In this document: piece by piece, positions 1 through 64,000 of the stretch
How the letters are laid out: each line of letters starts with the position of its first letter
Position numbering within the stretch: the first letter of the stretch is position 1
Origin: Rathayibacter sp. VKM Ac-2857
Lineage (GTDB): Bacteria; Actinomycetota; Actinomycetes; Actinomycetales; Microbacteriaceae
Length of the DNA: 64,000 bases
NCBI RefSeq assembly: GCF_013205025.1
Contig: NZ_JABMLE010000001.1
Span: 1,426,001-1,490,000 of the forward strand
Reading direction: 5' to 3'
Notes under the pieces: model-generated
What the model was told of the DNA's origin: nothing
Seen by the model: only the letters and a program-made list of their open reading frames with translations
Databases searched by the model: none
Position numbers and translations under genes: made by a program

Positions 1-541
1 CCCCGGGCGAGGCGAGGAGGAGGACCACGACCAGCGCGACGAGCACCAGCAGGTCGGAGGCGAGGCCGAGCACGCCGAGCAGCACTCCGGACGCCTGCGC
101 GGTCGAGTCGTTGATGTTGCGGTAGACCTCCGACAGCCGCCGCGTGCGGTGCACGGCGAAGGGGGCGAGCACGTACCGCCGCAGCAGCTCGGTCGACGCG
201 TCGGCCGCGATCCGGGTGGTGCGGCCGAGCAGCCACCAGCGGAAGACGATCGTGCCGATGCTCTTCAGCACGAACACCGCGGCGACGAAGCCGGCGACGA
301 GCGGGACGAGGGTCGCGACGTCGGAGGTGCCGACCAGGCCCGCGATCGTGCTCGTCACCGAGCCGGCGCCGGTGTCCGCTCCGGTGAGCAGCGCCATCAG
401 CGGCACCATCGCGGCGACGCCGAGGGTGTCGAGGACGGCCAGCACGATCGAGCCGGCCACCGCGACGACGAGCCAGCCGGGCGACGCCGCGCCGGCGAGG
501 GCGAGCAGGGTGCCGAGTCCCTGCCGGATCGAGCCCCTCAT
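1..541 (-). CDS. ABC exporter / polysaccharide flippase, N-terminal part (PglK/MsbA-like), cut by window edge
   Basis: The ATG at 541 overlaps the stop of the upstream glycosyltransferase (ATGA), and the frame stays open to base 1, so about 180 N-terminal residues are visible. The translation begins MRGSIRQGLG and is strongly hydrophobic. Membrane spans are clear near residues 22-52 (WLVVAVAGSIVLAVLD), 78-100 (LVPLVAGFVAAVFVLKSIG) and 150-175. The order of a TM pair, a basic cytoplasmic loop (RTTRIAADASTELLRRY) and further TMs is typical of the transmembrane domain of type-I ABC exporters. The ATPase half would lie outside the window. As last visible gene of the NeuA/NeuB operon, it probably flips the lipid-linked glycan or exports it. 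The family is inferred from topology and context, since no nucleotide-binding motif is visible. Confidence 0.7.
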   Translation of the reverse strand, partial: MRGSIRQGLGTLLALAGAASPGWLVVAVAGSIVLAVLDTLGVAAMVPLMALLTGADTGAGSVTSTIAGLVGTSDVATLVPLVAGFVAAVFVLKSIGTIVFRWWLLGRTTRIAADASTELLRRYVLAPFAVHRTRRLSEVYRNINDSTAQASGVLLGVLGLASDLLVLVALVVVLLLASPG

Positions 542-1644
542 GCCGCGCTCCGGGTGTGGACGTCGGCGTAGACCCCGGCGATGTCGGCGCACATCCGCGC
601 GACGGAGCGCGGCGCGGCGGCGGCGGCCGGCTCCTCCGCCTGGCGCTCGAGCGCCCGCGCCACGGCCGCGGGGTCGTCCGCGTCGACGAGCGAGCGGGGC
701 GCGAGGATCTCGGGGTTGCCGCCGACCGCGGTGGCGACCACGCCCAGGCCGCGGGCGACGGCGTCGAGGAGGGTGTACGAGCAGTTCTCCCAGACCGAGA
801 GCTGGGCCACGACGTCCGCCTCGGCGAGCATCCGGGCGGAGTCGACGAAGCCGGGGAAGGCGACCGCGTCGCCGAGGCCGAGGGCGCTCGCCCGGGCGCG
901 GAGGGCGCCGTCGAGCGGTCCCTCCCCCGCGACGGTCAGCGTCGCGCCGGGCACCCGGCGGTGCAGGACGGCGAAGGCCTCGAGCAGGGCGTCGATCCGC
1001 TTCTCGGGCGAGAGGCGGGAGAGCGAGACGACGCGGAGCGCGCCGGCGGGGCGGGGGCGGCGAGCGGCGGCGGGGGCGTCCACAGCGGGGCCGTCCACGC
1101 CGTTGAGCACGACGTCGATGGGCAGCACCGCGTGCCACTTCTCCCGCATCGCGCGCCGGGTGGCCTGCGAGACGGCGATCGCCCCGTCGAACCGGTGCAG
1201 CCGGGCGCGGTGGGCGAGCGCCATCGCCCGGGCCTGCGCACCCGAGCGGTGGTAGACGGCGTCGGGGCCGGCGATGCCGTGCTCGGTGGTCAGCCGCCGG
1301 ACGCCGCGGGGCAGCGGGGTCGCGGCGCTCACGAGGTCGGCGTGGGCGAGGTGCGAGTGCACGATCGCGGGCCGGAGGGCTCCGGCCGTGGCGGCGAGCG
1401 TGCGGACGGAGGCGGCGAGGCCGGCGGCCGTGCCGAAGCGGCCGGTCGTCACCGCCGAGCCCTGGGCGCGCAGCCGGCGCGCCAGGGCGCCCTCGGGGCA
1501 GAGCACGACGACGCGGTGGCCGGGGATGCCCTGCCGCGCGACGTCGACGACGTGCCGGGCGACCCCGCCGTCGTCGGCGACGGGCACCAGCCAGAGCGCG
1601 ATCGGCGCGGCGCCGCCCGCAGCCGCACTCTCGCCCGCGCTCAC
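538..1644 (-). CDS. Glycosyltransferase family 4 (GT-B)
   Basis: 368 aa from a GTG that overlaps the NeuB-fusion stop (GTGA). The N-terminal Rossmann half carries DDGGVARHVVDVARQ, and HSHLAHADL resembles the HSH motif of GT4 acceptor domains. The C-terminal half has the GT4 donor-site signature: SLSRLSPEKRIDALLEA, then TVAGEGPL, then VVAQLSVWENCSYTLLDAVARGLGVVATAVGGNPEI. The E-x7-E position of many GT4 enzymes is altered here (WENCSYTLLDA). It probably adds one sugar to the lipid-linked repeat unit on the cytoplasmic face. Neighbours are the NeuB fusion upstream and the flippase downstream. Substrate cannot be read from sequence. Confidence 0.9.
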   Translation of the reverse strand: MSAGESAAAGGAAPIALWLVPVADDGGVARHVVDVARQGIPGHRVVVLCPEGALARRLRAQGSAVTTGRFGTAAGLAASVRTLAATAGALRPAIVHSHLAHADLVSAATPLPRGVRRLTTEHGIAGPDAVYHRSGAQARAMALAHRARLHRFDGAIAVSQATRRAMREKWHAVLPIDVVLNGVDGPAVDAPAAARRPRPAGALRVVSLSRLSPEKRIDALLEAFAVLHRRVPGATLTVAGEGPLDGALRARASALGLGDAVAFPGFVDSARMLAEADVVAQLSVWENCSYTLLDAVARGLGVVATAVGGNPEILAPRSLVDADDPAAVARALERQAEEPAAAAAPRSVARMCADIAGVYADVHTRSAA

Positions 1645-3887
1645 AGCCACTCCTCCAGCCGCTCGAGGGCTGTCCAGAAGCCCTCGCCGCTGTCGACGTG
1701 GCCCTGCCAGATCTCGGGGATGAACGGCACGCCCGGCGCCAGGGCGTCCAGCGCCGCGGCGAACACCGGCCAGTCGATCTCGCCCTCGCCGATCTGCACG
1801 CCCTCGCCGTCGATCCCGGTCGCGTCGACGAGGTGCAGGTGCGCGCTGAGCGGCGCCAGCAGCTCGACCGCCGCCGAGAACGCGGTGCCGAGGAAGGTGG
1901 TGGCGAGCTTGGTGTGCGAGGCGTCCAGGCAGAGGGCGGTGCCGGTCTCGCGGGCGAAGGCGGCCGTGTCCTCCGGGTCGACGAAGAGGTTGTGGAACTG
2001 CTGGCCGCCCATCAGCCAGGGGTAGGGCGGCAGGGTCTGCGCCAGCAGCCGCACGCCGCTCGCGTCGATCCGGTCGAGCGCCTCCGCGACGCGCGCGTAC
2101 ATCGCGGGGCGGCGGGAGGGGTCCACGTGCGCGTGGCGGGTGAAGCCGCCCATCGTGACGACCATCATCGGGTCCTCGTCCTGCCGGAACCAGCGCGAGA
2201 GCGACCGGGTGACCCCGACGGTCCGCTGCACCTCGGCGATCGAGCGCTCCCAGACGTCGCGGTCGAAGGAGGCGAGATCGACCAGGAAGTCGCCGGAGAA
2301 GAGGTCCGGCAGGTGGGTGGTGAAGCCCCGCTCCTGACGCGCGGTGAAGACGTCGTCGACGTCGATCTCGAGGTCGCGGTAGGAGAAGTGGAACTCGAGG
2401 AAGTCGGGGTTCGACGCGCCGAGCAGCTCGGCGTGGTCGTGGTAGCGGACCGGCAGCCCCCACGGCCGCCGGAACCGGAACGGCCGGCCGGCCGGGGTGC
2501 TCGCGCGCAGGTCGCCGTCGAAGAAGAAGCCGCCCTCGGCGACGTCGCGGTGCAGCGTGCGGCCGAGCAGCCGCGGCAGCGCGTTGGGCTGCAGGCCGCG
2601 CCCGGGGCTGCGGACCGCCACGTCCGCCGCGCCGACCACCTCGCCGCTGCACAGCTCCCGCGCGGCGACGAGCGACTTCGCGAGCGAGACCCGGTTCATC
2701 GACTCCCCGGTGGAGACCCCGCGCGGCTCGGCCGTGCCGAGGGCCGACTCGATGTCGCGGATCTCGGCGACCATCCGGCCGAACTCGTCCGGCAGCAGCG
2801 ACACCGAGTGGTCGTTGCCCTCCATCGCCCGGTCCACGGTGAAGTGCTTCTCGATGATCCGCGCGCCTCGGGCGACGGCGGCGACCGGCACGTGCCAGCC
2901 GCGCTCGTGCCCGGAGTAGCCGATCACGCCGCCGCCGATCTCGGCGAGCCGCTCCAGGTAGGCGAGGTTGAGGTCGCGGTAGGGCGCGGGATAGGTGGAC
3001 TGGGTGTGCAGCAGCGCGTAGGAGGTGCCCAGCGAGCGCAGCAGCGACACCGACTCGAGGATCTCGCTCTCGCGCGACATCCCGGTGCTCAGCAGCAGCG
3101 GCAGGCCGCGGGTGCCGGCGTCGGCGAGGAGGGCGTGGTTGGTCAGGTCGGCGGAGGCGATCTTGAGCCCGGGGACGCCGTAGTCGACGAGGGCCTGCAC
3201 GCTCGGCGAGTCCCACGGGGTGCAGAGCACGTCGATCCCGGCGTCGCCCGCGTGGTCGAACACCTCGAAGAGCGCCTCGGCGGGCAGCGCGAACCGGCGC
3301 AGCAGGTCGATCGTGTACTGCGCTCCGAGGTCCTCCCCCGCCGTGGCGCTGCCGCCCTGGCGGTAGAGCGAGTCGAGGTCGCGCAGCTGGAACTTGACCG
3401 CGTCGGCGCCCGCCTCGAGGGCGAGGTCGACGAGGCGCTTGGCGAGGTCGATCGAGCCGTTGTGGTTGTTGCCGACCTCGGCGATCACGAAGGCCGGATG
3501 CCCCTCGCCGACCGGGTGCCGGCCGATCTGCAGCGCGGTGGCGCCCTCGATCGCGATCGCGACGAGGTGGCCGCGCTCGTCGACGAGCGGCACGTGGCTG
3601 ATCCCGTCCGCGCCGAGCAGCGCGGCGACGGCCTGCGCCGGGTCGTCCACGGACGCCGTCAGCACCGCCGTGTTCGCCACGGCGAGGACCGCGACGTCGA
3701 GCGACGCCGTCGGGTTCGCGATGATCCAGCGGCGGAAGTCGCCGTCCGACAGCGAGCCGCGCAGCACGCCGTGGCCGTCGACGCAGAAGACGATGCGCTG
3801 CTTGTTCGCGTTGATCTTGGCCAGGGCGGTCAGCACCGGGTCCTCGGCGAAGACGATGTAGGGCGCCAGGTGGCGGTCGACGATCAT
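1641..3887 (-). CDS. neuB: Four-domain CBS-NeuB-SAF-TIM-barrel fusion, sialic/nonulosonic acid synthase
   Basis: 748 aa, about twice the length of ordinary NeuB (about 350 aa). Residues 1-115 are a CBS-domain pair (GSLSDGDFRRWI; GISHVPLVDERGHLVAIA). Residues 130-385 are the NeuB TIM barrel, with FVIAEVGNNHNGSIDLAK, AGADAVKFQ, LKIASADLTN, LLLSTGMS, LLHTQSTYP, GYSGHERG and IIEKHFTVDR. Residues about 400-460 are the antifreeze-like SAF domain (SLVAAREL, GRGLQPN). Residues about 475-748 form a second, xylose-isomerase-like barrel (FLEFHFSYRDLEIDV; HLHLVDATG; IPEIWQGH). NeuB condenses phosphoenolpyruvate with an N-acyl hexosamine to give a nonulosonic acid. The ATG at 3887 overlaps the neuA stop, so the next step (CMP activation) is cotranslated. 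No neuC-type epimerase is in the window; the extra barrel could supply an isomerase or epimerase step (inference). Confidence 0.92.
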   Translation of the reverse strand: MIVDRHLAPYIVFAEDPVLTALAKINANKQRIVFCVDGHGVLRGSLSDGDFRRWIIANPTASLDVAVLAVANTAVLTASVDDPAQAVAALLGADGISHVPLVDERGHLVAIAIEGATALQIGRHPVGEGHPAFVIAEVGNNHNGSIDLAKRLVDLALEAGADAVKFQLRDLDSLYRQGGSATAGEDLGAQYTIDLLRRFALPAEALFEVFDHAGDAGIDVLCTPWDSPSVQALVDYGVPGLKIASADLTNHALLADAGTRGLPLLLSTGMSRESEILESVSLLRSLGTSYALLHTQSTYPAPYRDLNLAYLERLAEIGGGVIGYSGHERGWHVPVAAVARGARIIEKHFTVDRAMEGNDHSVSLLPDEFGRMVAEIRDIESALGTAEPRGVSTGESMNRVSLAKSLVAARELCSGEVVGAADVAVRSPGRGLQPNALPRLLGRTLHRDVAEGGFFFDGDLRASTPAGRPFRFRRPWGLPVRYHDHAELLGASNPDFLEFHFSYRDLEIDVDDVFTARQERGFTTHLPDLFSGDFLVDLASFDRDVWERSIAEVQRTVGVTRSLSRWFRQDEDPMMVVTMGGFTRHAHVDPSRRPAMYARVAEALDRIDASGVRLLAQTLPPYPWLMGGQQFHNLFVDPEDTAAFARETGTALCLDASHTKLATTFLGTAFSAAVELLAPLSAHLHLVDATGIDGEGVQIGEGEIDWPVFAAALDALAPGVPFIPEIWQGHVDSGEGFWTALERLEEWL

Positions 3888-4579
3888 GCTCGCCCCCGCC
3901 GTCTCAGGTCGGCGAGCAGGTGCTCGGCGACGACGAGGTCGTGCTCGCCGTCGATGTCGCCGCCCTCGACCTCGTCCATCACGAACAGCCCGACCCGGCC
4001 GCCGATGCGGTTCCGCTCCCGCTCGTAGACCTCGGTCCGGGTGAGGTAGAGCGAGCCGGTCTCGCGGTAGAAGAACTCGGGCGGGGTCAGCTCCTGCCGG
4101 CGCGGCCGTGCGGTGACGTCGTAGTGCGCGAGCGCGCTCTCCTCGCCCCTCGAGCGCCAGAGGAACGGGGTCTGCGCGACGACGCCGACGAGCGAGTCGA
4201 CTCCGGTGCTCGCGAACTGCTCGACGGCGCGGTCGATCGTGCCGGGGAGGCGGATCGGCGAGGTCGCCTGGAGCAGCAGCACCGCGTCCGGCCGGCGCCC
4301 GAGAGCGACGCGGTGCGCGATGGCGTGCAGCACGACCGGCTCGGTCGCCGTCTCGTCGCGGGCGAGCTCGGCGGGGCGGAGGAACGGCACGTCGGCTCCG
4401 GCGTCCGCGGCGAGTGCGGCGAGCTCGGCGTCGTCGGTGGAGACCAGCACGTCGAGACCGGCGGCCAGCGCCTGCTCGATGCTCCAGACCACGAGCGGCG
4501 TGCCCGCGACGACGCGCGCGTTCTTGCGCGGCAGGCCCTTCGAGCCGCCGCGCACGGGGATGACGCACAGGATGCTCAT
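3884..4579 (-). CDS. neuA: CMP-N-acylneuraminate (nonulosonate) cytidylyltransferase
   Basis: 231 aa, usual length for the family. The N-terminus ILCVIPVRGGSKGLPRKN is the CTP-binding P-loop-like motif of NeuA/KdsB-type cytidylyltransferases. LLLQATSPIR and DGEHDLVVAEHLL are further family landmarks. It transfers CMP from CTP to the nonulosonic acid made by the adjacent NeuB fusion, giving the activated donor for the glycosyltransferases of this operon. The ATG at 4579 overlaps the preceding stop by 4 bp (ATGA) and its own stop overlaps the neuB start, so the genes are translationally coupled. Whether the sugar is Neu5Ac, legionaminic acid or another nonulosonate cannot be told. Confidence 0.93.
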   Translation of the reverse strand: MSILCVIPVRGGSKGLPRKNARVVAGTPLVVWSIEQALAAGLDVLVSTDDAELAALAADAGADVPFLRPAELARDETATEPVVLHAIAHRVALGRRPDAVLLLQATSPIRLPGTIDRAVEQFASTGVDSLVGVVAQTPFLWRSRGEESALAHYDVTARPRRQELTPPEFFYRETGSLYLTRTEVYERERNRIGGRVGLFVMDEVEGGDIDGEHDLVVAEHLLADLRRRGRA

Positions 4580-5610
4580 CGCACTCCTCCCTCGGTGATC
4601 GCGAGCGCCGCGGCGGCGACCGCGGCAGCGGGCTCGAGCGCCGGCGCGGGCGGCGCCGGGGTCGGCGGCCCCTCGCCCCAGACGGACAGTCCGTAGCGGC
4701 CCCAGAACTCGCGCACCCAGGCGGGCGGATCGACGCAGGTCACCCAGGCGGGCGTCCCCGCCGCCGCGGCCTCGAGCACGCCGGTCGAGAACACCGAGGC
4801 GATCGGCCGGTGCTGCGCGGCCAGGTCGCCGCCGGCGAGCACGCGGATGCCGCTGCGGCGCCAGGCCGCGTGCTGCCAGCGCGAGCGGCGGTCGACCTCG
4901 GCCGGGTGCGGGCGGTAGTCGGCGCCGGTGTCGCGGCAGAACCGGCCGGCGGTGGCGGCGGCGATCCGGCGCGGGAGCTCGGCGCCGTGCAGCTGGCCGA
5001 GGAAGAGCGGGCGCTCCTCGGTCAGGGCCGCGCGCGGGCGCTGCGCCGCCGACCAGAGCAGCTGGCTGCCGACGACGGCGGTCGTGACGTCGCTCCGCCC
5101 CGAGCGCCAGAAGTCGGCGTCCGCGGCCGAGAAGGCGAGCAGCGTCGACTCCGGCGGCAGCGGCGGGGCGAACGGGGTCAGGAGTCCGTGCTGCACCACG
5201 AGGACGCGGGCGCCGAGCGGCCCGGCCCAGCGGTGCGCGGTCGCGCCGGAGCGGAGGTAGTGGCCGGTCGCGACGACGGCGCGCAGGCCCCGCAGCTCGG
5301 CCGGCGCGGGCGAGCCGTCGGGCACGGGCCGGACGGTCCACTCGCCGGGGAGCAGAGCGGTCACGTCCCCGGGCGCCAGGACGGCGACGGGCAGCCCGTC
5401 CAGGTGCGCGAGCGAGGCGGCGGTCGCCGCGACCGCGCTGGCCGTCGCCGCCTCGACCGCGAGCAGGATCGACGGCTCCGCGCCGCGCAGGTGCAGCACG
5501 AGCGGCGCCGGTGCCGACGGTCGCAGACGGGACCGCACCGCACGCAGCGGGTCGCGGCCGCGCTGCCAGCGGCGCCAGCCCTCCAGATCGGTCGCGTGCC
5601 TCAGCCCCAC
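4576..5610 (-). CDS. Putative GT-B glycosyltransferase, capsule/polysialyltransferase-like
   Basis: 344 aa with a GTG start at 5610 that overlaps the preceding gene by 10 bp. I do not see a standard GT4 signature. It has an N-terminal nucleotide-fold-like half (LGARVLVVQHGLLTPFAPPLPP, where the QHG resembles surface-carbohydrate transferases) and a C-terminal half with DYRPHPAEVDRRS and FSTGVLEAAAAGTPAW. The HP motif followed by an S/T-G-x-x-E-A block is typical of CMP-sialyl or CDP-glycerol polymer transferases. Position directly before neuA and neuB fits a transferase that uses the CMP-nonulosonate made by them (inference). Fold-level assignment only. Confidence 0.6.
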   Translation of the reverse strand: MGLRHATDLEGWRRWQRGRDPLRAVRSRLRPSAPAPLVLHLRGAEPSILLAVEAATASAVAATAASLAHLDGLPVAVLAPGDVTALLPGEWTVRPVPDGSPAPAELRGLRAVVATGHYLRSGATAHRWAGPLGARVLVVQHGLLTPFAPPLPPESTLLAFSAADADFWRSGRSDVTTAVVGSQLLWSAAQRPRAALTEERPLFLGQLHGAELPRRIAAATAGRFCRDTGADYRPHPAEVDRRSRWQHAAWRRSGIRVLAGGDLAAQHRPIASVFSTGVLEAAAAGTPAWVTCVDPPAWVREFWGRYGLSVWGEGPPTPAPPAPALEPAAAVAAAALAITEGGVR

Positions 5611-6608
5611 AGCGCCCTCACCGCCCGCATCCGGTGCACGAAGGTGTGCTCCGCCCGGGTCCGCGCGGCCGCCGCATCGCGCACGCGGTGCGCCCAGACC
5701 GGGTCGGCCTGTGCGTGCCGGACGTGCTCGACCAGCTGCTCGCGGCCGTCGAAGACCAGCACCTCGCGGCCCACCTCGTAGTGGTCGGCGATGTCGGGGC
5801 GGTCGAGGAGGGCGAGCGCGCCGACTCCCGGCGCCTCGAACGCCCGCATCGACAGCCCGCCGTGCCCGGTCCCGTGGATCGCGAGCGTGGCGATCGAGCC
5901 GGCCATCGCGCCGTAGTAGGCCGAGCGCGGGACGTCGCCGTGCGCGCGCAGCCCCGCGCCGCGCAGGCGCCCGGTGCGCACGACGTCCCGCGGGTGCCGC
6001 GACCACTGCCGGCCGAAGACCTCGACGTCGACGCCGCCGGCCGCCAGCTCGCGCAGCACCCGCTCGCGCTCGGGGTAGCGCGCTCCGATGAAGGTCACGG
6101 CCGCGGACGGGCGCGGCGTCCAGGCCAGGAGGGAGTCGAACGCGTCGGGGAGGTGCGTCGCGGCGATCCCCGCGGCCCGGAGCGCCTCGACGTCGCGCGG
6201 CGAGTAGCTCGCGATCGAGACCCGGGCGGAGGCGAGCGCGCGGAGCCGCTCGAGATCGAAGGTCATGTTGCCCAGCTCGTCGTAGAGCCAGAGCACGACC
6301 GGCGCCCCGGCGCCCGCCAGCGCGGCCCACCACTCGTCGCCGAGGGAGTCGCCCTTGACGACCAGCACGGCGCGCGGAGACGTCTCGCGCAGCGCCCGGA
6401 TCGCCCGATCGGTCTCGGAGCGCCGCGACCACCGGCGCAGCCGGGATCGCGGGAAGCGGTGCGCCACCGCGTCGCGCAGCCGCACGACGCCCGCCGTGTC
6501 GTCGTAGCGGTGCACGACGACGTCCTCGCCGAGCTCGACGAGCGCGGCCTCGATCGCGCGCCAGTAGTCGTGGAAGACGGGGCTGACGACCAGCACGGGC
6601 CGGCTCAC
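5601..6608 (-). CDS. CgeB-like glycosyltransferase (glycosyltransferase group 1 domain)
   Basis: 335 aa; GTG start at 6608 in a GTGA overlap with the preceding GT2. The N-terminal half reads VLVVSPVFHDYWRAIEAAL and VLVVKGDSLGDEWWAAL, then WLYDELGNMTFDLERL. The C-terminal half has VTFIGARYPERERVLREL, VEVFGRQWSRH and SMRAFEAPGVGALALLDRP with EVGREVLVFDGREQLVEHV. This layout matches the spore-maturation CgeB / Glycos_transf_1_2 family. It likely adds a sugar in assembling the capsule unit. The donor is unknown. Confidence 0.8.
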   Translation of the reverse strand: MSRPVLVVSPVFHDYWRAIEAALVELGEDVVVHRYDDTAGVVRLRDAVAHRFPRSRLRRWSRRSETDRAIRALRETSPRAVLVVKGDSLGDEWWAALAGAGAPVVLWLYDELGNMTFDLERLRALASARVSIASYSPRDVEALRAAGIAATHLPDAFDSLLAWTPRPSAAVTFIGARYPERERVLRELAAGGVDVEVFGRQWSRHPRDVVRTGRLRGAGLRAHGDVPRSAYYGAMAGSIATLAIHGTGHGGLSMRAFEAPGVGALALLDRPDIADHYEVGREVLVFDGREQLVEHVRHAQADPVWAHRVRDAAAARTRAEHTFVHRMRAVRALWG

Positions 6609-7525
6609 GTCGCCGCCGTCTCGGCCGCGGCGATCAGGCGCAGCTCGCCGCGGAAGACGGCGAGCGGTCGGACGCCGCGCCCCGCGAGCGCGCGGAGGGC
6701 GTTGGCGCCGAGGTTGACCACCGACGCCGCGCGCAGCGACGCCGCCAGCAGACCGGGGTGCGAGCGCCACTTTCGGGCGTAGCGCAGCCGCGCGGCGACC
6801 AGCCAGACCAGCCGCCGGGCGGGATCGGAGGAGCCGCCGCCGGTGTGCACCGCGACGACGTCGCCGGCGAACACCGACGGCACGCCGCGCGCCCGCAGCC
6901 GGCGCTGCAGGTCGACCTCCTCGCAGTTCATGTGGAACGACTCGTCGAAGCCGCCGATCGCGCGGAACTCGGCCGTCGGCAGCAGCATCGCCGCGCCGAC
7001 CACCCAGTCGACCGGCAGCACGGCGCCCTCGACGCAGCGGGTGTCGAGACCGACCGCCGCGCGCAGCTGCGGTCGCCAGCGCGCCAGCGGGGTGAGCCAC
7101 TCCACCACGTAGTGGCCGAGCCGCGGGAAGCGCCGGCCGACCCACTGCGCCCGCCCGGCGCCGTCCCGGAGCGCGGGCGCGACGACGGCGGGCAGCCACG
7201 GGGTCCCCGCGGCGACGAGGTCGCGGAGGAAGGTCTCGCCGATCTCGAGATCGCTGTTCAGCACCAGGAGCAGCGGGTGCGCCGCCTCGGCCGCGCCGCT
7301 GTTCACGGCGGCGCCGAAGCCGCCGTTGCGCGCGCGGCGGACGAGCGCGACGCCGTCACCGGCGGGGAACGGCACGGGCGAGGCGTCGTCGACGACGACG
7401 ATCTCGTGCTCCGGGGCGCCGACCTGGCCGCGCAGCTGCTCGAGCAGGGCGAGCGCGGGGCCCGGATCGCCGTAGTGCGGGACGACGACGCTGACGCCGA
7501 GCCCCGGCCGCTCCCGGCCGGTCAC
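6605..7525 (-). CDS. Glycosyltransferase family 2 (rhamnosyltransferase-like)
   Basis: 306 aa from a GTG in a GTGA overlap. The GT-A fold is visible: VSVVVPHYGDPGPALALLEQ at the N-terminus, EIVVVDDASP, the RNGGFGAAVNSGAAEA block, and LLVLNSDLEIGE, which supplies the D-x-D-type metal site (NSD). The acceptor-side GAAMLLPTAEFRAIGGFDESF and CEEVDLQRRLRARG follow (the ED/EE acid region). This is the WcaA/RfbN-like pattern of enzymes that add deoxy-hexoses to lipid-linked glycans. A basic C-terminal tail could associate with the membrane. Confidence 0.9.
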   Translation of the reverse strand: MTGRERPGLGVSVVVPHYGDPGPALALLEQLRGQVGAPEHEIVVVDDASPVPFPAGDGVALVRRARNGGFGAAVNSGAAEAAHPLLLVLNSDLEIGETFLRDLVAAGTPWLPAVVAPALRDGAGRAQWVGRRFPRLGHYVVEWLTPLARWRPQLRAAVGLDTRCVEGAVLPVDWVVGAAMLLPTAEFRAIGGFDESFHMNCEEVDLQRRLRARGVPSVFAGDVVAVHTGGGSSDPARRLVWLVAARLRYARKWRSHPGLLAASLRAASVVNLGANALRALAGRGVRPLAVFRGELRLIAAAETAAT

Positions 7526-8124
7526 GACGCGACCGCCCGGCTCTCGCGCGCGCGGCGCAGCGAGCGGCGGGTCGGCAGCACCGCCGGGCGGGGCGGATCC
7601 CAGCCGGCGGGCAGCGCGCCCAGGGCCGGCAGGATCGTGCGCAGGAGCGCGTCGATGTCGTCCACGGCGCTCGCCGCGACGGCGGCACCGCGCCCGTGCG
7701 GATCGGCGAAGTCGTCCTCCGCGCCGTACGGGGCGGTGTCGCGCGCGATCAGCTCGCGCAGGTCCGCTCCCGGGGCCGCCCGCGCCAGCCGCGCCGCGCG
7801 GCGGATGGTCGCGGTGCGCCGCGCCGCCGAGGCGAAGTGCTGGGCGACCCAGTCGCGCTGCCCCGACTCGAAGACCAGGACCAGATCGGCGTCCTGCAGC
7901 AGCCGGCCGTCGACCTGGCGGGCGCGGTGCGAGGCGACGGAGAGGCCGCGGGCGCGCAGCGCGTCGCCCAGGTCGGGGTCCAGAGCGCGGCCGACGGAGG
8001 CGTGCGTCCCGGCGCTCGAGACCCGCCAGTCGCCGGAGCCGCCCAGCAGCTCGGCCGCCAGGCGCTCGGCCGACGGCGAGCGGGCGACGTTCGCGTGGCA
8101 GAGCAGGAGCAGCTGCGCGCTCAT
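7522..8124 (-). CDS. Low-molecular-weight protein tyrosine phosphatase (Wzb-like)
   Basis: 200 aa. The N-terminal LLLLCHANVARSPSAERLA holds the CX5R(S/T) phosphate loop with nucleophile Cys9 and Arg15; VSSAGTHA follows as in the family. DDFADPHG supplies the general-acid Asp of the DP loop. Usual length is about 150 aa, so there is an extra C-terminal tail rich in Arg. It sits between the BY-kinase gene and the transferases, ATGA-overlapping the kinase gene. By analogy with Wzb/Wzc pairs it would dephosphorylate the Tyr-rich tail of that kinase and so control polymer length or export. Confidence 0.9.
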   Translation of the reverse strand: MSAQLLLLCHANVARSPSAERLAAELLGGSGDWRVSSAGTHASVGRALDPDLGDALRARGLSVASHRARQVDGRLLQDADLVLVFESGQRDWVAQHFASAARRTATIRRAARLARAAPGADLRELIARDTAPYGAEDDFADPHGRGAAVAASAVDDIDALLRTILPALGALPAGWDPPRPAVLPTRRSLRRARESRAVAS

Positions 8125-9713
8125 CGAGCCGGCCGCCGGAACGACGACGGGACCTCCGCCTTCGCCGCGGCACGAACGACGTGCTCGGTGGAGCGCGCGG
8201 GCTCGACGGCGCGCGCGGGCTCCGCGGCCCGCTCGGGCTCGGCAGCGCGCTCCGGTTCGATGGGCCGGACCGCCGGGAGGGAGCGGGCGGGCTCCTCCCC
8301 CGCGGCCCGGCGGCCGGACGACCGACCCCGCGAGCGGCCGGCGTCCGGCTCCGCGTAGTACGGGTTCTTGCGGTCGTAGTAGTAGGAGTACCCGGCGTCG
8401 CCGTCCTGCGCCGAGACCATGTTCAGCACGGTGCCGAGCACCCGGCCGCGCACCTGCTGCACGATCCGCCGGGCGGCGGTGACCTCGGGGCGGCGGGTGC
8501 GGTTGGAGGCGACGACGAAGACGATGCCGTCGACGACCGTCGCGACGATCGACGCGTCGGTGACCGGCAGGATCGGCGGCGCGTCGACGATCACGAAGTA
8601 GTCCTGCGCCAGCCGCTCGATCAGCGCGCGCATCGCCGAGGAGCCGAGCATCTCGGACGGATTCGGCGGGATGTGCCCCGCCGGCAGCGCGAACAGCCCC
8701 TCTGTGGCGGTCGGGCGGATCGCGTCCTCGACCGGGATCTGGTGGCTGAGCACCTCGCTGAGGCCGACGGCGCCGTCGATCCCGAGCAGCTTCGCGACGG
8801 TCGGGCGGCGCAGGTCGGCGTCGATCAGCAGGGTGCGCTGCCCGGAGTCGGCCATCACCCGGGCGAGGCCGGACGCGATCGTCGACTTGCCCTCGGCCTG
8901 GTTCGCGCTGGTGATCACGACGCTGCGGGTCTCGTCGTCGACGCTCGAGAAGCGCAGACCGGTGCGGAGTGCGCGGAAGGCCTCGGCGGTGATCCCGTCG
9001 ACCGCCCGGGCGTCGCCGCGGCGGCCGGCCCTGGCCCGGCCCGTCTTCGGGATGCGGCCGAGGACGCCGACGCCGAAGAGCTGCGTGAGGTCGTCGACGG
9101 TGCGCACCCGGATGTCGAGGGCGCGGCGGAGGATCGCGAGGACGAAGCCGAGCACGAGACCGCCCGCGGCGCCGAGCAGCAGGTTGCGCAGCCAGTTCGG
9201 GCTCGTGGGCGCCGAGGCCGGCTCGGCGTTCTCCAGCGGCACCACCGTGATCTGGGGGGTGCGGTCGGCGGTCGACTGCGTCTCGATGTCCGCGATCACG
9301 TCGGCGAGCGCCGCCAGGGCGCCGTTGGCGAGGGCCGCCGCGTTCTCGGGCGTCGCCGCCGAGGCGGTCACCTCGATCAGGGTGCTGCCCGGGGCGACGG
9401 CCGCGGTCAGCCGGCCGTTCAGCGGCTCGCCGCCGGGGTTCGCCTCGGGATCGGACTCGATCCGCTCGTAGACCGCGCTGCTGGAGATGAGCGGCAGGTA
9501 CGCGTTGGCCCGGGTGACCGCGGTCTGCGCTCCGCTGATCGCGTCGGCCGAGCTGCCGTCGGTCGCCGCGATGACGAAGCCGGCCGAGCTGGAGTCGTAG
9601 ACCTTCGGCGACACGGCGGAGAAGGCCGCCATCGCGCTCACGCCGACGAGAACGGCGATGACGAGGATCTTCCAGTTCCGCCGGAGGAAGGCGATGAAAT
9701 CGACGACAGTCAC
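8121..9713 (-). CDS. Polysaccharide co-polymerase / bacterial tyrosine kinase (Wzz-Wzc type)
   Basis: 530 aa, GTG start at 9713. The N-terminal TM is at about 14-33, then an extracytoplasmic Wzz domain, and a second TM at about 176-196. The cytoplasmic ATPase follows: Walker A ANQAEGKST at about 270-278, Walker A' LLIDADLRRP at about 295-304, Walker B VIVDAPP at about 373-380. A Tyr cluster (YSYYYDRKNPYY, about 442-453) is the likely autophosphorylation site. The tail carries short repeats of EPERAA/EPARAV type. It sets chain length of the capsule/EPS and is the first gene of the operon that runs down to the flippase; its phosphatase is the next gene. Kinase and Wzz are in one chain, as in proteobacterial Wzc and many actinobacteria. 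Confidence 0.95.
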   Translation of the reverse strand: MTVVDFIAFLRRNWKILVIAVLVGVSAMAAFSAVSPKVYDSSSAGFVIAATDGSSADAISGAQTAVTRANAYLPLISSSAVYERIESDPEANPGGEPLNGRLTAAVAPGSTLIEVTASAATPENAAALANGALAALADVIADIETQSTADRTPQITVVPLENAEPASAPTSPNWLRNLLLGAAGGLVLGFVLAILRRALDIRVRTVDDLTQLFGVGVLGRIPKTGRARAGRRGDARAVDGITAEAFRALRTGLRFSSVDDETRSVVITSANQAEGKSTIASGLARVMADSGQRTLLIDADLRRPTVAKLLGIDGAVGLSEVLSHQIPVEDAIRPTATEGLFALPAGHIPPNPSEMLGSSAMRALIERLAQDYFVIVDAPPILPVTDASIVATVVDGIVFVVASNRTRRPEVTAARRIVQQVRGRVLGTVLNMVSAQDGDAGYSYYYDRKNPYYAEPDAGRSRGRSSGRRAAGEEPARSLPAVRPIEPERAAEPERAAEPARAVEPARSTEHVVRAAAKAEVPSSFRRPAR

Positions 9714-9785
9714 TGTGCGCCTTTCGTGCGATCAGAGCAGCGGTTCTGTCCGAGCAGGGACACTCGACGATCCTGAGCTTTTCGC

Positions 9786-9801
9786 GTCAGGCTAGCCTGA
9801 C
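9786..9801. promoter_or_regulatory. Perfect 16-bp palindrome between divergent EPS genes
   Basis: GTCAGGCTAGCCTGAC is a perfect 16-bp inverted repeat in the 150-bp region between the BY-kinase gene (start 9713, minus) and the Wzy-like gene (start 9864, plus). GGAATTCC follows at 9822-9829. A symmetrical site at this place suggests an operator for a dimeric regulator of the capsule locus. No regulator gene is next to it, so its partner is unknown. Confidence 0.5.
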
Positions 9802-9863
9802 CGGCCCTCTGCCGCGCAAAGGGAATTCCTCCGCGGGAAGTGATGTTCTGCGAGGATTCCGGC

Positions 9864-11123
9864 ATGACCCACCACGTGGACAGCGCGGACCTCTCCGGGG
9901 GCGGAATCGGCCTCCGGGTCTCGCGGCGCCCGGATCTCGGAGCGGTGTTCCCGATAGCACACTCGGCGCGGATCATCGATGCGGCGCTGATGGGTCTGAT
10001 CATCTATCGACTCTCCGTCCCTTTCCTTCCCGGATCCTTTCCGGCCGCCCAGTCCGCCGTCATCGGACTTCTTCTGATCAGCCTCTTCCGCCGTCCTCCC
10101 CGCTCTCTCCGCGCCGTCGGCTGGTATCCCTTCCTCTGCCTCGGCCTCCTCGGCTTCGCCGTGGTGGTCTCGGCGGTGAACGGACTCGATCTCGAGCGGC
10201 GAGCGGGCAACATCGGCCTGCTGATGCTGATGGCCGCCTTCCTCGCCAGCGGCCGGATCGACGTCGCCTCCGCGATCAAGGGCATCGGCGTGGCACTGAC
10301 CCTGAACGCCGCGCTCTTCGCCGCCGGCCTCGCCCCGGACGCCTACCAGGGCGCCCTCACCGGCTACCTGCAGGACAAGAACGTCGCCGGGCTCTACTAC
10401 GGCATTGCCGCCCTGCTCGTCGCGGCGACCCTCCAGCGCCGGTGGCTCCGGATCGCGGTGCTCGTCGCCGGCGGGCTCGCGGTCGTCGCCACCGACTCGC
10501 GCACCTCGATGGCCGCCTACGCCTGCGGAATCCTCTGGCTCGTGGTGACCCCGCGGCTGGGGCTCGCCTTCCGGGCGCTCACCGGCGCCGGCATCGCCGC
10601 GCTCTTCGTCTGGGCCGAGGCGAACCTGTCCACCGCGGGCGTCTACGGCGTCGAGCGGGCCGGCTCCGACGCGCTCCGCGAGAGGATCCTGCAGGCCTCC
10701 TTCGACCGCGTCGCGCTCGCGCCGTGGAGCGGCGGCGGGCTCGGGACGGCGACGGCCGACGTCGACGGCATCGCCTGGTTCTTCCACAACTCCTACCTCG
10801 CGCTGCTCGCCGAGGGCGGCGTCGTGCTGCTCGTCGGGGTCCTCGCGATCTACGCGGTGGCGGGGTTCGGGCTGCTGCCGCGGCGACCCGAGACGTTCGC
10901 GCGCCACGCGGTCGGCGCGGCGACGGTGGTGGTGCTGCTCTGCGCGACGCAGCTCGGCGAGGTGTTCTTCGCGCCGATGTCGTTCGTCGTCGTCGGCGCC
11001 GGGCTGGCGCTGCTGGCGGAGCGGCGGCCGGAGGAGGACGCGGACGCCCTCCCCGGTGCCGAGTTCCCCGGGACAGCGCTCCCCGGGACCGAGATCCCGC
11101 TGACCGAGCGCCCCCGCAGCTAG
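9864..11123 (+). CDS. O-antigen ligase / Wzy-like polysaccharide polymerase
   Basis: 419 aa, multi-pass membrane protein. The ATG at 9864 is preceded by GAGGA seven bases upstream, which is better than a GTG/ATG pair at 9840. About 10 hydrophobic stretches are visible, for example IIDAALMGLIIYRL, FLCLGLLGFAVVVSAV and IAVLVAGGLAVVATDSR. The large periplasmic-type loop ending GGGLGTATADVDGIAWFFHNSYLALLAEGG contains the HNSYL motif of the Wzy_C/O-antigen ligase family. It would polymerise lipid-linked repeat units outside the membrane. It is transcribed away from the kinase operon, and its TAG stop shares four bases with the stop of the convergent GT4 gene. Confidence 0.88.
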   Translation: MTHHVDSADLSGGGIGLRVSRRPDLGAVFPIAHSARIIDAALMGLIIYRLSVPFLPGSFPAAQSAVIGLLLISLFRRPPRSLRAVGWYPFLCLGLLGFAVVVSAVNGLDLERRAGNIGLLMLMAAFLASGRIDVASAIKGIGVALTLNAALFAAGLAPDAYQGALTGYLQDKNVAGLYYGIAALLVAATLQRRWLRIAVLVAGGLAVVATDSRTSMAAYACGILWLVVTPRLGLAFRALTGAGIAALFVWAEANLSTAGVYGVERAGSDALRERILQASFDRVALAPWSGGGLGTATADVDGIAWFFHNSYLALLAEGGVVLLVGVLAIYAVAGFGLLPRRPETFARHAVGAATVVVLLCATQLGEVFFAPMSFVVVGAGLALLAERRPEEDADALPGAEFPGTALPGTEIPLTERPRS

Positions 11124-12244
11124 CGCCCCGCGACCTCGCGGAGCACGGCCCGGACATCGGCCCACATCCGCACGGCGTTCGCGTCGGCGAGCACCCGGGC
11201 GCGCCCCGCCCGCGCGACCTCGGCGCGGCGCGCGGGATCGCAGAGCGCCGCCTCGACGGCCGCCGCGACCCCCGCCGGATCGTGCATCGGCAGGCCGAAC
11301 GCCGTGACGCCGTCCTCGAGGTAGCCCGCCATCGCGGCGCTCCTCGTCACCGCCGCGGCGGTCCCGCAGCCGGCGGCCTCGAGCAGCACGCTCTGGCCGG
11401 TCGGGTAGGCGAGCTCGTGGGTGGGGACGACCACGAGCTCGGCGTCGCGCAGATTCTCGCGGTGCTCGCCGACCGGGACGGGATCGTGCAGCACGACGTT
11501 CGGCGGCAGCCGCTCGCTGGCCAGGCGCCCGGGCGTGGTGAAGAGATCGACGCGCCGGTGCGGCAGGAGGGCGGCCGCGGCGACGAGGGTGCCGAAGTCG
11601 CGCCCGCGGTCGACGCCGGCGGCGAGCACCTCGAAGCGCTTCGGCCGCCCCGGACCGGGCGTGTAGTAGTCCGCATCGACCCCGAAGCCGACGGGGACCA
11701 CCTTCCGCTCGTCCACCCCGTGCCGGGCGAAGACCTCGCGCTGGTTCGCACTCAGGACGAGGATCCGGTCGACGCCCTCGAGCACCCGGAGCACCCGGCG
11801 GCGCCGCTCGGGAGTGCCGGTCAGCAGCTCCTCCGCCCACCAGCAGGAGAGCACGACGAGCGGCGTCCGCGCGTACGGCGGGATCCCGGCGCGGCGCAGC
11901 AGCGCGGGGAGCTCGGCCTCCGGCTCCAGCACGGCGAGCACCACGTCGGCGGTGGCCACGGCGCGCAGCGAGCGGAGCTGGGTGTCGATCGCCAGGCCCG
12001 AGCGGTGCTCCAGCACATCGCGGAGCTTCACATGGGCGGGATGCACCGCGTGGCCTCTCGCGAGCAGCCGGGTGCCGGCGTCCCGGAGGAGATCCGCGCG
12101 ATAGGGAAGTCGTCCGCGGAGATAGGGCTCGCCGGGTCGCGCGAGAATCGTCGAGTGCTTGAGGAAGAGCCCGAGGATCCGGAGCGGCCGGATATCGGTT
12201 CCCTCAGCGGACGCATGTCGAGCGGATATCGTGTGATCGATCAT
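11120..12244 (-). CDS. Glycosyltransferase family 4
   Basis: 374 aa. The ATG at 12244 overlaps the preceding GT4 stop (ATGA), which fixes the start over longer in-frame options. The N-terminal part reads LRILGLFLKHSTILARPGEP. The C-terminal donor domain has DRILVLSANQREVF, VVPVGFGVDADYYTPGPGRP, VVPTHELAYPTGQSVLLEAAGCGTAAAV and the usual downstream ETL-type helix. It is the second gene of a two-gene minus-strand unit that converges on the Wzy-like gene. Role in capsule assembly is inferred; acceptor and sugar unknown. Confidence 0.85.
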   Translation of the reverse strand: MIDHTISARHASAEGTDIRPLRILGLFLKHSTILARPGEPYLRGRLPYRADLLRDAGTRLLARGHAVHPAHVKLRDVLEHRSGLAIDTQLRSLRAVATADVVLAVLEPEAELPALLRRAGIPPYARTPLVVLSCWWAEELLTGTPERRRRVLRVLEGVDRILVLSANQREVFARHGVDERKVVPVGFGVDADYYTPGPGRPKRFEVLAAGVDRGRDFGTLVAAAALLPHRRVDLFTTPGRLASERLPPNVVLHDPVPVGEHRENLRDAELVVVPTHELAYPTGQSVLLEAAGCGTAAAVTRSAAMAGYLEDGVTAFGLPMHDPAGVAAAVEAALCDPARRAEVARAGRARVLADANAVRMWADVRAVLREVAGR

Positions 12245-13326
12245 TCCGACTCCTTCTCCTCGAGAGATCGCAGAAGCAGTTCTATTCGATGAGCGCCTGC
12301 GGCGGGCGAGAAGTGCTCGCTCCATCTCCGCCACTTCTCCGCAGTCTCGTCCTCTCCCTCTCCTCTCGCCGAAGTAGTGAGAGCGAGAGCGATAGCAGCG
12401 GCCAATGCCTCGGCGTCTCCCGCCGGAGAGATGGCGCTGATCGACGGACCGACGACGCCGGGAAGCGCACCGGCGTCACTCACCAGCACCGGTATCCGAG
12501 CCGACATCGCCTCCGCCGCCACCAGGCCGAAGGACTCCGGCTCGATCGAGGGCACCACGACGAGATCGACCCGGGAGAAGAAGTCCGCCGGAGTCAGCCA
12601 GCCCGGCCTCTCCACCAGCGCGGCGACGGGGCCGAGCGCCGCCTCGACCTCGCGGCGCGCCCGCTCCGAGACGAAGCGCGGCTCACCGGCGACGAGCAGG
12701 CGGTACGCCCCGGGCTCGGCCGCGTCGAGCCGCGCGAGCGCCGCGGCGAGCACCCGGACGCCCTTGGCGACGGACGGACGACCGAGGAAGCCGAGCACGA
12801 CCGGGCCGCCACCGCGCTCGTGCCGCTCCGCCGGCACGACGGGCGCGCACCAGTTCGGCAGCACGGTGGCGCCGCGGACGAGATCCGCCAGGTACTGCGA
12901 CGGCACCAGCGTCGCGAGCGCCCCCGCCCGCGCGACCGGCACGAGCGCGCGCTGCAGGCCGGACGGTCGCTGGTGCAGGTGCACGATCCGGCGCGGACGC
13001 CCGGCCGTCGCCGCCGCCGGTACCAGTCCGTTGCACCAGAGCACGCCCCGGCGCTCGGTCGCGTCCCAGCGCCGCAGCGCCCGCATCCACGCGCGCCGGC
13101 CCGAGGCCTCGAGCTCGACGACCGGGTGGCCGGCCGCGCGGGCCGCGGCGACGAGGCGGCCCGGCTCCGACGGCCCGACGACGGTCACCGCGACGCCCAG
13201 CTCCTCGAGGGCCGCGGCGATGCTCAGCAGCATCACCTCGCCGCCGCCGATGTCGCCGTTGTTGGTGGCGAGGACCACTCCCTCGCCCCACAGCCCCCCG
13301 CCGACGTGCTCGCGAGCCTCCGTCAT
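12241..13326 (-). CDS. Glycosyltransferase family 4
   Basis: 361 aa, ATG at 13326 with GGGAG six bases upstream. The N-terminus shows GDIGGGEVMLLSIAAALEEL, the glycine-rich acceptor-domain loop. The donor half has VVLGFLGRPSVAKGVRVL, RLLVAGEPRF and VVVPSIEPESFGLVAAEAMSARIPVLVSDAGA, where ESFGLVAAEAM is the E-x7-E motif of retaining GT4 enzymes. It heads a two-gene unit with the next GT4 and is divergent from the nucleotidyltransferase gene at 13426. Its first third is less G/C-biased than neighbours near 12260-12420. Confidence 0.92.
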   Translation of the reverse strand: MTEAREHVGGGLWGEGVVLATNNGDIGGGEVMLLSIAAALEELGVAVTVVGPSEPGRLVAAARAAGHPVVELEASGRRAWMRALRRWDATERRGVLWCNGLVPAAATAGRPRRIVHLHQRPSGLQRALVPVARAGALATLVPSQYLADLVRGATVLPNWCAPVVPAERHERGGGPVVLGFLGRPSVAKGVRVLAAALARLDAAEPGAYRLLVAGEPRFVSERARREVEAALGPVAALVERPGWLTPADFFSRVDLVVVPSIEPESFGLVAAEAMSARIPVLVSDAGALPGVVGPSISAISPAGDAEALAAAIALALTTSARGEGEDETAEKWRRWSEHFSPAAGAHRIELLLRSLEEKESE

Positions 13327-13413
13327 CCGCCACTCCCCGCTCGATCCGCGACCACTCCCGGTGCGGACTGCTCCCCACGGTAGGACGGCGCGACGCGCGG
13401 CGAGGGCGACTGG

Positions 13414-13419
13414 GATACT
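13414..13419 (+). promoter_or_regulatory. -10-like GATACT, leaderless start of the nucleotidyltransferase gene
   Basis: GATACT ends six bases before the ATG at 13426 and there is no Shine-Dalgarno sequence in between. Spacing fits a transcript that starts at the A of the start codon. The same layout recurs at other genes in the window. No convincing -35 was seen. Confidence 0.4.
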
Positions 13420-13425
13420 GGCCGG

Positions 13426-14364
13426 ATGGAGCTCGTGACCGTTCTCTTCGCCGAGGAGGCGGTCCCGCTGCTGACGGCGTTCGTGCACCGGCGGGCCGAG
13501 GCGGCCGGGCTGCGCGCCCTCGTGCTCAAGGGCCCGATCGCCGACGCGGACGGGCTGCGACCGCCCCGCGCCTCGGGCGACGTGGACGTGCTCGTGCCGC
13601 CGGAGGACGCCCCACGGCTGGTCGCACTGCTCGCCGGCGACGGCTGGACCGAGCGTCCGTGGCCCGACGGGCCGACGCTCGCCCAGAAGCACTCCCGCAG
13701 CTACCGGCACGCGGACTGGCCGGTCGACATCGACGTGCACTGGCGCTGGCCGGGCTTCCTCGCGGCCCCGGCGGACGCGTTCGAGAGCCTCTGGAGCCGC
13801 CGGCGCACCGTCGAGATCGCGGGCCGCCCGGTGGCGGCGGTCGGTGTCGCCGACATGGCCCTGGTCCTGGCGCTGCACTCGCTCCGCGACGCCTGGCAGA
13901 TCACCGATCCGCGGCGGACCGGGCCCTCCGACTACGAGCTGCTCGTCGAGGCGGTCGCCGCGCGCCCCGCCCTGCACGCCCCGCTGCGCGACGCGGCGGA
14001 GTCGCTCGGCGCCGTGCCGACCGCCGCGCCGTTCCTGCACGCGCTCGGCATCCCGGCTCGGGCGGGCGAGGCCCCGGCGGATCAGCTGCGCGCCTGGCGG
14101 CTCGGGGCGCTCTCGCGGCACGCGGCGGCCGGCTGGGTCGAGGCCCTGCGCGCCGCCCCGGCCGCGCGCAGGCCCGCACTGCTGCGCCGCGCCCTCTTCC
14201 CCTCCGGCTCCGCCCTGCGCGCCGCCGACCCGAGCATCGGACCGCGACGACGCGACGCCGTCGCGGGCTGGTGGCGGCGCTTCCGCCGCGGCGTCCGCAC
14301 CGCCCCCGAGGCCTGGCGGCTCCTCCGGCAGGCCGACCACGGCGCGGATCGGACCCCCGCATGA
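13426..14364 (+). CDS. Nucleotidyltransferase-fold protein (NTP_transf_5 family)
   Basis: 312 aa. Landmarks: LRALVLKGPIADADGLRPPR, then SGDVDVLVPPEDAPRLVALL (the D-x-D pair of the nucleotidyltransferase fold), and DWPVDIDVHWRW. The KG...DxD...DxHW order is characteristic of the NTP_transf_5 family (Pfam PF14907) found with HprK-related kinases and PqqD-like proteins. The C-terminal half is helical and Arg/Ala-rich. Its stop overlaps the start of the HprK-related gene (ATGA), so the two are made together. The substrate of this family is not known. It is in the middle of the polysaccharide locus. Confidence 0.8.
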   Translation: MELVTVLFAEEAVPLLTAFVHRRAEAAGLRALVLKGPIADADGLRPPRASGDVDVLVPPEDAPRLVALLAGDGWTERPWPDGPTLAQKHSRSYRHADWPVDIDVHWRWPGFLAAPADAFESLWSRRRTVEIAGRPVAAVGVADMALVLALHSLRDAWQITDPRRTGPSDYELLVEAVAARPALHAPLRDAAESLGAVPTAAPFLHALGIPARAGEAPADQLRAWRLGALSRHAAAGWVEALRAAPAARRPALLRRALFPSGSALRAADPSIGPRRRDAVAGWWRRFRRGVRTAPEAWRLLRQADHGADRTPA

Positions 14365-15458
14365 CCCGGGACCTCACGATCGCGCCCTTCGGTCTCGGCG
14401 TGCGCCTGAGCTTCGACGACACCGTCCCCGACGCCGTGATCGCGCGGTTCCAGGAGTCGTGGAGTGACGTGACCGACGTCGCGGAACGCCCGGGCTCGGC
14501 GCACCGCGTCTCGCTCACCGAGCCAGAGGGCGTCGCGGGCGTGATCGCGCAGCCGACGGAGGAGGCGCTCGCCGAGCACCTCGGCGCGGCGCTCACCGTC
14601 GCCGCCGTCGACGCCTGCCGTGGGCGGCTGCTCAGCATCCACGCGTCCGCCCTCGCCCTCCCCGACGGGCGGGTCGTCGCCTTCACCGGCCGGCCCGGCG
14701 CGGGCAAGTCGACGCTGATCAGCCTGGCCGGCCGCCGCTTCGGCTATCTGACCGACGAGACGGTCGCCGTCCGCCGCGACGGGACCGTCCTGCCGTTCCG
14801 GAAGCCGATCGCCCTGCACGGCGGCACCTCCGGCTGGAAGCGGCACCGCTCCCCCGCCGCATCCGGGATGCTCCCGCTTCCGGCCGCGCCGCTGCGGCTC
14901 GCCGGGCTCTGGCTGCTCGCCCGCGACGCCGACGGCCCCGATGTGCCCGTGCTCGAGGAGGTCGGCTTCGACGAGGCGCTGCGGGCGCTCCTGCCCGAGC
15001 TGAGCTGGTTCGCCGAGCTGCCGTCGGCGCTGCACCACCTCGCCGCGCTGGTCGACGCGATCGGCGGCGTGCGGCGGCTCCGCTACCGCGAGGCGGAGTC
15101 GGTGCTTCCGCTGCTGGACGGCGTCCGCGAGCCGGCGGCCGTCGCAGAGACGGAGCCCGAGAGCGTCGCCTCGGCCGCGAGCGCTCCCGGCGCCTACCGT
15201 CGCGACGACGGCACGGAGTGGATCGAGCGCGACGGCGTCGTCTCCTGCCTGCGCGGGAGCCTCATCGAGTCGCTGACCGGGATCGCTCCGGTGCTCTGGC
15301 GCACCCTGGCGCGGCCGGCGAGCTTCGGGGAGCTGACGGCGGCCGTCGTCGCCGAGCACGGCGCGCCCCCCGGCGGCGACGCGGGCGAGGTCGTCGGGGC
15401 GGTGCTCGCCGAGCTGGTCGAGCGCGGACTCGTCGCTCGGGTCCCGGCCCGGGGATGA
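14361..15458 (+). CDS. HprK-related kinase fused to a PqqD-like domain
   Basis: 365 aa. Residues about 90-135 read LLSIHASALALPDGRVVAFT, GRPGAGKST (Walker A, about 110-118) and FGYLTDETVAVRRDG, which is the HPr kinase fold with HASA ahead of the P-loop and an acidic TDE after it. Residues about 275-365 resemble a PqqD domain (AYRRDDGTEWIERDGVVSCL, LIESLTGIAPVLWRTLARPA, ELVERGLVARV). No HPr protein is near. Family knowledge: such 'HprK-related kinase A' proteins occur with PqqD and PF14907 proteins in EPS loci and have no assigned substrate. Here the ATGA coupling to the nucleotidyltransferase supports a shared step. Confidence 0.8.
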   Translation: MTRDLTIAPFGLGVRLSFDDTVPDAVIARFQESWSDVTDVAERPGSAHRVSLTEPEGVAGVIAQPTEEALAEHLGAALTVAAVDACRGRLLSIHASALALPDGRVVAFTGRPGAGKSTLISLAGRRFGYLTDETVAVRRDGTVLPFRKPIALHGGTSGWKRHRSPAASGMLPLPAAPLRLAGLWLLARDADGPDVPVLEEVGFDEALRALLPELSWFAELPSALHHLAALVDAIGGVRRLRYREAESVLPLLDGVREPAAVAETEPESVASAASAPGAYRRDDGTEWIERDGVVSCLRGSLIESLTGIAPVLWRTLARPASFGELTAAVVAEHGAPPGGDAGEVVGAVLAELVERGLVARVPARG

Positions 15459-15462
15459 GACC

Positions 15463-15498
15463 GGGCGGCGCCCCCTCCCCCCGGAGGACGCGCCGCCC
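15463..15498 (+). terminator. GC-rich hairpin after the HprK-related gene
   Basis: GGGCGGCGC (15463-15471) pairs with GCGCCGCCC (15490-15498) around an 18-nt loop, starting five bases after the stop codon. There is no T-run. It is likely an actinobacterial I-shaped terminator for the plus-strand genes. A 14-bp near-tandem repeat of ACCACCCGATCAG follows at about 15520-15547. Confidence 0.55.
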
Positions 15499-15586
15499 GC
15501 ATCGTGCCGCCCGACCGGCACCACCCGATCAGAACCACCCGATCAGGACTGGACGGGCTCCGAGCTAATGCCCGGAACCCGAGGAC

Positions 15587-17023
15587 TCAGGGCTGCGGGG
15601 TGTTCTCGCCGACCGAGCCTCGAGCGAGGAACAGGTCGAGCAGATTCACCACTCCGAGCGCCCGGATGTAGAGCGCGGCGACGTCGAACCGCCGGGCCGG
15701 CAGGCTGTCCCACGCGGCCGGGCCGGGCGGGTTCGTCGAGCGGTTCTGCGCGTTCACGTCGATGTTGATCAGCGTCGTGAGCGCGGTGAACAGCGGGGTC
15801 AGGAGGGCCGTCTGGAGCAGGGCGACCACCGGGGTCAGCGTCACGTTCAGCAGCGTGTTGAGGAGGCCGTTGATCGTCGCGACGAGAGCACCCGTCGCGG
15901 TCCGGAGCGGCGTGCCGCCGACCGTGATGTTGTCCTGCAGCCGGTCGCTGAGCGTGCTGATCAGCGACGTCGTGAAGGTGTTGATCGCGGCGGCCGGAAG
16001 CGCGAGGTTGTTGTCGACGAACAGGGTGGAGTTCGGCGGCAGGCTGTTGAAGTAGGCCGAGTAGGTGCCGAACGGGGTGTTGCCGGGCTGGCCCGGCGCC
16101 GGGCCCAGCAGCGACAGCAGGTCGATCGTGATCGTGGCCGGCGTGACGCCGAGCTGCGCCTGGATCGGCTGGGCTCCGCCGGGGATGTTGCCGGCGAAGA
16201 TCGCGGTGGCGTTCACTCCGACCCCGGGGAGCGCGTCGACGGTGTTCAGCACGCCGGTGACGAGGGACACGATCTGGCCGAGCAGCGGGGAGGCCAGCAC
16301 CAGGTTCAGCCGCGTGACCTGGTAGTCGCGCTGGATGTTGAGCGTGCTCGGCACGCAGGCCGACTGGATCGCGGCGCGGCCGGTGACGGCGCCGATCTGC
16401 AGCCGGAGGTCGGTGACCTGACCGACGAGGCCGGAGGCGAGCGTGCCGCCGATGCCGGTGAGGATCCTCCGCAGGTCGATGGTGGCGAAGTCGGGGAACG
16501 TCGCCGACGCCGGGTTGAGCTCGAGCTGCCCCTGGTTGTCGACCGCTCCCGCCGCTCCGCGGCTGTTGCCGTCGATGTTCGCGAAGGCGTACTGATCGAG
16601 GACGCCGACGTCGCCGGGCGCGGCGACCGAGAGCAGCGTCGAGAGGGCTCCGGTCAGGCCGGTCGCGCTGATCTGCAGCGTGTTCAGCACCGTGACGGTC
16701 GTCGTCCCGAACCGCGTCGAGGTGGGCGTGCTCTGGTCGGGCACGAGCGCGCGCTCGCCCTGCAGCGCGACGACGCCGTCGAGGTTCACCCCGCCGAGGA
16801 ATCCGCTCAGCAGGATGCCGCGCGCCTGCGCCTGGAACAGCGTCCCGACGGGGTAGCAGCTGACCGAGGCCGCCGAGGCGGACTGCGCGACCATGATCGC
16901 CGGCACCGACCAGGCGGCACCCGCGACGACCGTGCGCCGGGTGACTCCGAGGCCGTTGCTCCCGGGCTTCCTGGTCTTCTTCTCGCTGATCCCGGAGGAT
17001 TCGAGCGGATGAGACTCCGTCAT
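15587..17023 (-). CDS. Tat-exported choice-of-anchor-type surface protein
   Basis: 478 aa. The N-terminus has a Tat-like signal, GVTRRTVVAGAAWSVPAIMV followed by AQSASA, with the twin Arg near residues 29-30 and a likely cut after ASA. The mature part is Gly/Leu/Asn/Thr-rich and low in charge, with repeated short Leu-Leu-Thr/Val blocks (TLQISATGLTGALSTLLSVA, LLNTLLNVTLTPVVALLQTA), like the choice-of-anchor G surface proteins of actinobacteria. No LPxTG motif or C-terminal TM is visible. AAGGG lies nine bases before the ATG. It is transcribed against the PqqD/HprK genes that surround it. Its function is unknown; it could be the substrate or a scaffold for the surface glycan (speculation). Confidence 0.7.
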   Translation of the reverse strand: MTESHPLESSGISEKKTRKPGSNGLGVTRRTVVAGAAWSVPAIMVAQSASAASVSCYPVGTLFQAQARGILLSGFLGGVNLDGVVALQGERALVPDQSTPTSTRFGTTTVTVLNTLQISATGLTGALSTLLSVAAPGDVGVLDQYAFANIDGNSRGAAGAVDNQGQLELNPASATFPDFATIDLRRILTGIGGTLASGLVGQVTDLRLQIGAVTGRAAIQSACVPSTLNIQRDYQVTRLNLVLASPLLGQIVSLVTGVLNTVDALPGVGVNATAIFAGNIPGGAQPIQAQLGVTPATITIDLLSLLGPAPGQPGNTPFGTYSAYFNSLPPNSTLFVDNNLALPAAAINTFTTSLISTLSDRLQDNITVGGTPLRTATGALVATINGLLNTLLNVTLTPVVALLQTALLTPLFTALTTLINIDVNAQNRSTNPPGPAAWDSLPARRFDVAALYIRALGVVNLLDLFLARGSVGENTPQP

Positions 17024-17160
17024 GTGCGGCCCTTTCCCGGGATGCTCGACAGATCACCCTCGTGGTGGCGTCGGTGGCGAATGTAGCGAAGGAATTCCGG
17101 GGAGAGAGGCTCTGGCGGATTTCTACTCCTCCTGGCGCTGATGCGCGGTGACGGAGGATC

Positions 17161-17198
17161 GGAGAGAATCGTCTCTCCGAGTCGCCTTCCGATATCGG
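17161..17198. promoter_or_regulatory. Two inverted repeats upstream of the stand-alone PqqD gene
   Basis: GGAGAGAATCGTCTCTCC (17161-17178, 7-bp arms) and the perfect palindrome CCGATATCGG (17189-17198) lie 23-60 bases before the ATG at 17221. The 197-bp gap also serves the divergent surface-protein gene, has GGAATTCC at 17091-17098 like the promoter region at 9822-9829, and is noticeably more A/T-rich than the genes. These are candidate operators; no regulator is adjacent. Confidence 0.4.
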
Positions 17199-17220
17199 CT
17201 GCGGGAAAGAGGGGAAGCGG

Positions 17221-17613
17221 ATGCTGCGAGCCGATCCCCGCGCGCGCCGCTGGCGCCGGCATCCCGACACCGCCTTCGTCGACGACGGCGAGCGCATCCT
17301 GGTGCTCCCCCTCGGCAGATCGCCGCTCGGCAGTCCCGCGGCGATGCGGGCGAGCGTCGCGGAGACCTGGCGGGTGCTGAGCGGGGACCCGCAGGACTTC
17401 GCCGCCCTCGCCGGCCGGCTCGCCGAGCTGCACACCGCCGCCGCTGGCGAGATCGAGGACGACCTCGCCGCGATGCTGACCGAGATGGAGCAGCTGCTGC
17501 TGGTCGAGGGCGTGGTGGGCGAGGGCGTGGCGGGCGAGGGCGTGGCGGGCGAGGGCGACGGCCCGGCGACCGACGGCCCGGAGGACGACGGAGCGGTCGA
17601 GGCCGGGCGGTGA
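17221..17613 (+). CDS. Stand-alone PqqD-like (RRE-fold) protein
   Basis: 130 aa, ATG preceded by AGAGGGGA. The 85-residue core DTAFVDDGERILVLPL, AMRASVAETWRVLSGDP and EIEDDLAAMLTEMEQLLLVE has the length and pattern of PqqD-like peptide-chaperone/RRE proteins (three beta strands, then helices with a hydrophobic E-x3-L-x2-M-x4-LL end). The C-terminus is a low-complexity Gly/Glu/Val tail encoded by three copies of a 15-bp tandem repeat. The stop overlaps the GT2 start (GTGA). In other genomes this family accompanies HprK-related kinases in EPS loci, as here 2 kb upstream. No precursor peptide was recognised. Confidence 0.65.
   Translation: MLRADPRARRWRRHPDTAFVDDGERILVLPLGRSPLGSPAAMRASVAETWRVLSGDPQDFAALAGRLAELHTAAAGEIEDDLAAMLTEMEQLLLVEGVVGEGVAGEGVAGEGDGPATDGPEDDGAVEAGR
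17506..17550 (+). repeat. 15-bp tandem repeat, three copies, inside the PqqD-like gene
   Basis: GAGGGCGTGGYGGGC occurs at 17506-17520, 17521-17535 and 17536-17550, with a partial fourth copy. It encodes EGVVG/EGVAG repeats in frame, so copy-number change would only lengthen or shorten the tail. Confidence 0.9.
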
Positions 17614-18524
17614 GGGCGAGCGTGATCGTCCCCAGCTACGCGGGCGCCGAGCGGCTGCCCCGGCTGCTCACCGCCCTCGCCGCGCAGTCGCACGCCGAGC
17701 TCGAGGTCGTCGTCGTCCTCGACGGGGTCGTCGACGGCAGCGAGCGCGTGCTCGACGGCTTCCCCGTCCGCCGGGTCGTGCTCCCGGAGAACCGCGGGCG
17801 CTCGGCCGCCCTCAACGCCGGCTTCGCGGCGGCGACCGGCGCGGTGCTGATCCGCTGCGACGACGACCTCGAGCCGGCGCCGGGCTGGGCCGCCGCGCAC
17901 GTCGCCGCGCACGCGGGCGGCCCGGTCGGCGTCGTCGGCCTCTGCCCGAACGCCTACCCCGACTCGGCCTACGCCCGCGCCTACGGCCGCGACGCCGACG
18001 CCCGCTTCCGCGCTCACGCGGTCGCCGCTCCCCCGGCATCCACCTGGCGGCTCTGGGGCGGCAACGTCTCAGTGACCCGCGCCGTCTTCGACCGGGTCGG
18101 CGGCTACGGCACCGAGTACCGCGAGTACGGCTGGGAGGACGTCGACTGGGGCTACCGCCTGCACCGGCTCGGCCTGCCCGTGCGGCTCGAGCCGGGCGCC
18201 GAGGCCCTGCATCACGGTGCCTCGACGAGCACCGCGATCCGCAGCCGGCGCGCGTTCCTCTCCGGCGCGGCCCGGCGCACCTTCGAGCGCCTGCACCCGG
18301 AGGAGGTGCGCGCCGCCGCCGCACCCGCGGGCGTCTGGGACGCGGCGGTCCGCGCGCTCGCCCGCGTCGAGACGGAGCGGCGGCTCGCCCGCCTCGCCGC
18401 CGGCGTCGACGCCGTCCTGCCCGCCGTTCCGCGGGCGCTCGGCCGGAAGCTGGTCGCGCTCGCGGTCGAATCGGCGGCGATCGCCGGCTACCAGCGCGCG
18501 GCGTCGCGCGCCGATCCGCGCTGA
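17610..18524 (+). CDS. Glycosyltransferase family 2
   Basis: 304 aa from a GTG coupled to the PqqD stop. RASVIVPSYAGAERLPRLL and VVVVLDGVVDGS open the GT-A fold. ENRGRSAALNAGFAAATGAV and IRCDDDLEP give the D-x-D metal site, and WGGNVSVTRAVFDRVGGYG with YGWEDVDWGYRLHRLG is the acceptor region with the ED motif. Active site complete. Likely adds a sugar to the lipid-linked unit; the pairing with the PqqD-like protein is conserved in comparable EPS loci (inference). Confidence 0.9.
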   Translation: MRASVIVPSYAGAERLPRLLTALAAQSHAELEVVVVLDGVVDGSERVLDGFPVRRVVLPENRGRSAALNAGFAAATGAVLIRCDDDLEPAPGWAAAHVAAHAGGPVGVVGLCPNAYPDSAYARAYGRDADARFRAHAVAAPPASTWRLWGGNVSVTRAVFDRVGGYGTEYREYGWEDVDWGYRLHRLGLPVRLEPGAEALHHGASTSTAIRSRRAFLSGAARRTFERLHPEEVRAAAAPAGVWDAAVRALARVETERRLARLAAGVDAVLPAVPRALGRKLVALAVESAAIAGYQRAASRADPR

Positions 18525-18570
18525 TCCGCGCAGCGAGCGGGCTCGCGTGCGACGTGCTTAGGTGGCGCGC

Positions 18571-19584
18571 ATGCGAGTGCTTCTCATCGGCGGGGCGGGC
18601 TACATCGGCAGCCACACCGCCGTCGCGCTCCTGGAGAGCGGACACGAGGTCCTCGTCGTCGACGACCTCTCGCACTCGAGCGCCGGCACCGTCGCGGCAG
18701 TCGAGCGGCTGACCGGAGCGAGCGTCCCGCTGCTCGTCGCCGACGCCCGGGACGAGGGGCGGGTCGCCCGCTTCGTCCGCGAGCACGGCCCGGTCGACGC
18801 CGTGGTGCTGCTCGCCGGGCTCAAGGCGGTGGGCGAGTCGGTCGCCCGGCCGCTGGAGTACTACGCCGTCAATCTGGGGCTGGCGATGGCTGCCTTCTCG
18901 GTCGCGGCGGCCGCCGGCATCCGCACGATCGTCTTCTCCAGCTCGGCCGCGGTCTACCGCGGCGACGGGCCGATGCCCCTCGCGGAGGACGCCCCGACGG
19001 GGCTCGACCTGGCCAACCCCTACGGCAAGACCAAGCGCGTGATCGAGGAGATCCTCGCGGACGTCGCCCGCGCCGATCCGGGTCTGCGCGCCGTCAGCCT
19101 GCGCTACTTCAACCCCGTCGGGGCGCACCCGTCCGGGCTGCTCGGCGAGGATCCGGACGGCGCGGCGAGCGGCCTGATGCCGCTGGTCTCGCGCGCGGCG
19201 GCCGACCCGGCGCTCGCGGTCGACGTGCTCGGCGACGACTACGAGACCCCGGACGGCTCGGGTCTGCGCGACTACATCCACGTCGCCGATCTCGCCGCCG
19301 GGCACGTCGCGGCCCTCGAGCACGCGCCGGCCGGGCACGCGGTCTACAACCTCGGCACGGGCACGCCCACCAGCGTCCTGGAACTGATCGACGCCTTCGA
19401 GGCCGAGAGCGGCGCCCCCGTCCGGCGGCGCATCGCCGCCCGCCGGCCCGGCGACGTGGCCGCGAGCTGGGCCGACCCGGGCAAGGCCGCCCGCGAGCTG
19501 CACTGGACGGCGTCGAGGACGATCGGCGAGGCCGTGCGCGACCAGTGGAACCGGCAGACGGCCGGCCGGACGCTCGCCCGCTGA
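18571..19584 (+). CDS. galE: UDP-glucose 4-epimerase
   Basis: 337 aa. RVLLIGGAGYIGSHTAVALL is the NAD-binding Rossmann loop. VVLLAGLKAVGESV, FSSSAAVYRGDGP (catalytic Ser region), NPYGKTKRVIEE (Y-x3-K) and LRYFNPVGAHPSGLLGEDP follow, and the C-terminal GLRDYIHVADLAAGH matches GalE. AGGTGG lies five bases before the ATG at 18571, which favours it over a GTG nine bases upstream. It interconverts UDP-glucose and UDP-galactose to feed the glycosyltransferases. The Ser-block has VYR where VYG is usual. Confidence 0.93.
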   Translation: MRVLLIGGAGYIGSHTAVALLESGHEVLVVDDLSHSSAGTVAAVERLTGASVPLLVADARDEGRVARFVREHGPVDAVVLLAGLKAVGESVARPLEYYAVNLGLAMAAFSVAAAAGIRTIVFSSSAAVYRGDGPMPLAEDAPTGLDLANPYGKTKRVIEEILADVARADPGLRAVSLRYFNPVGAHPSGLLGEDPDGAASGLMPLVSRAAADPALAVDVLGDDYETPDGSGLRDYIHVADLAAGHVAALEHAPAGHAVYNLGTGTPTSVLELIDAFEAESGAPVRRRIAARRPGDVAASWADPGKAARELHWTASRTIGEAVRDQWNRQTAGRTLAR

Positions 19585-19804
19585 CCCCGCCCGGCAGGTG
19601 ATCCCGGCCCACCGAAAGGGCGATAGCCGACGCGGTCCCGGCGATTCTCGACACCTTTCGAGGGCTTATCTTTCACTGCTCACCGAGAATCCGGAATGCC
19701 CCCCGTCATTCTGCGACGGCTCCTCGGAGTTATTCTTCCGGGGCGATATCCGGCGATTAGCCTCCAAGGCATCGTGACCCCTGTGACGGGGGCACCGGGC
19801 TGAA
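19585..19804. other. 220-bp gap after galE, A/T-richer promoter region
   Basis: The stretch has runs such as TTATCTTTCACTGC and AGTTATTCTTCCGG that stand out against the GC-rich genes, and GATATC and GACCCCTGTGACGGGGG inverted motifs near 19747-19793. It probably carries the promoter of the GT4 gene at 19805. No clear -35/-10 pair was assigned. Confidence 0.35.
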
Positions 19805-20995
19805 GTGAGATCAGCATTCATCCGCGCTGGAACGGGGCCCATCATCACTGCCTTCATCGAAGTGACCGATCGGCAGCGACCGAGCGCGGCGACCGGTCCC
19901 GGCCTGATCGTGCACGAGTGGGTCGAGCGCCGCGGCGGCGCCGAGCGGGTCCTCGAGGCGATGACCGAGGCCTTCACCGACGCCGACGTCCGCGTGCTCT
20001 GGAGCGACGCGGACGAGGTGGTCGGCCGTCCCGTCACCGAGTCCTGGCTCGCGCGGACGCCGCTGCGCCGCCACAAGATCCTGGCGCTGCCGGCGATGCT
20101 GCCGACCTGGCGCCTGCCGATCGGCGCGGCGCACGAGTGGGTGCTGGTCAGCTCCCACCTCTTCGCCCACCACGTGCGCACGATCGCGCCGACCAAGAAG
20201 TTCGTCTACGCGCACACCCCGGCCCGCTACATCTGGGAGCCCGACCGCGACGGCCGCGGCAGCAGCCGGTCGGCCCGCGCCGCCAGCATGCTGCTGAAGC
20301 CGATCGACCGCTACCGCGCCGCGGAGGCGACCTCGATCGCGGTCAACAGCCGCTTCACCGGGGAGCGGGTCGCCGAGGCCTGGCACCAGCCGTCGCGCGT
20401 CATCTACCCGCCGGTGAACACCGAGGTCCTCCAGGCGATCACCGACTGGCGGGCCCCGCTCAGCGACGACGAGCTGCGGATCCTCGACTCGCTCTCCCGG
20501 CCGTACATCCTCGGCGCGTCCCGCTTCGTGCCGTACAAGCGCCTGGAGAAGGTCATGGACGCGGGCGTCCGGACCGGGCTCCCCGTCGTCATCGCCGGCC
20601 ACGGGCCGTGGGAGGCGCGGCTGCGCGCCTACGCCGCCGAGATCGCCGCCGACGTGACGTTCGTGATCTCGCCCTCGGACGAGCTGATCCGGGCGCTCTA
20701 CGCGCAGGCGATCGTCTACGTGTTCCCGGCCGTCGAGGACTTCGGCATCATGCCCGTCGAGGCGATGGCCTGCGGCACCCCGGTCATCGGCACCCACATC
20801 GGCGGCGTCCGCGAGAGCGTCGCGCTGGCCGGCGGCGGCGTGACCGGCGATCTCGAGGGCGACGCCGACTGGAACGACCTGCTGCAGCGCGCCACCGACC
20901 TCGACCCGGCCTGCTTCCGCGCCCGCACCGAGGTCTTCTCGCGCACCCGCTTCATCGAGGAGCTGCAGGACTGGATCGCCGAGCAGCTCGACTGA
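19805..20995 (+). CDS. Glycosyltransferase family 4, mannosyltransferase-like (WbaZ type)
   Basis: 396 aa with a GTG at 19805; another in-frame GTG at 19862 gives a 377-aa product closer to the family start, since homologues begin near the motif IVHEWVERRGGAERVLEAM. YAHTPARYIWEP, AVNSRFTGERVAEAW, VIYPPVNTEVL, YILGASRFVPYKRLEKVMDA and FPAVEDFGIMPVEAMACGTP are the signature blocks of the WbaZ/mannosyltransferase group, including E-D-F-G-I-x-P-V-E-A. It closes the polysaccharide locus; downstream is the first palindromic repeat cluster. Confidence 0.88.
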   Translation: MRSAFIRAGTGPIITAFIEVTDRQRPSAATGPGLIVHEWVERRGGAERVLEAMTEAFTDADVRVLWSDADEVVGRPVTESWLARTPLRRHKILALPAMLPTWRLPIGAAHEWVLVSSHLFAHHVRTIAPTKKFVYAHTPARYIWEPDRDGRGSSRSARAASMLLKPIDRYRAAEATSIAVNSRFTGERVAEAWHQPSRVIYPPVNTEVLQAITDWRAPLSDDELRILDSLSRPYILGASRFVPYKRLEKVMDAGVRTGLPVVIAGHGPWEARLRAYAAEIAADVTFVISPSDELIRALYAQAIVYVFPAVEDFGIMPVEAMACGTPVIGTHIGGVRESVALAGGGVTGDLEGDADWNDLLQRATDLDPACFRARTEVFSRTRFIEELQDWIAEQLD

Positions 20996-21098
20996 CGCGC
21001 GACCGTGGACCGACCAGCGCGGTGCTGGCATCCCAGCTGACCGACCACCGCGGTCCGCTGCCCTTCATGCTGACCGGCCAGCGCGGTCTGCTGGCCTT

Positions 21099-21546
21099 CA
21101 TGCTGATCGAGTAGCCCGCGCAGCGGCCGTATCGAGATCCACCACCGTCAGAACGCGAGTCTGCAGACCCGCCCCGCTGACGACGCCGGGTCTCGATACG
21201 CCCCTCCGCATGAGCGCGTGCGGCAGCGTCTCTCGACGAGCGCGGCCCCTCATGCTGATCGAGTAGCCCGCGCAGCGGGCGTATCGAGATCCACCACCGC
21301 CAGAACGCGAGTCTGCAGACCAGCCCTGCTGACGACGCCGGGTCTCGATACGCCCCTCCGGGGCTACTCGACCAGCATGAGCGCGTGCGGCAGCGTCTCT
21401 CGACGAGCGCGGCCCCTCATGCTGATCGAGTAGCCCGCGCAGCGGGCGTATCGAGATCCACCACCGTCAGAACGCGAGTCTGCAGACCCGCCCCGCTGAC
21501 GACGCCGGGTCTCGATACGCCCCTCCGGGGCTACTCGACCAGCATG
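21099..21546. repeat. Palindromic repeat cluster 1 (three tandem modules)
   Basis: Each module of about 130 bp has a left arm CATGCTGATCGAGTAGCCC + GCGGGCGTATCGAGATCCACC, a central palindrome GTCTGCAGAC, and a right arm GGTCTCGATACGCCCC + GGGGCTACTCGACCAGCATG. Each arm is itself a hairpin (TAGCCCGC/GCGGGCGTA). Modules start at 21099, 21251 and 21418. The second and third are 167 bp apart and share an intervening 40-bp spacer; the first has a truncated right arm. The cluster fills the 687-bp gap between the convergent GT4 and prpD genes and no gene was found in it. Confidence 0.92.
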
Positions 21547-21649
21547 CGGGGCCGCGGACCCGCCCGCCGAGGCGTCCTCGGACGGTCGAGACGTCCAGGA
21601 GCAGTGGGACGCCTCGACGGTTCGAGGACGCCTCGGCGACGCACCTCGC
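21542..21649. repeat. Embedded 105-bp element, copy A
   Basis: A block beginning GCATGCGGGGCCGCGGACCC recurs almost identically at 31000-31103. It has 11-bp terminal-type inverted repeats CCGAGGCGTCC and GGACGCCTCGG and is bounded by arms of the palindromic repeat on both sides. No ORF with support. Confidence 0.85.
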
Positions 21650-21682
21650 CCGCGCAGCGGGCGTATCGAGATCCGCCGCCCG

Positions 21683-23206
21683 CTAGAACAGCCCGCGCGG
21701 CGACTCCACCGAGGCGAGGACGCCCGGGGCCGCGACGATCGTCAGGCGCGCGACCTCGTCCGCCGTCAGCTCCGGCAGGCGCTGTGCGAGGTCGAGGAAG
21801 CGCTCGACCTCCGCCTCCTCGAGCACGTCGGCGGCGAGGGTGCGGAACTTCGCGACGTACTGCTCGCGGGTGAACGGGTGCGCGCCGAGCGGGTGCGCGT
21901 CCGCCACCGCGATCTCGTCCACGATCGTGCTGCCGTCGGTGAGCAGGATCTCGACGCGCGCGCCGAACGCCTTCTCCGCCGGGTCGACGGAGTGGTAGCG
22001 GCGGGTCCACTCCGCGTCCTCCTCCGTCGTCGTGCGCTGCCAGAGCGCGACGGTGTCGGGGCGGGCGGCGCGCTCGGGGGCGTAGCTGCGCTCGTGGTGC
22101 CAGGCGCCGTCCTGCAGCGCGACCGTGAAGATGTAGGGCACGGAGTGGTCGAGCGTCTCGCGCGACGCCGTCGGGTCGTACTTCTGCGGGTCGTTCGCGC
22201 CGGAGCCGATGACGTAGTGGGTGTGGTGCGAGGTGTGGATGACGATCCGCTCGACGCGCTCGGGATCGGCGGCCTCGGGGTGCGCGTGGTGCAGGCGGCG
22301 GGCCAGGTCGATCAGCGCCTGCGCCTGGTACTCGGCCGAGTGCTCCTTCGTGTACGTGTCGAGGATCGCGCGCTTGGCCTCGCCGGCGTCCGGCAGCGGC
22401 ACGTCGTAGGACGCGTCGGGGCCGTCGAGCAGCCAGGCGATCACGCCGTCCTCGCCCTCGTAGATCGGCGACGGGCTGGTCTCGCCGCGCATCGCCCGGT
22501 CGACGGCCTCGATCGCCATCTTGCCGGCGAAGGCCGGGGCGTACGCCTTCCAGCTCGAGATCTCGCCCTTGCGCGACTGCCGGGTCGCGGTGGTGGTGTG
22601 CAGCGCCTGGGCGATCGCCTGCTCGATCACGGCGACGTCGAGGCCGAGCATCGTGCCGAGCCCGGCCGCGGCCGAGGGGCCGAGGTGCGCGACGTGGTCG
22701 ATCTTGTGCCGGTGCAGGCTGATCGCGCGGACGAGGTCGACCTGGACCTCGTAGCCGGTGACGATGCCGCGGAGCAGCCGGGCTCCGTCGATGCCCGCGT
22801 GCTGGGCGACGGCGACCAGCGGCGGGATGTTGTCGCCGGGGTGCGAGTACTCGGCCGCGAGGAAGGTGTCGTGGTAGTCGAGCTCGCGGACCGCGACGCC
22901 GTTCGCCCAGGCGGCCCACTCGGGCGAGACACGGCGGCCCGGGTCGACGCCGAACACGGTGGCGCCCTCGCCGCCGATGGAGGCGGGGTGGGCGAGCGCC
23001 TGCGAGCGCGCGGCGACGACGGGGCGGCGCACGAGCGACGCGGCGGCGACGGCGGCGTTGTCGATGACGCGGTTGACGACCATCTCCGCGACTTCGGCGT
23101 CGACCTCGACGGGATCGGCGGCGACCTCGGCCAGGGCGTGGGCGAGCTGCCCGTGGCGCGGGAGGTCCTCGTCGCTGCGGTGGACGCGGACGTGGTGTTC
23201 GTGCAC
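21683..23206 (-). CDS. prpD: MmgE/PrpD family protein, 2-methylcitrate dehydratase
   Basis: 507 aa, GTG at 23206 with AAGGAG five bases upstream. [20 protein letters not shown] is the PrpD landmark (usually LDFNDTWLAAEWGHPSDN), and [32 protein letters not shown] and [20 protein letters not shown] also fit. In the methylcitrate cycle it dehydrates 2-methylcitrate from propionate breakdown. No prpB or prpC is in the window, so a different substrate in the MmgE/PrpD superfamily is possible. The stop codon lies directly beside an arm of repeat cluster 1. Confidence 0.88.
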
Positions 23207-23269
23207 GGGGGCTCCTTCGGCTCGTCCCTGCCAATCTAGCGGCGGGGCCGCCTGGCGGTTCGTGCGGCG

Positions 23270-23326
23270 GCTCCGCTCGGCCGATCGTGCTCCGCTCGGC
23301 CGATCGTGCTCCGCTCGGCCGATCGA
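23270..23326. repeat. 19-bp tandem repeat, three copies, in the prpD-ppx divergent gap
   Basis: GCTCCGCTCGGCCGATCGT is repeated head-to-tail at 23270, 23289 and 23308, the last base varying. Each copy holds the palindrome TCGGCCGA. It lies 64-120 bases upstream of the prpD GTG and 30-86 bases before the ppx ATG, so it could be an operator array or a slippage product. Confidence 0.85.
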
Positions 23327-23355
23327 GCGGCGGGACCGCCGGGCAGACTGTCGGC

Positions 23356-24276
23356 ATGACCGCCACCCGCGTGGCCGCCTTCGACTGCGGCACCAACTCC
23401 CTCCGCCTCCTGATCGCCGACGTCGAGGACGGCCGCCTCGTCGACGTCCTCCGCCGCACCGAGCTCGTCCGGCTCGGGCACGGCGTGGACCGCACCGGCC
23501 GCTTCGACCCGGAGGCGCTCGAGCGCACGCTCGCCGTGACCCGCGAGTACGCGGGGCTGGTCCGTGAGGCCGGGGCTGAGCGCGTGCGCTTCGTCGCCAC
23601 CTCCGCCACCCGCGATGCGGCCGACCGCGAGGACTTCCTCGGCGCGGTGGAGCGGATCATCGGCGTGCGTCCCGAGACGATCAGCGGCGAGGAGGAGGCG
23701 GCCCTCTCCTTCCGCGGCGCGCTCTCGGCCGTCGACGCGGCCCGGCCCGTCCTCGTCGTCGACCTCGGCGGCGGTTCGACGGAATTGGTCGTCGGCGACA
23801 TGGGCCCCGAGCAGGCGCACTCGATGGACGTCGGCAGCGTCCGGCTCACCGAGCGCCACCGTTCCGGGGGCGGCGCACCGACCGAGGAGCAGCGGGCCGC
23901 GATCCGCGCCGACGTCCGCCGTGCCCTGGCCGCCTCCTCCGTCGACCTCTCGGCCGCGCGCAGTGTCGTCGGCGTCGCTGCCACCGTCCTGACGGTCACC
24001 GCGCACGTGCTGCGCCTCGAGGCCTACGACCGCGACGCCCTCGAGGCGACCCTGCCGATCCGCGACGTCCTCGCCGCCTGCGACGAGCTCGCGGCGCTCT
24101 CCCCCGCCGAGACGGCCGCGCTCCCCTACGTCCGCCCCGGCCGCGAGGACGTCCTCGGCGCCGGCGCCGCCGTCTGGTCGGAGGTCCTCCGCGCCGTCCA
24201 GGAGGCCTCCCCCGCCGTGACGACGGTCACGACCACCGCCCACGACATCCTCGACGGCCTGACTCTCACCCTCTGA
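23356..24276 (+). CDS. ppx: Ppx/GppA-type exopolyphosphatase
   Basis: 306 aa. [20 protein letters not shown] is the N-terminal phosphate-1 motif of the ASKHA fold. [32 protein letters not shown] and [16 protein letters not shown] (phosphate-2) follow, then [13 protein letters not shown]. Length matches the short actinobacterial Ppx1 form (about 310 aa). It hydrolyses the terminal phosphate of polyphosphate or, in GppA-like members, pppGpp. The start has CAGACT six bases before the ATG and no Shine-Dalgarno, so it may be leaderless. Confidence 0.92.
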
Positions 24277-24300
24277 CCCCTCTGCACCTCTGATCCCCTC

Positions 24301-24361
24301 CGCGAGATGCCACTTATGAGCGCGACACGCCGCGGAACGAGCGCACAAGTGGCATCTCGCG
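24301..24361. repeat. Inverted repeat 'CGCGAGATGCCACTT', copy 1
   Basis: CGCGAGATGCCACTT (24301-24315) pairs perfectly with AAGTGGCATCTCGCG (24347-24361) around a 31-nt loop. The same sequence, with longer arms, is at 49041-49103. It lies between the convergent ppx and MFS genes and could work as a bidirectional terminator or be a small mobile hairpin element. Confidence 0.85.
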
Positions 24362-24368
24362 GGGAGGG

Positions 24369-25784
24369 TCAGCGCGTGAGGGTGCTCCCGGAGTCGCGGT
24401 GCAGGCGGGCGGCCGCGACGAGGGGGACGAGGGTCAGCACGGCCAGCGTCAGGAAGGCGAAGCGGTAGGGGACGAGACCCGGGCCGAACGCGGAGCCGGC
24501 GGCGAGCGCAATGCCGCCCGCGGCCACGCCGAAGCCCGCCGCGATCTGCTGGGTGGTCGCGCTGAGGGTGTTCGCGCCGGACATGCCCTCGGCCGGCACC
24601 TCGGCGAAGGTGACCGTGTTGTAGGCGGTGAAGCCGGCCGAGCGCGCGACACCGCTGAGCACCAGCAGCGCCACGATCAGCGGGATCGGGACGCCGGGAT
24701 CGAGGAACGCCATCGCCACCATGCAGGCGATGCCGACGACGTTCGCCGCGACGAGCACCCCGCGGAAGCCGACCGTGCGCAGCAGCCAGGTCGTCGCCGG
24801 CTTGATCGCCAGGTTGCCGACGAAGAGCGCGAGCACGATCGAGCCGGCCTGCACCGCGTTCCAGCCGAACGCGTCCTGGAAGAGCAGCGGCAGCAGGAAC
24901 GGCACCGCGTTGATCGTCGCCCGGTAGAGCGAGCCGCTCGCGTTCGCGACCCGGAAGGTCGAGAAGCGGAAGGCGTCCAGCGGGACCAGCGGATGCGGCG
25001 TGCGGCGCAGATGCCGCACCGCGACGGCCGTGACGAGCGCGCCTGCCACACCCAGGCCGAGCGCGACGGTGTCCGAGCCGGTGCCGGTCACGAATCCGGT
25101 CGCACCGACCAGCGCGCCGAGGCAGACCGCGACCAGCAGCAGGCCGACGACGTCCAGCGGAGGCGGCGAGGCCTCGACGCCGGCCGGGATGATCCGCCGC
25201 GCGATCACGAAGGCGACGACGCCCAGCGGCAGGTTGATCAGGAAGATCCAGTGCCAGGAGGCGTAGGTCGTCAGCAGCCCGCCGAGGAACGGCGCGAGGA
25301 TCGGCGCGACCAGCCCCGGCCAGACCAGGATCGCGATGGCGCGGATGATCCCCTCCCGCGGCGTGACGCGCAGCACGGCGAGCCGTCCGACCGGCACCAT
25401 CAGCGCGCCGCCGACGCCCTGCAGCACCCGGGCCGCCACGAGCAGCGGCAGGGTCGGGCTGAGCGCGCAGAGCAGCGACGCGAGGGTGAAGACCGCGATC
25501 GCGATCGTGAAGACCCGGCGCACGCCGAACCGCTCGCTCAGCCAGCCGGAGGCGGGGATCAGCACCGCGACGGTGAGCAGGAACGCGGTGACGGTGATCG
25601 CGACGGCGGCGGAGTCGACGCCGAGGTCGGCGCCGATCGCGGGCGCCGCGGTGGTGACGATCGTCGCGTCCAGGTTCTCCATGAAGAAGCAGCCCGCGAC
25701 GAGGAGGGCGATGGCGCGCTGACGGCGGGGATCCAGGGCGGCCTCCTGCGGGTGGGATGCGGCGGGCGGGCGCCGGAACGACAA
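24369..25784 (-). CDS. MFS drug transporter, DHA2 type
   Basis: About 471 aa from a TTG at 25784, with 14 predicted TM segments. AIALLVAGCFFMENLDATIV (TM1 with the D/E pair), GWLSERFGVRRVF (loop 2-3), VLQGVGGALMVPVGRL (motif C region) and FGLV-type later spans define the EmrB/QacA group. A CTG at 25736 has AGGAGG six bases upstream and would give the cleanest 455-aa protein starting LDPRRQRAI, so the start is uncertain. It is divergent from the NIPSNAP-like gene at 25837. Substrate unknown; likely proton-driven drug or metabolite efflux. Confidence 0.85.
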   Translation of the reverse strand: MSFRRPPAASHPQEAALDPRRQRAIALLVAGCFFMENLDATIVTTAAPAIGADLGVDSAAVAITVTAFLLTVAVLIPASGWLSERFGVRRVFTIAIAVFTLASLLCALSPTLPLLVAARVLQGVGGALMVPVGRLAVLRVTPREGIIRAIAILVWPGLVAPILAPFLGGLLTTYASWHWIFLINLPLGVVAFVIARRIIPAGVEASPPPLDVVGLLLVAVCLGALVGATGFVTGTGSDTVALGLGVAGALVTAVAVRHLRRTPHPLVPLDAFRFSTFRVANASGSLYRATINAVPFLLPLLFQDAFGWNAVQAGSIVLALFVGNLAIKPATTWLLRTVGFRGVLVAANVVGIACMVAMAFLDPGVPIPLIVALLVLSGVARSAGFTAYNTVTFAEVPAEGMSGANTLSATTQQIAAGFGVAAGGIALAAGSAFGPGLVPYRFAFLTLAVLTLVPLVAAARLHRDSGSTLTR

Positions 25785-25823
25785 GGGCGAGCGTAGCGCG
25801 CGGCTCGGCACGACTCGGCCCGG

Positions 25824-25829
25824 TACCGT
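25824..25829 (+). promoter_or_regulatory. -10-like TACCGT, leaderless start
   Basis: TACCGT ends seven bases before the ATG at 25837. There is no clear Shine-Dalgarno, which fits a leaderless mRNA. Confidence 0.35.
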
Positions 25830-25836
25830 CGAGGGC

Positions 25837-26151
25837 ATGAGCGCCTCCGAGAACCGCACCGTCCAGCTCCGCCGCTACGAGCTCGTCGACGGGGTGATGG
25901 ACGACTTCCTGGTCTGGTACCGGGCGAAGATCATCGCCGCCCGCACCGCGCACGGCTTCACGATCGAGTTCGCCTACGCCGACCGCGAGGTGAACGAGTT
26001 CGTCTGGGCCGTCAGCACCCCCGGCGACGCGGAGGCGTTCGCCGAGATCGAGCGCGTCTATCTCGCTTCCCCCGAGCGCGAGGCCGCCTTCGCCGGCGAG
26101 CCGACCCGCGTGGCCGTCCACCACGTGCGGCTCATCGAGCGCATCGTCTGA
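25837..26151 (+). CDS. NIPSNAP-like small protein
   Basis: 104 aa. The pattern TVQLRRYELVDGVMDDFLVWYRAKIIAAR, EFAYADREVNEFVWAVS, and PEREAAFAGEP with HHVRLIERI resembles single-domain NIPSNAP/ferredoxin-like barrels (VQLR-Y...F...W). No catalytic residues are predictable. It may be a dimeric alpha-beta barrel such as a monooxygenase. Divergent from the MFS gene and convergent with the SRPBCC gene. Confidence 0.6.
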   Translation: MSASENRTVQLRRYELVDGVMDDFLVWYRAKIIAARTAHGFTIEFAYADREVNEFVWAVSTPGDAEAFAEIERVYLASPEREAAFAGEPTRVAVHHVRLIERIV

Positions 26152-26163
26152 GCGACCGGGGCG

Positions 26164-26183
26164 GGCGGCTCCCCGGAGCCGCC
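26164..26183. terminator. Bidirectional hairpin terminator
   Basis: GGCGGCTCC (26164-26172) and GGAGCCGCC (26175-26183) are perfect complements around a 2-nt loop, between the convergent stops at 26151 and 26191. Confidence 0.65.
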
Positions 26184-26190
26184 CCGACCC

Positions 26191-26790
26191 CTAGCTCCGC
26201 GCTCGGCGCAGCAGGGCGAGGGCGGCGCGCAGCGCGAGGGAGCCGACGGCGACCGACGCGACGGTGCCGAGCAGCCGCGGCAGGACGTGCTTCGGGGAGT
26301 CGACTCCCGCGCGGTCCTTCGGCGACGCCAGTGCCGCGGGCTGCAGGGTGCGGCCGTTGGCGCCCGCCTCGGCCATGTGCGCGAGCCGGCGCAGGGTCTC
26401 GATGTTGCGCACCCAGAGGAACCCGTGCAGCAGCGGCTTCGGGATCAGCGTCCCCGGCCCCTTCACCGCCGTCTCGTGGATGCGGACCTTGCAGCCGTCA
26501 CGGTGCGGCTCGACCTCGAGGCGGACGCGGGCCTCGCCCATCGGCCAGCCGGCCGCCTGGATGATGAAGCGGCGCGACGGGTCCCACTCGAGCACCGTCG
26601 TCTCGTCGTCGATCACCAGCGGCCAGACGCCGAAGGAGTGGTGCAGCTGCGAGCCGACGTGCGGCCAGTCGCGGTCGACCCGGCGCATCCGGGACGAGCC
26701 GACGACCCAGGAGGGGAAGAGCCAGCCCGACGTGAAGACGGCGAAGACGGACTCGGGCGGGCAGTGGAAGACGCGGGTGTTGCGGGACAT
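26191..26790 (-). CDS. SRPBCC-family protein
   Basis: 199 aa. The N-terminus RVFHCPPESVFAVFTSGWLFPSW with WVVGSSRMRRVDRDWPHVG and VRLEVEPHRDGCKVRIHETA is the START/SRPBCC (polyketide cyclase-like) fold. The C-terminus ends in a hydrophobic stretch (TVASVAVGSLALRAALALL) and basic residues, a possible TM anchor. It is the last gene of the SDR - FAD oxidoreductase - SRPBCC unit, separated from the oxidoreductase by a hairpin. It may bind a lipid or isoprenoid handled by that enzyme (inference). Confidence 0.8.
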   Translation of the reverse strand: MSRNTRVFHCPPESVFAVFTSGWLFPSWVVGSSRMRRVDRDWPHVGSQLHHSFGVWPLVIDDETTVLEWDPSRRFIIQAAGWPMGEARVRLEVEPHRDGCKVRIHETAVKGPGTLIPKPLLHGFLWVRNIETLRRLAHMAEAGANGRTLQPAALASPKDRAGVDSPKHVLPRLLGTVASVAVGSLALRAALALLRRARS

Positions 26791-26815
26791 CGCGGGCTCC
26801 TTGTCGTGAGGGCGG

Positions 26816-26841
26816 GGTCGGGCGGGTCGTGCCGCCCGACC
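26816..26841 (-). terminator. Hairpin after the FAD oxidoreductase gene
   Basis: GGTCGGGCGG (26816-26825) and CCGCCCGACC (26832-26841) form a 10-bp perfect stem with loop GTCGTG directly after the stop codon at 26843. Confidence 0.65.
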
Positions 26842-26842
26842 C

Positions 26843-28321
26843 TCAGGGTGCCAGATCGGACGAGCGGGTCTGCTCGGGCGACGGGGACAGGTCGGGCGTC
26901 CGGCGGATACCGAACTCGTGCCGGAGCGCGCTGCGGGCGGCGTGCCAGCCGGCCATCCCGTGCACGCCCGGGCCGGGCGGCGTCGAGGACGAGCAGAGGT
27001 AGAGCCCCTTCGCGGGGGTCCGCCACGGATCGGACGACGGGATCGGGCGCGAGAGCAGCTGCGCGACGCTCGCCGCTCCGGCCGCGATGTCGCCGCCGAT
27101 GTAGTTCGGGTTCCAGGCCTGCATGTCGCGCGCCGTCATCGAGGACGCGGCGAGGACGCGGTCGCGGAAGCCCGGGGCGAAGCGCTCGATCTGCGCGGTG
27201 ATCGCCTCGCGCTGGTGCGCCGGCGAGTCGCGCGGGACGTGCGTGTACGCCCAGAGGACCTGCTTGCCCTCCGGCGCGCGGGTGGAGTCGAGGACGGAGG
27301 GCTGCGCCACCAGGACGTACGGGTTCTCGCTGTGCCGGCCGCGGACGACGTCGCGCTCGGCCGCCGCGATCTCGGCGCGGGTGCCGCCGACGTGCAGCGT
27401 CCCGGCTCCGGCGAGCTCCGGATCGGTCCACGGCACTGGGCCGTCGAGCGCGAAGTCGACCTTGGCGACGCCGTTGCCGTAGCGGAAGAGCCGGAGCGCC
27501 GAGGCGTAGGGGGCGGGCAGGCGGTCGCCAGCGAGCGCGAGCAGCGCCCGCGGTGTGAGGTCGAGCAGCACCGCGCGCGCGCTCGGCAGCTGCGACAGCG
27601 AGGTGATCTCGACGCCGGTCTCGATGGTGCCGCCGTGGGCGCGCAGGTCGTCGGCCATCGCGTCGACGATCGCCTGACTGCCGCCGACCGGCACCGGCCA
27701 GCCGCGCGCGTGCGCGTAGGAGCCGAGCGCCAGGGCCGCGGCGGCCGTGGACAGGCTCGGCATCGGCCGGATCGCGTGCGCGGCGACTCCGGCGAACATG
27801 GCCGGTGCCACCTCCTCCCGGAAGCGCGCGTTCCAGAGCGGCGAGCCCTGCTCGAGCACGCGCAGCCCGAAGCGGAGCAGCACCGACGGGTCGGTCGGGA
27901 TCTTCAGCAGGGCGTCGTTGGTGAAGCCGGCGACACGGTCGGCGCGCTCGGCGAGCGGACCCATCAGCGCGCGCCAGGCCGCGCCGTCGCGCCCGAGCGC
28001 GTCCGCCGTCCGCTCGAGGTCGCGGTAGGCGATGCCCGAGCGGCCGCCGTCGAGCGGGTGCGCGTAGGAGATCTCGGGCAGCCGGAGGTCGATCCGCCGG
28101 TCGAGCTGGAACCGCCGGAAGAAGCCGGAGGCGAGCGCCATCGGGTGCACCGCCGAGCCGATGTCGTGGTGGAACCCGGGCAGCGTCAGCTCGGCCGTCC
28201 GGGCACCGCCACCGAGGGTCTCGTTGCGCTCGTAGACCGCGACCGAGAGCCCGGCGCGGGCGAGGGTGACCGCGGCAGAGAGCCCGTTGGGGCCGGAGCC
28301 GACGACGACCGCGTCGACCAC
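26843..28321 (-). CDS. Phytoene-desaturase-like FAD-dependent oxidoreductase
   Basis: 492 aa. The N-terminus DAVVVGSGPNGLSAAVTLARAG is the FAD GxGxxG motif, followed by VYERNETLGGGARTAEL. The C-terminal LYLCSSSTPPGPGVHGMAGWHAA is the usual FAD-binding end of the CrtI/NAD(P)-binding_8 group. GTG at 28321, two bases from the SDR stop. Carotenoid genes are absent here. It resembles the actinobacterial NAD(P)/FAD oxidoreductases of unknown substrate that sit with SRPBCC and SDR proteins. Confidence 0.88.
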   Translation of the reverse strand: MVDAVVVGSGPNGLSAAVTLARAGLSVAVYERNETLGGGARTAELTLPGFHHDIGSAVHPMALASGFFRRFQLDRRIDLRLPEISYAHPLDGGRSGIAYRDLERTADALGRDGAAWRALMGPLAERADRVAGFTNDALLKIPTDPSVLLRFGLRVLEQGSPLWNARFREEVAPAMFAGVAAHAIRPMPSLSTAAAALALGSYAHARGWPVPVGGSQAIVDAMADDLRAHGGTIETGVEITSLSQLPSARAVLLDLTPRALLALAGDRLPAPYASALRLFRYGNGVAKVDFALDGPVPWTDPELAGAGTLHVGGTRAEIAAAERDVVRGRHSENPYVLVAQPSVLDSTRAPEGKQVLWAYTHVPRDSPAHQREAITAQIERFAPGFRDRVLAASSMTARDMQAWNPNYIGGDIAAGAASVAQLLSRPIPSSDPWRTPAKGLYLCSSSTPPGPGVHGMAGWHAARSALRHEFGIRRTPDLSPSPEQTRSSDLAP

Positions 28322-28322
28322 G

Positions 28323-29321
28323 TCACTTCCTCCGCAGGGCTGCGACCGCGCCGACCAGGCCGGCCGCGCCGAGCACGGCCGCACCGGCGTAGCTCGCGGC
28401 ACGGTGCCGGATCATCCAGATCTGCGGCGTCATCGTGTGCGCGCGGTCGCTGAACAGGCCGCGGGCGCCGTGGTCGCCGGGGACCGGCTCATAGACGTTG
28501 TTCGGGAGCATCGGCTCCTTCTTGTCCGGTGCCTGCTGGCCGTCGAAGGCGCTGCGGGCCAGGTACCAGTCCATGAAGGCGCCGGCGAAGCGGTCGCCGA
28601 GGATGGTGCCCGCCGTCGGCTCGCCGACCCAGGTGCGCCGGCGCGGCTTGTCGGCGACGTCGGCGATCGCGATCGCGCCCACCTCCGGCTCGTAGATCGG
28701 CGGCACCGGCTGCGGGTGGTGCGGCAGCTGCGACTTCACCCAGTTGAACTGGATCGTGTTGAGCGCCGGCATGTCCACTTCGGAGAGCCGGATCTTGCTC
28801 TTGGAGTGCAGCAGCTCGGCGGTGACCGCCTCGGTGAAGCCGCGCGCGCCGAACTTCGAGGCGCAGTACGCGGCCTGGAGCGGGATGCCCCGGTGCGCCA
28901 GCGCCGAGCCGACCTGGATGACGTGGCCGCGGCCGCGCGGGGTCATCCGCGAGAGCGCCGCGCGGGTGCCGTTGACGAAGCCGAAGAAGTTGACCGCGAC
29001 GGCGCGCTCGAAGTCGGCCGGGTCGGTCGAGAGGAACTCGCCGAAGACGCCGACCATCGCGTCGTTGACCCACAGCTCGATCGGCCCGAGCTCGGCCTCG
29101 ACGCGGTCGGCGGCCGCCTCGACGGCCTCGCGGTCGGCGACGTCGGTCGGGACCGCCAGACCGCGGCGGCCGGCCTGCTCGATCTCGGCGAGGGTCGCGG
29201 CGAGTCCGTCCTCGCCGCGGGCGAGCACGGCGACGTCCCAGCCGCGCGAGGCCAGCTCGCGGACGGTGGCGCGGCCGAGACCGGCGGTGCCGCCGGTGAC
29301 GACGGCGACGCCGCGGCTCAT
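28323..29321 (-). CDS. Short-chain dehydrogenase/reductase
   Basis: 332 aa. GVAVVTGGTAGLGRATVREL is the TGxxxGxG cofactor site. LWVNDAMVGVFGEF, IQVGSALAHRGIPLQAAYCASKFGARGF (Ser, Tyr, Lys triad with Y-C-A-S-K) complete it. The C-terminal extension after residue 230 ends in a hydrophobic segment (AGAAVLGAAGLVGAVAALRR), a likely membrane anchor. It is the first gene of the unit with the FAD oxidoreductase and SRPBCC protein. The start at 29321 lacks a Shine-Dalgarno of its own, and a 14-codon ORF ends on it (ATGA). Confidence 0.9.
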   Translation of the reverse strand: MSRGVAVVTGGTAGLGRATVRELASRGWDVAVLARGEDGLAATLAEIEQAGRRGLAVPTDVADREAVEAAADRVEAELGPIELWVNDAMVGVFGEFLSTDPADFERAVAVNFFGFVNGTRAALSRMTPRGRGHVIQVGSALAHRGIPLQAAYCASKFGARGFTEAVTAELLHSKSKIRLSEVDMPALNTIQFNWVKSQLPHHPQPVPPIYEPEVGAIAIADVADKPRRRTWVGEPTAGTILGDRFAGAFMDWYLARSAFDGQQAPDKKEPMLPNNVYEPVPGDHGARGLFSDRAHTMTPQIWMIRHRAASYAGAAVLGAAGLVGAVAALRRK

Positions 29322-29362
29322 GCGCGGGCTCCGGCGGCGGGGGTGCGAGGGTTCTGCGTCAT
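29318..29362 (-). CDS. Possible 14-residue leader ORF upstream of the SDR gene
   Basis: ATG at 29362 preceded by AAGGAG seven bases upstream encodes MTQNPRTPAAGARA and stops at TGA overlapping the SDR ATG. It could be a translational leader, or the true SDR start displaced by a one-base frame difference. Confidence 0.4.
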   Translation of the reverse strand: MTQNPRTPAAGARA

Positions 29363-29598
29363 GGTCGAGCTCCTTCGTGAGGGCGGCGGCGTGCGTCGTT
29401 CCACGGTAGGCCGCGCGGCAGGCGCGCCGCGCGGGGTTGCGCCTCATCGGTGGGAGCATCGCGGCAGGACGCCCCTGGGGAGGAGCTTCCGACCCTCTCG
29501 ATCGGTCCAGCGACCGTCCAGACGGCATCCAGACGGCAGGGCCAGACTGACCGCCGCCGCTCCCCCCGCGACCCCGCCCTCGACGACCGGATCGACCC

Positions 29599-30924
29599 AT
29601 GAACACACTCCTCGGGCTCAGCCTCGTCTCCGGGCCGGTGGTGATCGCGGTGTACGCGGTCTCGGGTCTCGCCCTGCTCCTGCTGGTCCTCGCCTTCGCG
29701 CGCTCGGCCCGCCGCGGGCGCCGCCGCCGCCTGCTCCTGGCGGCGATCGTCCTGCTCCTGGGCCTGGTCGTCGGCTGGGCTCTCGGCGGCCTGCTCGGCG
29801 GCACCGGTGGACTCTTCGGCGTCGACTTCACCCCCGTCACGCGGGTGTGGATCGGGCTCGGCCTGGGCGGACTCGCCGTGGCGCTGATCGTCCTGGTGCA
29901 CGCCCTCGTCCGCCGGCGCGGCCGGCGGGTGCTGGCCTCGGCGCTCGTCGGCGTCCTCGTCGTCGCGACCGCTGCGATGACCGTCAACATCGACTTCGGC
30001 CAATACCCCACCGTCCGCAGCCTGCTGGGCATCAGCGCCTACCCGACGGTGGCCGACCCGATCGCGACACCCGCCGGCGAGCACGCCTCGCTCGACACCT
30101 GGACCGCCCCGGCGGGGATGCCGACCGCGGGCAGCGTCACCAACGTGGCGATCCCCGCCACGCAGTCGGGCTTCCCCGCCCGGGACGCCGTCGTCTACCT
30201 CCCGCCCGCCGCGCTGACCGAGGACCCGCCGCTGCTCCCGGTGATGGTGATGCTGTCCGGCCAGCCCGGGTCGCCGTCCGACCCGCTCGCGGTCGAGCAC
30301 CTGCAGCAGACGCTGGACACCTACGCGGCCGCGCACGCCGGGCTCGCCCCGATCGTGGTCTCGCCCGACCAGCTCGGCGACCCGACGGCGAACCCGATGT
30401 GCATCGACTCGCCGCTCGGGAACTCCGCGACCTACCTGACCGTCGACGTGCCGAACTGGATCCGCGCGAACCTGCCCGTGCTCGGCGACGCGCAGCACTG
30501 GGCGATCGGCGGCCTCTCCCAGGGCGGCACCTGTGCGATCCAGCTCGGCGCCGGCTACCCGCAGCTCTTCGGCAACATCGTCGACGCGTCCGGCGAGCTC
30601 GCGCCGACACTCGGCGACGACGCCACGACGATCCAGAAGGGCTTCGGCGGCGACGCGGCGGCCTACGAGGCGGCCAAGCCCGCGGCGATCCTCGCGAAGA
30701 ACGCCCCCTACAAGGACTCGTTCGCCGTCTTCGGCGTCGGCGCGAACGACACCTCGTTCCTCGCCGGAGTGCAGACCCTGCACGCCGCCGCGCAGGCCGC
30801 CGGGATGGACACCACCTACCTCGAGGTGCCGGACAGCGCGCACGACGCGACGGCCTGGTCGACGACGTTCGACAAGGGCGTCGAGCTGCTGACGGCGCGC
30901 TGGAACCTGGTCCCGGCGTCGTAG
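29599..30924 (+). CDS. Membrane-anchored alpha/beta-hydrolase (esterase)
   Basis: 441 aa. Four TM segments occupy about residues 10-135 (VVIAVYAVSGLALLLLVLAF and others). The extracytoplasmic part from about residue 180 is an alpha/beta hydrolase: LLPVMVMLSGQPGSP, the nucleophile elbow AIGGLSQGGTCAIQ (Ser in GLSQGG), and a C-terminal DSAHDATAW with the His. It resembles the esterase D/mycolyltransferase-like proteins common in actinobacteria, a secreted esterase on a membrane stalk. Substrate not known. Downstream is repeat cluster 2. Confidence 0.85.
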   Translation: MNTLLGLSLVSGPVVIAVYAVSGLALLLLVLAFARSARRGRRRRLLLAAIVLLLGLVVGWALGGLLGGTGGLFGVDFTPVTRVWIGLGLGGLAVALIVLVHALVRRRGRRVLASALVGVLVVATAAMTVNIDFGQYPTVRSLLGISAYPTVADPIATPAGEHASLDTWTAPAGMPTAGSVTNVAIPATQSGFPARDAVVYLPPAALTEDPPLLPVMVMLSGQPGSPSDPLAVEHLQQTLDTYAAAHAGLAPIVVSPDQLGDPTANPMCIDSPLGNSATYLTVDVPNWIRANLPVLGDAQHWAIGGLSQGGTCAIQLGAGYPQLFGNIVDASGELAPTLGDDATTIQKGFGGDAAAYEAAKPAAILAKNAPYKDSFAVFGVGANDTSFLAGVQTLHAAAQAAGMDTTYLEVPDSAHDATAWSTTFDKGVELLTARWNLVPAS

Positions 30925-30963
30925 CGAGTGGAGGAGGAAGAGACCGACGTCCTTGCGGCAGGC

Positions 30964-31640
30964 GGGTCTCGGTACGCCCCTGCGGGGCTACTCGACCAGC
31001 ATGCGGGGCCGCGGACCCGCCCGCCGAGGCGTCCTTGGACGGTCGAGACGTCCAGGAGCAGTGGGACGCCTCGACGTTTCGAGGACGCCTCGGCGACGCA
31101 CCTCATGCTGATCGAGTAGCCCGCCGAGCGGGCGTATCGAGATCCACCAGCGCCAGAACTCGGGTCTGCAGACCCACTCTGTTGGGGACGGTGGGTTTCG
31201 ATACGCCCCTCCGGGGCTACTCGACCAGCATGAAGCAGAGGGCATGCCCCTCTTGTCCGTGCGCGGAATCCATGTTGATCGAGTAGCCCGCGCAGCGGGC
31301 ATATCGAGATCCACCAGCGTCAGAACTCGGGTCTGCAGACTTGCCCTGCTGAGGACGGAGGGTCTCGATACGCCCCTCCGGGGCTACTCGACCAGCATGG
31401 AACGGGGGCATGCCGGTCTTGTCCGTGCGCGCAATGCATGCTGATCGAGTAGGCCGCGCAGCGGGCGTATCGAGATCCACCAGCGTCAGAAGCCGAGTCT
31501 GCAGACCCGCCCTGCTGACGACGGAGGGTCTCGATACGCCCCTGCGGGGCTACTCGACCAGCATGAAACGGGACGTCACGCGTCCTCGCCCTCATCACCG
31601 GGACGCGAAGCGGCTCCGCCGCTCGATACGCCCCTGCGGG
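30964..31640. repeat. Palindromic repeat cluster 2 (three complete modules plus partial arms)
   Basis: Left arms CATGCTGATCGAGTAG... start near 31103, 31271 and 31438, and right arms ...GGGGCTACTCGACCAGCATG end near 31002, 31233, 31400 and 31565. The central GTCTGCAGAC palindrome is kept in each. A last truncated right arm (31624-31643) abuts the stop codon of the MBL gene. The cluster fills the 720-bp gap between two convergent genes. No gene found. Confidence 0.92.
31000..31103. repeat. Embedded 105-bp element, copy B
   Basis: Near-identical to 21542-21649, with a few substitutions (for example CGTCCTTGGACG here against CGTCCTCGGACG). It has the same inverted repeats CCGAGGCGTCC / GGACGCCTCGG and the same flanking repeat arms. 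Confidence 0.85.
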
Positions 31641-31644
31641 GCCG

Positions 31645-32352
31645 CTAGGCGCGGGTCGCCGCCGCGACCGCGGCCGCCACTCCCCCGCCCCAGGGCGCGC
31701 CGTGGCCGGGCAGCACCCAGGTGGCGCCGGTCGGCAGCAGGCGCTGCAGCGAGGCGAGCGCCTGCTCCGGCTCGTCGGTGAACGGCGCCGGCGCCGGCCC
31801 GGTCGCGCCCGTCAGCACGTGCCGGGTGGTGAGGCCGTCGCCGACGAACACGGCGTCGGCGAGCGGCACGTGCACCGCGATGCTGCCGGCGGAGTGGCCG
31901 GGCAGCCCGATGATCCGCGGAGCACCCGGGAGGTCGAGCGTCTCGCCGTCCCGCACCGTCACGACCTCGGTCAGCGGAGGCACGCGCGCGCCGCCCTTCC
32001 GCAGGAAGTAGCCGAGGAAGCCGACGAGCGCGCCGAGCTTCATCGACTGCTTGCCGTTGGCGGGCTTCTTCCCGCCCTTCGCACGCTCGGCGTCGGCCTC
32101 GTGCACGAACACCGGCACGCCGTGCTCGCGCCGGAGCCGCTCGGCGAAGCCGATGTGGTCGGAGTCGCCGTGGGTGAGCACGACTCCCCTGATGTCGTCA
32201 ACGGAACAGCCGATCGCCGTCAGCTCGGCGAGCAGCTCGGGCCAGAGCCGGGGCAGACCGGCGTCGATGAGGGTCACGCCCTCGGGCGTGTGGACGAGGT
32301 AGGCGGCGACGATGTCCGAGCCGATGCGGCGGAGGTGGGGGGCGAGTTCCAT
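31645..32352 (-). CDS. MBL-fold metallohydrolase
   Basis: 235 aa. The metal motif reads GVVLTHGDSDHIGFAERLRR, a variant of HxHxDH in which the second His is Asp. GLPGHSAGSIAVHVP supplies another metal His and VFVGDGLTTRHV the bridging Asp; the late WVLPGHGAPW supplies the last His. AAYLVHTPEGVTLIDAGLPR starts the fold. A two-metal hydrolase, function within the lactamase superfamily unknown. It is divergent from a TetR gene and shares its operator. The mRNA is probably leaderless (TTGACA at -35, TACCGT seven bases before the ATG). Confidence 0.85.
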   Translation of the reverse strand: MELAPHLRRIGSDIVAAYLVHTPEGVTLIDAGLPRLWPELLAELTAIGCSVDDIRGVVLTHGDSDHIGFAERLRREHGVPVFVHEADAERAKGGKKPANGKQSMKLGALVGFLGYFLRKGGARVPPLTEVVTVRDGETLDLPGAPRIIGLPGHSAGSIAVHVPLADAVFVGDGLTTRHVLTGATGPAPAPFTDEPEQALASLQRLLPTGATWVLPGHGAPWGGGVAAAVAAATRA

Positions 32353-32367
32353 GATGGCTACGGTAGC

Positions 32368-32382
32368 TAGCCATCATGGCTA
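32368..32382. promoter_or_regulatory. TetR operator between MBL and TetR genes
   Basis: TAGCCATCATGGCTA is a palindrome with 7-bp arms and one central base. An extra half-site ATGGCTA lies at 32354-32360. The palindrome overlaps the -35/-10 regions of both genes: on the minus strand TTGACA (at about 32383-32388) and TACCGT, and on the plus strand TATAGT at 32394-32399, seven bases before the TetR ATG. This layout predicts autorepression plus control of the MBL gene. Confidence 0.75.
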
Positions 32383-32406
32383 CTGTCAATAGCTATAGTG
32401 GAGGGC

Positions 32407-33036
32407 ATGCCCACTCCCGAGCGCACCTCCCTCGACGCGATCGTCCGCGCCGCCGCCGAGATCCTCGAGGAGGAGGGGCTCGCCGGCGTGACGATGCAGG
32501 CCGTCGCGCTGCGCGTCGGCGTGCGCGCCCCCTCCCTCTACAAGCGCGTCGAGGGCCGCGACACCCTGCTCCGCCTCGTCGCGGAGGCGGCGCTGGGCGA
32601 GGTCGCCGCGCGGGTCGAGCCGCTCGAGGACGCCGAGGAGCTCGCCGACGCCCTCCGCGCGTTCGGTCGCGAGCGGCCCGCCGCCTTCCTCCTGGTGATG
32701 GCGCCGGCGCCCGGGACCCCGGTGGCCCGGCAGGAGTTCCGCGACGCGGCGAGCGCCTCCGTCCTCCGCGTCGCCGCCGGGCTCGCGGGCGAGGAGCACG
32801 CGCTCGAGGCCGCGCGCACCCTGACTGCCTGGGCGACCGGCTTCGTCGGCATGGAGATCAACGGGGCGTTCACCCTGGGCGGCGACGTCGAGAGCGCCTG
32901 GCGCTTCGGGCTGAGCCGGGTGGTCGCGGCACTGCAGCTCGCGGCGCTGGAGTCGGCGGAGCTGGAGCCGGCGGAGCTCAGCGCGCCGACGTCTCGTCCT
33001 CGAGGAACCGCGGCCGGCTCGCCGCGATCCCGCTGA
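32407..33036 (+). CDS. TetR-family repressor
   Basis: 209 aa. ERTSLDAIVRAAAEILEEEG, LAGVTMQAVALRVGVRAPSL and YKRVEGRDTLLRLVAEAAL are the N-terminal helix-turn-helix of TetR proteins. The C-terminal ligand domain (about 90-200) is Ala/Leu-rich. TATAGT seven bases before the ATG suggests a leaderless start; a GTG nine bases earlier is possible. It is divergent from the MBL hydrolase with a shared operator, so it probably controls that gene. The last 59 bases overlap the 3' end of the convergent MFS gene on the opposite strand. Confidence 0.9.
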   Translation: MPTPERTSLDAIVRAAAEILEEEGLAGVTMQAVALRVGVRAPSLYKRVEGRDTLLRLVAEAALGEVAARVEPLEDAEELADALRAFGRERPAAFLLVMAPAPGTPVARQEFRDAASASVLRVAAGLAGEEHALEAARTLTAWATGFVGMEINGAFTLGGDVESAWRFGLSRVVAALQLAALESAELEPAELSAPTSRPRGTAAGSPRSR

Positions 33037-34177
33037 CCAGCAGCACGACGAGGCTCGCCAGCAGGAAGACGTAGGAGCCGGTCCAGCTGCCCTGCGCCTC
33101 GTAGATCAGCCCGATCAGCAGCGGCCCGGCGCAGGCGAGCGCGTAGCCGAGGCCCTGCGTCGCTCCCGAGAGCACCGAGGAGCCGGCCGTGCTGCGGGTG
33201 CGCGCGTTGACGAGGGTGAGGGTCATCGGGAAGGTGCTGACGCCGAGGCCGAGGCAGACCACCCAGACGACCGCTCCGGCCAGCGGCGCGACGAGCAGGC
33301 CGACGTAGCCGACGGCGAGCAGCGCGACGCAGACCACCACCACGATCGACGGGTTCCGCATCCCGAGGGTCAGCGGTGGGACGACGAAGGCCGCGCCGAG
33401 CCCGAAGATCGAGAAGAGGGCGAGCAGGGCGCCGCCCTGGGCCGGGTCGGCGCCCGCGTCGACGAGGATCGTCGGCAGCCAGGTGATGATCGCGTAGGTG
33501 TTCAGCGCGGTCGTCCCGAGCATCAGGACCATCGCCCAGAGCAGGCGGGTGCGCCAGGCGCCGACGAGCGGGGTGGGCGCGGCGGCCGCGGCGGCACCCG
33601 CTCCGCCCTGCCGCGCGAGCGCCGCCCAGAGCAGGCAGGCGACCGCGGTCAGCGCCGCCCAGACGCCGACGGCGAAGCGCCAGTCGACGGCGGAGGCGAG
33701 CGGGACCGCCACGAGCGGAGCGACGAACTGACCGGCCTGGAGCAGCGCGAGGTAGAGCGAGCTGATCGCCTTCAGCCGGTCGGCGAAGTAGCGCTTCACG
33801 ATCGGCACGATCAGGACGTTCGAGGTCCCGACCCCGGCGAACGCGACGACCGAGGACAGCACCAGCGCGAGCGGGCTCGGGCTGAGCGCGCGGAGCACCA
33901 GCCCCGCGGTGGTCACCAGCGTCGCCGCGGCGAGGGTGCGCTCGAGGCCGAAGCGGCGCGCGGCCCCGGCGGCGACCACTCCGAAGACAGCGAAGGACGC
34001 GGTGACGATCGTGCCGAAGGCGCCGTAGAGCGAGGGGCCGAAACCGAGGTCGGCGCCGATCGTCTCGAGCAGCGGGCTGAAGCCGGTGACGGCGGTGCGG
34101 AGGTTGAGCGCCGTCATCACGATCGCGGCGAGTGCGAGGAGCGCGGTCCTCTGCGGGGTGACGACGGTGGACGTCAT
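32978..34177 (-). CDS. MFS transporter, CynX/NimT type
   Basis: 399 aa, 12 TM segments. ALNLRTAVTGFSPLLETIGADLG is the family start (TM1 with N-L-R-T-A), then SLYGAFGTIVTASFAVFGVV, FAGVGTSNVLIVPIVKRYFAD and GLGVSTFPMTLTLVNARTRS. CynX/NimT proteins move cyanate, nitroimidazoles or small organic acids. It starts divergently from a FadR-type GntR regulator across a CCTGCCTAGGTAGG palindrome, so that regulator likely controls it. Its 3' end overlaps the tetR 3' end. Confidence 0.88.
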   Translation of the reverse strand: MTSTVVTPQRTALLALAAIVMTALNLRTAVTGFSPLLETIGADLGFGPSLYGAFGTIVTASFAVFGVVAAGAARRFGLERTLAAATLVTTAGLVLRALSPSPLALVLSSVVAFAGVGTSNVLIVPIVKRYFADRLKAISSLYLALLQAGQFVAPLVAVPLASAVDWRFAVGVWAALTAVACLLWAALARQGGAGAAAAAAPTPLVGAWRTRLLWAMVLMLGTTALNTYAIITWLPTILVDAGADPAQGGALLALFSIFGLGAAFVVPPLTLGMRNPSIVVVVCVALLAVGYVGLLVAPLAGAVVWVVCLGLGVSTFPMTLTLVNARTRSTAGSSVLSGATQGLGYALACAGPLLIGLIYEAQGSWTGSYVFLLASLVVLLVSGIAASRPRFLEDETSAR

Positions 34178-34182
34178 GGCGG

Positions 34183-34196
34183 CCTGCCTAGGTAGG
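34183..34196. promoter_or_regulatory. GntR operator between MFS and GntR genes
   Basis: CCTGCCTAGGTAGG is a 14-bp palindrome with one mismatched pair, in the 27-bp gap between the divergent starts 34177 and 34205. TAGGAT at 34193-34198 is six bases before the regulator ATG, so the site overlaps its -10 box. Confidence 0.6.
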
Positions 34197-34204
34197 ATGA
34201 TGGG

Positions 34205-34939
34205 ATGAATCCCGCCGAGCCTAGCGCGCCGGAGCCAGGCGCGGTCGATCCGCGCGCCCCGGAGCCGTTCCGCCGCGAGAGCGTCATCGACCACGTCACC
34301 GCGCTCTTCCACGAGGAGATCCGCTCCGGCCGCTGGGCCGTCGGCGCGCGGATCCCGGTCGAGGCGGAGCTGGTGCGCTGGACCGGCGCGGGGCGCAACT
34401 CCGTCCGCGAGGCGGTGCAGACGCTCGTGCAGTCGGGACTCGTGCGGCGGGAGCAGGGGCGCGGCACCTTCGTGATCGCGCGCTCGCAGCTCACCACGTC
34501 GCTCCGGAGACGGCTGCCGAGCGCCGAGCGGCGCGACGGCCTGGAGCTGCGCTTCGCCATCGACGGGGCGACCGCGGCGCTGGCGGCCGAGCGGCGGACC
34601 GCGGAGGACGTCGAGACGCTGCGGGCCCTGCTCGCCGCGCGCAGCCGCTCCTGGGCGGGCGGGGACCTCGCCGAGCGGACCGCGACCGACACCGCGCTGC
34701 ACCGCGCGGTCGTCGCGGCCACGCACAACGCGCTCTTCCTCGAGCTCTACGACGGGCTCACCGGGCTGTTCGAGACGGTGCTGCAGGACGACGTCGTCGG
34801 CGAGGAGGACCGGCACGCCCGCGAGCACGCCCTGCTGGTCGACTCGATCGCCGCCGGCGACGCGGCCGGGGCCCGGCGGGCGATCGAGGAGCTGCTGGCG
34901 CCGCTGCTGGAGCAGGACGGCGCGCAGAACATCAGCTGA
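34205..34939 (+). CDS. GntR-family regulator, FadR subgroup
   Basis: 244 aa. The winged helix is at about residues 25-95 (DHVTALFHEEIRSGRWAVGA, RIPVEAELVRWTGAGRNSV, REAVQTLVQSGLVRREQGRG with GTFV). The C-terminal all-helical FCD domain shows ELRFAIDGATAALAAERRT, DTALHRAVVAATHN and EHALLVDSIAAGDAAGAR with metal-site His/Asp positions. Usual length. It probably represses the divergent MFS gene until it binds a small carboxylate. Leaderless-type start. Confidence 0.92.
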   Translation: MNPAEPSAPEPGAVDPRAPEPFRRESVIDHVTALFHEEIRSGRWAVGARIPVEAELVRWTGAGRNSVREAVQTLVQSGLVRREQGRGTFVIARSQLTTSLRRRLPSAERRDGLELRFAIDGATAALAAERRTAEDVETLRALLAARSRSWAGGDLAERTATDTALHRAVVAATHNALFLELYDGLTGLFETVLQDDVVGEEDRHAREHALLVDSIAAGDAAGARRAIEELLAPLLEQDGAQNIS

Positions 34940-34997
34940 GAGGCCTCGTCATCGGCCATCGGCGATGAGTCGTGCTGTCAGCCGACGTTCTGCGGGC

Positions 34998-35399
34998 TCA
35001 GCGCTGCGGACGGCGCGTCGACCATAGCGCCCAGGCCACCAGCAGCGGCTGGAAGACCAGCCGGACCGCGCGCTTGCGATCGGTGTCGAGGCCGAACGCG
35101 CTGGTCTTCGTGACGTACTGCGAGACGTTGCCGGGGAAGATCGCGGTGAAGAAGGCGGCGGCGGCCGCGCCGACCAGCGGCGCCCGGCGGCGCGCGAGCA
35201 CCAGCGACGCCCCGAGGCCGATCTCGACGACGCCCGAGGCGAGCACGACCGTGTCCTTGTCCAGCGGCACCCACGCCGGCACCTGCGCCTGGAACTCCTC
35301 GCGCGCGCGCGTCAGATGGCTGACGCCGGCGAAGACGAGGGCGGAGCCGAGGAGGACCTTGGCGCCGGTGCGGATCAGAGACGGGGTGGAGGAGGCCAT
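34998..35399 (-). CDS. DoxX-like membrane protein
   Basis: 133 aa, four TM segments (VLLGSALVFAGVSHLT; VVLASGVVEIGLGASLVLA; LVGAAAAAFFTAIFPG; LVFQPLLVAWALW). The SH-L-T/E-F-pattern and FPGNVSQY motif match DoxX/MauE-like integral membrane proteins of actinobacteria. Small and of unknown role, often tied to redox or thiol stress. Start at 35399, with GGAGG directly upstream of the ATG. Confidence 0.8.
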   Translation of the reverse strand: MASSTPSLIRTGAKVLLGSALVFAGVSHLTRAREEFQAQVPAWVPLDKDTVVLASGVVEIGLGASLVLARRRAPLVGAAAAAFFTAIFPGNVSQYVTKTSAFGLDTDRKRAVRLVFQPLLVAWALWSTRRPQR

Positions 35400-35493
35400 G
35401 CCTCCATCGTTCCCGATCGAGCGAGCCGGAGTGCCCGGCAGCGCCCGAACCGCACGGATGTGCCGTGTCGGAGGCCCGGCCTAGTCTGATCGG

Positions 35494-35979
35494 GTGTCAG
35501 ACCGCATCCTCGTCCTCACCACCGGCGGAACCATCGACAAGGAGTACTCGCTCGCGGGCGAGCTCGAGATCGGTGCGCCGACGATCCCGCGCCTGCTCGA
35601 GCCCGTGCTCTCGACGCTCGAGTTCCGCGTCGAGGAGGTCCTGCGCAAGGACAGCCTCGACCTCGACGACGCCGACCGCGCGCTGATCCGCGAGCGCGTG
35701 CTCTCTGCCGAGGAGGACCGCATCGTCCTCACCCACGGCACCGACACGATGACGCTCACGGCCGAGGCGCTCGGCGCCGTCCGCGACCGGGTCGTGGTGC
35801 TGACCGGCGCGATGCAGCCCGCGCGGATGCGCGACAGCGACGCCGCCTTCAACCTCGGCGCGGCCGTCGCGGCGGTGCAGCTGCTGCCGCCGGGCGTCTA
35901 CCTCGCGATGAGCGGGCGGGTGCTGCCGGCCGGCGCGGTCGTCAAGGACCGGGCGGCCGGGATCTTCCTGCCGGCCTGA
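35494..35979 (+). CDS. One-domain asparaginase-like protein
   Basis: 161 aa, against about 330 for full L-asparaginases. The N-terminal asparaginase signatures are present: LVLTTGGTIDKEYS (catalytic Thr in TTGGTID), IVLTHGTDTMTLTAEAL (second Thr and Asp-Thr), and LTGAMQPARMRDSDAAFN. The C-terminal domain is missing, and the stop is genuine with no coding continuation. Such short forms exist in other bacteria as separate proteins. TAGTCT six bases before the GTG points to leaderless expression. The catalytic pair is intact, so an amidase activity is possible. Confidence 0.85.
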   Translation: MSDRILVLTTGGTIDKEYSLAGELEIGAPTIPRLLEPVLSTLEFRVEEVLRKDSLDLDDADRALIRERVLSAEEDRIVLTHGTDTMTLTAEALGAVRDRVVVLTGAMQPARMRDSDAAFNLGAAVAAVQLLPPGVYLAMSGRVLPAGAVVKDRAAGIFLPA

Positions 35980-36001
35980 GCCGCGAGACTCGAGGCGGCC
36001 G

Positions 36002-36439
36002 TCACTCCGCCGCCGCGACCGCCCGCGTGCACTCCGCGCACAGCCCGAAGACATCCACGACGTGGTGCGCATCCGTGAAGCCGTTCTGCGCCGCGACGGT
36101 GCGCGCCCAGGTCTCGACCGCGTCCGCCGCGATCTCGACGGTCAGCCCGCAGCGCCGGCAGATCAGGTGGTGGTGGTGCGTGCCCGGAGTGCAGGCGCGG
36201 TAGAGGCTCTCGCCGTCCGGCGACTGCAGCGAGTCGGCCTCGCCCTCGACCGCGAGGTCGGACAGGGCGCGGTAGACCGTCGCCAGGCCGATCGGCCAGC
36301 CGGAGGCGTGCAGCGCGCTGTGCAGCCCCTGCGCGCTGACGAAGTCCTCGCGCTGGGTGAGCGCCTCGCGCACCGCCTCGCGCTGCCACGTGTTCCGCTT
36401 GACCACCGGTCCGCCCTCTCGTTTCACGACCCGCGCCAC
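36002..36439 (-). CDS. zur: Fur-family zinc regulator Zur
   Basis: 145 aa. The winged helix is TWQREAVREALTQREDFVSA with GLATVYRALSDLAVEGE. Metal sites: THHHHLICRRCGLTVEI (His-rich stretch and first CxxC) and VVDVFGLCAECTRAVAA (second CxxC). It is downstream of znuB in the same operon (gap of one base between the znuB stop and this GTG), and the operon promoter carries a Zur-like box, so identity as Zur rather than Fur is favoured. It represses zinc uptake when zinc is high. Confidence 0.9.
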   Translation of the reverse strand: MARVVKREGGPVVKRNTWQREAVREALTQREDFVSAQGLHSALHASGWPIGLATVYRALSDLAVEGEADSLQSPDGESLYRACTPGTHHHHLICRRCGLTVEIAADAVETWARTVAAQNGFTDAHHVVDVFGLCAECTRAVAAAE

Positions 36440-36440
36440 G

Positions 36441-37322
36441 CTATACCCCCGCCCCGACCGCGACCGGCGAGCGCCGGCGCGAGCGCCGCACGCCCTTGCG
36501 GCCGATGATCCGGCAGACGACGTAGATCGCGAACGAGATCGTCGTCACGTAGGGGCTGATCGGCACGGAGCCGCCGAGCGCGAGCAGGATCCCGCCCACC
36601 AGCGCGCCGACCGCGAAGAGCACGCTGAGCAGCGGCACGAGCACCGGCGACGCCGAGATCCGCAGCGCCGCGGCCGCCGGGGTGACCAGGATCGCGAGCA
36701 CCAGCAGCGACCCGACGATCTGCACCGACACCGCCACGGCGAGGCCGAGCAGCAGCATGAAGACGATCGAGAGCGCCCGGGTCGGGATGCCGCGCGCGGC
36801 CGCCACGTCGGCGTCGACGCTCGCGAAGGTCAGCGGGCGCCAGATCAGCGCGAGCCCGATCACGACGACGACCGAGATGGCGATCAGCCAGCCCAGCTGC
36901 GGGTCGTCTACCGCGACGATCTGGCCGGTGAGCAGGCCGAACTTGTTGGCGCTCCGGCCGGGATACAGCGCGAGGCAGAGGATCCCGAGGCCGAGGCCGA
37001 ACGGCATCAGCACGGCGATGATCGAGTTGCGGTCGCGGGCGCGCGAACCGAGCAGCCCGATCAGCAGCGCCGCGACGAGCGAGCCGACGATCGAGCCCTG
37101 CACCACGCCGACGCCCAGCAGCAGGCCGGCCGAGGCGCCTGCGAAGGACAGCTCGCTGATCCCGTGCACGGCGAAGGCCATGTCGCGCGACATCACGAAG
37201 ACGCCGATCAGCCCGCCGACGACGCCGAGGACGGCGCCCGCGATCACGGAGTTCAGCAGCAGCGCGAGCAGCGCGCCGTAGTCGGAGAAGTCGAAGATCT
37301 GCGACCAGACGTCGTCGCTCAT
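36441..37322 (-). CDS. znuB: Zinc ABC transporter permease
   Basis: 293 aa, eight or nine TM segments. LLLNSVIAGAVLGVVGGLIGVFVMSRDMAFAVHGISELSF contains the ABC-3 family signature with SRDMAF and HGISELS. GVGVVQGSIVGSLVAALLIG, DADVAAARGIPTRAL and VGSLLVLAILVTPAAAALRI are also typical. ATG at 37322 overlaps znuC stop by ATGA. It forms the membrane channel of the zinc importer with znuC ATPase and znuA lipoprotein. Confidence 0.93.
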   Translation of the reverse strand: MSDDVWSQIFDFSDYGALLALLLNSVIAGAVLGVVGGLIGVFVMSRDMAFAVHGISELSFAGASAGLLLGVGVVQGSIVGSLVAALLIGLLGSRARDRNSIIAVLMPFGLGLGILCLALYPGRSANKFGLLTGQIVAVDDPQLGWLIAISVVVVIGLALIWRPLTFASVDADVAAARGIPTRALSIVFMLLLGLAVAVSVQIVGSLLVLAILVTPAAAALRISASPVLVPLLSVLFAVGALVGGILLALGGSVPISPYVTTISFAIYVVCRIIGRKGVRRSRRRSPVAVGAGV

Positions 37323-38185
37323 GCGCGCTCCTCCTCGTGCTCGTGCACGTGCGAGTGGTCGGGGGCGCCGACCACGATGACGCGGCCGCGCGCGCGGATC
37401 ACGTCGACCGGCGCGTCGTACAGCTCGCTGAGCACCTCGGAGCGCAGCACCTCGTCGGGGGTGCCGATCCGGAAGCGGCCGCCGGCCAGGTAGAGCACCC
37501 GGTCGACCATCCCGAGCACCGGATTCACGTCGTGGGTGACGAAGAGCACGCCGAGGTTCCGCTCGCGGCGGTGCCGGTCGATCAGCTCGCTCACCGCGCG
37601 CTGGTGCGCGAGGTCGAGGGCGATCAGCGGCTCGTCGCAGAGCAGCAGGGCCGGGTCGCCGGCCAGCGCCTGGCCGACCCGGACGCGCTGCTGCTCGCCG
37701 CCGGAGAGGCTGCCGATCGGCGCGTCGGCGTAGTCGGTGGCGCCGACGGAGGCGAGCAGGGCGTCGACCTGGGCGCAACGGGAGCGCGAGGGCAGCGGCA
37801 GGCCGAAGCGGTGGCCGTCGATGCCGAGGCCGATCAGGTCGCGGGCGCGCAGCGGGGTGCCCTCGTCGGCGAGCTTCTGCTGCGGGATGTAGCCGATGCG
37901 GCGGTTGCCCCGGTGCACGGGCTCGCCGAGGACGCGCAGCTCGCCGCTGCTGAGCGGCTGCTGGCCGAGGACGGCGCGGAGCAGGCTGGTCTTGCCGGAG
38001 CCGTTCGCGCCGAGCACCGCGACGAACTCGCCGGCCCGCACGTCGAGGTCGACGCCGCCCCAGAGCTCGCGGTCGCCGAAGCGCAGACCGGCGCCGCGCA
38101 GCTGCAGCACGGACGCCGAAAGGCCCGCCTCCGAGGAGGCGGGCGCTGACGACGGACCGGGTGGGGTCGAGGAGGGTGGCGTCAC
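37319..38185 (-). CDS. znuC: Zinc ABC transporter ATP-binding protein
   Basis: 288 aa, GTG at 38185 coupled to znuA. Walker A VLGANGSGKTSLLRAVLG, Q-loop RIGYIPQQK, signature GSLSGGEQQRVRVGQALAGD, Walker B LLLCDEPLIALDLAHQ and H-switch VLFVTHDVN are complete. The tail ends HSHVHEHEEE, a His-rich segment that may bind zinc. N-terminal 30 residues are a Ser/Pro-rich extension. Confidence 0.94.
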   Translation of the reverse strand: MTPPSSTPPGPSSAPASSEAGLSASVLQLRGAGLRFGDRELWGGVDLDVRAGEFVAVLGANGSGKTSLLRAVLGQQPLSSGELRVLGEPVHRGNRRIGYIPQQKLADEGTPLRARDLIGLGIDGHRFGLPLPSRSRCAQVDALLASVGATDYADAPIGSLSGGEQQRVRVGQALAGDPALLLCDEPLIALDLAHQRAVSELIDRHRRERNLGVLFVTHDVNPVLGMVDRVLYLAGGRFRIGTPDEVLRSEVLSELYDAPVDVIRARGRVIVVGAPDHSHVHEHEEERA

Positions 38186-39147
38186 GACGAGAGGGCTCCC
38201 TCGAGGGCGTCGAGGTTGGCGGTCATCCAGGTCACGTAATCGTCGCCCTCGGGCAGCGTCTCGGTGACGCCGACGGTCGCGATGCCGGCCGACTCCGCCG
38301 CGTCGAGCACGGCCTGGGTCTGCGAGCTCTCGGTCTGCTCGTTGAACACGAGCGCGTCGACGGTGCCGTCGGAGAAGAGGGCGAGCGTCTCCTGCAGCGT
38401 GGTCGCGGGGACGTCGGTGCCCTCCTCGACCGCCTCGCTGAACGCCTCCGGAGTCGCGTTCACGAGCCCGAGCGCGTCGGTCAGGTAGAGCGGGACGGGC
38501 TCGGTGATGGCGATGGAGCGGCCGCCCAGGGTGCCCTTGAGCTCGGCCTCGCGGTCGATCAGGGCGTCGAGGGAGCCGCCGAGGGTCTCGGCGTTGGCGG
38601 CGTAGGTGGACGCGTTGTCCGCGTCGATCGTGGACAACTCGTCGGCGATCGTGGTGACCATCTCGCGGACGGCGGACAGGTCGTACCAGACGTGCTCGTT
38701 GTAGTCGGCGTGCTCGTGGCCGGCCTCGTCGTGATCGGCGTCGGCGGCTTCGTCCTCGTGGTCGTGCTCCTCCTCGAGCCCGGCGACGACGGTGGCGGTG
38801 ATCACGGGGGCGGTGGAGCCGGAGGCGTCGATCATGGTGTCGACGAACGCGTCGTAGCCGCCGCCGTTCTCGATCACGAGCGCCGCGTTCGAGAGGGCGA
38901 GCTGGTCGCGGGCGGTCGCCTCGTACTCGTGCGGGTCCTTGTCCGGGCTGTCGATGATGCTCGTGACGTCGACCAGGTCGCCGCCGATGCTGCGGACCAG
39001 ATCGCCGTAGACGTCGGTCGACGCGACGACGGCGACCTTCCCGCTGTCGGCGGAGGCGCCGGTCGAGGAGGCCGTGCCGGAGCACGCCGAGAGGGCGAGC
39101 GCGGTGCTGCCGAGCAGCGCGACGAGGGCGAGGGAGCGGGTCTTCAC
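38182..39147 (-). CDS. znuA: Zinc-binding lipoprotein of the ABC importer
   Basis: 321 aa. Signal MKTRSLALVALLGSTALALS with lipobox LALSAC (Cys22). DVYGDLVRSIGGDLVDVTSI, KDPHEYEATARDQLALSNAA, then the His/Asp-rich loop EEEHDHEDEAADADHDEAGH with EHADYNEHVWYD, and ITEPVPLYLTDALGL, all fit ZnuA-type zinc solute-binding proteins. First gene of the operon; a Zur box lies about 75 bases before its ATG. It delivers zinc to ZnuB. Confidence 0.95.
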   Translation of the reverse strand: MKTRSLALVALLGSTALALSACSGTASSTGASADSGKVAVVASTDVYGDLVRSIGGDLVDVTSIIDSPDKDPHEYEATARDQLALSNAALVIENGGGYDAFVDTMIDASGSTAPVITATVVAGLEEEHDHEDEAADADHDEAGHEHADYNEHVWYDLSAVREMVTTIADELSTIDADNASTYAANAETLGGSLDALIDREAELKGTLGGRSIAITEPVPLYLTDALGLVNATPEAFSEAVEEGTDVPATTLQETLALFSDGTVDALVFNEQTESSQTQAVLDAAESAGIATVGVTETLPEGDDYVTWMTANLDALEGALSS

Positions 39148-39218
39148 GGGTGAGCCGATCTGAGTCTGGAGGAGCCGGGCTGGAGCCGGGTGGTCGGGTG
39201 CTCACACGGTAGCGACTA

Positions 39219-39235
39219 TTGATAACGATTGTCAA
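39219..39235. promoter_or_regulatory. Zur box upstream of znuA
   Basis: TTGATAACGATTGTCAA is an imperfect 17-bp palindrome that resembles the actinobacterial Zur consensus (TGAxAATGATTxTCA-like). It is located 72 bases before the znuA ATG, in the gap shared with the plus-strand flavoprotein gene at 39395. Confidence 0.75.
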
Positions 39236-39394
39236 AGTCAGTCCGCGACCCGTCGTCGTCGTCGCGTCGTCCGGCGTCACGAGCGGTCACGGGTCGTCGC
39301 ATTCCGCGGGCGGCCGCTCCCGGCTGCCACAGTCGCCGCACCACCCCGCGATCGCCGCACCGTCCGCGATCGCCGCATCCGGAGAGGAACCACC

Positions 39395-40687
39395 GTGAGC
39401 ACCACCGCACCGTCCCCGACCCTCGACAGCCCGTCCTCCACCGATCGGCCGTCCGCGACCGACCGGCCGCCACTGGCCGACCGCTGGTCGAGCACCCCGC
39501 GACCCGCCACTCCCGCCGAGTGGATCGCCCGCGCCGAGGAGGCCGCCGCCGTCCTCGCCGTCGACGCCCTCGAGCGGGACCGCGCGGGCGCGGCACCCTT
39601 CGCCGAGGTCGCGCTGCTCAAGAGCGCCGGCCTGGTGACCCTGCTCGGCCCCGTCGAGCACGGCGGCGGCGGTCAGGAGTGGACCGTCGCGCTCCGCGTG
39701 ATCCGCACGATCGCCCGCGCCGACGGCTCGATCGGCCAGCTGCTCGGCTACCACTACCTCTGGGCCTGGGCGGCGCGGCTGGTCGGCACGCCCGAGCAGA
39801 TCGCGGCGGTCGAGCGGCAGGCGACCGAGGGGAACCTCCTCTACGGCGGCGCGGTCAATCCGCGCGACTCCGATCTCACGATCCGCGAGGAGGGCGACGA
39901 GCTGGTCTTCACCGGTCGCAAGTCGTTCTCGACCGGCGGAGTCGTCAGCGACCTGACCGTGCTCGAGGGCGTCCTCGAGGGGACGGACACGCACGTCTTC
40001 GCGATCGTGCCGACCGCCCAGGACGGCATCGTCTTCGGCCGCGACTGGAACAGCCTCGGGCAGCGCCTCACCGAGTCGGGCTCGGTCGAGATCCGCGGGG
40101 TGCGCGTGCCGTGGGCCGCGGCGGCGGGCTTCGTCGACCGGGTGTTCCAGCCGCTGGTCTACAACACCCTCAACGTGCCGACCATCCAGCAGGTGTTCGC
40201 CGAGTTCTACCTCGGCATCGCGCAGGGCGCACTCGAGCGGGCCGCGCAGTACACCCGCGAGTCGACGCGGGCGTGGCCGTACGGCGGCGACGACAAGGCC
40301 CGGGCGAACGAGGAGTGGTACATCCTCGAGGGCTACGGCGATCTGCAGTCGCGCCTGTGGGCGGACGAGGCGCTGATCGACGCGACCGGCGCCGCCCTCT
40401 CGACCGCGCTGCACGCGCCGCGCGAGGAGCTGACCCCGCGCCGCCGCGGCGAGATCGCCGTGCGGATCGCGGCCGCGAAGGCGCGGATCGTCGAGGACGG
40501 CCTCGCCGCGGCCACCCGCGTCTTCGAGCTGACCGGCGCCCGCGCCTCCTCGAGCTCGGTCGGCCTCGACCTCTACTGGCGCAATCTGCGGACGCACTCG
40601 CTGCACGACCCGCTGCCGTACAAGCGCCGCGAGGTCGGCGTCTACACGCTGCTCGACGAGGTGCCGGAGCCGAGCTGGTACACCTGA
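39395..40687 (+). CDS. Acyl-CoA-dehydrogenase-fold monooxygenase (DszC/SfnB-like)
   Basis: 430 aa, GTG with GAGAGGA nine bases upstream. The N-terminal domain has GLVTLLGPVEHGGGGQEWTV and RADGSIGQLLGYHYLWAWAA. The beta domain has GAVNPRDSDLTIREEGDELVF and FTGRKSFSTGGVVSDLTVL. The C-terminus RNLRTHSLHDPLPYKRREVG is the hallmark of the DszC/SfnB group of flavin-dependent sulfur-scavenging or N/S-oxygenases, rather than a true dehydrogenase. Shares its upstream gap with the Zur-regulated operon. Substrate unknown. Confidence 0.82.
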   Translation: MSTTAPSPTLDSPSSTDRPSATDRPPLADRWSSTPRPATPAEWIARAEEAAAVLAVDALERDRAGAAPFAEVALLKSAGLVTLLGPVEHGGGGQEWTVALRVIRTIARADGSIGQLLGYHYLWAWAARLVGTPEQIAAVERQATEGNLLYGGAVNPRDSDLTIREEGDELVFTGRKSFSTGGVVSDLTVLEGVLEGTDTHVFAIVPTAQDGIVFGRDWNSLGQRLTESGSVEIRGVRVPWAAAAGFVDRVFQPLVYNTLNVPTIQQVFAEFYLGIAQGALERAAQYTRESTRAWPYGGDDKARANEEWYILEGYGDLQSRLWADEALIDATGAALSTALHAPREELTPRRRGEIAVRIAAAKARIVEDGLAAATRVFELTGARASSSSVGLDLYWRNLRTHSLHDPLPYKRREVGVYTLLDEVPEPSWYT

Positions 40688-40708
40688 TCGGCCGCGGCAC
40701 GGCCGGGG

Positions 40709-41455
40709 TCAGATCAGGCCGTGCCGCCGGAAGGCCGCCAGGACGCCGTCCTCGCCGACGGAGGTCGTGACCTCGTCGGCGGCGGCGAGGGCCGCGGCTG
40801 AGGCGTTGCCCATCGCGATGCCGAGGCCCGCGGCCGCCAGCATCTCGACGTCGTTCGAGCTGTCGCCGATCGCGATCGTGTCGGCCAGCGGGTGGCCGAG
40901 CCGCTCGGCCAGGCGCACGAGCGCGCTGCCCTTGTCCACGCCGCGGACGCTGACCTCGCCGCCGGCGTCGCCGAGAGACGGGATCGTCCCGGTGATCACG
41001 TGGAAGCGCTCGCCGAGGCCCTCGCGGACGAGGGCGAAGGCGCTGCCGTCCTCGCCGAAGAAGGTCGCCTTGGCGATGCCCTCGGTCGGGACGGTGCCGT
41101 AGCCGCCGCCGACGCCTCCGCTCGTGTAGACGTCGTCGAACGACTGCAGCGAGTAGGCGATCCGGTGCGCCTCGAAGAAGCCGGCGATCGCCTCGACGTC
41201 CTCGGGCGCCATCGTGCGCGACTCGAGCAGGACGCCGTCGAGCTCGACGAAGCCGCCGGCCGCGGAGACGACCCCGTCGAAGCCGAGGTCGAGGACCTGC
41301 TGCGGGATCTCGGGGCGCGAGCGGCCGGTCGCGACGAGGACGAGGTGGCCGTTGCTCCGGGCGCCGGAGACGGCCTCGCGCACCGACGGAGCGACGACGC
41401 CCTCGTCCAGGAGCGTGCCGTCGACGTCGAGCAGGACCAGTCGGGTGCGTGTCAC
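40709..41455 (-). CDS. Cof-type HAD phosphatase
   Basis: 248 aa. VLLDVDGTLLDEGVV holds the DxDGT motif I, LVLVATGRSRPEI motif II, KGSALVRLAERLGHPLADTI motif III, and AIGDSSNDVEMLAAAGLGIA the GDSxND motif IV. Type IIB cap, sugar-phosphate phosphatase of the Cof group. TAGGCT six bases before the GTG suggests a leaderless mRNA. Confidence 0.9.
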   Translation of the reverse strand: MTRTRLVLLDVDGTLLDEGVVAPSVREAVSGARSNGHLVLVATGRSRPEIPQQVLDLGFDGVVSAAGGFVELDGVLLESRTMAPEDVEAIAGFFEAHRIAYSLQSFDDVYTSGGVGGGYGTVPTEGIAKATFFGEDGSAFALVREGLGERFHVITGTIPSLGDAGGEVSVRGVDKGSALVRLAERLGHPLADTIAIGDSSNDVEMLAAAGLGIAMGNASAAALAAADEVTTSVGEDGVLAAFRRHGLI

Positions 41456-41501
41456 CCGCGGAGCCTACCGGCCGGGTCCGACGCTCTCGCCGCCCGGCCT
41501 G

Positions 41502-41591
41502 TGTCCCGGGCTCAGCCGGCGTCTCGAGTTCAGCCGGCGTCCCGGGCTCAGTCGGCGTCCCGGGCTCAGTCGGCGTCCCGGGCTCAGTCGA
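41502..41591. repeat. 18-bp tandem repeat, five copies
   Basis: Units of CGTCCCGGGCTCAGYCGG lie at 41502, 41520, 41538, 41556 and 41574. The second copy is degenerate (TCTCGAGTTCAGCC). The last copy overlaps the stop codon of the acetyltransferase gene, so the repeat begins exactly at its 3' end. Confidence 0.9.
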
Positions 41592-42207
41592 GCGTGCGCG
41601 GGGCCCGGTACTCCCAGGAGCGGTCCGCCTCGCCGATCGGCCGCAGCACCCGCGCCGGCACGCCGCCCGCGACGACCAGCGGCGGCACGCTCGCCGTGAC
41701 GACCGCGCCCGCGGCCACCACGGAGCCCGCGCCGATCACCACGCCCGGCAGCAGGATCGCGCCCGCGCCGATCCAGACGTCGTCCTCGATCACGACCGGC
41801 GCCGAGAACTGCGTGCCGTCGCGCCGCAGCTCCGGATGCACGGGGTGCCCGGTGGTGCTGATGGTGACGTTCGGCGCGATCATCACCCGGTCGCCGATGA
41901 CCACCTCGACGTCGTCGACGAGCGTCAGCCCGAAGTTCACGTAGACGTCCGCGCCGAGGCGGACCCGGCTGCCGTAGGCGACGTGCAGCGGCGGCTCGAC
42001 CCAGGCGCCCTCGCCGACCGCCTCGAACAGCTCGTGCAGCAGGCGCCGGCGCTCGTCGACCTCGCGCGGGCCGGTGGCGTTGTACGCGTGCGCGAGCTCC
42101 TTGCCGCGGATCCGCTCCTCCTCGAGCGCGTCGAGGCCCTCGCCGGCGTCGACGTACAGCTCGTGGGCGTCCATCCGCCGGCGGACCTCGTGCTCGCGCG
42201 CGTCCAT
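41584..42207 (-). CDS. Maltose/galactoside O-acetyltransferase-like enzyme
   Basis: 207 aa from the ATG at 42207 with AGAGGGGA five bases upstream (an ATG 21 bases earlier lacks one). The maltose-acetyltransferase N-terminal helix is ERIRGKELAHAYNATGP with LLHELFEAVGEGAWVEPPLHVAYG. Left-handed beta-helix hexapeptides follow: VYVNFGLTLVDDVEVVIGDR, IAPNVTISTTGHPVHPE, WIGAGAILLPGVVIGAGSVVAAGAVV. Acetyl-CoA donor; sugar acceptor likely. Starts divergently from the LacI gene. Confidence 0.92.
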   Translation of the reverse strand: MDAREHEVRRRMDAHELYVDAGEGLDALEEERIRGKELAHAYNATGPREVDERRRLLHELFEAVGEGAWVEPPLHVAYGSRVRLGADVYVNFGLTLVDDVEVVIGDRVMIAPNVTISTTGHPVHPELRRDGTQFSAPVVIEDDVWIGAGAILLPGVVIGAGSVVAAGAVVTASVPPLVVAGGVPARVLRPIGEADRSWEYRAPRTLD

Positions 42208-42293
42208 CGCGTCCCCTCTCGTCCGCATCAGCCTGGCACGGGGGGCGATCCCGGCCCCGTTGTACGGTGAGCGCAGCGAGCGGAGGAGGGGAC

Positions 42294-43301
42294 ATGGCGG
42301 TCACGCTGCACGACGTCGCCCGCGCCGCCGACGTCTCGATCAAGACGGTCTCGAACGTCATCAACGACTACCCGTACGTGCGGCCGGCCACTCGGGAGCG
42401 CGTGCAGGCGGCGATCACCGCGCTCGGCTACCGGCCGAACCTGGCCGCGCGGAGCCTGCGCCGCGGCCGCACCGGCGTGATCGGCCTGGCGCTTCCCGAG
42501 CTGAGCCTCCCCTACTTCGCCGAGCTCGCCGACAGCGTGATGCGCGCGGCCGATCCGCTCGGGCTGACGGTCCTGATCGAGCAGACCGGCGGCGACGCCG
42601 ACCGCGAGCGCAGCGTGCTCACCGGGGCGCGGCGCCGGCTCACCGACGGCCTGCTCTTCAGCCCGCTCGGCCTCGGCGAGGGCGACGAGGACGCGCTCGC
42701 CGTCGACTCCCCGCTCGTGCTGCTCGGCGAGCGGATCTTCACCGGCCGGGTCGACCACGTCACAATGCAGAACGTCGCCGCCGCCCGCGCCGCGACCGCG
42801 CACCTGATCGCGGCCGGCCGGCGGCGCATCCTCGCGCTCGGCGCGTACGACGGCGGCGGCGTCAGCTCGGCGTCGCTGCGGCTCGAGGGCTACCGCGCGG
42901 CGCTCGCCGACGCGGGGATCCCCTTCGACGCCCGGCTGACCGGCGGCGCCGGGCCCTGGCGGCGCTCGGGCGGTGCGGAGGCGATGCGGCGCCTGCTCGA
43001 CTCCGGCCTCGCCTTCGACGCGGTCTTCGCGCTCAACGACACCCTCGCCCTCGGCGCGCTGCGGGCGCTGCAGGACGCCGGCGTGCGCGTGCCGCAGGAC
43101 GTCGCGGTGATCGGCTTCGACGACATCGACGAGGCGCGCTACGCGTCGCCGAGCCTCAGCAGCATCGACTCGGGTCGCGACGAGATCGCCCGGACGGCGG
43201 TCGAGCTGCTGCAAGCCAGGATCGACGGGACGCGGACCGGGCCGCCGGAGCTGCGCGAGGCGGCGTTCGCGCTGATCGCGCGGGAGTCGACGGCGGGCTG
43301 A
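42294..43301 (+). CDS. LacI-family transcriptional regulator
   Basis: 335 aa, ATG with a strong GGAGGAGGGGA site. The N-terminal helix-turn-helix is VTLHDVARAADVSIKTVSNV with the hinge ARSLRRGRTG. The periplasmic-binding-like part has VIGLALPELSLPYFAELADS, LLIEQ-type strands, AVFALNDTLALGALRALQDAG and VIGFDDIDEARYASPSLSSI. The 24-bp LacI-like palindrome upstream of the arabinofuranosidase gene 600 bp on is a plausible target, so the regulator may respond to arabinose or an arabino-oligosaccharide (inference). Confidence 0.93.
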   Translation: MAVTLHDVARAADVSIKTVSNVINDYPYVRPATRERVQAAITALGYRPNLAARSLRRGRTGVIGLALPELSLPYFAELADSVMRAADPLGLTVLIEQTGGDADRERSVLTGARRRLTDGLLFSPLGLGEGDEDALAVDSPLVLLGERIFTGRVDHVTMQNVAAARAATAHLIAAGRRRILALGAYDGGGVSSASLRLEGYRAALADAGIPFDARLTGGAGPWRRSGGAEAMRRLLDSGLAFDAVFALNDTLALGALRALQDAGVRVPQDVAVIGFDDIDEARYASPSLSSIDSGRDEIARTAVELLQARIDGTRTGPPELREAAFALIARESTAG

Positions 43302-43370
43302 GGCTCTGCGTCAGCGGGCCCCGGGTCAGCAGGCCCCGTGCCCGGGGGCGCCGGCTCGGCAGGCACCGGG

Positions 43371-43799
43371 TCAGCAGGCGCAGATCTCGCGGCGGATCCA
43401 GTCGCCGGCCTCCGCCACCGGCAGCTCGCCGCGGCGCAGCAGCCGGCTCCACTCGACCGCGCGCCCGGTGAGGCGGTCGTCCGCGGTGCCGCGGTGGTCG
43501 CCGCCGGCCGTGCGCATCAGCAGGTGCGCGAGCGGGCCGCCGAGGTGCAGCGTCGCGCCGGCCACGCCCGCGAAGTGCCGGGCCTGGCCGCGGGTGCCGT
43601 CGTCGTAGGGCTGCGCGAAGCCGCGGCCGCGGATCCGGTTGCTGCCGCCGGAGGCGAGGTCGAGGAGCCCGAGCGGCCACGGGCGGATGCCGGCGACCTC
43701 GCGGGCGACCCGGGCGAGGAGGGCCCGCGGTCGCGGCGAGGTCGCGGCGAGGGCGTCGACGCGGTCGGCGAGCGCGGAGCAGGCGTCGGAGGCGTTCAC
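43371..43799 (-). CDS. Hypothetical protein
   Basis: 142 aa from a GTG at 43799. An ATG at 43877 is possible, but the codons 43800-43877 have low G/C at third positions and overlap the edge of the LacI-type palindrome. Patterns: RIRGRGFAQPYDDGTRGQAR, HFAGVAGATLHLGGPLAHLL and ELPVAEAGDWIRREICAC, which I do not recognise as a family. Mostly helical. It is convergent with the LacI gene. Confidence 0.55.
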   Translation of the reverse strand: MNASDACSALADRVDALAATSPRPRALLARVAREVAGIRPWPLGLLDLASGGSNRIRGRGFAQPYDDGTRGQARHFAGVAGATLHLGGPLAHLLMRTAGGDHRGTADDRLTGRAVEWSRLLRRGELPVAEAGDWIRREICAC

Positions 43800-43876
43800 C
43801 CGCCCAGTGGAGCACAGGACGACTGGACGGCGGCGGGGAGCAGCGGTCTTGACACTCGCGGCTCCCGCCAGCACCA

Positions 43877-43900
43877 TCGTTTCTACAACGTTAGAAACGA
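43877..43900. promoter_or_regulatory. LacI-type operator upstream of the arabinofuranosidase
   Basis: A 24-bp palindrome with 9-bp arms TCGTTTCTA and TAGAAACGA around CAACGT, with the central CG typical of LacI-family sites. It sits 73-96 bases before the GH51 ATG. Confidence 0.75.
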
Positions 43901-43972
43901 CGGGCGGCGATCGCCGACGATCGCCCTCTCCGGCCCGGACCGGAGCCCGCCGACGCCTGGGAAGGGCCCCGC

Positions 43973-45532
43973 ATGACCGACGCCTCCGCGACCGCCTCCG
44001 CCACCTCCACTGCCGCGACCGCTCGGGTCTTCCTCGACCCGGCCGCGGTCGTCGCCCCCGTGAATCCGCGGCTGTTCGGCTCGTTCGTCGAGCACCTCGG
44101 CCGCTGCGTCTACGACGGGATCTACGAGCCCGGCCACCCGACCGCGAACGAGGACGGCTTCCGCCTGGACGTCGTCGAGCTGGTCAAGGAGCTCGGCTCG
44201 ACCACCGTCCGCTACCCCGGCGGCAACTTCGTCTCGGGCTACCGCTGGGAGGACGGCGTCGGCCCGCGCGAGGACCGCCCGCGCCGCCGCGACCTGGCCT
44301 GGCACTCCCTCGAGACCAACGAGGTCGGCCTGGACGACTTCGCCAAGTGGGCGAAGCTGACCGGCAGCGAGATCATGTACGCCGTCAACCTCGGTACCCG
44401 CGGCGTCCTCGAGGCGCTCGACGTCCTCGAGTACGCGAACGGCAAGGCCGGCACGTTCCTCGCCGACCAGCGCATCGCCAACGGCTCCCCGGAGCCGCAC
44501 GACATCCGCATGTGGTGCCTCGGCAACGAGATGGACGGCCCCTGGCAGGTCGGCCACATGAACGCCGACGACTACGGCAAGCTCGCCTCCCGCACCGCCA
44601 AGGCGCTCAAGATCGCCGACCCCTCGCTCGAGCTCGTGATCTGCGGCTCCTCCGGCTCGTCGATGCCGACCTTCGGCGAGTGGGAGCGCGTCGTCCTCGA
44701 GCACGCCTACGACGACGTCGAGTACGTCTCCTGCCACGCCTACTACCAGGAGTACGACGGCGACCTCGGCTCGTTCCTCGCCTCCTCCGTCGAGATGGAG
44801 TTCTTCATCGCGACCGTCTCGGCGACCGTCGACCACGTCAAGCACAAGCTCCGCAAGACCAAGGACATCAAGCTCTCCTTCGACGAGTGGAACGTCTGGT
44901 ACCTCCAGGAGTGGACCGAGAAGGAGAAGGCCGACGCCGAGGGCGACCAGAGCACCCGCGAGTGGGCCTACGCTCCGCGCCTGCTGGAGGACGTCTACTC
45001 CGTGGCCGACGCCGTCGTGCTCGGCAACCTGATGATCACGCTGCTGAAGAACTCCGACCGCGTCACCTCGGCGTCGCTCGCGCAGCTGGTCAACGTGATC
45101 GCGCCGATCATGACCGAGCCCGGCGGAGCGGCGTGGCGCCAGACCACGTTCTTCCCGTTCTCGACCACTGCGCGCCTCGCCTCGGGCTCGGTGCTCAAGC
45201 CGCGGATCGAGGTCGGGTCGTACTCGACCGCCCGCCACGGCGACGCGCCGCTCGTCGACTCCGTCGCGACCCTCGACGACGGCCGCGCGGCGATCTTCCT
45301 CGTCAACCGCTCGACGACCGAGGCCCTCGAGGTGACCGTCGACGTCAGCGGCCTCGGCGTCTCGACCGTCGCCGAGGCGGTCGGGATCTTCGACGAGGAC
45401 GTCTACGCCAAGAACACCAAGGACGACCAGAACCGCGTCGGCCTCAAGCCCGTCGACGCCGTGCTGGCGGACGGCGTGCTGACGCTGACGCTCCCCCCGG
45501 TCTCCTGGACGGCGGTCGCCCTGACGGCGTAG
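43973..45532 (+). CDS. abfA: Alpha-N-arabinofuranosidase, GH51
   Basis: 519 aa. PVNPRLFGSFVEHLGRCVYDG is the GH51 start. RYPGGNFVSGYRWEDGVGPR, WCLGNEMDGPWQVGH (acid/base Glu in GNE) and SFDEWNVWYLQEW (nucleophile Glu in DEW) complete the active site. The C-terminal beta-sandwich domain follows. No signal peptide, so it acts inside the cell on imported arabino-oligosaccharides, in line with a plant-associated lifestyle. Upstream LacI-type palindrome. Downstream is repeat cluster 3. Confidence 0.95.
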   Translation: MTDASATASATSTAATARVFLDPAAVVAPVNPRLFGSFVEHLGRCVYDGIYEPGHPTANEDGFRLDVVELVKELGSTTVRYPGGNFVSGYRWEDGVGPREDRPRRRDLAWHSLETNEVGLDDFAKWAKLTGSEIMYAVNLGTRGVLEALDVLEYANGKAGTFLADQRIANGSPEPHDIRMWCLGNEMDGPWQVGHMNADDYGKLASRTAKALKIADPSLELVICGSSGSSMPTFGEWERVVLEHAYDDVEYVSCHAYYQEYDGDLGSFLASSVEMEFFIATVSATVDHVKHKLRKTKDIKLSFDEWNVWYLQEWTEKEKADAEGDQSTREWAYAPRLLEDVYSVADAVVLGNLMITLLKNSDRVTSASLAQLVNVIAPIMTEPGGAAWRQTTFFPFSTTARLASGSVLKPRIEVGSYSTARHGDAPLVDSVATLDDGRAAIFLVNRSTTEALEVTVDVSGLGVSTVAEAVGIFDEDVYAKNTKDDQNRVGLKPVDAVLADGVLTLTLPPVSWTAVALTA

Positions 45533-45539
45533 CGGCGCG

Positions 45540-45945
45540 GGGTCTCGATACGCCGCTCCGCGGCTACTCGACCAGCATGATGAGGAGAGCTGCGCTCCCC
45601 ATGCTGATCGAGTAGCCCGCGCAGCGGGCGTATCGAGATCCACCACCGTCAGGACGTTGAGTCTGCAGACCCGTCCTGCTGGTGACGGGGGGGTCTCGAT
45701 ACGCCCCTGCGGGGCTACTCGACCAGCATGACGCGGCGCAGCCGCGTCCTTTCCCTGACCACCGAGTCGCGAAGCGGCTTCGCCGCTCGTTACGCCGCTC
45801 CGCGGCTACTCGACCAGCATCATGCGCCGCACCTCTCGCGAGGCACGCCCGCTTTCATGCTGACGAGTAGCCCGCGCAGCCGGGCCGCTCCATGCTGATC
45901 GAGTAGCCCGGGCAGCGGGCGTATCGAGATCCCCCACCGCGAGCA
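45540..45945. repeat. Palindromic repeat cluster 3
   Basis: Right arms at about 45541-45581, 45689-45730 and 45793-45822, and left arms from about 45600, 45857 and 45892. One full module spans 45600-45730 with the central GTCTGCAGAC. Several arms are solitary or degraded. It fills the gap between convergent genes and no gene was found. Confidence 0.9.
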
Positions 45946-45947
45946 CC

Positions 45948-46616
45948 TCAGCGCAGCAGCGCCTCGAGGTCCGCGACTCCGCGCCCCGCGAGCGTCGGCC
46001 ACAGCGTGCGGTCCGCGCCGGGCGCGAGCTCCGCGTCGTGCGGCACTCCGATCGCGCACGCCCCGGACGCGACGGCCGCCGCGAGCCCGGTCGGCGAGTC
46101 CTCGATCGCGACGCAGCGCGCGATGTCGACGCCCAGCGTCGCGGCGGCCAGCAGGTACGGCTCCGGATCCGGCTTGCCCCGCGACACGTCGTCGCCGGTG
46201 ACGAGCGCCGCCAGCGGCACCTCCGCCGCGAGCGCGTCGACGACCACCTGCGCCATCACGCGCGAGGACGTCGTCACGATCGCCTGCCGCACCCCCGCCC
46301 GGTGAACGTCGCGCAGCAGCTCGCGCGCGCCCGGCCGCCACACCAGCCCCCGCCGCATCTCCGCGAGCACGTCGCGCTCGAGCGCCTCCTCCACCTCCGC
46401 GTCCGGCAGCGCGACGCCGGCGGCCTGCAGCGCCCGCACCGTCTGCTCCATCGTGCTCCCGATCAGCGCCAGCGCATCGGCGTGCGTCCACTCGCGGCCG
46501 AAGCGCGCGGCGAGCACCTCCTGCGCCCGCACCCACGCGGGCTCCGAGTCGACGATCGTGCCGTCCATGTCCCAGAGCACCGCCTCGAGCCCGGTCACTC
46601 CCTCGAGCCCGGTCAC
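45948..46616 (-). CDS. HAD-family phosphatase (beta-phosphoglucomutase-like)
   Basis: 222 aa from a GTG coupled (GTGA) to the MFS stop. AVLWDMDGTIVDSEPAWV is motif I, AIVTTSSRVMAQVVVDAL motif II, GKPDPEPYLLAAATLG motif III, and AIEDSPTGLAAAVASG motif IV. The first 12 residues come from an 18-bp in-frame duplication (VTGLEG/VTGLEA), so the real start could also be the second GTG at 46598. Sugar-phosphate substrate likely. Confidence 0.88.
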   Translation of the reverse strand: MTGLEGVTGLEAVLWDMDGTIVDSEPAWVRAQEVLAARFGREWTHADALALIGSTMEQTVRALQAAGVALPDAEVEEALERDVLAEMRRGLVWRPGARELLRDVHRAGVRQAIVTTSSRVMAQVVVDALAAEVPLAALVTGDDVSRGKPDPEPYLLAAATLGVDIARCVAIEDSPTGLAAAVASGACAIGVPHDAELAPGADRTLWPTLAGRGVADLEALLR

Positions 46617-47821
46617 GACGCGACTCCCGTCGTGCGCCGCCGGCTGAGGACCCCCGCGAGCAGCACCGCGACGACTCCGGCGATCGGCACCACCAGGAGC
46701 CCCGCACGCAGTCCCGCGCCGTCGGCCACGAGCCCGACGATCGGCGGCGACAGCAGGAAGCCGAGCCGCATCAGCCACGAGACGATCTTCACTCCGGTGC
46801 CTGCGCGCAGCCCGCGGATCTCGTCGGCCTCGTGCATCGCCGCGGGGACCGTCGTCGCGAGCCCGAAGCCGGCGGCCGCGAAGCCGAGGATCGTGCCCGG
46901 AACGGACGGGAACGCCAGCGCCGCGCCCATCCCGAGCGCCGCGATCAGTCCGCCGACCCGCACCACGGTGCGCTGGCCGAAGCGGTCGACCAGCCGGTCG
47001 CCGATGATCCGCCCGACGAACTGCGCGCCGACCAGCGCAACGAACCCGTACGCCGCCACGGCCGCCGTCGCCCCGAGCGAGCCGCCGAGGTAGACCGCCG
47101 CCCAGGTCGACGCCGCGTCCTCGACGAGCGTCCCCGCGATCGCCACCGCGACCAGGGCCGCGAGCAGCAGCACCACTCGCGGACGGATCCGCACCCGCAT
47201 CGCCGTCGCGGCGCCCGCCGACTCGGCGGTGGTCTCGTCGTCGCGCCCCGGCAGGAGGAAGCGCAGCGCGGTCAGCGAGACGGCCGCGAAGAGCACCCCC
47301 GAGATGCTCAGGTGCACCGCGCGGGGCAGGCCGAGCGCGATCGCCCCGGCCGCCATCGAGCCGCCGAGGACCGCGCCGATCGACCAGATCGCGTGGAAGG
47401 AGTTGATGATCGAGCGGCCGTAGCGGCGCTGCACCCGCAGGCCGTGGGTGTTCTGCGCCACGTCGGTGATGGCGTCGGTCGCGCCCGCGAAGGCGAGCGC
47501 GCCGGCGAAGACCAGCAGCGACGGCGAGAATCCGGCGAGCACCGTCCCGACCGCGGTGAGGATCGTGCCCAGCACGGCGGCCCGGCCGCTGCCGAGGCGG
47601 CGGATCACGACGGCCGCGGCGAGCCCGGCGACGATCGCCCCGGCCGGGAACGCGGCGATCGAGACTCCGTAGGCCGCGTTGTCGAGCGCCAGGTCGGCCT
47701 TGATCTCGGGGAAGCGCGGCACGAGGTTGGCGAAGAGCGCACCGTTGGTGAGGAAGAGCGCGGCGACGGCGGTGCGGGCGCGTCTCGACTCGGGAGACGG
47801 CGGCGCGAGGGCGGTGGACAT
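46613..47821 (-). CDS. MFS transporter
   Basis: 402 aa, 12 TM segments. The start ALFLTNGALFANLVPRFPEI with IKADLALDNAAYGVSIAAFP and DAITDVAQNTHGLRVQRRYG is typical of the YbjJ/fucose-permease-like MFS group. It is divergent from an acetyltransferase across a 43-bp palindrome, and the start codon is part of the palindrome. TACGGT seven bases before the ATG indicates a leaderless mRNA. Coupled downstream to a HAD phosphatase. Substrate unknown. Confidence 0.87.
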   Translation of the reverse strand: MSTALAPPSPESRRARTAVAALFLTNGALFANLVPRFPEIKADLALDNAAYGVSIAAFPAGAIVAGLAAAVVIRRLGSGRAAVLGTILTAVGTVLAGFSPSLLVFAGALAFAGATDAITDVAQNTHGLRVQRRYGRSIINSFHAIWSIGAVLGGSMAAGAIALGLPRAVHLSISGVLFAAVSLTALRFLLPGRDDETTAESAGAATAMRVRIRPRVVLLLAALVAVAIAGTLVEDAASTWAAVYLGGSLGATAAVAAYGFVALVGAQFVGRIIGDRLVDRFGQRTVVRVGGLIAALGMGAALAFPSVPGTILGFAAAGFGLATTVPAAMHEADEIRGLRAGTGVKIVSWLMRLGFLLSPPIVGLVADGAGLRAGLLVVPIAGVVAVLLAGVLSRRRTTGVAS

Positions 47822-47861
47822 GCGTACGACCGTACACGTGCTGTGTACGATCGTGCACATG
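47819..47861. promoter_or_regulatory. 43-bp operator palindrome between divergent leaderless genes
   Basis: The region from the MFS start codon to the acetyltransferase start codon is an imperfect palindrome. Both ends read CATG, inner arms share CGTACAC/GTGTACG, and a 5-bp unsymmetrical core (GTGCT) lies in the middle. Each half places TACGRT seven bases before an ATG (TACGAT at 47846-47851 on plus, TACGGT on minus). The TetR gene 600 bases on is the likely binder. Confidence 0.75.
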
Positions 47862-48461
47862 GACAGCACCGACCACGTCGCCGACCACTTCGCCGGCGAC
47901 GACCGCAGCAACCGCGAGCGGATGCTCGCGGGTGACCTCTACATCGCCGACGACCCCGAGAGCATCCGGCTCGCCCAGCGCGCGGTGCGGCTCGCCGACG
48001 CCTACCACCGCGCCGCGATCGCCGACGAGGCGGCCGCGCGCCCGCTGCTGGAGGAGCTGCTCGGCTCGCTCGGCGAGGACGCCTTCGTGAAGCCGCCGCT
48101 GTTCGTCGACTACGGCGAGAACATCACGATCGGACCGCGCACGTTCGTCAACTACCACCTCACCGCGCTCGACGTCGCGGCGATCACCATCGGCGCCGAC
48201 TGCCAGATCGGCCCGAACGTGCAGCTGCTGACGCCGACGCACCCCGTCGAGCCCGGCCCGCGCCGCGCCAAGCTCGAGGCCGCGCTGCCGATCACGATCG
48301 GCGACAACGTCTGGCTCGGCGGCGGGGTCATCGTCTGCCCCGGCGTGAGCATCGGCGACGACAGCGTGATCGGAGCGGGCGCCGTGGTCACCCGCGACAT
48401 CCCGGCCGGCGTGGTCGCGGTGGGCAACCCGGCGCGCGTGATCCGGAGCGTCACGGAGTGA
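47859..48461 (+). CDS. Maltose O-acetyltransferase-like protein
   Basis: 200 aa. RERMLAGDLYIADDPESIRL is the Mac N-terminal motif. ARPLLEELLGSLGEDAFVKP and GENITIGPRTFVNYHLTALD, then IGPNVQLLTPTHPVEPGPRR and WLGGGVIVCPGVSIGDDSVI give the hexapeptide beta-helix with the catalytic His in TPTHP. Leaderless-type start from the palindrome. It is followed, with GTGA overlap, by the TetR gene. Confidence 0.92.
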   Translation: MDSTDHVADHFAGDDRSNRERMLAGDLYIADDPESIRLAQRAVRLADAYHRAAIADEAAARPLLEELLGSLGEDAFVKPPLFVDYGENITIGPRTFVNYHLTALDVAAITIGADCQIGPNVQLLTPTHPVEPGPRRAKLEAALPITIGDNVWLGGGVIVCPGVSIGDDSVIGAGAVVTRDIPAGVVAVGNPARVIRSVTE

Positions 48462-49021
48462 GCGAGCCCGCTTCCGCCGCGCGAAGCCCGCGCCGCACCG
48501 ACCCGCACCGCCGCGACCGCATCATCGACGCCTGCCTCGACGTGATCGCGGAGCAGGGCGTCGCCGGCACCTCGCACCGCCGCGTGGCCGCCGCCGCCGA
48601 CGTGCCGCTGGGCTCGATGAGCTACCACTTCGCCGGGATGGACGAGCTGCTGCACGAGGCGTTCACCCGCTTCGCCGACTCCGTCGCCGAGCAGACCCTG
48701 CGGCGGATGACCGAGGCCCGCACCCCCGACGAGGCGCGCGAGGCCGTCGTCGACGTCGTCCTGCAGGACATCTTCGGCAGCCGCCGCGAGCTCGTGATCA
48801 CCCACGAGCTCTACACCCTCGCCGCCCGGCGCCCCGAGTACCGCAGCATCACGCACAGCTGGATGGCCCGCTCCCGCGCCGCCCTCGAGCGGCACGTCGA
48901 CCCGACGACCGCCCGCATGCTCGACGCCCTGATGGAGGGCCTCACCATCCACCGCGCCCTCGACGAGGAGCCGGCCGACGACGCCGTCGTCCGCGAGGCC
49001 GTCCGCCGCATCCTCGGCTGA
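48458..49021 (+). CDS. TetR-family regulator
   Basis: 187 aa, GTG in a GTGA overlap. The HTH is RDRIIDACLDVIAEQGVAGT with SHRRVAAAADVPLGSMSYHF. The C-terminal domain resembles the PF17940-like group (ELVITHELYTLAARRPEYRS). Cotranscribed with the acetyltransferase and so in the unit controlled by the 43-bp palindrome; autoregulation is expected. Confidence 0.9.
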   Translation: MSEPASAARSPRRTDPHRRDRIIDACLDVIAEQGVAGTSHRRVAAAADVPLGSMSYHFAGMDELLHEAFTRFADSVAEQTLRRMTEARTPDEAREAVVDVVLQDIFGSRRELVITHELYTLAARRPEYRSITHSWMARSRAALERHVDPTTARMLDALMEGLTIHRALDEEPADDAVVREAVRRILG

Positions 49022-49040
49022 CCCGCGCACCCCTCCCCCT

Positions 49041-49103
49041 CCGCGAGATGCCACTTGTGCACGCTTCTCTCGGCGTGTCGCGTGCACAAGTGGCATCTCG
49101 CGG
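49041..49103. repeat. Inverted repeat 'CCGCGAGATGCCACTT', copy 2
   Basis: Perfect 24-bp arms: 49041-49064 begins CCGCGAGATGCCACTTGTGC, and 49080-49103 is its complement, around a 15-nt loop. Shares 15 bp of arm with 24301-24361. It lies between two plus-strand genes, so it is more than a convergent terminator. Confidence 0.9.
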
Positions 49104-49143
49104 GAGGGAGCAGGGCGGGCGCGCGGGGTGGCAGGGTGGGGGG

Positions 49144-50028
49144 ATGGCTTCTCCTCAGGACTTCGACCTCGACGAGCTGCGGGGGCGCGTTCTGGAGGAA
49201 CGCGGCGGGGAGGTGGACGACAGCATCCCGGAGCTGGCCGCGGCCGATCCGGGGCTGTGCGCGATCGCGCTCGCACTGCCGGACGGCACCGTGCGCTCGA
49301 GTGCGCAGGCCGACGTGCCGTTCAGCATCCAGTCGGCGGTGAAGCCGTTCCTCTTCGCGCTCGCGCTCCTCGACACTGACGGCGACGCACTCGACCGCGT
49401 CGGCATCGAGCCGACCGGCGAAGCCTTCGACGCCCTGAAGCTCGAGAGCGGCACCGGCCGACCGCCGAACCCGATGGTCAACGCGGGCGCCCTGCTGACC
49501 GCCGCCCTCGTCGACGGCGGCGACGCGGACGGCCGGAGCGCCCGCATCCTCCGCGGCCTCTCGGCCTTCGCCGGCCGACAGCTCGACGTCGACGAGAGCG
49601 TCGCCTCCAACGAGCACCTGCTCGGCGACCGCAACCACGCCCTCGCCCACCTCATGCGCGCGGAGGGCACGCTTCGGCTCGGCGCCGACGACGCGGTCGC
49701 CGCCTACGCCCGCGCCTGCGCCGTCCTCGTCGACGCCGAGGCGCTCGCGGTGATGGGCGCGACCCTCGCCCTCGGCGGCGTGAACCCGGTGACCGGCGAG
49801 CGCGTGGTGCCGGTCCGCGTCGCCCGGGACGTCGTCTCCGTGATGGCCACCTGCGGCGTCTACGACGGCTCCGGCCGCTGGATGCGCGCCGTCGGCATCC
49901 CCGCCAAGTCCAGCGTCTCCGGCGCCATCGTCCTCTCCGCCCCCGGCCGCCTCGGCGCCGCCGTGACCAGCCCGCCCCTCGACTCCCAGGCACCAGCGTC
50001 CGCGGCGCCGCCGCGAGCACCCTCCTGA
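49144..50028 (+). CDS. glsA: Glutaminase, 3' end shifted by one base
   Basis: The frame gives 294 aa. PFSIQSAVKPFLFALAL holds the catalytic Ser-x-x-Lys-type motif and GRPPNPMVNAGALLTAALV the second motif; ASNEHLLGDRNHALAHLMR is also conserved. After PPLDSQ the frame turns into APASAAPPRAPS and stops. Dropping to the -1 frame at 49989 gives GTSVRGAAASTLLSTALALH and a stop at 50072, which matches the GNSVRG...LHxF end of GlsA proteins. A missing G at 49989 explains this. Function: glutamine to glutamate and ammonia. Could be a real mutation or a sequencing error. Confidence 0.88.
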   Translation: MASPQDFDLDELRGRVLEERGGEVDDSIPELAAADPGLCAIALALPDGTVRSSAQADVPFSIQSAVKPFLFALALLDTDGDALDRVGIEPTGEAFDALKLESGTGRPPNPMVNAGALLTAALVDGGDADGRSARILRGLSAFAGRQLDVDESVASNEHLLGDRNHALAHLMRAEGTLRLGADDAVAAYARACAVLVDAEALAVMGATLALGGVNPVTGERVVPVRVARDVVSVMATCGVYDGSGRWMRAVGIPAKSSVSGAIVLSAPGRLGAAVTSPPLDSQAPASAAPPRAPS

Positions 50029-50118
50029 GCACCGCCCTCGCCCTGCACTCCTTCGACCCGACCCCGCGCTGACCGGCGGCCTGCACCGCGTCGGCTTGCG
50101 ACCGCCGTCCCTTGCCAG

Positions 50119-50382
50119 GTGGGTCTCGATACGCCGCTGCGCGGCTACTCGACCAGCATGAAAGGGCCGCTCCGCGAAGACCGCGACCGCGAAGCGCAGC
50201 CCACAAGAACGAGCACGCCCCTGCATGCTGATCGAGTAGCGCCCGCAGGGCGCGTATCGAGATCCGCCCGCACGGAGCACGTGGGTCTCGATACGCCGCT
50301 CCGCGGCTACTCGACCAGCATGGAAAGGCCGCTCCGGGCTCGACCAGCATGAAAGGGCGCTCCGCGGCTACTCGACCGGCAT
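50119..50382. repeat. Palindromic repeat cluster 4
   Basis: Right arms with the variant core CGCCGCTGCGCGGC end near 50160 and 50322, and a left arm CATGCTGATCGAGTAGCGCCC starts near 50223. Partial arms (CTACTCGACCAGCATG-like) run to about 50382. The rest of the gap to 50578 has no gene; CGAATCGC/GCGATTCG (50470-50491) is a small hairpin after the E2 gene. Confidence 0.85.
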
Positions 50383-50578
50383 GGATGGCCGCCCCGCGGA
50401 AACCGCGACCGCGAAGCGGAGCCCACAAGTCCGAGCCCGCCACTCCCCGCGCAAGGCCGAGGTCACCGGCGAATCGCGTGCCAGCGATTCGTCGTACTGG
50501 TACGCGACACGCTCTATGGAACGCTCCCACCCTCCCCAGCCGACCGCGGAGCGGATGACGACGAAGGAGGAATCCGCT

Positions 50579-51910
50579 CTAATCGAGCAGCAGCGCCGGC
50601 TCCTCCAGCACGCTCGCGACGTCGGCGACGAAGCGGCTGACGACGTCGCCGTCGACGACGCGGTGGTCGAAGGAGCCGCCGACGGTGGTGACGAAGCGGG
50701 GGCGGACCTCGCCGTCGACGACCCAGGGCTTCTGCTTGATCGTGCCGAGGGCGATGATCGCGACCTCGCCGGGGTTGAGGATCGGGGTGCCGGTGTCCAT
50801 GCCGAACACGCCGATGTTCGTGATGGTGATGGTGCCGTTCTGCATGTCGGCGGCGGAGGTCTTGCCGTCGCGGGCGTCGAGGGTGAGCTTCTCGAGGGCC
50901 TGGGCGAGCTCGAGGAGGCTCATCGACTGGGCGTCCTTGACGTTGGGGACGAGCAGGCCGCGCGGGGTGGCCGCCGCGATGCCGAGGTTCACGTAGTGGC
51001 GGACGAGGATGTCGGTGTCGGTCCAGGCGGAGTTGACGGTGGGGTTCCTCCGCACCGCCCAGATGATGGCCTTGGCCATGATCAGCAGCGGCGAGACCTT
51101 GACGCCGGCGAAGTCGGGCGAGTTCTTCAGGCGCTTGACGAACTCCATCGTGCGGGTCGCGTCGACGTCGACGAAGACGCTGACGTGCGGCGCGGTGAAG
51201 GCGCTGCGCGACATGGCTGACGCGATCGCCTTGCGGACGCCGCGGACCGGGATGCGGTCCTCGCGGGAGTCGCCCCAGGCGGGGGTCTGGATGTTGCGGA
51301 AGACGCTGGCCTGGGAGGCGTGGCGGATGACGTCGTCGCGGGTGACCTCGCCGGCGAGGCCGGTGGCCTGCACCTCGAGCAGGTCGACGTCGAGGTCCTT
51401 CGCGAGCTTGCGGATCGGCGGCTTCGCGATGACCGGCAGCGCCGAGGAGGCGGGGACCGAGGTTGGGCGCGGCGGCGCGGCCGGGCGGGCCGGCTTCTCC
51501 GGAGCGGCACCCGCGGCGGGGCGGCGACGACGGGTGGCGACGTGGCCCCCGGCGGTGCCGTAGCCGACGAGCGCGGCGCCCGAGCCCTCGCCGGGCTCGG
51601 TCGTGGAGGGGGCGGGCGGCGCGGTGGTCGCCGGCTGCGCGGGCATCGCCGGAATCTCGGATCCGGCCGAGCCGGCACCCTGGACGGTGATGATCGGCGT
51701 GCCGACGTCGACCGTCTGGCCCTCGTCGACGAGGACGTCGACGACGGTGCCGCTGAACGGCGAGGGCAGCTCGACGAGCGACTTGGCGGTCTCGATCTCG
51801 ACGAGGACCTGGTTGACGGTCACCTCGTCGCCGACCTTGACCCGCCAGGAGACGATCTCGGCCTCGGTGAGGCCCTCGCCGACGTCGGGGAGGAGGAAGT
51901 GCTCTGTCAT
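50579..51910 (-). CDS. bkdC: Branched-chain 2-oxoacid dehydrogenase E2 (dihydrolipoyl acyltransferase)
   Basis: 443 aa. The N-terminal lipoyl domain (1-75) has [20 protein letters not shown] with the lipoylated Lys in ETAKS. A Pro/Ala-rich linker follows, then the E1/E3-binding domain [19 protein letters not shown] with VTRDDVIRH. The catalytic domain (about 210-443) has [20 protein letters not shown] and the end motif [16 protein letters not shown] (His and Asp of catalysis). One lipoyl domain. Last gene of the bkd operon; no E3 gene is in the window. Confidence 0.94.
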
Positions 51911-51983
51911 CGTCGGGACTCCTGGCTGTGCCGGTCGTTCATGAGGAAGGGGGCGCGTCGAGGCGCGGTGGGGCGGGGACTGC

Positions 51984-53009
51984 TCAGTACGCGAGCGAGC
52001 GGTCGACGGCCTCGAGCACGCGGTCGACGTCGGGGAGGAAGAGCTTCTCGACCTTGGCGGGCGGGAAGGGCGTGTCGAAGCCCGCGACCCGGAGCACCGG
52101 CGCCTCGAGCGAGTAGAACGCCTTCTCGGTGACGGTCGCGGCGATCTCGGAGCCGAGGCTCACGTTCGCGGACGCCTCCTGGGCGACCACGAGCCGGCCG
52201 GTCTTGCGGACCGACGCGAGCAGCGGCTCCCAGTCGATCGGCGAGAGCGAGCGCAGGTCGACGACCTCGACGCTCGTCCCCTCTTCGCCGGCGAGCTCGG
52301 CGGCCTGGAGCAGCACGGAGACCATCGGCCCCCAGCCCACGACGGTGACCTCGTCGCCCTGGCGCACGACGCGGGTCGCGTGCAGCGGAGCGGCGGAGGC
52401 GCGGAGGTCGACGTCGCCCTTGGGCCAGTAGCGGCTCTTGGGCTCGAAGAACATCACCGGGTCGTCCGAGGCGATGGCCTCCTGGATCATCCAGTAGGCG
52501 TCGTTCGGGGTCGACGGGCTGACCGCGCGGAGGCCCGCGGTGTGCGCGAAGTAGGCCTCGTTGCTCTCCTGGTGGTGCTCGACCGCTCCGATGTGCCCGC
52601 CGTAGGGCACCCGGATGACGACGGGCATGGTGAGCGCGCCCTCGTGCCGGTTGGTCATCTTCGCGAGCTGCGAGGTGATCTGGTCGAAGGCCGGGTAGAT
52701 GAAGCCGTCGAACTGGATCTCGCAGACGGGGCGGAAGCCGCGCATCGCCAGGCCGATCGCCGTGCCGACGATGCCGGACTCGGCGAGCGGGGTGTCGAGC
52801 ACGCGCTGCGGCCCGAACTCGGCGTGCAGGCCCTCGGTGATGCGGAAGACACCGCCGAGGGGGCCGATGTCCTCGCCCATCAGCAGGACGCGGTCGTTCT
52901 CGGTCATCGCGCGACGGAGCCCGGCGTTGAGCGCCTTCGCCATCGACATGGACTCCAGCTGCGTGTCGCTCAGCGGCGGCTGGACGGTGGTGCTCGTGTC
53001 GATCGTCAT
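51984..53009 (-). CDS. bkdB: Branched-chain 2-oxoacid dehydrogenase E1 beta
   Basis: 341 aa, ATG coupled to E1 alpha (ATGA). [40 protein letters not shown] and [20 protein letters not shown] with [12 protein letters not shown] are standard transketolase-like beta-subunit blocks (pyrimidine-binding half). C-terminal [20 protein letters not shown] is typical. Pairs with E1 alpha to decarboxylate branched-chain 2-oxoacids. Confidence 0.94.
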
Positions 53010-54136
53010 CGCGGGTCGCCTCCCAGCGATTCCTCGTAGCCCTGGAGCCACGCCTTCTGCTCCGCCACCGGCTGGTGCGGCTCCGAGTACACGTGGTCGA
53101 ACATCACGTCGACGGGCGGCGCCTCGAGCGCGAGCAGGCGCTGCCGGATGTCGGCGGCGAAGTCCTTCGCCTCCTCGTCGACCTCGTCGAAGAACGACTG
53201 CGGGGCGCCGAGGCCGCGCAGGTACGCGGCGAAGCGGGTGATCGGGTCCTTCGCGACCCACGAGGCGAGCTCGTCGTCGGTCCGGTACTTCGTGGGGTCG
53301 TCGCTCGAGGTGTGCGCGCCGATGCGGTAGGTCAGCGCCTCGATGAACTGGGGTCCGCCGCCGGAGCGGGCGTCGGCGAGGTGCTTCGCGGTGACGGCGT
53401 AGCTCGCGAGCACGTCGTTGCCGTCGATCTGCACGCCGGGGATGCCGAAGCCGGAGGAGCGCAGGTAGAGCGGGCTGCGCGACTGCGTGGCGACGGGCAC
53501 CGAGATCGCGTAGTGGTTGTTCTGCAGGAAGAACACCTCGGGCGTCTGGTAGCTCGCGGCGAAGACCATCGCCTCGCTGACGTCGCCCTGGCTGGAGGCG
53601 CCGTCGCCGAAGTAGACGATGACCGCCGCGTCCTTCTCGGGGTCGCCCGTGCCGGTGGCGCCGTCGAAGGTGAGGCCCATCGCGTAGCCGGTCGCGTGCA
53701 GCGCCTGCGAGCCGAGGACAAGGGTGTAGAGGTGGAAGTTGCCGTGCGCGGGGTCGGCCGGGTCCCAGCCGCCGTGCGTCACGCCGCGCAGGAGCGCGAG
53801 GACGCGGAGCAGGTCGACGCCGCGGACCTTGGCGACGACGTGCTCGCGGTAGGAGGGGAAGACGTGGTCCTGCGGGCGCAGCGCGAACGCGGAGCCGACC
53901 TGCGCCGCCTCCTGCCCGTGGCTGGGCACCCAGAGACCGAGCTGGCCCTGCCGCTGCAGATTCGCCGCCTCGATGTCGAACCGGCGCACGACCGCCATCT
54001 CGCGGTAGAAGGAGCGGTGCTGCGCCTCGTCGATCCCGTCGAGGAGGGGGGCGTACTGCTCGGCCGCGGGGGTCGGCGCGAACCGGCCGTCCGCGGTGAG
54101 GAACTGGACCGTCGGCGTCTCGCTGGTGGCTGCCAC
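53006..54136 (-). CDS. bkdA: Branched-chain 2-oxoacid dehydrogenase E1 alpha
   Basis: 376 aa. The thiamine-diphosphate motif is VIVYFGDGASSQGDVSEAMV followed by EVFFLQNNHYAISVP (GDG...N). SFYREMAVVRRFDIEAANLQ and QGQLGLWVPSHGQEAAQVGS are family landmarks, and RIGAHTSSDDPTKYR is the usual end. GTG start five bases after the aminotransferase stop. It loads the branched-chain acyl group onto E2; the pathway gives branched acyl-CoA primers for anteiso/iso fatty acids common in this family of bacteria. Confidence 0.94.
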   Translation of the reverse strand: MAATSETPTVQFLTADGRFAPTPAAEQYAPLLDGIDEAQHRSFYREMAVVRRFDIEAANLQRQGQLGLWVPSHGQEAAQVGSAFALRPQDHVFPSYREHVVAKVRGVDLLRVLALLRGVTHGGWDPADPAHGNFHLYTLVLGSQALHATGYAMGLTFDGATGTGDPEKDAAVIVYFGDGASSQGDVSEAMVFAASYQTPEVFFLQNNHYAISVPVATQSRSPLYLRSSGFGIPGVQIDGNDVLASYAVTAKHLADARSGGGPQFIEALTYRIGAHTSSDDPTKYRTDDELASWVAKDPITRFAAYLRGLGAPQSFFDEVDEEAKDFAADIRQRLLALEAPPVDVMFDHVYSEPHQPVAEQKAWLQGYEESLGGDPR

Positions 54137-54140
54137 CCGA

Positions 54141-55247
54141 CTAACCTATCCGCCTCGCGGGATGCCCCTTCGGGAGGGTCCCCACAATCTCCGCCGCCGC
54201 AGTGAGGAGCTTGTCGACAGAACTCGCCTCGCCGACGGACACCCGGATGCCCTCGGGCGGGAAGGCGCGGACGACCACGCCGGCCCGCTCGAAGACCGCC
54301 GCGGCCGCTTCCGTCTCCTCGCGGGTGTCGAACCAGAGGAAGTTCGCCTCGGACTTCGGGATGGTCCAGCCCTGGTCGAGCAGCGCCTGCCAGAGGTGGT
54401 CGCGCAGCTGCGCGATGCGGCCGACGCGCTCGAGCAGCTCCTCGCGGTGCTCGAGCGAGGCGACCGCCGCGGTCTCCGCGAAGCGGGTGACCGAGAGCGG
54501 GATGGCGGTCGAGCGGGCCGCGTCGAGGATCCGCGGGTGGCCGATCGCGTAGCCGACGCGCAGGCCCGCGAGCCCGTACGCCTTGGAGAAGGTGCGGGCG
54601 ACGACGAGGTTGGGGTGGCGGCCGAGGAGGGTCGCACCGTCGACCGCGCGCTCGTCGCCGACGAACTCGGCGTAGGCCTCGTCGAGCAGGACGAGGACGT
54701 CGGCCGGCACCCGCTCGAGGAAGGCGGCGACGTCGTCCGCGGTGGCGACGGTCCCGGTGGGGTTGTTCGGGCTGCAGACGATCACCAGTCGGGTGCGCTC
54801 GGTGATCGCCTGCGCCATCGCGTCGAGGTCGTGCGTGTCGTCGGGGCGCAGCGGCACGCGGATGCCGGTCGCCCCGGCGGTGGTGATGAGGGAGGGGTAC
54901 GCCTCGAAGGAGCGCCAGGCGTGCACGACCTCGTCGCCCGGGCCCGCGGCGGCGGTGATCAGCTGGGCGATGACGGCGACGGAGCCCGCTCCGACGATGA
55001 CCTCGTCGATCCCGACCCCGTAGCTCGCGGCGAGCGCCGTCCGCAGCGCCGTGGCCGCGGCGTCCGGGTAGCGGTTGAAGTCGGTGATCGCCTGCACCCG
55101 CTCGAGCACGGAGGGCAGCGGGTCGAACGGGTTCTCGTTGGAGGAGAGCTTGAACGCGTCGGCGGAGGCCGCGCGGCCCTGGCGGTAGGCCGGCAGAGCG
55201 AGGATCTCGGGGCGGAGGCGGACGGGTGGCTCCTGCTGGTCGGTCAC
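54141..55247 (-). CDS. hisC: Histidinol-phosphate/aromatic aminotransferase-like enzyme
   Basis: 368 aa. [24 protein letters not shown]-like substrate motif and [20 protein letters not shown], then DEAYAEFVG (PLP Asp-x-x-Tyr) and [20 protein letters not shown] with the PLP lysine in SKAYG define the class-I fold-type HisC group. First gene of the bkd operon. Its place before the E1/E2 genes suggests transamination of branched-chain or aromatic amino acids, rather than histidine synthesis (inference), so hisC is a family name only. Confidence 0.88.
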
Positions 55248-55328
55248 CGGCCCATGCTATTCGGGCGGCGGCCGGGCGGGCCGCGGGGCCGCGCGCTGCG
55301 CCGGAGACCGAGGCGACAGAGTGGAGGC

Positions 55329-55730
55329 ATGCGCAGACTCCTCCTCGGCCTGGCCACCAACGCCCTCGCCCTCTGGTTGACCACGCTCGTCGTCTCGGGC
55401 GTCCGCGTCGATCCGTACGAGGAGGGACCGACCGCCGCGGTGCTCACGTACCTCCTGGTCGCCGTGATCTTCGGCGTGGTCAACTCCGTGGTCGGCGGGT
55501 TCGTCCGCGTGGTGGCCTTCCCGCTGTACGTGCTGACGCTGGGTCTCGTCTCCTTCCTGGTGAACGGCCTGCTCCTGCTGCTGACGGCCTGGATCAGCGG
55601 CCCCTTCGGCTTCGGCCTGGTCGTGGACGGCTTCTGGTGGGGCGTCCTCGGCGCCCTCGTGCTCGCGATCGTGAACGGGTTCATCGGGCTGCTGCTCCGC
55701 CCGTTCGCCCGCGATCGCCGCAGGGACTGA
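55329..55730 (+). CDS. Phage-holin-superfamily IV-like membrane protein (PF04020 type)
   Basis: 133 aa, four TM segments: LLLGLATNALALWLTTLVVS, VLTYLLVAVIFGVVNSVVGG, VVAFPLYVLTLGLVSFLVNG and VVDGFWWGVLGALVLAIVNG. Pattern V-R-V-x-A-F-P-L-Y and L-T-L-G-L-x-S-F matches the 4-TM 'Mycobacterial phage holin' family seen in many bacteria without phages. Function unknown. Its last 50 bases overlap the 3' end of the opposing hydrolase gene. Confidence 0.85.
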   Translation: MRRLLLGLATNALALWLTTLVVSGVRVDPYEEGPTAAVLTYLLVAVIFGVVNSVVGGFVRVVAFPLYVLTLGLVSFLVNGLLLLLTAWISGPFGFGLVVDGFWWGVLGALVLAIVNGFIGLLLRPFARDRRRD

Positions 55731-57156
55731 CCGGCACGGTCGTCAGCCGGGCCGCGACCCGCGCGTCCGGCGCTCCCCGCCAGAGCGGGAAGAGCGCCGC
55801 CCCCGCCGCCGCGAGCCGCGGATCGGCCGCCGCGTCGAGGGCGCGCCCGGTGGCGACGTAGGCGTCGAGGGCGTGCGCGGGGACGGGGCTGTCCCGCGGT
55901 GTGCCCTCCGGCGAGTCGCGCTCGACCACGACGACCCCCGGCTCCTCCGCCGCCGTCCTGCCGAAGCCGCCGAGCGCCGGCACGAGATCGTCGGAGTGCT
56001 CGATCGAGAGCGAGTGCGTCCCGTCCGGCAGGTCGAGTCCGCGCGCCGGACTGCCGAAGGTGACGACGTCGTGCACGTCGTAGCGCCCGGACTGCGCCAC
56101 CCGGAGCGCGACCAGCCCGCCCTGCGAGTGAGCGGCCATCGTCACGGGCGCGCCGGGCGGGACCCCCGCCGCCGCCATCGCCGCGAGCACGCCCTCGACC
56201 GAGGCCGCCCGCTGCCCGCCCATGACCTGCAGGTTGGAGACGGCCCCGAACGCCTGCTCCGGATCGGCGCTCCAGTCGGTCGTGCCAGTGACGGTGACCA
56301 GCCACTCCTCGCCGTAGCGCTCGATCACCACCTGCGGGCCGTCGGGATCGCTCGGCGGGATCCGCGCGGCGAGCTCGCCCCAGCCCGACGGCGCGGCGAC
56401 CGGGTCGACCGGCGGCGCCACCCGCTCCACCCGCAGCTCCCGCTCCCCCGGCGCCGGCAGCACGCCGAACAGCGTCCCGAGGACGACGAGCGCCCCCGCC
56501 GCCGACTGCACCCCGCTGCCGATCACCTGCTCGGACGGCGGCCGCCCCACCGCCTCGGCGAGCGGCGGCGGGAGCAGCAGCACCCCGATCTCGGTGCCGA
56601 GGCCGATCCAGGAGATCAGCCCGCGCATCCCCTCGATCACCAGCGGGTCCCCGAGAAGGGCGCGGACCAGGTCCTCCCCCTCCTCCGCCAGGTCGGCCCG
56701 GGCGCTCTCGTCCCCCCTGAGAGCCCGCGCCGCCGCCGAGACCGAGCCGAACGCGGCGTCGGCGACCGCCCGGACCAGCACCGCCGCGTCCTCCACCGCG
56801 CCGGGGAGCCGCCGCGCGAGGGACTCGCCCGCCCGGCGTTCGAAGACGCCGACGGCCCCCTCGGGACCGAGGACCGACAGGACGTCGGGCGCCGCGGCCT
56901 CCTCCGCCCGCTCGTACCCCGCCCCAGCCGCCCCGAGCGCGTCGCGGAGCGCCACCGCGTCGGCCTCGAGGGCGCGGAGCCGGTCGGCCAGCACGGTCGG
57001 CTCGCCCGCCCGCCCCGGCGCCGCGACCAGCACCGCCGGGACGAGCCCGTCGCCGAGGGCTGCGCACTCCCCCAGCTCCGCCGCGAGCCACCCGAGCACC
57101 CTGCGGCGCTCCTCGAGCTCCTCCGTCTCGACCCGCACCGGCGTGGGCGCCCTCAT
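55681..57156 (-). CDS. Lipase-like alpha/beta hydrolase, paired with a WXG100-like protein
   Basis: 491 aa. The N-terminal 300 residues are an Ala/Arg-rich helical region with some coiled-coil-like character, without signal peptide. The C-terminal part is an alpha/beta hydrolase: VTMAAHSQGGLVALRVAQSG (nucleophile Ser in AHSQGG), VHDVVTFGSPARGLDLPDGT, SIEHSDDLVPALGG (Asp) and SPVPAHALDAYVATG (His). ATG at 57156 overlaps the stop of the 80-aa WXG-like gene. Pairing with a WXG100 partner resembles the LXG/WXG toxin-like effectors of type VII secretion. Exported effector or cell-envelope lipase are both possible. Confidence 0.75.
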   Translation of the reverse strand: MRAPTPVRVETEELEERRRVLGWLAAELGECAALGDGLVPAVLVAAPGRAGEPTVLADRLRALEADAVALRDALGAAGAGYERAEEAAAPDVLSVLGPEGAVGVFERRAGESLARRLPGAVEDAAVLVRAVADAAFGSVSAAARALRGDESARADLAEEGEDLVRALLGDPLVIEGMRGLISWIGLGTEIGVLLLPPPLAEAVGRPPSEQVIGSGVQSAAGALVVLGTLFGVLPAPGERELRVERVAPPVDPVAAPSGWGELAARIPPSDPDGPQVVIERYGEEWLVTVTGTTDWSADPEQAFGAVSNLQVMGGQRAASVEGVLAAMAAAGVPPGAPVTMAAHSQGGLVALRVAQSGRYDVHDVVTFGSPARGLDLPDGTHSLSIEHSDDLVPALGGFGRTAAEEPGVVVVERDSPEGTPRDSPVPAHALDAYVATGRALDAAADPRLAAAGAALFPLWRGAPDARVAARLTTVPVSPCGDRGRTGGAAAR

Positions 57157-57395
57157 CCGCCCGCCCCCGCCGCGAGCCCCTGCGCCGCCCCCTCCGCCGT
57201 CGCGAGCCCGGCGAGCAGCGCGGCCGCCCGGTCGGCGTAGCGCCGCGCCGCCGGCCCCTCCCAGTCGGCGTCGGGGAGGATGCCGCCCGCCTCCCCGCGC
57301 AGCACCCCGATCCGCTCGGCGAGCGCCGCCGTCTCCGCCCTCGGCCACGGCGCGGCCGCACCCGCCGCACCCACCGCACTCACCTCGACGCCCAT
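57153..57395 (-). CDS. WXG100-like small protein
   Basis: 80 aa from the ATG at 57395 with GGGAGGTGG six bases upstream, a strong site. The sequence is helical: AALAERIGVLRGEAGGILPD, then ADWEGPAARRYADRAAALLA with a W-E-G turn (WxG) between two helices. The second helix ends without a clear Y-x3-D/E export motif. It overlaps the hydrolase start, so they are translated together. No ESX ATPase is in the window. Confidence 0.6.
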   Translation of the reverse strand: MGVEVSAVGAAGAAAPWPRAETAALAERIGVLRGEAGGILPDADWEGPAARRYADRAAALLAGLATAEGAAQGLAAGAGG

Positions 57396-57532
57396 CCGCC
57401 ACCTCCCTTCCTCTCGTCGCCCGCGGCCAGCCTCGAGCACCGCGGACGGCGGCGGGCGGGCCTCCGCCGGATCGGTGGAGAGGTCGGGAATCGACCGGCT
57501 GGGGAGGACCCGCGGTGCGCCATGATGGGCGG

Positions 57533-58117
57533 GTGACCCCCTCCTCCGCGCCGTCGGCGTTCGCCGTGTGCTTCGTCTGCACCGGCAACATCTGCCGATC
57601 GCCGATGGCGGAGGTGGTGCTGCGCTCCCTCGCCGAGCAGGCCGGCCTCGGCTCGGTCATCGAGATCACCTCGGCGGGCACCGGCGAGTGGCACCTCGGC
57701 GAGCACGCCGACCGCCGCGCCCTCGACGCGCTCGAGCGCCGCGGACTCGACGGCGCCCCGCACCGCGCGCGCCTCTTCGACCCGGCGCTCTTCGAGGAGT
57801 TCGACCTCGTCGTCGCACTCGACCACGGCCACGAGCGGGCGCTGCGCTCCTGGGCCCGCACCGACGTCGACCGGCAGAAGATCCGGCGCCTGCTCGCCTT
57901 CGAGCCGGGCCTCTCCCCGCAGGGCGACGTCCCCGACCCCTACTATTCCGATGCGGCGGCGTTCGACTCGGTGCTCGCGCTCATCGAGCGCGCGTGCCGG
58001 GCGCTCTTCGCCCAGATCGAACCGGGACTGCGCGGCAACCGCACGGTCCGCACCGACTCGCGCTCGAGCCTCCAGACCGCGCGGGACCACCGAGAACCGG
58101 AAGGCACCACCGCATGA
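57533..58117 (+). CDS. Low-molecular-weight protein tyrosine phosphatase
   Basis: 194 aa from a GTG (57533). VCFVCTGNICRSPMAEVVLR is the CX5RS loop (Cys, Arg, Ser). ITSAGTGEWHLGEHADRRAL and VPDPYYSDAAAFD with the DP-loop Asp complete it. Compared with the Wzb-like copy at 7522 this is the housekeeping type. The stop overlaps purB start (ATGA). C-terminal 25 residues are an extension. Confidence 0.92.
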   Translation: MTPSSAPSAFAVCFVCTGNICRSPMAEVVLRSLAEQAGLGSVIEITSAGTGEWHLGEHADRRALDALERRGLDGAPHRARLFDPALFEEFDLVVALDHGHERALRSWARTDVDRQKIRRLLAFEPGLSPQGDVPDPYYSDAAAFDSVLALIERACRALFAQIEPGLRGNRTVRTDSRSSLQTARDHREPEGTTA

Positions 58118-59496
58118 CCTCGCTCCCTCCCCAGCCGCTCAGCCCGCTCGACGGCCGCTACAGCGCCGCCGTCTCCCCGCTCGGCGAGCACCTGTCGGAG
58201 GCCGGGCTGAACCGCGCCCGCGTGCACGTCGAGGTGGAGTGGCTGCTCGCCCTCACCGATCGCCGCCTCTTCGGCTCCGAGCCGGTCGAGGCCGCCGCCG
58301 CCGAGGAGCTCCGCCGCCGCGCCCGCGACTTCGGGCAGCCCGAGATCGATCGCCTCGCCGAGCTCGAGGCCGTCACCCGCCACGACGTGAAGGCCGTCGA
58401 GTACCTCGTGCGCCAGTGGCTCGCCGAGCTGGGCCTGGACCGCATCGCCGAGCTCACCCACTTCGCCGCGACCAGCGAGGACATCAACAACCTCTCCTAC
58501 GCGCTCGTCGTCCGCCGTGCGGTCGAGGACGTCTGGCTGCCGAAGCTGCGCTCGGTCGTCGCGTCCCTGCGCGAGCTCGCCGTCCGCTACCGCGACGAGT
58601 CGATGCTCAGCCGCACCCACGGCCAGCCCGCGACGCCCACCACGATGGGCAAGGAGTTCGCGGTCTACGCGTTCCGGCTCGAGCGGGTCGTCGCGCAGAT
58701 CGAGGCGACCGAGTACCTCGGCAAGTTCAGCGGCGCGACCGGCACCTTCGCCGCGCACCTCGCCGCCGACCCCGACACCGACTGGGCCGCCCTCTCGGCG
58801 GAGTTCGTCGGCTCCCTCGGCCTCGTCTTCAACCCGCTGACCACCCAGATCGAGTCGCACGACTGGCAGGCCGAGCTCTACGGCAAGGCCGCGCACGCGA
58901 ACCGCATCCTGCACAACATCTGCACCGACGTGTGGACCTACATCTCGCTCGGCTACTTCCGTCAGATCCCGCAGGCCGGCGCGACCGGCTCGTCGACGAT
59001 GCCGCACAAGATCAATCCGATTCGGTTCGAGAACGCGGAGGCCAACCTCGAGCTCTCCAGCGCCCTGCTCGACTCGCTCGCGCAGACCCTGGTCACCTCG
59101 CGGCTGCAGCGCGACCTCACCGACTCGACGACCCAGCGCAACATCGGCGTCGCCTTCGGCCACTCCCTGCTCGCGCTGGACAACATCGCGCGCGGTCTGC
59201 TCGAGATCGACCTGGACCCGCGCGCCCTCGCCGCCGACCTCGACACCAACTGGGAGGTGCTCGCGGAGGCGATCCAGACGGTCATCCGCGCCGAGGTCGT
59301 CGCCGGCCGCTCCTCGATCACCGACCCCTACGCGATGCTGAAGGACCTGACCCGCGGCAAGCGCCTCGGCGCCGAGGACCTTGCGGTCTTCGTCGACGGC
59401 CTCGACATCGGCGAGGCGGCGAAGGCCCGGCTGCTCGCGCTGACCCCCGCCGGCTACACCGGGCTGGCGTCCGAGCTGGTCGACCGGCTGAGCTGA
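58114..59496 (+). CDS. purB: Adenylosuccinate lyase
   Basis: 460 aa. SPLDGRYSAAVSPLGEHLSE is the E. coli-type PurB start. THFAATSEDINNLSYALVVR, LSRTHGQPATPTTMGKEFAV and the fumarase/aspartase signature GSSTMPHKINPIRFENAEAN with the catalytic Ser loop are complete. It makes AMP from adenylosuccinate and AICAR from SAICAR in purine synthesis. Confidence 0.97.
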   Translation: MTSLPPQPLSPLDGRYSAAVSPLGEHLSEAGLNRARVHVEVEWLLALTDRRLFGSEPVEAAAAEELRRRARDFGQPEIDRLAELEAVTRHDVKAVEYLVRQWLAELGLDRIAELTHFAATSEDINNLSYALVVRRAVEDVWLPKLRSVVASLRELAVRYRDESMLSRTHGQPATPTTMGKEFAVYAFRLERVVAQIEATEYLGKFSGATGTFAAHLAADPDTDWAALSAEFVGSLGLVFNPLTTQIESHDWQAELYGKAAHANRILHNICTDVWTYISLGYFRQIPQAGATGSSTMPHKINPIRFENAEANLELSSALLDSLAQTLVTSRLQRDLTDSTTQRNIGVAFGHSLLALDNIARGLLEIDLDPRALAADLDTNWEVLAEAIQTVIRAEVVAGRSSITDPYAMLKDLTRGKRLGAEDLAVFVDGLDIGEAAKARLLALTPAGYTGLASELVDRLS

Positions 59497-59611
59497 GCCG
59501 CGACCGAGCGGAGCCGCCACGGAGCCGAGCGGACACTGAGCCGACCCGACATTGAACCGAGCGGACACGCCCCCCGGCGCGGATGTCGGGGGTCGTGCGT
59601 ACGGTCGGAGC

Positions 59612-60181
59612 ATGTCCTCCGCCGCAGTCCCCGCCCCGGTCTGCGCGCTCGACGGCTGCCGCTCGGCCGCCGAGCCGGGCGCGCCGATCGCGCTCTGCAG
59701 CGCGCACCTCGGGCTCGCGCACGACTGGGTGGCGCGCGAGGACGGCGTCGTCGACGCCCTCCCCTCGCCGTGCCTCGTCTGCGGCTCGCGGCTGGGAGTC
59801 CGGTATCCGTCGGGCCGGCTCTGCGCCGCCTGCGAGTGGCGGTTCGGCGACGCACCCGACGGCGAGCTGCCGCCCCCACGGGTCGACGTCGTCTACTACA
59901 TCCGCTTCGCCGGGCGGATCAAGATCGGCACCAGCGGCAACCCCCGGCAGCGCCTGCACCGGCTGCGGCACGAGGAGCTGCTGGCCTTCGAGCGCAGCGG
60001 GCGGCCGCTCGAGCAGCACCGCCACGGGCAGTTCGCCGCCGAGCGGCTGGAGCGGACCGAGTGGTTCACCCGCAGTCCCGCCCTCGACCGGCACATCGAG
60101 ACGGTGCGCGCGGGCGAGCCCGACCCGTGGGCCCTGCACCGGCGCTGGTGCAGCGAGGCACTCGCCCTGCGGACGTCGTGA
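59612..60181 (+). CDS. GIY-YIG domain protein with zinc-finger N-terminus
   Basis: 189 aa, ATG with TACGGT six bases upstream (leaderless type). N-terminal Cys pairs: ...VCALDGC..., CLVCGSRLG and LCAACEW, two probable zinc knuckles. From about residue 95: VDVVYYIRFAGRIKIGTSGN gives the YYI and KIGTS blocks of GIY-YIG/T5orf172 (R and E follow in RQRL and ERTEWF). Small nuclease-fold protein, not tied to a system. It is convergent with the zinc-ribbon/REase-like gene. Confidence 0.75.
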   Translation: MSSAAVPAPVCALDGCRSAAEPGAPIALCSAHLGLAHDWVAREDGVVDALPSPCLVCGSRLGVRYPSGRLCAACEWRFGDAPDGELPPPRVDVVYYIRFAGRIKIGTSGNPRQRLHRLRHEELLAFERSGRPLEQHRHGQFAAERLERTEWFTRSPALDRHIETVRAGEPDPWALHRRWCSEALALRTS

Positions 60182-60205
60182 CGCGGTGATCGCGGGAGAG
60201 CGGAC

Positions 60206-61093
60206 TCAGCGCGCCCAGGCGTCGACGAGCAGCGGCCCGCGGATCTCGCGCAGCTGATCGAGCAGCCGGTCGACGAGTCCCGCCGAGACGCCCGACGCGA
60301 GAACGTCGTTCGGCCCGAGCGGAGGGAGACGACCGGTCCGCACACGGACCACCTCCCAGCCGACCGACCGCAGCGCGCGGTCCTTCCGCCGGTCCGCCTC
60401 CTCGCGGTGTCCCACGTGCTCGAGCCCGTGCCGCCCGGTGGAGTCGTACTCGATCGCGACCCGCAGCTCGCTCAGCACGATGTCGGGCCACGCCTCCAGG
60501 TGCTCGAAGAACGGCCGGCTCAGCCGGACCGCGGTGAAGCCCGGTTCGAACTCGAGCCGCTCGGCGAGCAGCGCCCGCAGCCGCGCCTCGACCGCCGACG
60601 CGGGCGGAGGCGCGCAGGCGCTCACGAACGGCTCGCCGGGTGGGAGCAGCGGGGTCTTGGTGCAGATCCGCGGTGTGCGCGGCTGCGGCGGCGTGCGTGC
60701 GGGACGGGGCGGGCGCTCAGGAGCGAGCTCGGCCGCCGGGGCCGGCGGACGTTCGCGCACCGGCTCGATCGCAGGCCGCGGCGTCCGCGGCTTCGCGAGC
60801 GCCGCGCAGTCCGGGCACCAGGACGACCGCCGCCGCTCCCGCCCCGGCCGGTGCCGCTGCTCCTCGGGTGTCGCGACGAAGACGTGCCCCGCGTCGCACA
60901 GCCAGCACAGGTAGACGTCGGCCGCGGGCGGGATCTGGCTGAGCACGATCCCGCCGTTGTACTCGGGCCGGTACTGCAGCACGAGAACCGGGAACGACGC
61001 CCAGGCCTCCCGGTACGTCCCCACCGGATACGGGACGTCGACCCCTCGCGAGAACCGTCGCCGCTCCCACCACCGCCCGATCGCCTCCGCCAC
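60206..61093 (-). CDS. Zinc-ribbon plus REase-like (DUF559/Vsr-type) protein
   Basis: 295 aa. N-terminal residues about 45-105 read RPEYNGGIVLSQIPPAADVY, LCWLCDAGHVF and SSWCPDCAAL, a four-Cys zinc ribbon (treble-clef like). A Pro-rich linker follows. The C-terminal part (about 175-270) has ERLEFEPGFTAVRLSRPF, DIVLSELRVAIEYDSTGRHG and RSVGWEVVRVRTG, the D/E-x-D/E strand pattern of the PD-(D/E)xK restriction-like fold. Possible DNA-acting enzyme of unknown role. Its 5' side is a repeat-filled gap. Confidence 0.65.
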   Translation of the reverse strand: MAEAIGRWWERRRFSRGVDVPYPVGTYREAWASFPVLVLQYRPEYNGGIVLSQIPPAADVYLCWLCDAGHVFVATPEEQRHRPGRERRRSSWCPDCAALAKPRTPRPAIEPVRERPPAPAAELAPERPPRPARTPPQPRTPRICTKTPLLPPGEPFVSACAPPPASAVEARLRALLAERLEFEPGFTAVRLSRPFFEHLEAWPDIVLSELRVAIEYDSTGRHGLEHVGHREEADRRKDRALRSVGWEVVRVRTGRLPPLGPNDVLASGVSAGLVDRLLDQLREIRGPLLVDAWAR

Positions 61094-61132
61094 CCCCGCA
61101 CGCTAACCCCGACCACCGACGCCGCGGCTTGC

Positions 61133-61640
61133 GTGCTGATCGAGGAGCCGGCGGCGGACGAGCCTGCAGACCTGTCCTGCTGACGGCGGCGGGTCTCCTC
61201 AGAAAGATCACCTAGTACGTATGGGGAAGGCCATGCTGATCGAGTAGCCCGCGCAGCGGGCTTATCGAGTTCCACCAGCGTCAGAAGTCGAGTCTGCAGA
61301 CCCGCCCTGCTGACGCCGGCGGGTCTCGATACGCCCCTGCGGGGCTACTCGACCAGCAGAGGCTCGATACGCCCCTTCTGGCTGCTCGACCAGCAGGCAG
61401 GGGCGGGCGACTGGACGCGTCACGGGGCCCGTCGGACGTGCGGGGCCCGATTCGGGTCCGCTCGCGAATCATGCTGATCGAGTAGCCCGCTGAGCGGGCG
61501 TATCGAGATCCACTCGCGTCAGAAGACGAGTCTGCAGACCGCCCTGTCGGGGACGGCGGGTCTCGATACGCCCCTGCGGGGCTACTCGACCAGCATGCAG
61601 GGCCTGCGGGGCTACCGGACCAGCGTGCAGGGCCTGCGGG
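61133..61640. repeat. Palindromic repeat cluster 5
   Basis: Two full modules (61232-61359 and 61470-61597) with central GTCTGCAGAC, a degraded module (61133-61199) and partial right arms (61600-61647). The last arm runs into the stop codon of the LAxTG protein. It is the only cluster in a co-directional gap. No gene seen in 61094-61641. Confidence 0.9.
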
Positions 61641-61641
61641 G

Positions 61642-64000
61642 CTACTCCTGCGGCGAGGGGCGGCGACGCCGGGCGAGCAGGGCGCTGCCGAGACCGAGGA
61701 CGAGGGCGGTCAGGCCGCCGCCGATCCACGGGCCGGGATCACCGCCGGTGTCGGCCAGCGTCGTGCTGACCGTCGGGACGACCGGCTTCGGCGAGACGAC
61801 GGTCGTCTCCCCCGGCGCGCCGCACTCCCCGCGATGGAGGACCGTCCCGTCCTTCGTGGCGAGCGTCTCGACCCAGTAGTAGCTGCCGGGCTCGGCGAAC
61901 CGTGTCTCTGCGGACCAGTACGAGACGTTCTCGTTCAGACCGGCGGTCGTGGCGACCGGACCGTCCGAGCCGTCGTAGACGCGGTTCGACGCCGTGCACA
62001 CGGCCTGGTCGCCGCTCCTCCTGAACGCCTCGAACGTGATCACCGCGCCCGCCGGGACGTAGCCGTTCACGACGGCCTCGTCCCGCACCGAGTCGCCCAC
62101 CTGCACCGCCGCGGTGGCCTTCGTGTGCACGTCGGGGGTGTGCACCGTGGTCGTCTCGCCGGGCGCTCCGCACTCGCCCCGGGTGAGGATCCTGCCGTCG
62201 TAGGAGTGCAGCTCCTCCACCCAGTGGACGGCGCCGGGGGCGGTGAACACGATCGCGGGCGAGGTGTACGTGCCGGCCTTCTCGACGACGACCGGACGGT
62301 CGGCGGTATCGGCCGCCAGTGTCGACGCGTCGCAGACCGGCTGCCCGACCGCGGCGGAGGGGCCGGTGCCGGGAGCGGCCCGGTAGGCCTTCCACGTGAG
62401 GTAGGCGCCCTTCGGAGTGACCCCGGTGACGATCGCGTCGTCGGTCGCCCCCTCGTGGAGCGCACTGTCGGCCTGAGCCTTCGACGACACCTCGGGCACG
62501 GTCACCCTCGTGGTCTCCCCCGGCACTCCGCACTGCCCGCGGTGGAGGACCTTCCCGCCCTTCGTGCGCAGCGTCTCCACCCAGTGATAGGTCCCGGGCT
62601 CGGTGAAGCGGACCTCGCTGGACCAGTACGACTTCTTCTCGTTCCTCCCCGCGGCGACCGGGACGGGCGACGTCGAGCCGTCGTACACGCGGGAATCGAC
62701 GGTGCAGGAGGCCCTGTCCCCCGTCTGCCGGTACGCCTCGAAGGTGATCACGGCACCCTCCGGCACCTCGCCGTCGACGACCGCCTCGTCCTTCGCGGTG
62801 TCCGAGAGCGGCACGGAGGGAGTCGCCTTCGTGCGCACCTGGGGAGTCGTGACGCGCACGACCTCGCCCCTCGTGTTCCAGCCGTCCGCCCAGCCCGTGG
62901 TGAACAGCGTCTCGGTGGTGGACCACACCCAGACGATGTGGCCGGCGGAGTCCGCCGGCGCGGTCGCAGGGTCGGACGTGTACGTCCCGGGTCCGGTGGC
63001 GACGATGCTCGAGGTCGTCAGGACCGTCGCGCTCTCAGGTCTCGTCGCCGGGACCGCTCCCGTGCCGGGGACCCAGTAGGCGGTCCCCGTGAAGGTGACG
63101 GGGACGCTCGTCCCGTCCTTCTTCAGCCACGCCCCGGTGTCCTGCACCGTGAGAGTGTCCGTGGAGGTCGCGGTGACCGGGATCTCCTCGTCCGTGACCT
63201 GAGTCGCGGCGGCGACGATCGTCGGCGAGAGGTGCGTCTCCGCGACCAGGCCGAAGCCGTCCGCCCAGGCGTAGCCGTCGGGGAGGAACGGCTTCACGCG
63301 ATCCGGCTGCGACGCCTCCTCGACCCGCCAGACCCACGTGTAGAACCCGGCCGAGGGGACCGTGATCCCCGGGGACGTGTACGTTCCCGGGCCGGTCGCC
63401 GTCAGCTCGACGCTCCCGGCGACGGGCGCGTCGGCCGGCACGGTGCCGGACGGCGCCGGCTGCTCGTCGTACGGGCCGTGGAGCGTGCCCCGGTAGACCA
63501 CGGGGACCGGCGCACCGTCGAGGGCGCGCCACTCCCCCGACCCTGGCGCGACTCCCGCCGTCACCGTGTCGGTCGCCTGCGTCCCGGCCTCCACGCGCCG
63601 CGTCGAGACCTGCGTCGATCCGATCGGCGAGAACAGGTTCGGGATCGGCGCGGACGCCGCCGTGGCGGCGGCGATCGTGAACGAGCCGTCGATCTTCTGC
63701 CCCTTCGACGCCGTCCACTGCTCGGAGGTCACGCCCGGAGCCCAGGTCGTGATGTTCCCGACGTAGCCGGAGGCGCCCGGCACCCGGATCTCGTCCGAGC
63801 GCGCCTCGACGGTGACGGTCGCGCCGGTGCTCGGGGCGACGCGGAACGTCCGCGACTCCCCGCCCTTCATCGGCGACTCCCCCGACCCGGTGTCGTCGAA
63901 CACCGCGTTCGTCAGACGCACCGTCCCCGATTGGCCGGGCGGGTCGGTCAGGGAGGTGACCCTCCCCTTGCCGGCGCTCGTGTCCATGTCGAGGCTCAGC
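61642..64000 (-). CDS. LAxTG-anchored modular surface protein, N-terminus outside the window
   Basis: At least 785 residues are visible; the frame is open to base 64000, so the 5' end is missing. Thr/Val/Gly-rich, with no cysteines except a pair in each module. Three modules of about 116 residues repeat toward the C-terminus: each has a KDEAVVDG-like start, GAVITFEAYR/F, TEPGTYHWVETL/AEPGSYYWVETL and CGVPGETT/CGAPGETT. The end is TLADTGGDPGPWIGGGLTAL with a TM helix and [10 protein letters not shown], a sortase signal of LAxTG type (class E substrates of actinobacteria). A secreted, cell-wall-anchored adhesin-like protein. The stop codon comes from an arm of repeat cluster 5. Confidence 0.88.
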   Translation of the reverse strand, partial: LSLDMDTSAGKGRVTSLTDPPGQSGTVRLTNAVFDDTGSGESPMKGGESRTFRVAPSTGATVTVEARSDEIRVPGASGYVGNITTWAPGVTSEQWTASKGQKIDGSFTIAAATAASAPIPNLFSPIGSTQVSTRRVEAGTQATDTVTAGVAPGSGEWRALDGAPVPVVYRGTLHGPYDEQPAPSGTVPADAPVAGSVELTATGPGTYTSPGITVPSAGFYTWVWRVEEASQPDRVKPFLPDGYAWADGFGLVAETHLSPTIVAAATQVTDEEIPVTATSTDTLTVQDTGAWLKKDGTSVPVTFTGTAYWVPGTGAVPATRPESATVLTTSSIVATGPGTYTSDPATAPADSAGHIVWVWSTTETLFTTGWADGWNTRGEVVRVTTPQVRTKATPSVPLSDTAKDEAVVDGEVPEGAVITFEAYRQTGDRASCTVDSRVYDGSTSPVPVAAGRNEKKSYWSSEVRFTEPGTYHWVETLRTKGGKVLHRGQCGVPGETTRVTVPEVSSKAQADSALHEGATDDAIVTGVTPKGAYLTWKAYRAAPGTGPSAAVGQPVCDASTLAADTADRPVVVEKAGTYTSPAIVFTAPGAVHWVEELHSYDGRILTRGECGAPGETTTVHTPDVHTKATAAVQVGDSVRDEAVVNGYVPAGAVITFEAFRRSGDQAVCTASNRVYDGSDGPVATTAGLNENVSYWSAETRFAEPGSYYWVETLATKDGTVLHRGECGAPGETTVVSPKPVVPTVSTTLADTGGDPGPWIGGGLTALVLGLGSALLARRRRPSPQE

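Follow-up and report, generated by a model that had tools for sequence, protein, structure and literature searches.

The polysaccharide locus of Rathayibacter sp. VKM Ac-2857 described here encodes an HprK-like kinase, PqqD-like domains and a PF14907 nucleotidyltransferase, which raises the question of what these proteins act on. The first-pass annotation had treated them as one uncharacterised set within a polysaccharide locus, a description that holds, and the genes are real. The window, meaning the whole stretch of 64,000 nucleotides that was analysed, contains the following features relevant to this question:

7522..8124, reverse strand, low molecular weight protein phosphatase (PF01451)
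8121..9713, reverse strand, Wzc-like chain-length protein with a P-loop kinase domain (ParA/AAA_31-type families)
9864..11123, forward strand, Wzy_C membrane protein of the O-antigen ligase/polymerase family (PF04932, 34.6 bits, cut-off 31.7)
13426..14364, forward strand, PF14907 (NTP_transf_5) nucleotidyltransferase with the motif KG...R...DVDVLV...DIDVH (64.5 bits, cut-off 31.2)
14361..15458, forward strand, kinase of the HprK/PEPCK fold with a PqqD domain fused at its C-terminus
15219..15440, forward strand, PqqD-like domain of this kinase (residues 287-360), located with a PqqD profile of relatives
15587..17023, reverse strand, Tat-type choice-of-anchor G protein, a candidate substrate (NF033766, 100.6 bits, cut-off 45)
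16859..17023, reverse strand, N-terminal signal of the choice-of-anchor G protein (R29R30 ... W38xxP41 ... S55, with the serine at W+17)
17221..17613, forward strand, second, free PqqD-like protein, located with a PqqD profile of relatives
17610..18524, forward strand, GT2 glycosyltransferase (PF00535, 87.7 bits), whose start overlaps the PqqD stop

The kinase and PF14907 genes overlap by 4 bp. Between the kinase and free PqqD genes lies the gene of the choice-of-anchor G protein, which had been overlooked in the first pass and whose C-terminus shows no LPXTG motif and no plain hydrophobic tail. A tRNA-Thr was also called at 12864-12937, where it overlaps with a glycosyltransferase gene; this call is probably false.

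Structure comparison places the window kinase in the HprK/PEPCK superfamily fold, with PEPCK entries filling the 50 matches listed and HprK itself absent among them; no match to the Pfam HPr kinase was listed at E<=10, and the kinase had no match on plasmids. PDB sequence matches were set aside as a guide to its function, being mostly P-loop matches to ABC transporters with one PEPCK at 0.007. The catalytic set retains H94, K116 and D132, the fourth member being Glu133, and glutamate occupies this second acidic position in 60/61 kinases that could be covered. The PF14907 assignment made in the first pass is confirmed by the HMM score given above, and residues K35, G36, R48, D52, D54, D103 and H105 of the protein are invariant in all 7 aligned sequences, among them D52, D54 and D103, which we take to be the nucleotidyltransferase Asp motif. 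The first-pass annotation had also likened the set to the "HPr-rel-A" system, and here the HMM check failed: the kinase scores 31.4 to 31.5 bits in TIGR04352 (HPr-rel-A kinase, cut-off 200) and the protein at 17221-17613 scores 14.4 bits in TIGR04353 (HPr-rel-A PqqD chaperone, cut-off 35). Because the kinase and PqqDs lie far under these cut-offs, the set is not an HPr-rel-A system as NCBI defines it.

Both PqqD-like regions fall below the PF05402 cut-off of 23.4 bits (18.6 for the kinase C-terminus and 19.6 for the free protein), and a profile built on free-standing PqqDs of other genera recovers the former at E 6.2e-13 and the latter at E 6e-5, both values being for a small database. In a Nocardioides locus, two PqqDs reach 62.3 and 25.5 bits with PF05402. 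The free PqqD of the window has counterparts in two surveyed loci, one with 74% identity over 100 positions (L037) and one, called short, with 62% over 63 (L038). A kinase-fused PqqD next to a second, free one had been thought an unusual split, a view that we abandon. Across the surveyed loci PqqD is usually fused to the kinase or encoded directly behind it.

The choice-of-anchor G protein directs attention to its N-terminus, which carries a Tat-type signal (RR-x7-W-xx-P...S) of the class R-R-x7-W-x-x-P-x8-P-x4-S (here the W-P signal), found on many unrelated secreted proteins. The serine lies exactly at W+17 in 80/85 signals found by an HMM-free pattern scan and in 52/54 aligned substrates, a count that takes in 17 signals of the signal model and excludes five of the 59 distinct substrates (4 for an E-value above 1e-6, 1 for lacking WxxP). 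Conservation of the serine may reflect no more than the needs of signal peptidase cleavage. The candidate substrates, of Tat type, are 110-533 aa long, and a crude scan of 55 of them found a C-terminal transmembrane-like stretch in only 1 and LPXTG in only 1. A control set of ordinary Tat signals (15 proteins) was discarded, many of its members plainly not being Tat signals.

The coupling of the kinase to this signal class is well supported. At E<=1e-7, a threshold picked after the data were seen, the signal occurs in 12/12 kinase-positive and 1/138 kinase-negative genomes of the family draw (Fisher 7.5e-17) and in 21/24 and 2/369, respectively, of the class draw (Fisher 1.5e-29), with one genome (G000) common to both draws; at E<=1e-3 the corresponding counts are 12/12 versus 3/138 and 22/24 versus 17/369. 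Because proteins encoded near kinases went into the signal model (A3), we also give counts for kinase-positive genomes without a sequence in the model, of which 6/6 (family draw) and 15/18 (class draw) have the signal. Tallied by genus, the family draw yields 8/8 kinase-positive versus 1/77 kinase-negative. Proximity points the same way, with 12 of the 129 non-training signal matches lying <=10 kb from a kinase against about 0.8 expected (binomial 3e-11); this count, like the division into training and other genomes and the genus tallies, was made by hand. PF14907 is likewise enriched, being present in 10/12 kinase-positive and 11/138 kinase-negative genomes of the family draw. A loose re-search of 12 signal-positive, kinase-negative genomes uncovered a divergent kinase ~650 bp or less from the signal in three (G336, G345 and G225) and short P-loop matches only in the other 9, which include three with good signals and no recognisable kinase (G098, G366 and G493) and four of one genus with weak signals (3e-7 to 5e-5) and no recognisable kinase (G376, G456, G289 and G521); the weak-signal genomes G212, G213, G265, G272, G337, G361, G374 and G414 were left out of this re-search. 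Two genomes have the kinase and no good signal match (G447 and G228), and in G190 the only match is a weak one beside its kinase.

Gene neighbourhoods, in which three pairs that look like the same loci twice (L024/L038, L026/L065 and L035/L066) were each counted once, extend this association. In all five third-type Rathayibacter loci the signal gene immediately precedes the kinase gene, both on one strand, and within 7.5 kb no gene was called for Wzc, PGT, Ugd, an epimerase or PF14907. In three genera (L056, L057 and L058) the kinase gene is immediately followed, on its own strand, by one for signal peptidase I; TatC and TatA genes are present in L057 and L060, and TatA/B is present in L064. 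Locus L031 of Nocardioides terrae combines kinase, PqqD, PF14907 and a signal protein. A dedicated second TatC was rejected as a general feature because TatC is found in 58/58 genomes tested (the 25 kinase-negative ones having been picked among the listed negatives of both draws) and three copies occur only in the two genomes of genus g12. The kinase and the signal class co-occur, often side by side, and some loci unite kinase, signal class, signal peptidase, Tat and exopolysaccharide genes.

Alternatively, the kinase/PqqD set could act on the polysaccharide machinery (the Wzc tail, a PGT or a lipid-linked sugar), the signal proteins being matrix proteins that merely travel along. A Wzc-like gene is the most frequent kinase neighbour (29/41 surveyed loci), and among the 15 Rathayibacter core kinases 15/15 are immediately followed by Wzc and 13/15 have a PGT called before them, with no signal protein within 6-7.5 kb; some kinase copies may therefore serve the polysaccharide itself. 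As an account of the set as a whole we nevertheless consider this unlikely, given the third-type cassettes (5/5), which consist of a Tat protein and a kinase with no polysaccharide genes called nearby, the signal peptidase and Tat genes of some loci, a strictness of motif spacing that is unexpected for bystanders, and the fact that PqqD domains, or RREs, bind peptides. Peptide binding is also compatible with a role for PqqD and kinase as a chaperone or proofreader of the Tat signal that gates export by ATP use and leaves no lasting modification, much as redox enzyme maturation proteins are chaperones and proofreaders of Tat signals. The position of the conserved W and P inside the signal and the Tat genes of some loci would suit such a role, but neither the enrichment of PF14907 nor the fixed serine at the signal end is explained by it, and we regard it as quite improbable. 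The trio of kinase, PF14907 and PqqD also occurs in lasso clusters, so that one might suspect a lasso pathway, or a RiPP pathway of another kind, whose precursor peptide is hidden; this appears very improbable, since the 18 window genes scanned gave no match to a cyclase (PF00733) or a protease (PF13471) and nothing is shared by the small ORFs lying in gaps at three orthologous loci. The first-pass annotation had itself reported no precursor peptide. It had further proposed that the kinase may act on a peptide or on a glycan or lipid carrier, of which a peptide-like substrate remains likely, not as a small precursor peptide but as Tat-type exported proteins, one of them encoded between the kinase and second PqqD genes.

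We consider it reasonably probable that the kinase and PqqD, together with PF14907 where present, form a dedicated machinery modifying Tat-exported surface proteins that bear the W-P signal. Our best reading is that these proteins are phosphorylated, perhaps phosphoglycosylated, by this system, a chemistry that we infer. By analogy with PqqD/RRE biology, the PqqD domain would, in the cytoplasm, bind the unusual signal peptide, and the HprK-like kinase could then, as we tentatively propose, phosphorylate the W+17 serine, where the signal meets the mature protein. It is possible, if rather doubtful, that PF14907 would add a sugar to that phosphate in the manner proposed for PsmN on lasso phosphoserine; such a step could not be universal because PF14907 is missing from 2/12 kinase-positive genomes (family draw) and from many loci. 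The folded, marked protein would be exported by Tat and cleaved near the serine by signal peptidase I, in some genera presumably by the dedicated copies whose genes we observe. Attachment of the marked terminus to the exopolysaccharide of the same locus is speculative and on balance unlikely, and it would account for why the usual C-terminal anchors are missing. Taken to its full extent, the model describes a new actinobacterial sorting/modification class in which a cytoplasmic, PqqD-guided kinase reads the W-P Tat signal and phosphorylates the W+17 serine, PF14907 makes a phospho-linked glycan and, once Tat has exported them and they have been cleaved, as many as dozens of unrelated surface proteins per cell become linked through their N-termini to exopolysaccharide, a sugar counterpart of the lipobox; we would call this whole sequence of events improbable.

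These observations provide the orphan kinase/PqqD/PF14907 sets found in such actinobacterial loci with a candidate substrate class and a predicted acceptor serine, and the pairing of kinase and Tat export tag in the surveyed actinobacteria suggests an undescribed system by which proteins are marked ahead of export. We base the claim of novelty on NCBIfam, in which no model exceeded its cut-off for ten substrates (the best being TIGR02811 "formate_TAT" at 16.4 bits versus 48.45), and on term searches of the open-licence literature, which returned no paper on the kinase/signal pairing, a motif as such not being findable that way. If true, the proposal would extend the known bacterial sorting signals by one that is N-terminal and Tat-linked, suggest a way in which many secreted proteins lacking the usual anchors could stay at the surface and show that lasso-type tailoring enzymes also act on whole exported proteins.

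Among known systems, HPr-rel-A sets of kinase and PqqD-like protein occur, according to the first-pass annotation, in polysaccharide loci, as does the combination described here, which differs in scoring far below both HPr-rel-A models. With HprK and PEPCK the window kinase shares the PEPCK fold and the His/Lys/Asp positions, and it departs from them in its fused PqqD and in the Glu at the second acidic position. The PEP-CTERM/exosortase (EpsH) system, as set out in the available part of its description, was recognised by phylogenetic profile as a common sorting signal on unrelated secreted proteins with its machinery in an exopolysaccharide locus (PMC1569441), and the main text of that source uses none of the terms "HPr," "PqqD" and "nucleotidyltransferase". 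The likeness lies in a sorting signal on unrelated secreted proteins that tracks machinery in an exopolysaccharide locus, whereas the signal here is N-terminal and Tat-type, the machinery is a kinase with PqqD, and a C-terminal transmembrane segment, as in PEP-CTERM, has a counterpart in only the single substrate found by the crude scan. The lasso module (PadeK/ThcoK/PsmK with PsmN) resembles the present set in joining an HprK-like kinase to a nucleotidyltransferase (PsmN being a putative PF14907 member) and in its serine chemistry: according to the accessible portions of the sources, a serine of the peptide is phosphorylated by lasso kinases, and hexoses are then installed by PsmN (PMC8498205, PMC9266682), with a C-terminal serine as the target and a His-Lys-Asp-Asp catalytic set (PMC9266682). 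Locus L184, a lasso cluster from the same family, brings together kinase, PF14907 and PqqD. The window differs from such clusters in having no precursor, cyclase or protease among its scanned genes, and, set against the lasso kinases as those portions describe them, the kinases here carry Glu in place of the second catalytic Asp, while the candidate substrates are whole Tat-type proteins whose candidate serine lies at W+17 near the N-terminus.

The HprK-like kinase with a C-terminal PqqD domain (window 14361-15458) lies within a polysaccharide locus in which the following features were identified:

Window 13426-18524, plus strand: PF14907 nucleotidyltransferase, HprK-like kinase, free PqqD-like protein and GT2, all four on this strand
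Window, between the kinase and PqqD genes, minus strand: choice-of-anchor G protein bearing a Tat-type signal
Window 1641-4579, minus strand: NeuB/CBS/SAF/xylose-isomerase-like fusion and cytidylyltransferase

The PF14907 and kinase genes overlap by 4 bp, and the genes surrounding this set encode NeuB, cytidylyltransferase, glycosyltransferases, LMW-PTP, a Wzc-like kinase, a Wzy_C protein and a GalE-like epimerase. The NeuB fusion and cytidylyltransferase (1641-4579) probably constitute a nonulosonic (sialic-like) acid branch in this polysaccharide locus. The gene order of the window is repeated in two further Rathayibacter genomes, G007 and G004; the PF14907 gene of G007 (L037:8270-9206) is called as two pieces. 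Elsewhere in the window (21218-21873, plus strand), a short direct repeat forms two near-identical ORF starts ∼170 bp apart. In the genome of the window (G000), two further PF14907 genes lie apart from this locus, in another large polysaccharide region (L047:7532-8851 and L048:9640-10578), with no kinase called around them in these two stretches.

All 15 Rathayibacter genomes searched encode the kinase, in three kinds that separate in the tree. A core copy precedes Wzc in 15/15 genomes, with a phosphoglycosyltransferase (PGT) called before it in 13/15, LMW-PTP behind it in 13/15 and Ugd in 15/15. The window-type copy occurs in three genomes. The third kind, found at five loci in four genomes, sits directly behind a Tat-signal protein of ∼180 aa; at these five loci, gene calling within 7.5 kb gave neither Wzc, PGT or Ugd nor an epimerase or PF14907. 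Two of the five are broken copies in G004, beside their Tat-signal proteins:

L050:8057-9820: broken third-type kinase copy and Tat-signal protein
L051:8185-9491: broken third-type kinase copy and Tat-signal protein

The Tat-type signals at third-kind loci share the pattern R-R-x7-W-x-x-P-x8-P-x4-S with proteins near kinases in other genera. A model built from 17 such signals (A3) and run against whole genomes gave a match at E ≤ 1.3e-8 in 32/33 kinase-positive genomes (1 to 46 matches per genome at E ≤ 1) and none better than 0.0076 in 25 genomes that belong to the same family but are negative for the kinase. TatC is present in all 58 of these genomes, whether kinase-positive (33) or kinase-negative (25), so absence of Tat is not why kinase-negative genomes lack the signal. 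Counted at E ≤ 1e-7 on the same family and class draws as the kinase searches, the signal occurred in 12/12 kinase-positive versus 1/138 kinase-negative genomes (family; p = 7.5e-17) and in 21/24 versus 2/369 (class; p = 1.5e-29); the cells of these tables are genomes and not independent events, and the genus-level figure is safer (8/8 versus 1/77; p = 1.9e-10). With the genomes feeding A3 excluded, the signal was still found in 6/6 (family) and 15/18 (class) kinase-positive genomes. One genus (g85) is split into five kinase-positive genomes with the signal and seven listed negatives without it, and another (g15) likewise, one to one. By hand count, 19 of the 136 matches in the family draw lie ≤10 kb from a kinase, 7 of these within the model, and most signal matches are therefore elsewhere in the genome. 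G086 has 41 matches at E ≤ 1e-3, many on its kinase contig C28 (L056, L157-L159).

The association of kinase and signal is strong, with exceptions on both sides. A loose kinase re-search covered 12 signal-positive, kinase-negative genomes; the signals of eight others were weak. A divergent kinase adjoins the signal in three genomes with weak signals (G336, G345 and G225), and the other nine gave short P-loop matches only. The signal occurs without a recognizable kinase in G098, G366, G493 and four weak cases of genus g102; the kinase occurs without a good signal match in G447 and G228, and G190 has a weak signal. In G098 (L174), which has good signals and no clear kinase, a stretch weakly resembling the kinase (4.6e-6) lies ∼0.5 kb away from PF14907. 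Three large-genome actinobacteria (f25; L180, L181 and L182) encode a short kinase behind a PqqD gene, near a signal match, followed in L180 and L182 by a glycosyltransferase-like gene.

When 54 substrates were aligned on the tryptophan, serine stood 17 residues after it (W+17) in 52, and proline at W+12 in 51 with serine in the remaining three; past W+17 no position was comparably conserved. A scan of 1.86 Mb of DNA for bare RRx7WxxP followed by an uncharged stretch yielded 85 distinct signals, 80 with serine at W+17, versus 8/22 pattern matches with charge in that stretch; since this DNA was picked for kinases and signals, the scan tests spacing and not frequency. The W+17 serine of the choice-of-anchor G protein in the window is Ser55.

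Export genes also lie near some kinases. In three genera (L056, L057 and L058), the gene for signal peptidase I shares the strand of the kinase gene and either overlaps it or comes immediately after it; the peptidase gene is convergent at 79 bp in L025, and is farther away in L064 (0.8 kb), L029 (2.8 kb) and L075 (4.4 kb). Pfam matches identify TatC in L057 and L060, which belong to one genus, and TatA/B-type genes in L060 and L064, with a TatA match also in L057. Stretches that combine TatC or TatA/B genes with a signal peptidase, in the vicinity of kinase and signal proteins, are:

L057:4289-9143
L060:15538-17413
L064:10438-11615

The simplest reading is a putative lasso-like tailoring of Tat substrates in the cytoplasm, in which PqqD would read the W-P signal and the W+17 serine would be the candidate acceptor for kinase-type tailoring. 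Tat substrates fold first and are then exported. We speculate that the modified proteins may become attached to the polysaccharide of the same locus, which would explain the lack of usual C-terminal anchors (LPXTG in 1/55 and a TM-like tail in 1/55 substrates in a crude scan).

Within the family, PF14907 is found in 10/12 kinase-positive genomes, in one of which the match falls under the cut-off, versus 11/138 kinase-negative genomes, and by hand count within ∼10 kb of a kinase in 9/12 kinase-positive genomes. G066, a kinase-negative genome of the family with PF14907 in which the neighboring genes were readable, carries a lasso cluster (L184:5752-10031) encoding Asn_synthase, Transglut_core3 (cyclase and protease), an HPr-kinase-like protein, PF14907, PqqD and a 51-aa ORF with serine at its end. 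According to two reports on lasso clusters (PMC8498205, PMC9266682), the precursor serine is phosphorylated by an HprK-like kinase, and the phosphate receives one or two hexoses when the nucleotidyltransferase PsmN takes part, the authors leaving undecided whether PsmN or a host enzyme adds them. The proposed system would perform the same kind of chemistry, but on Tat substrates, predicted to be modified in the cytoplasm.
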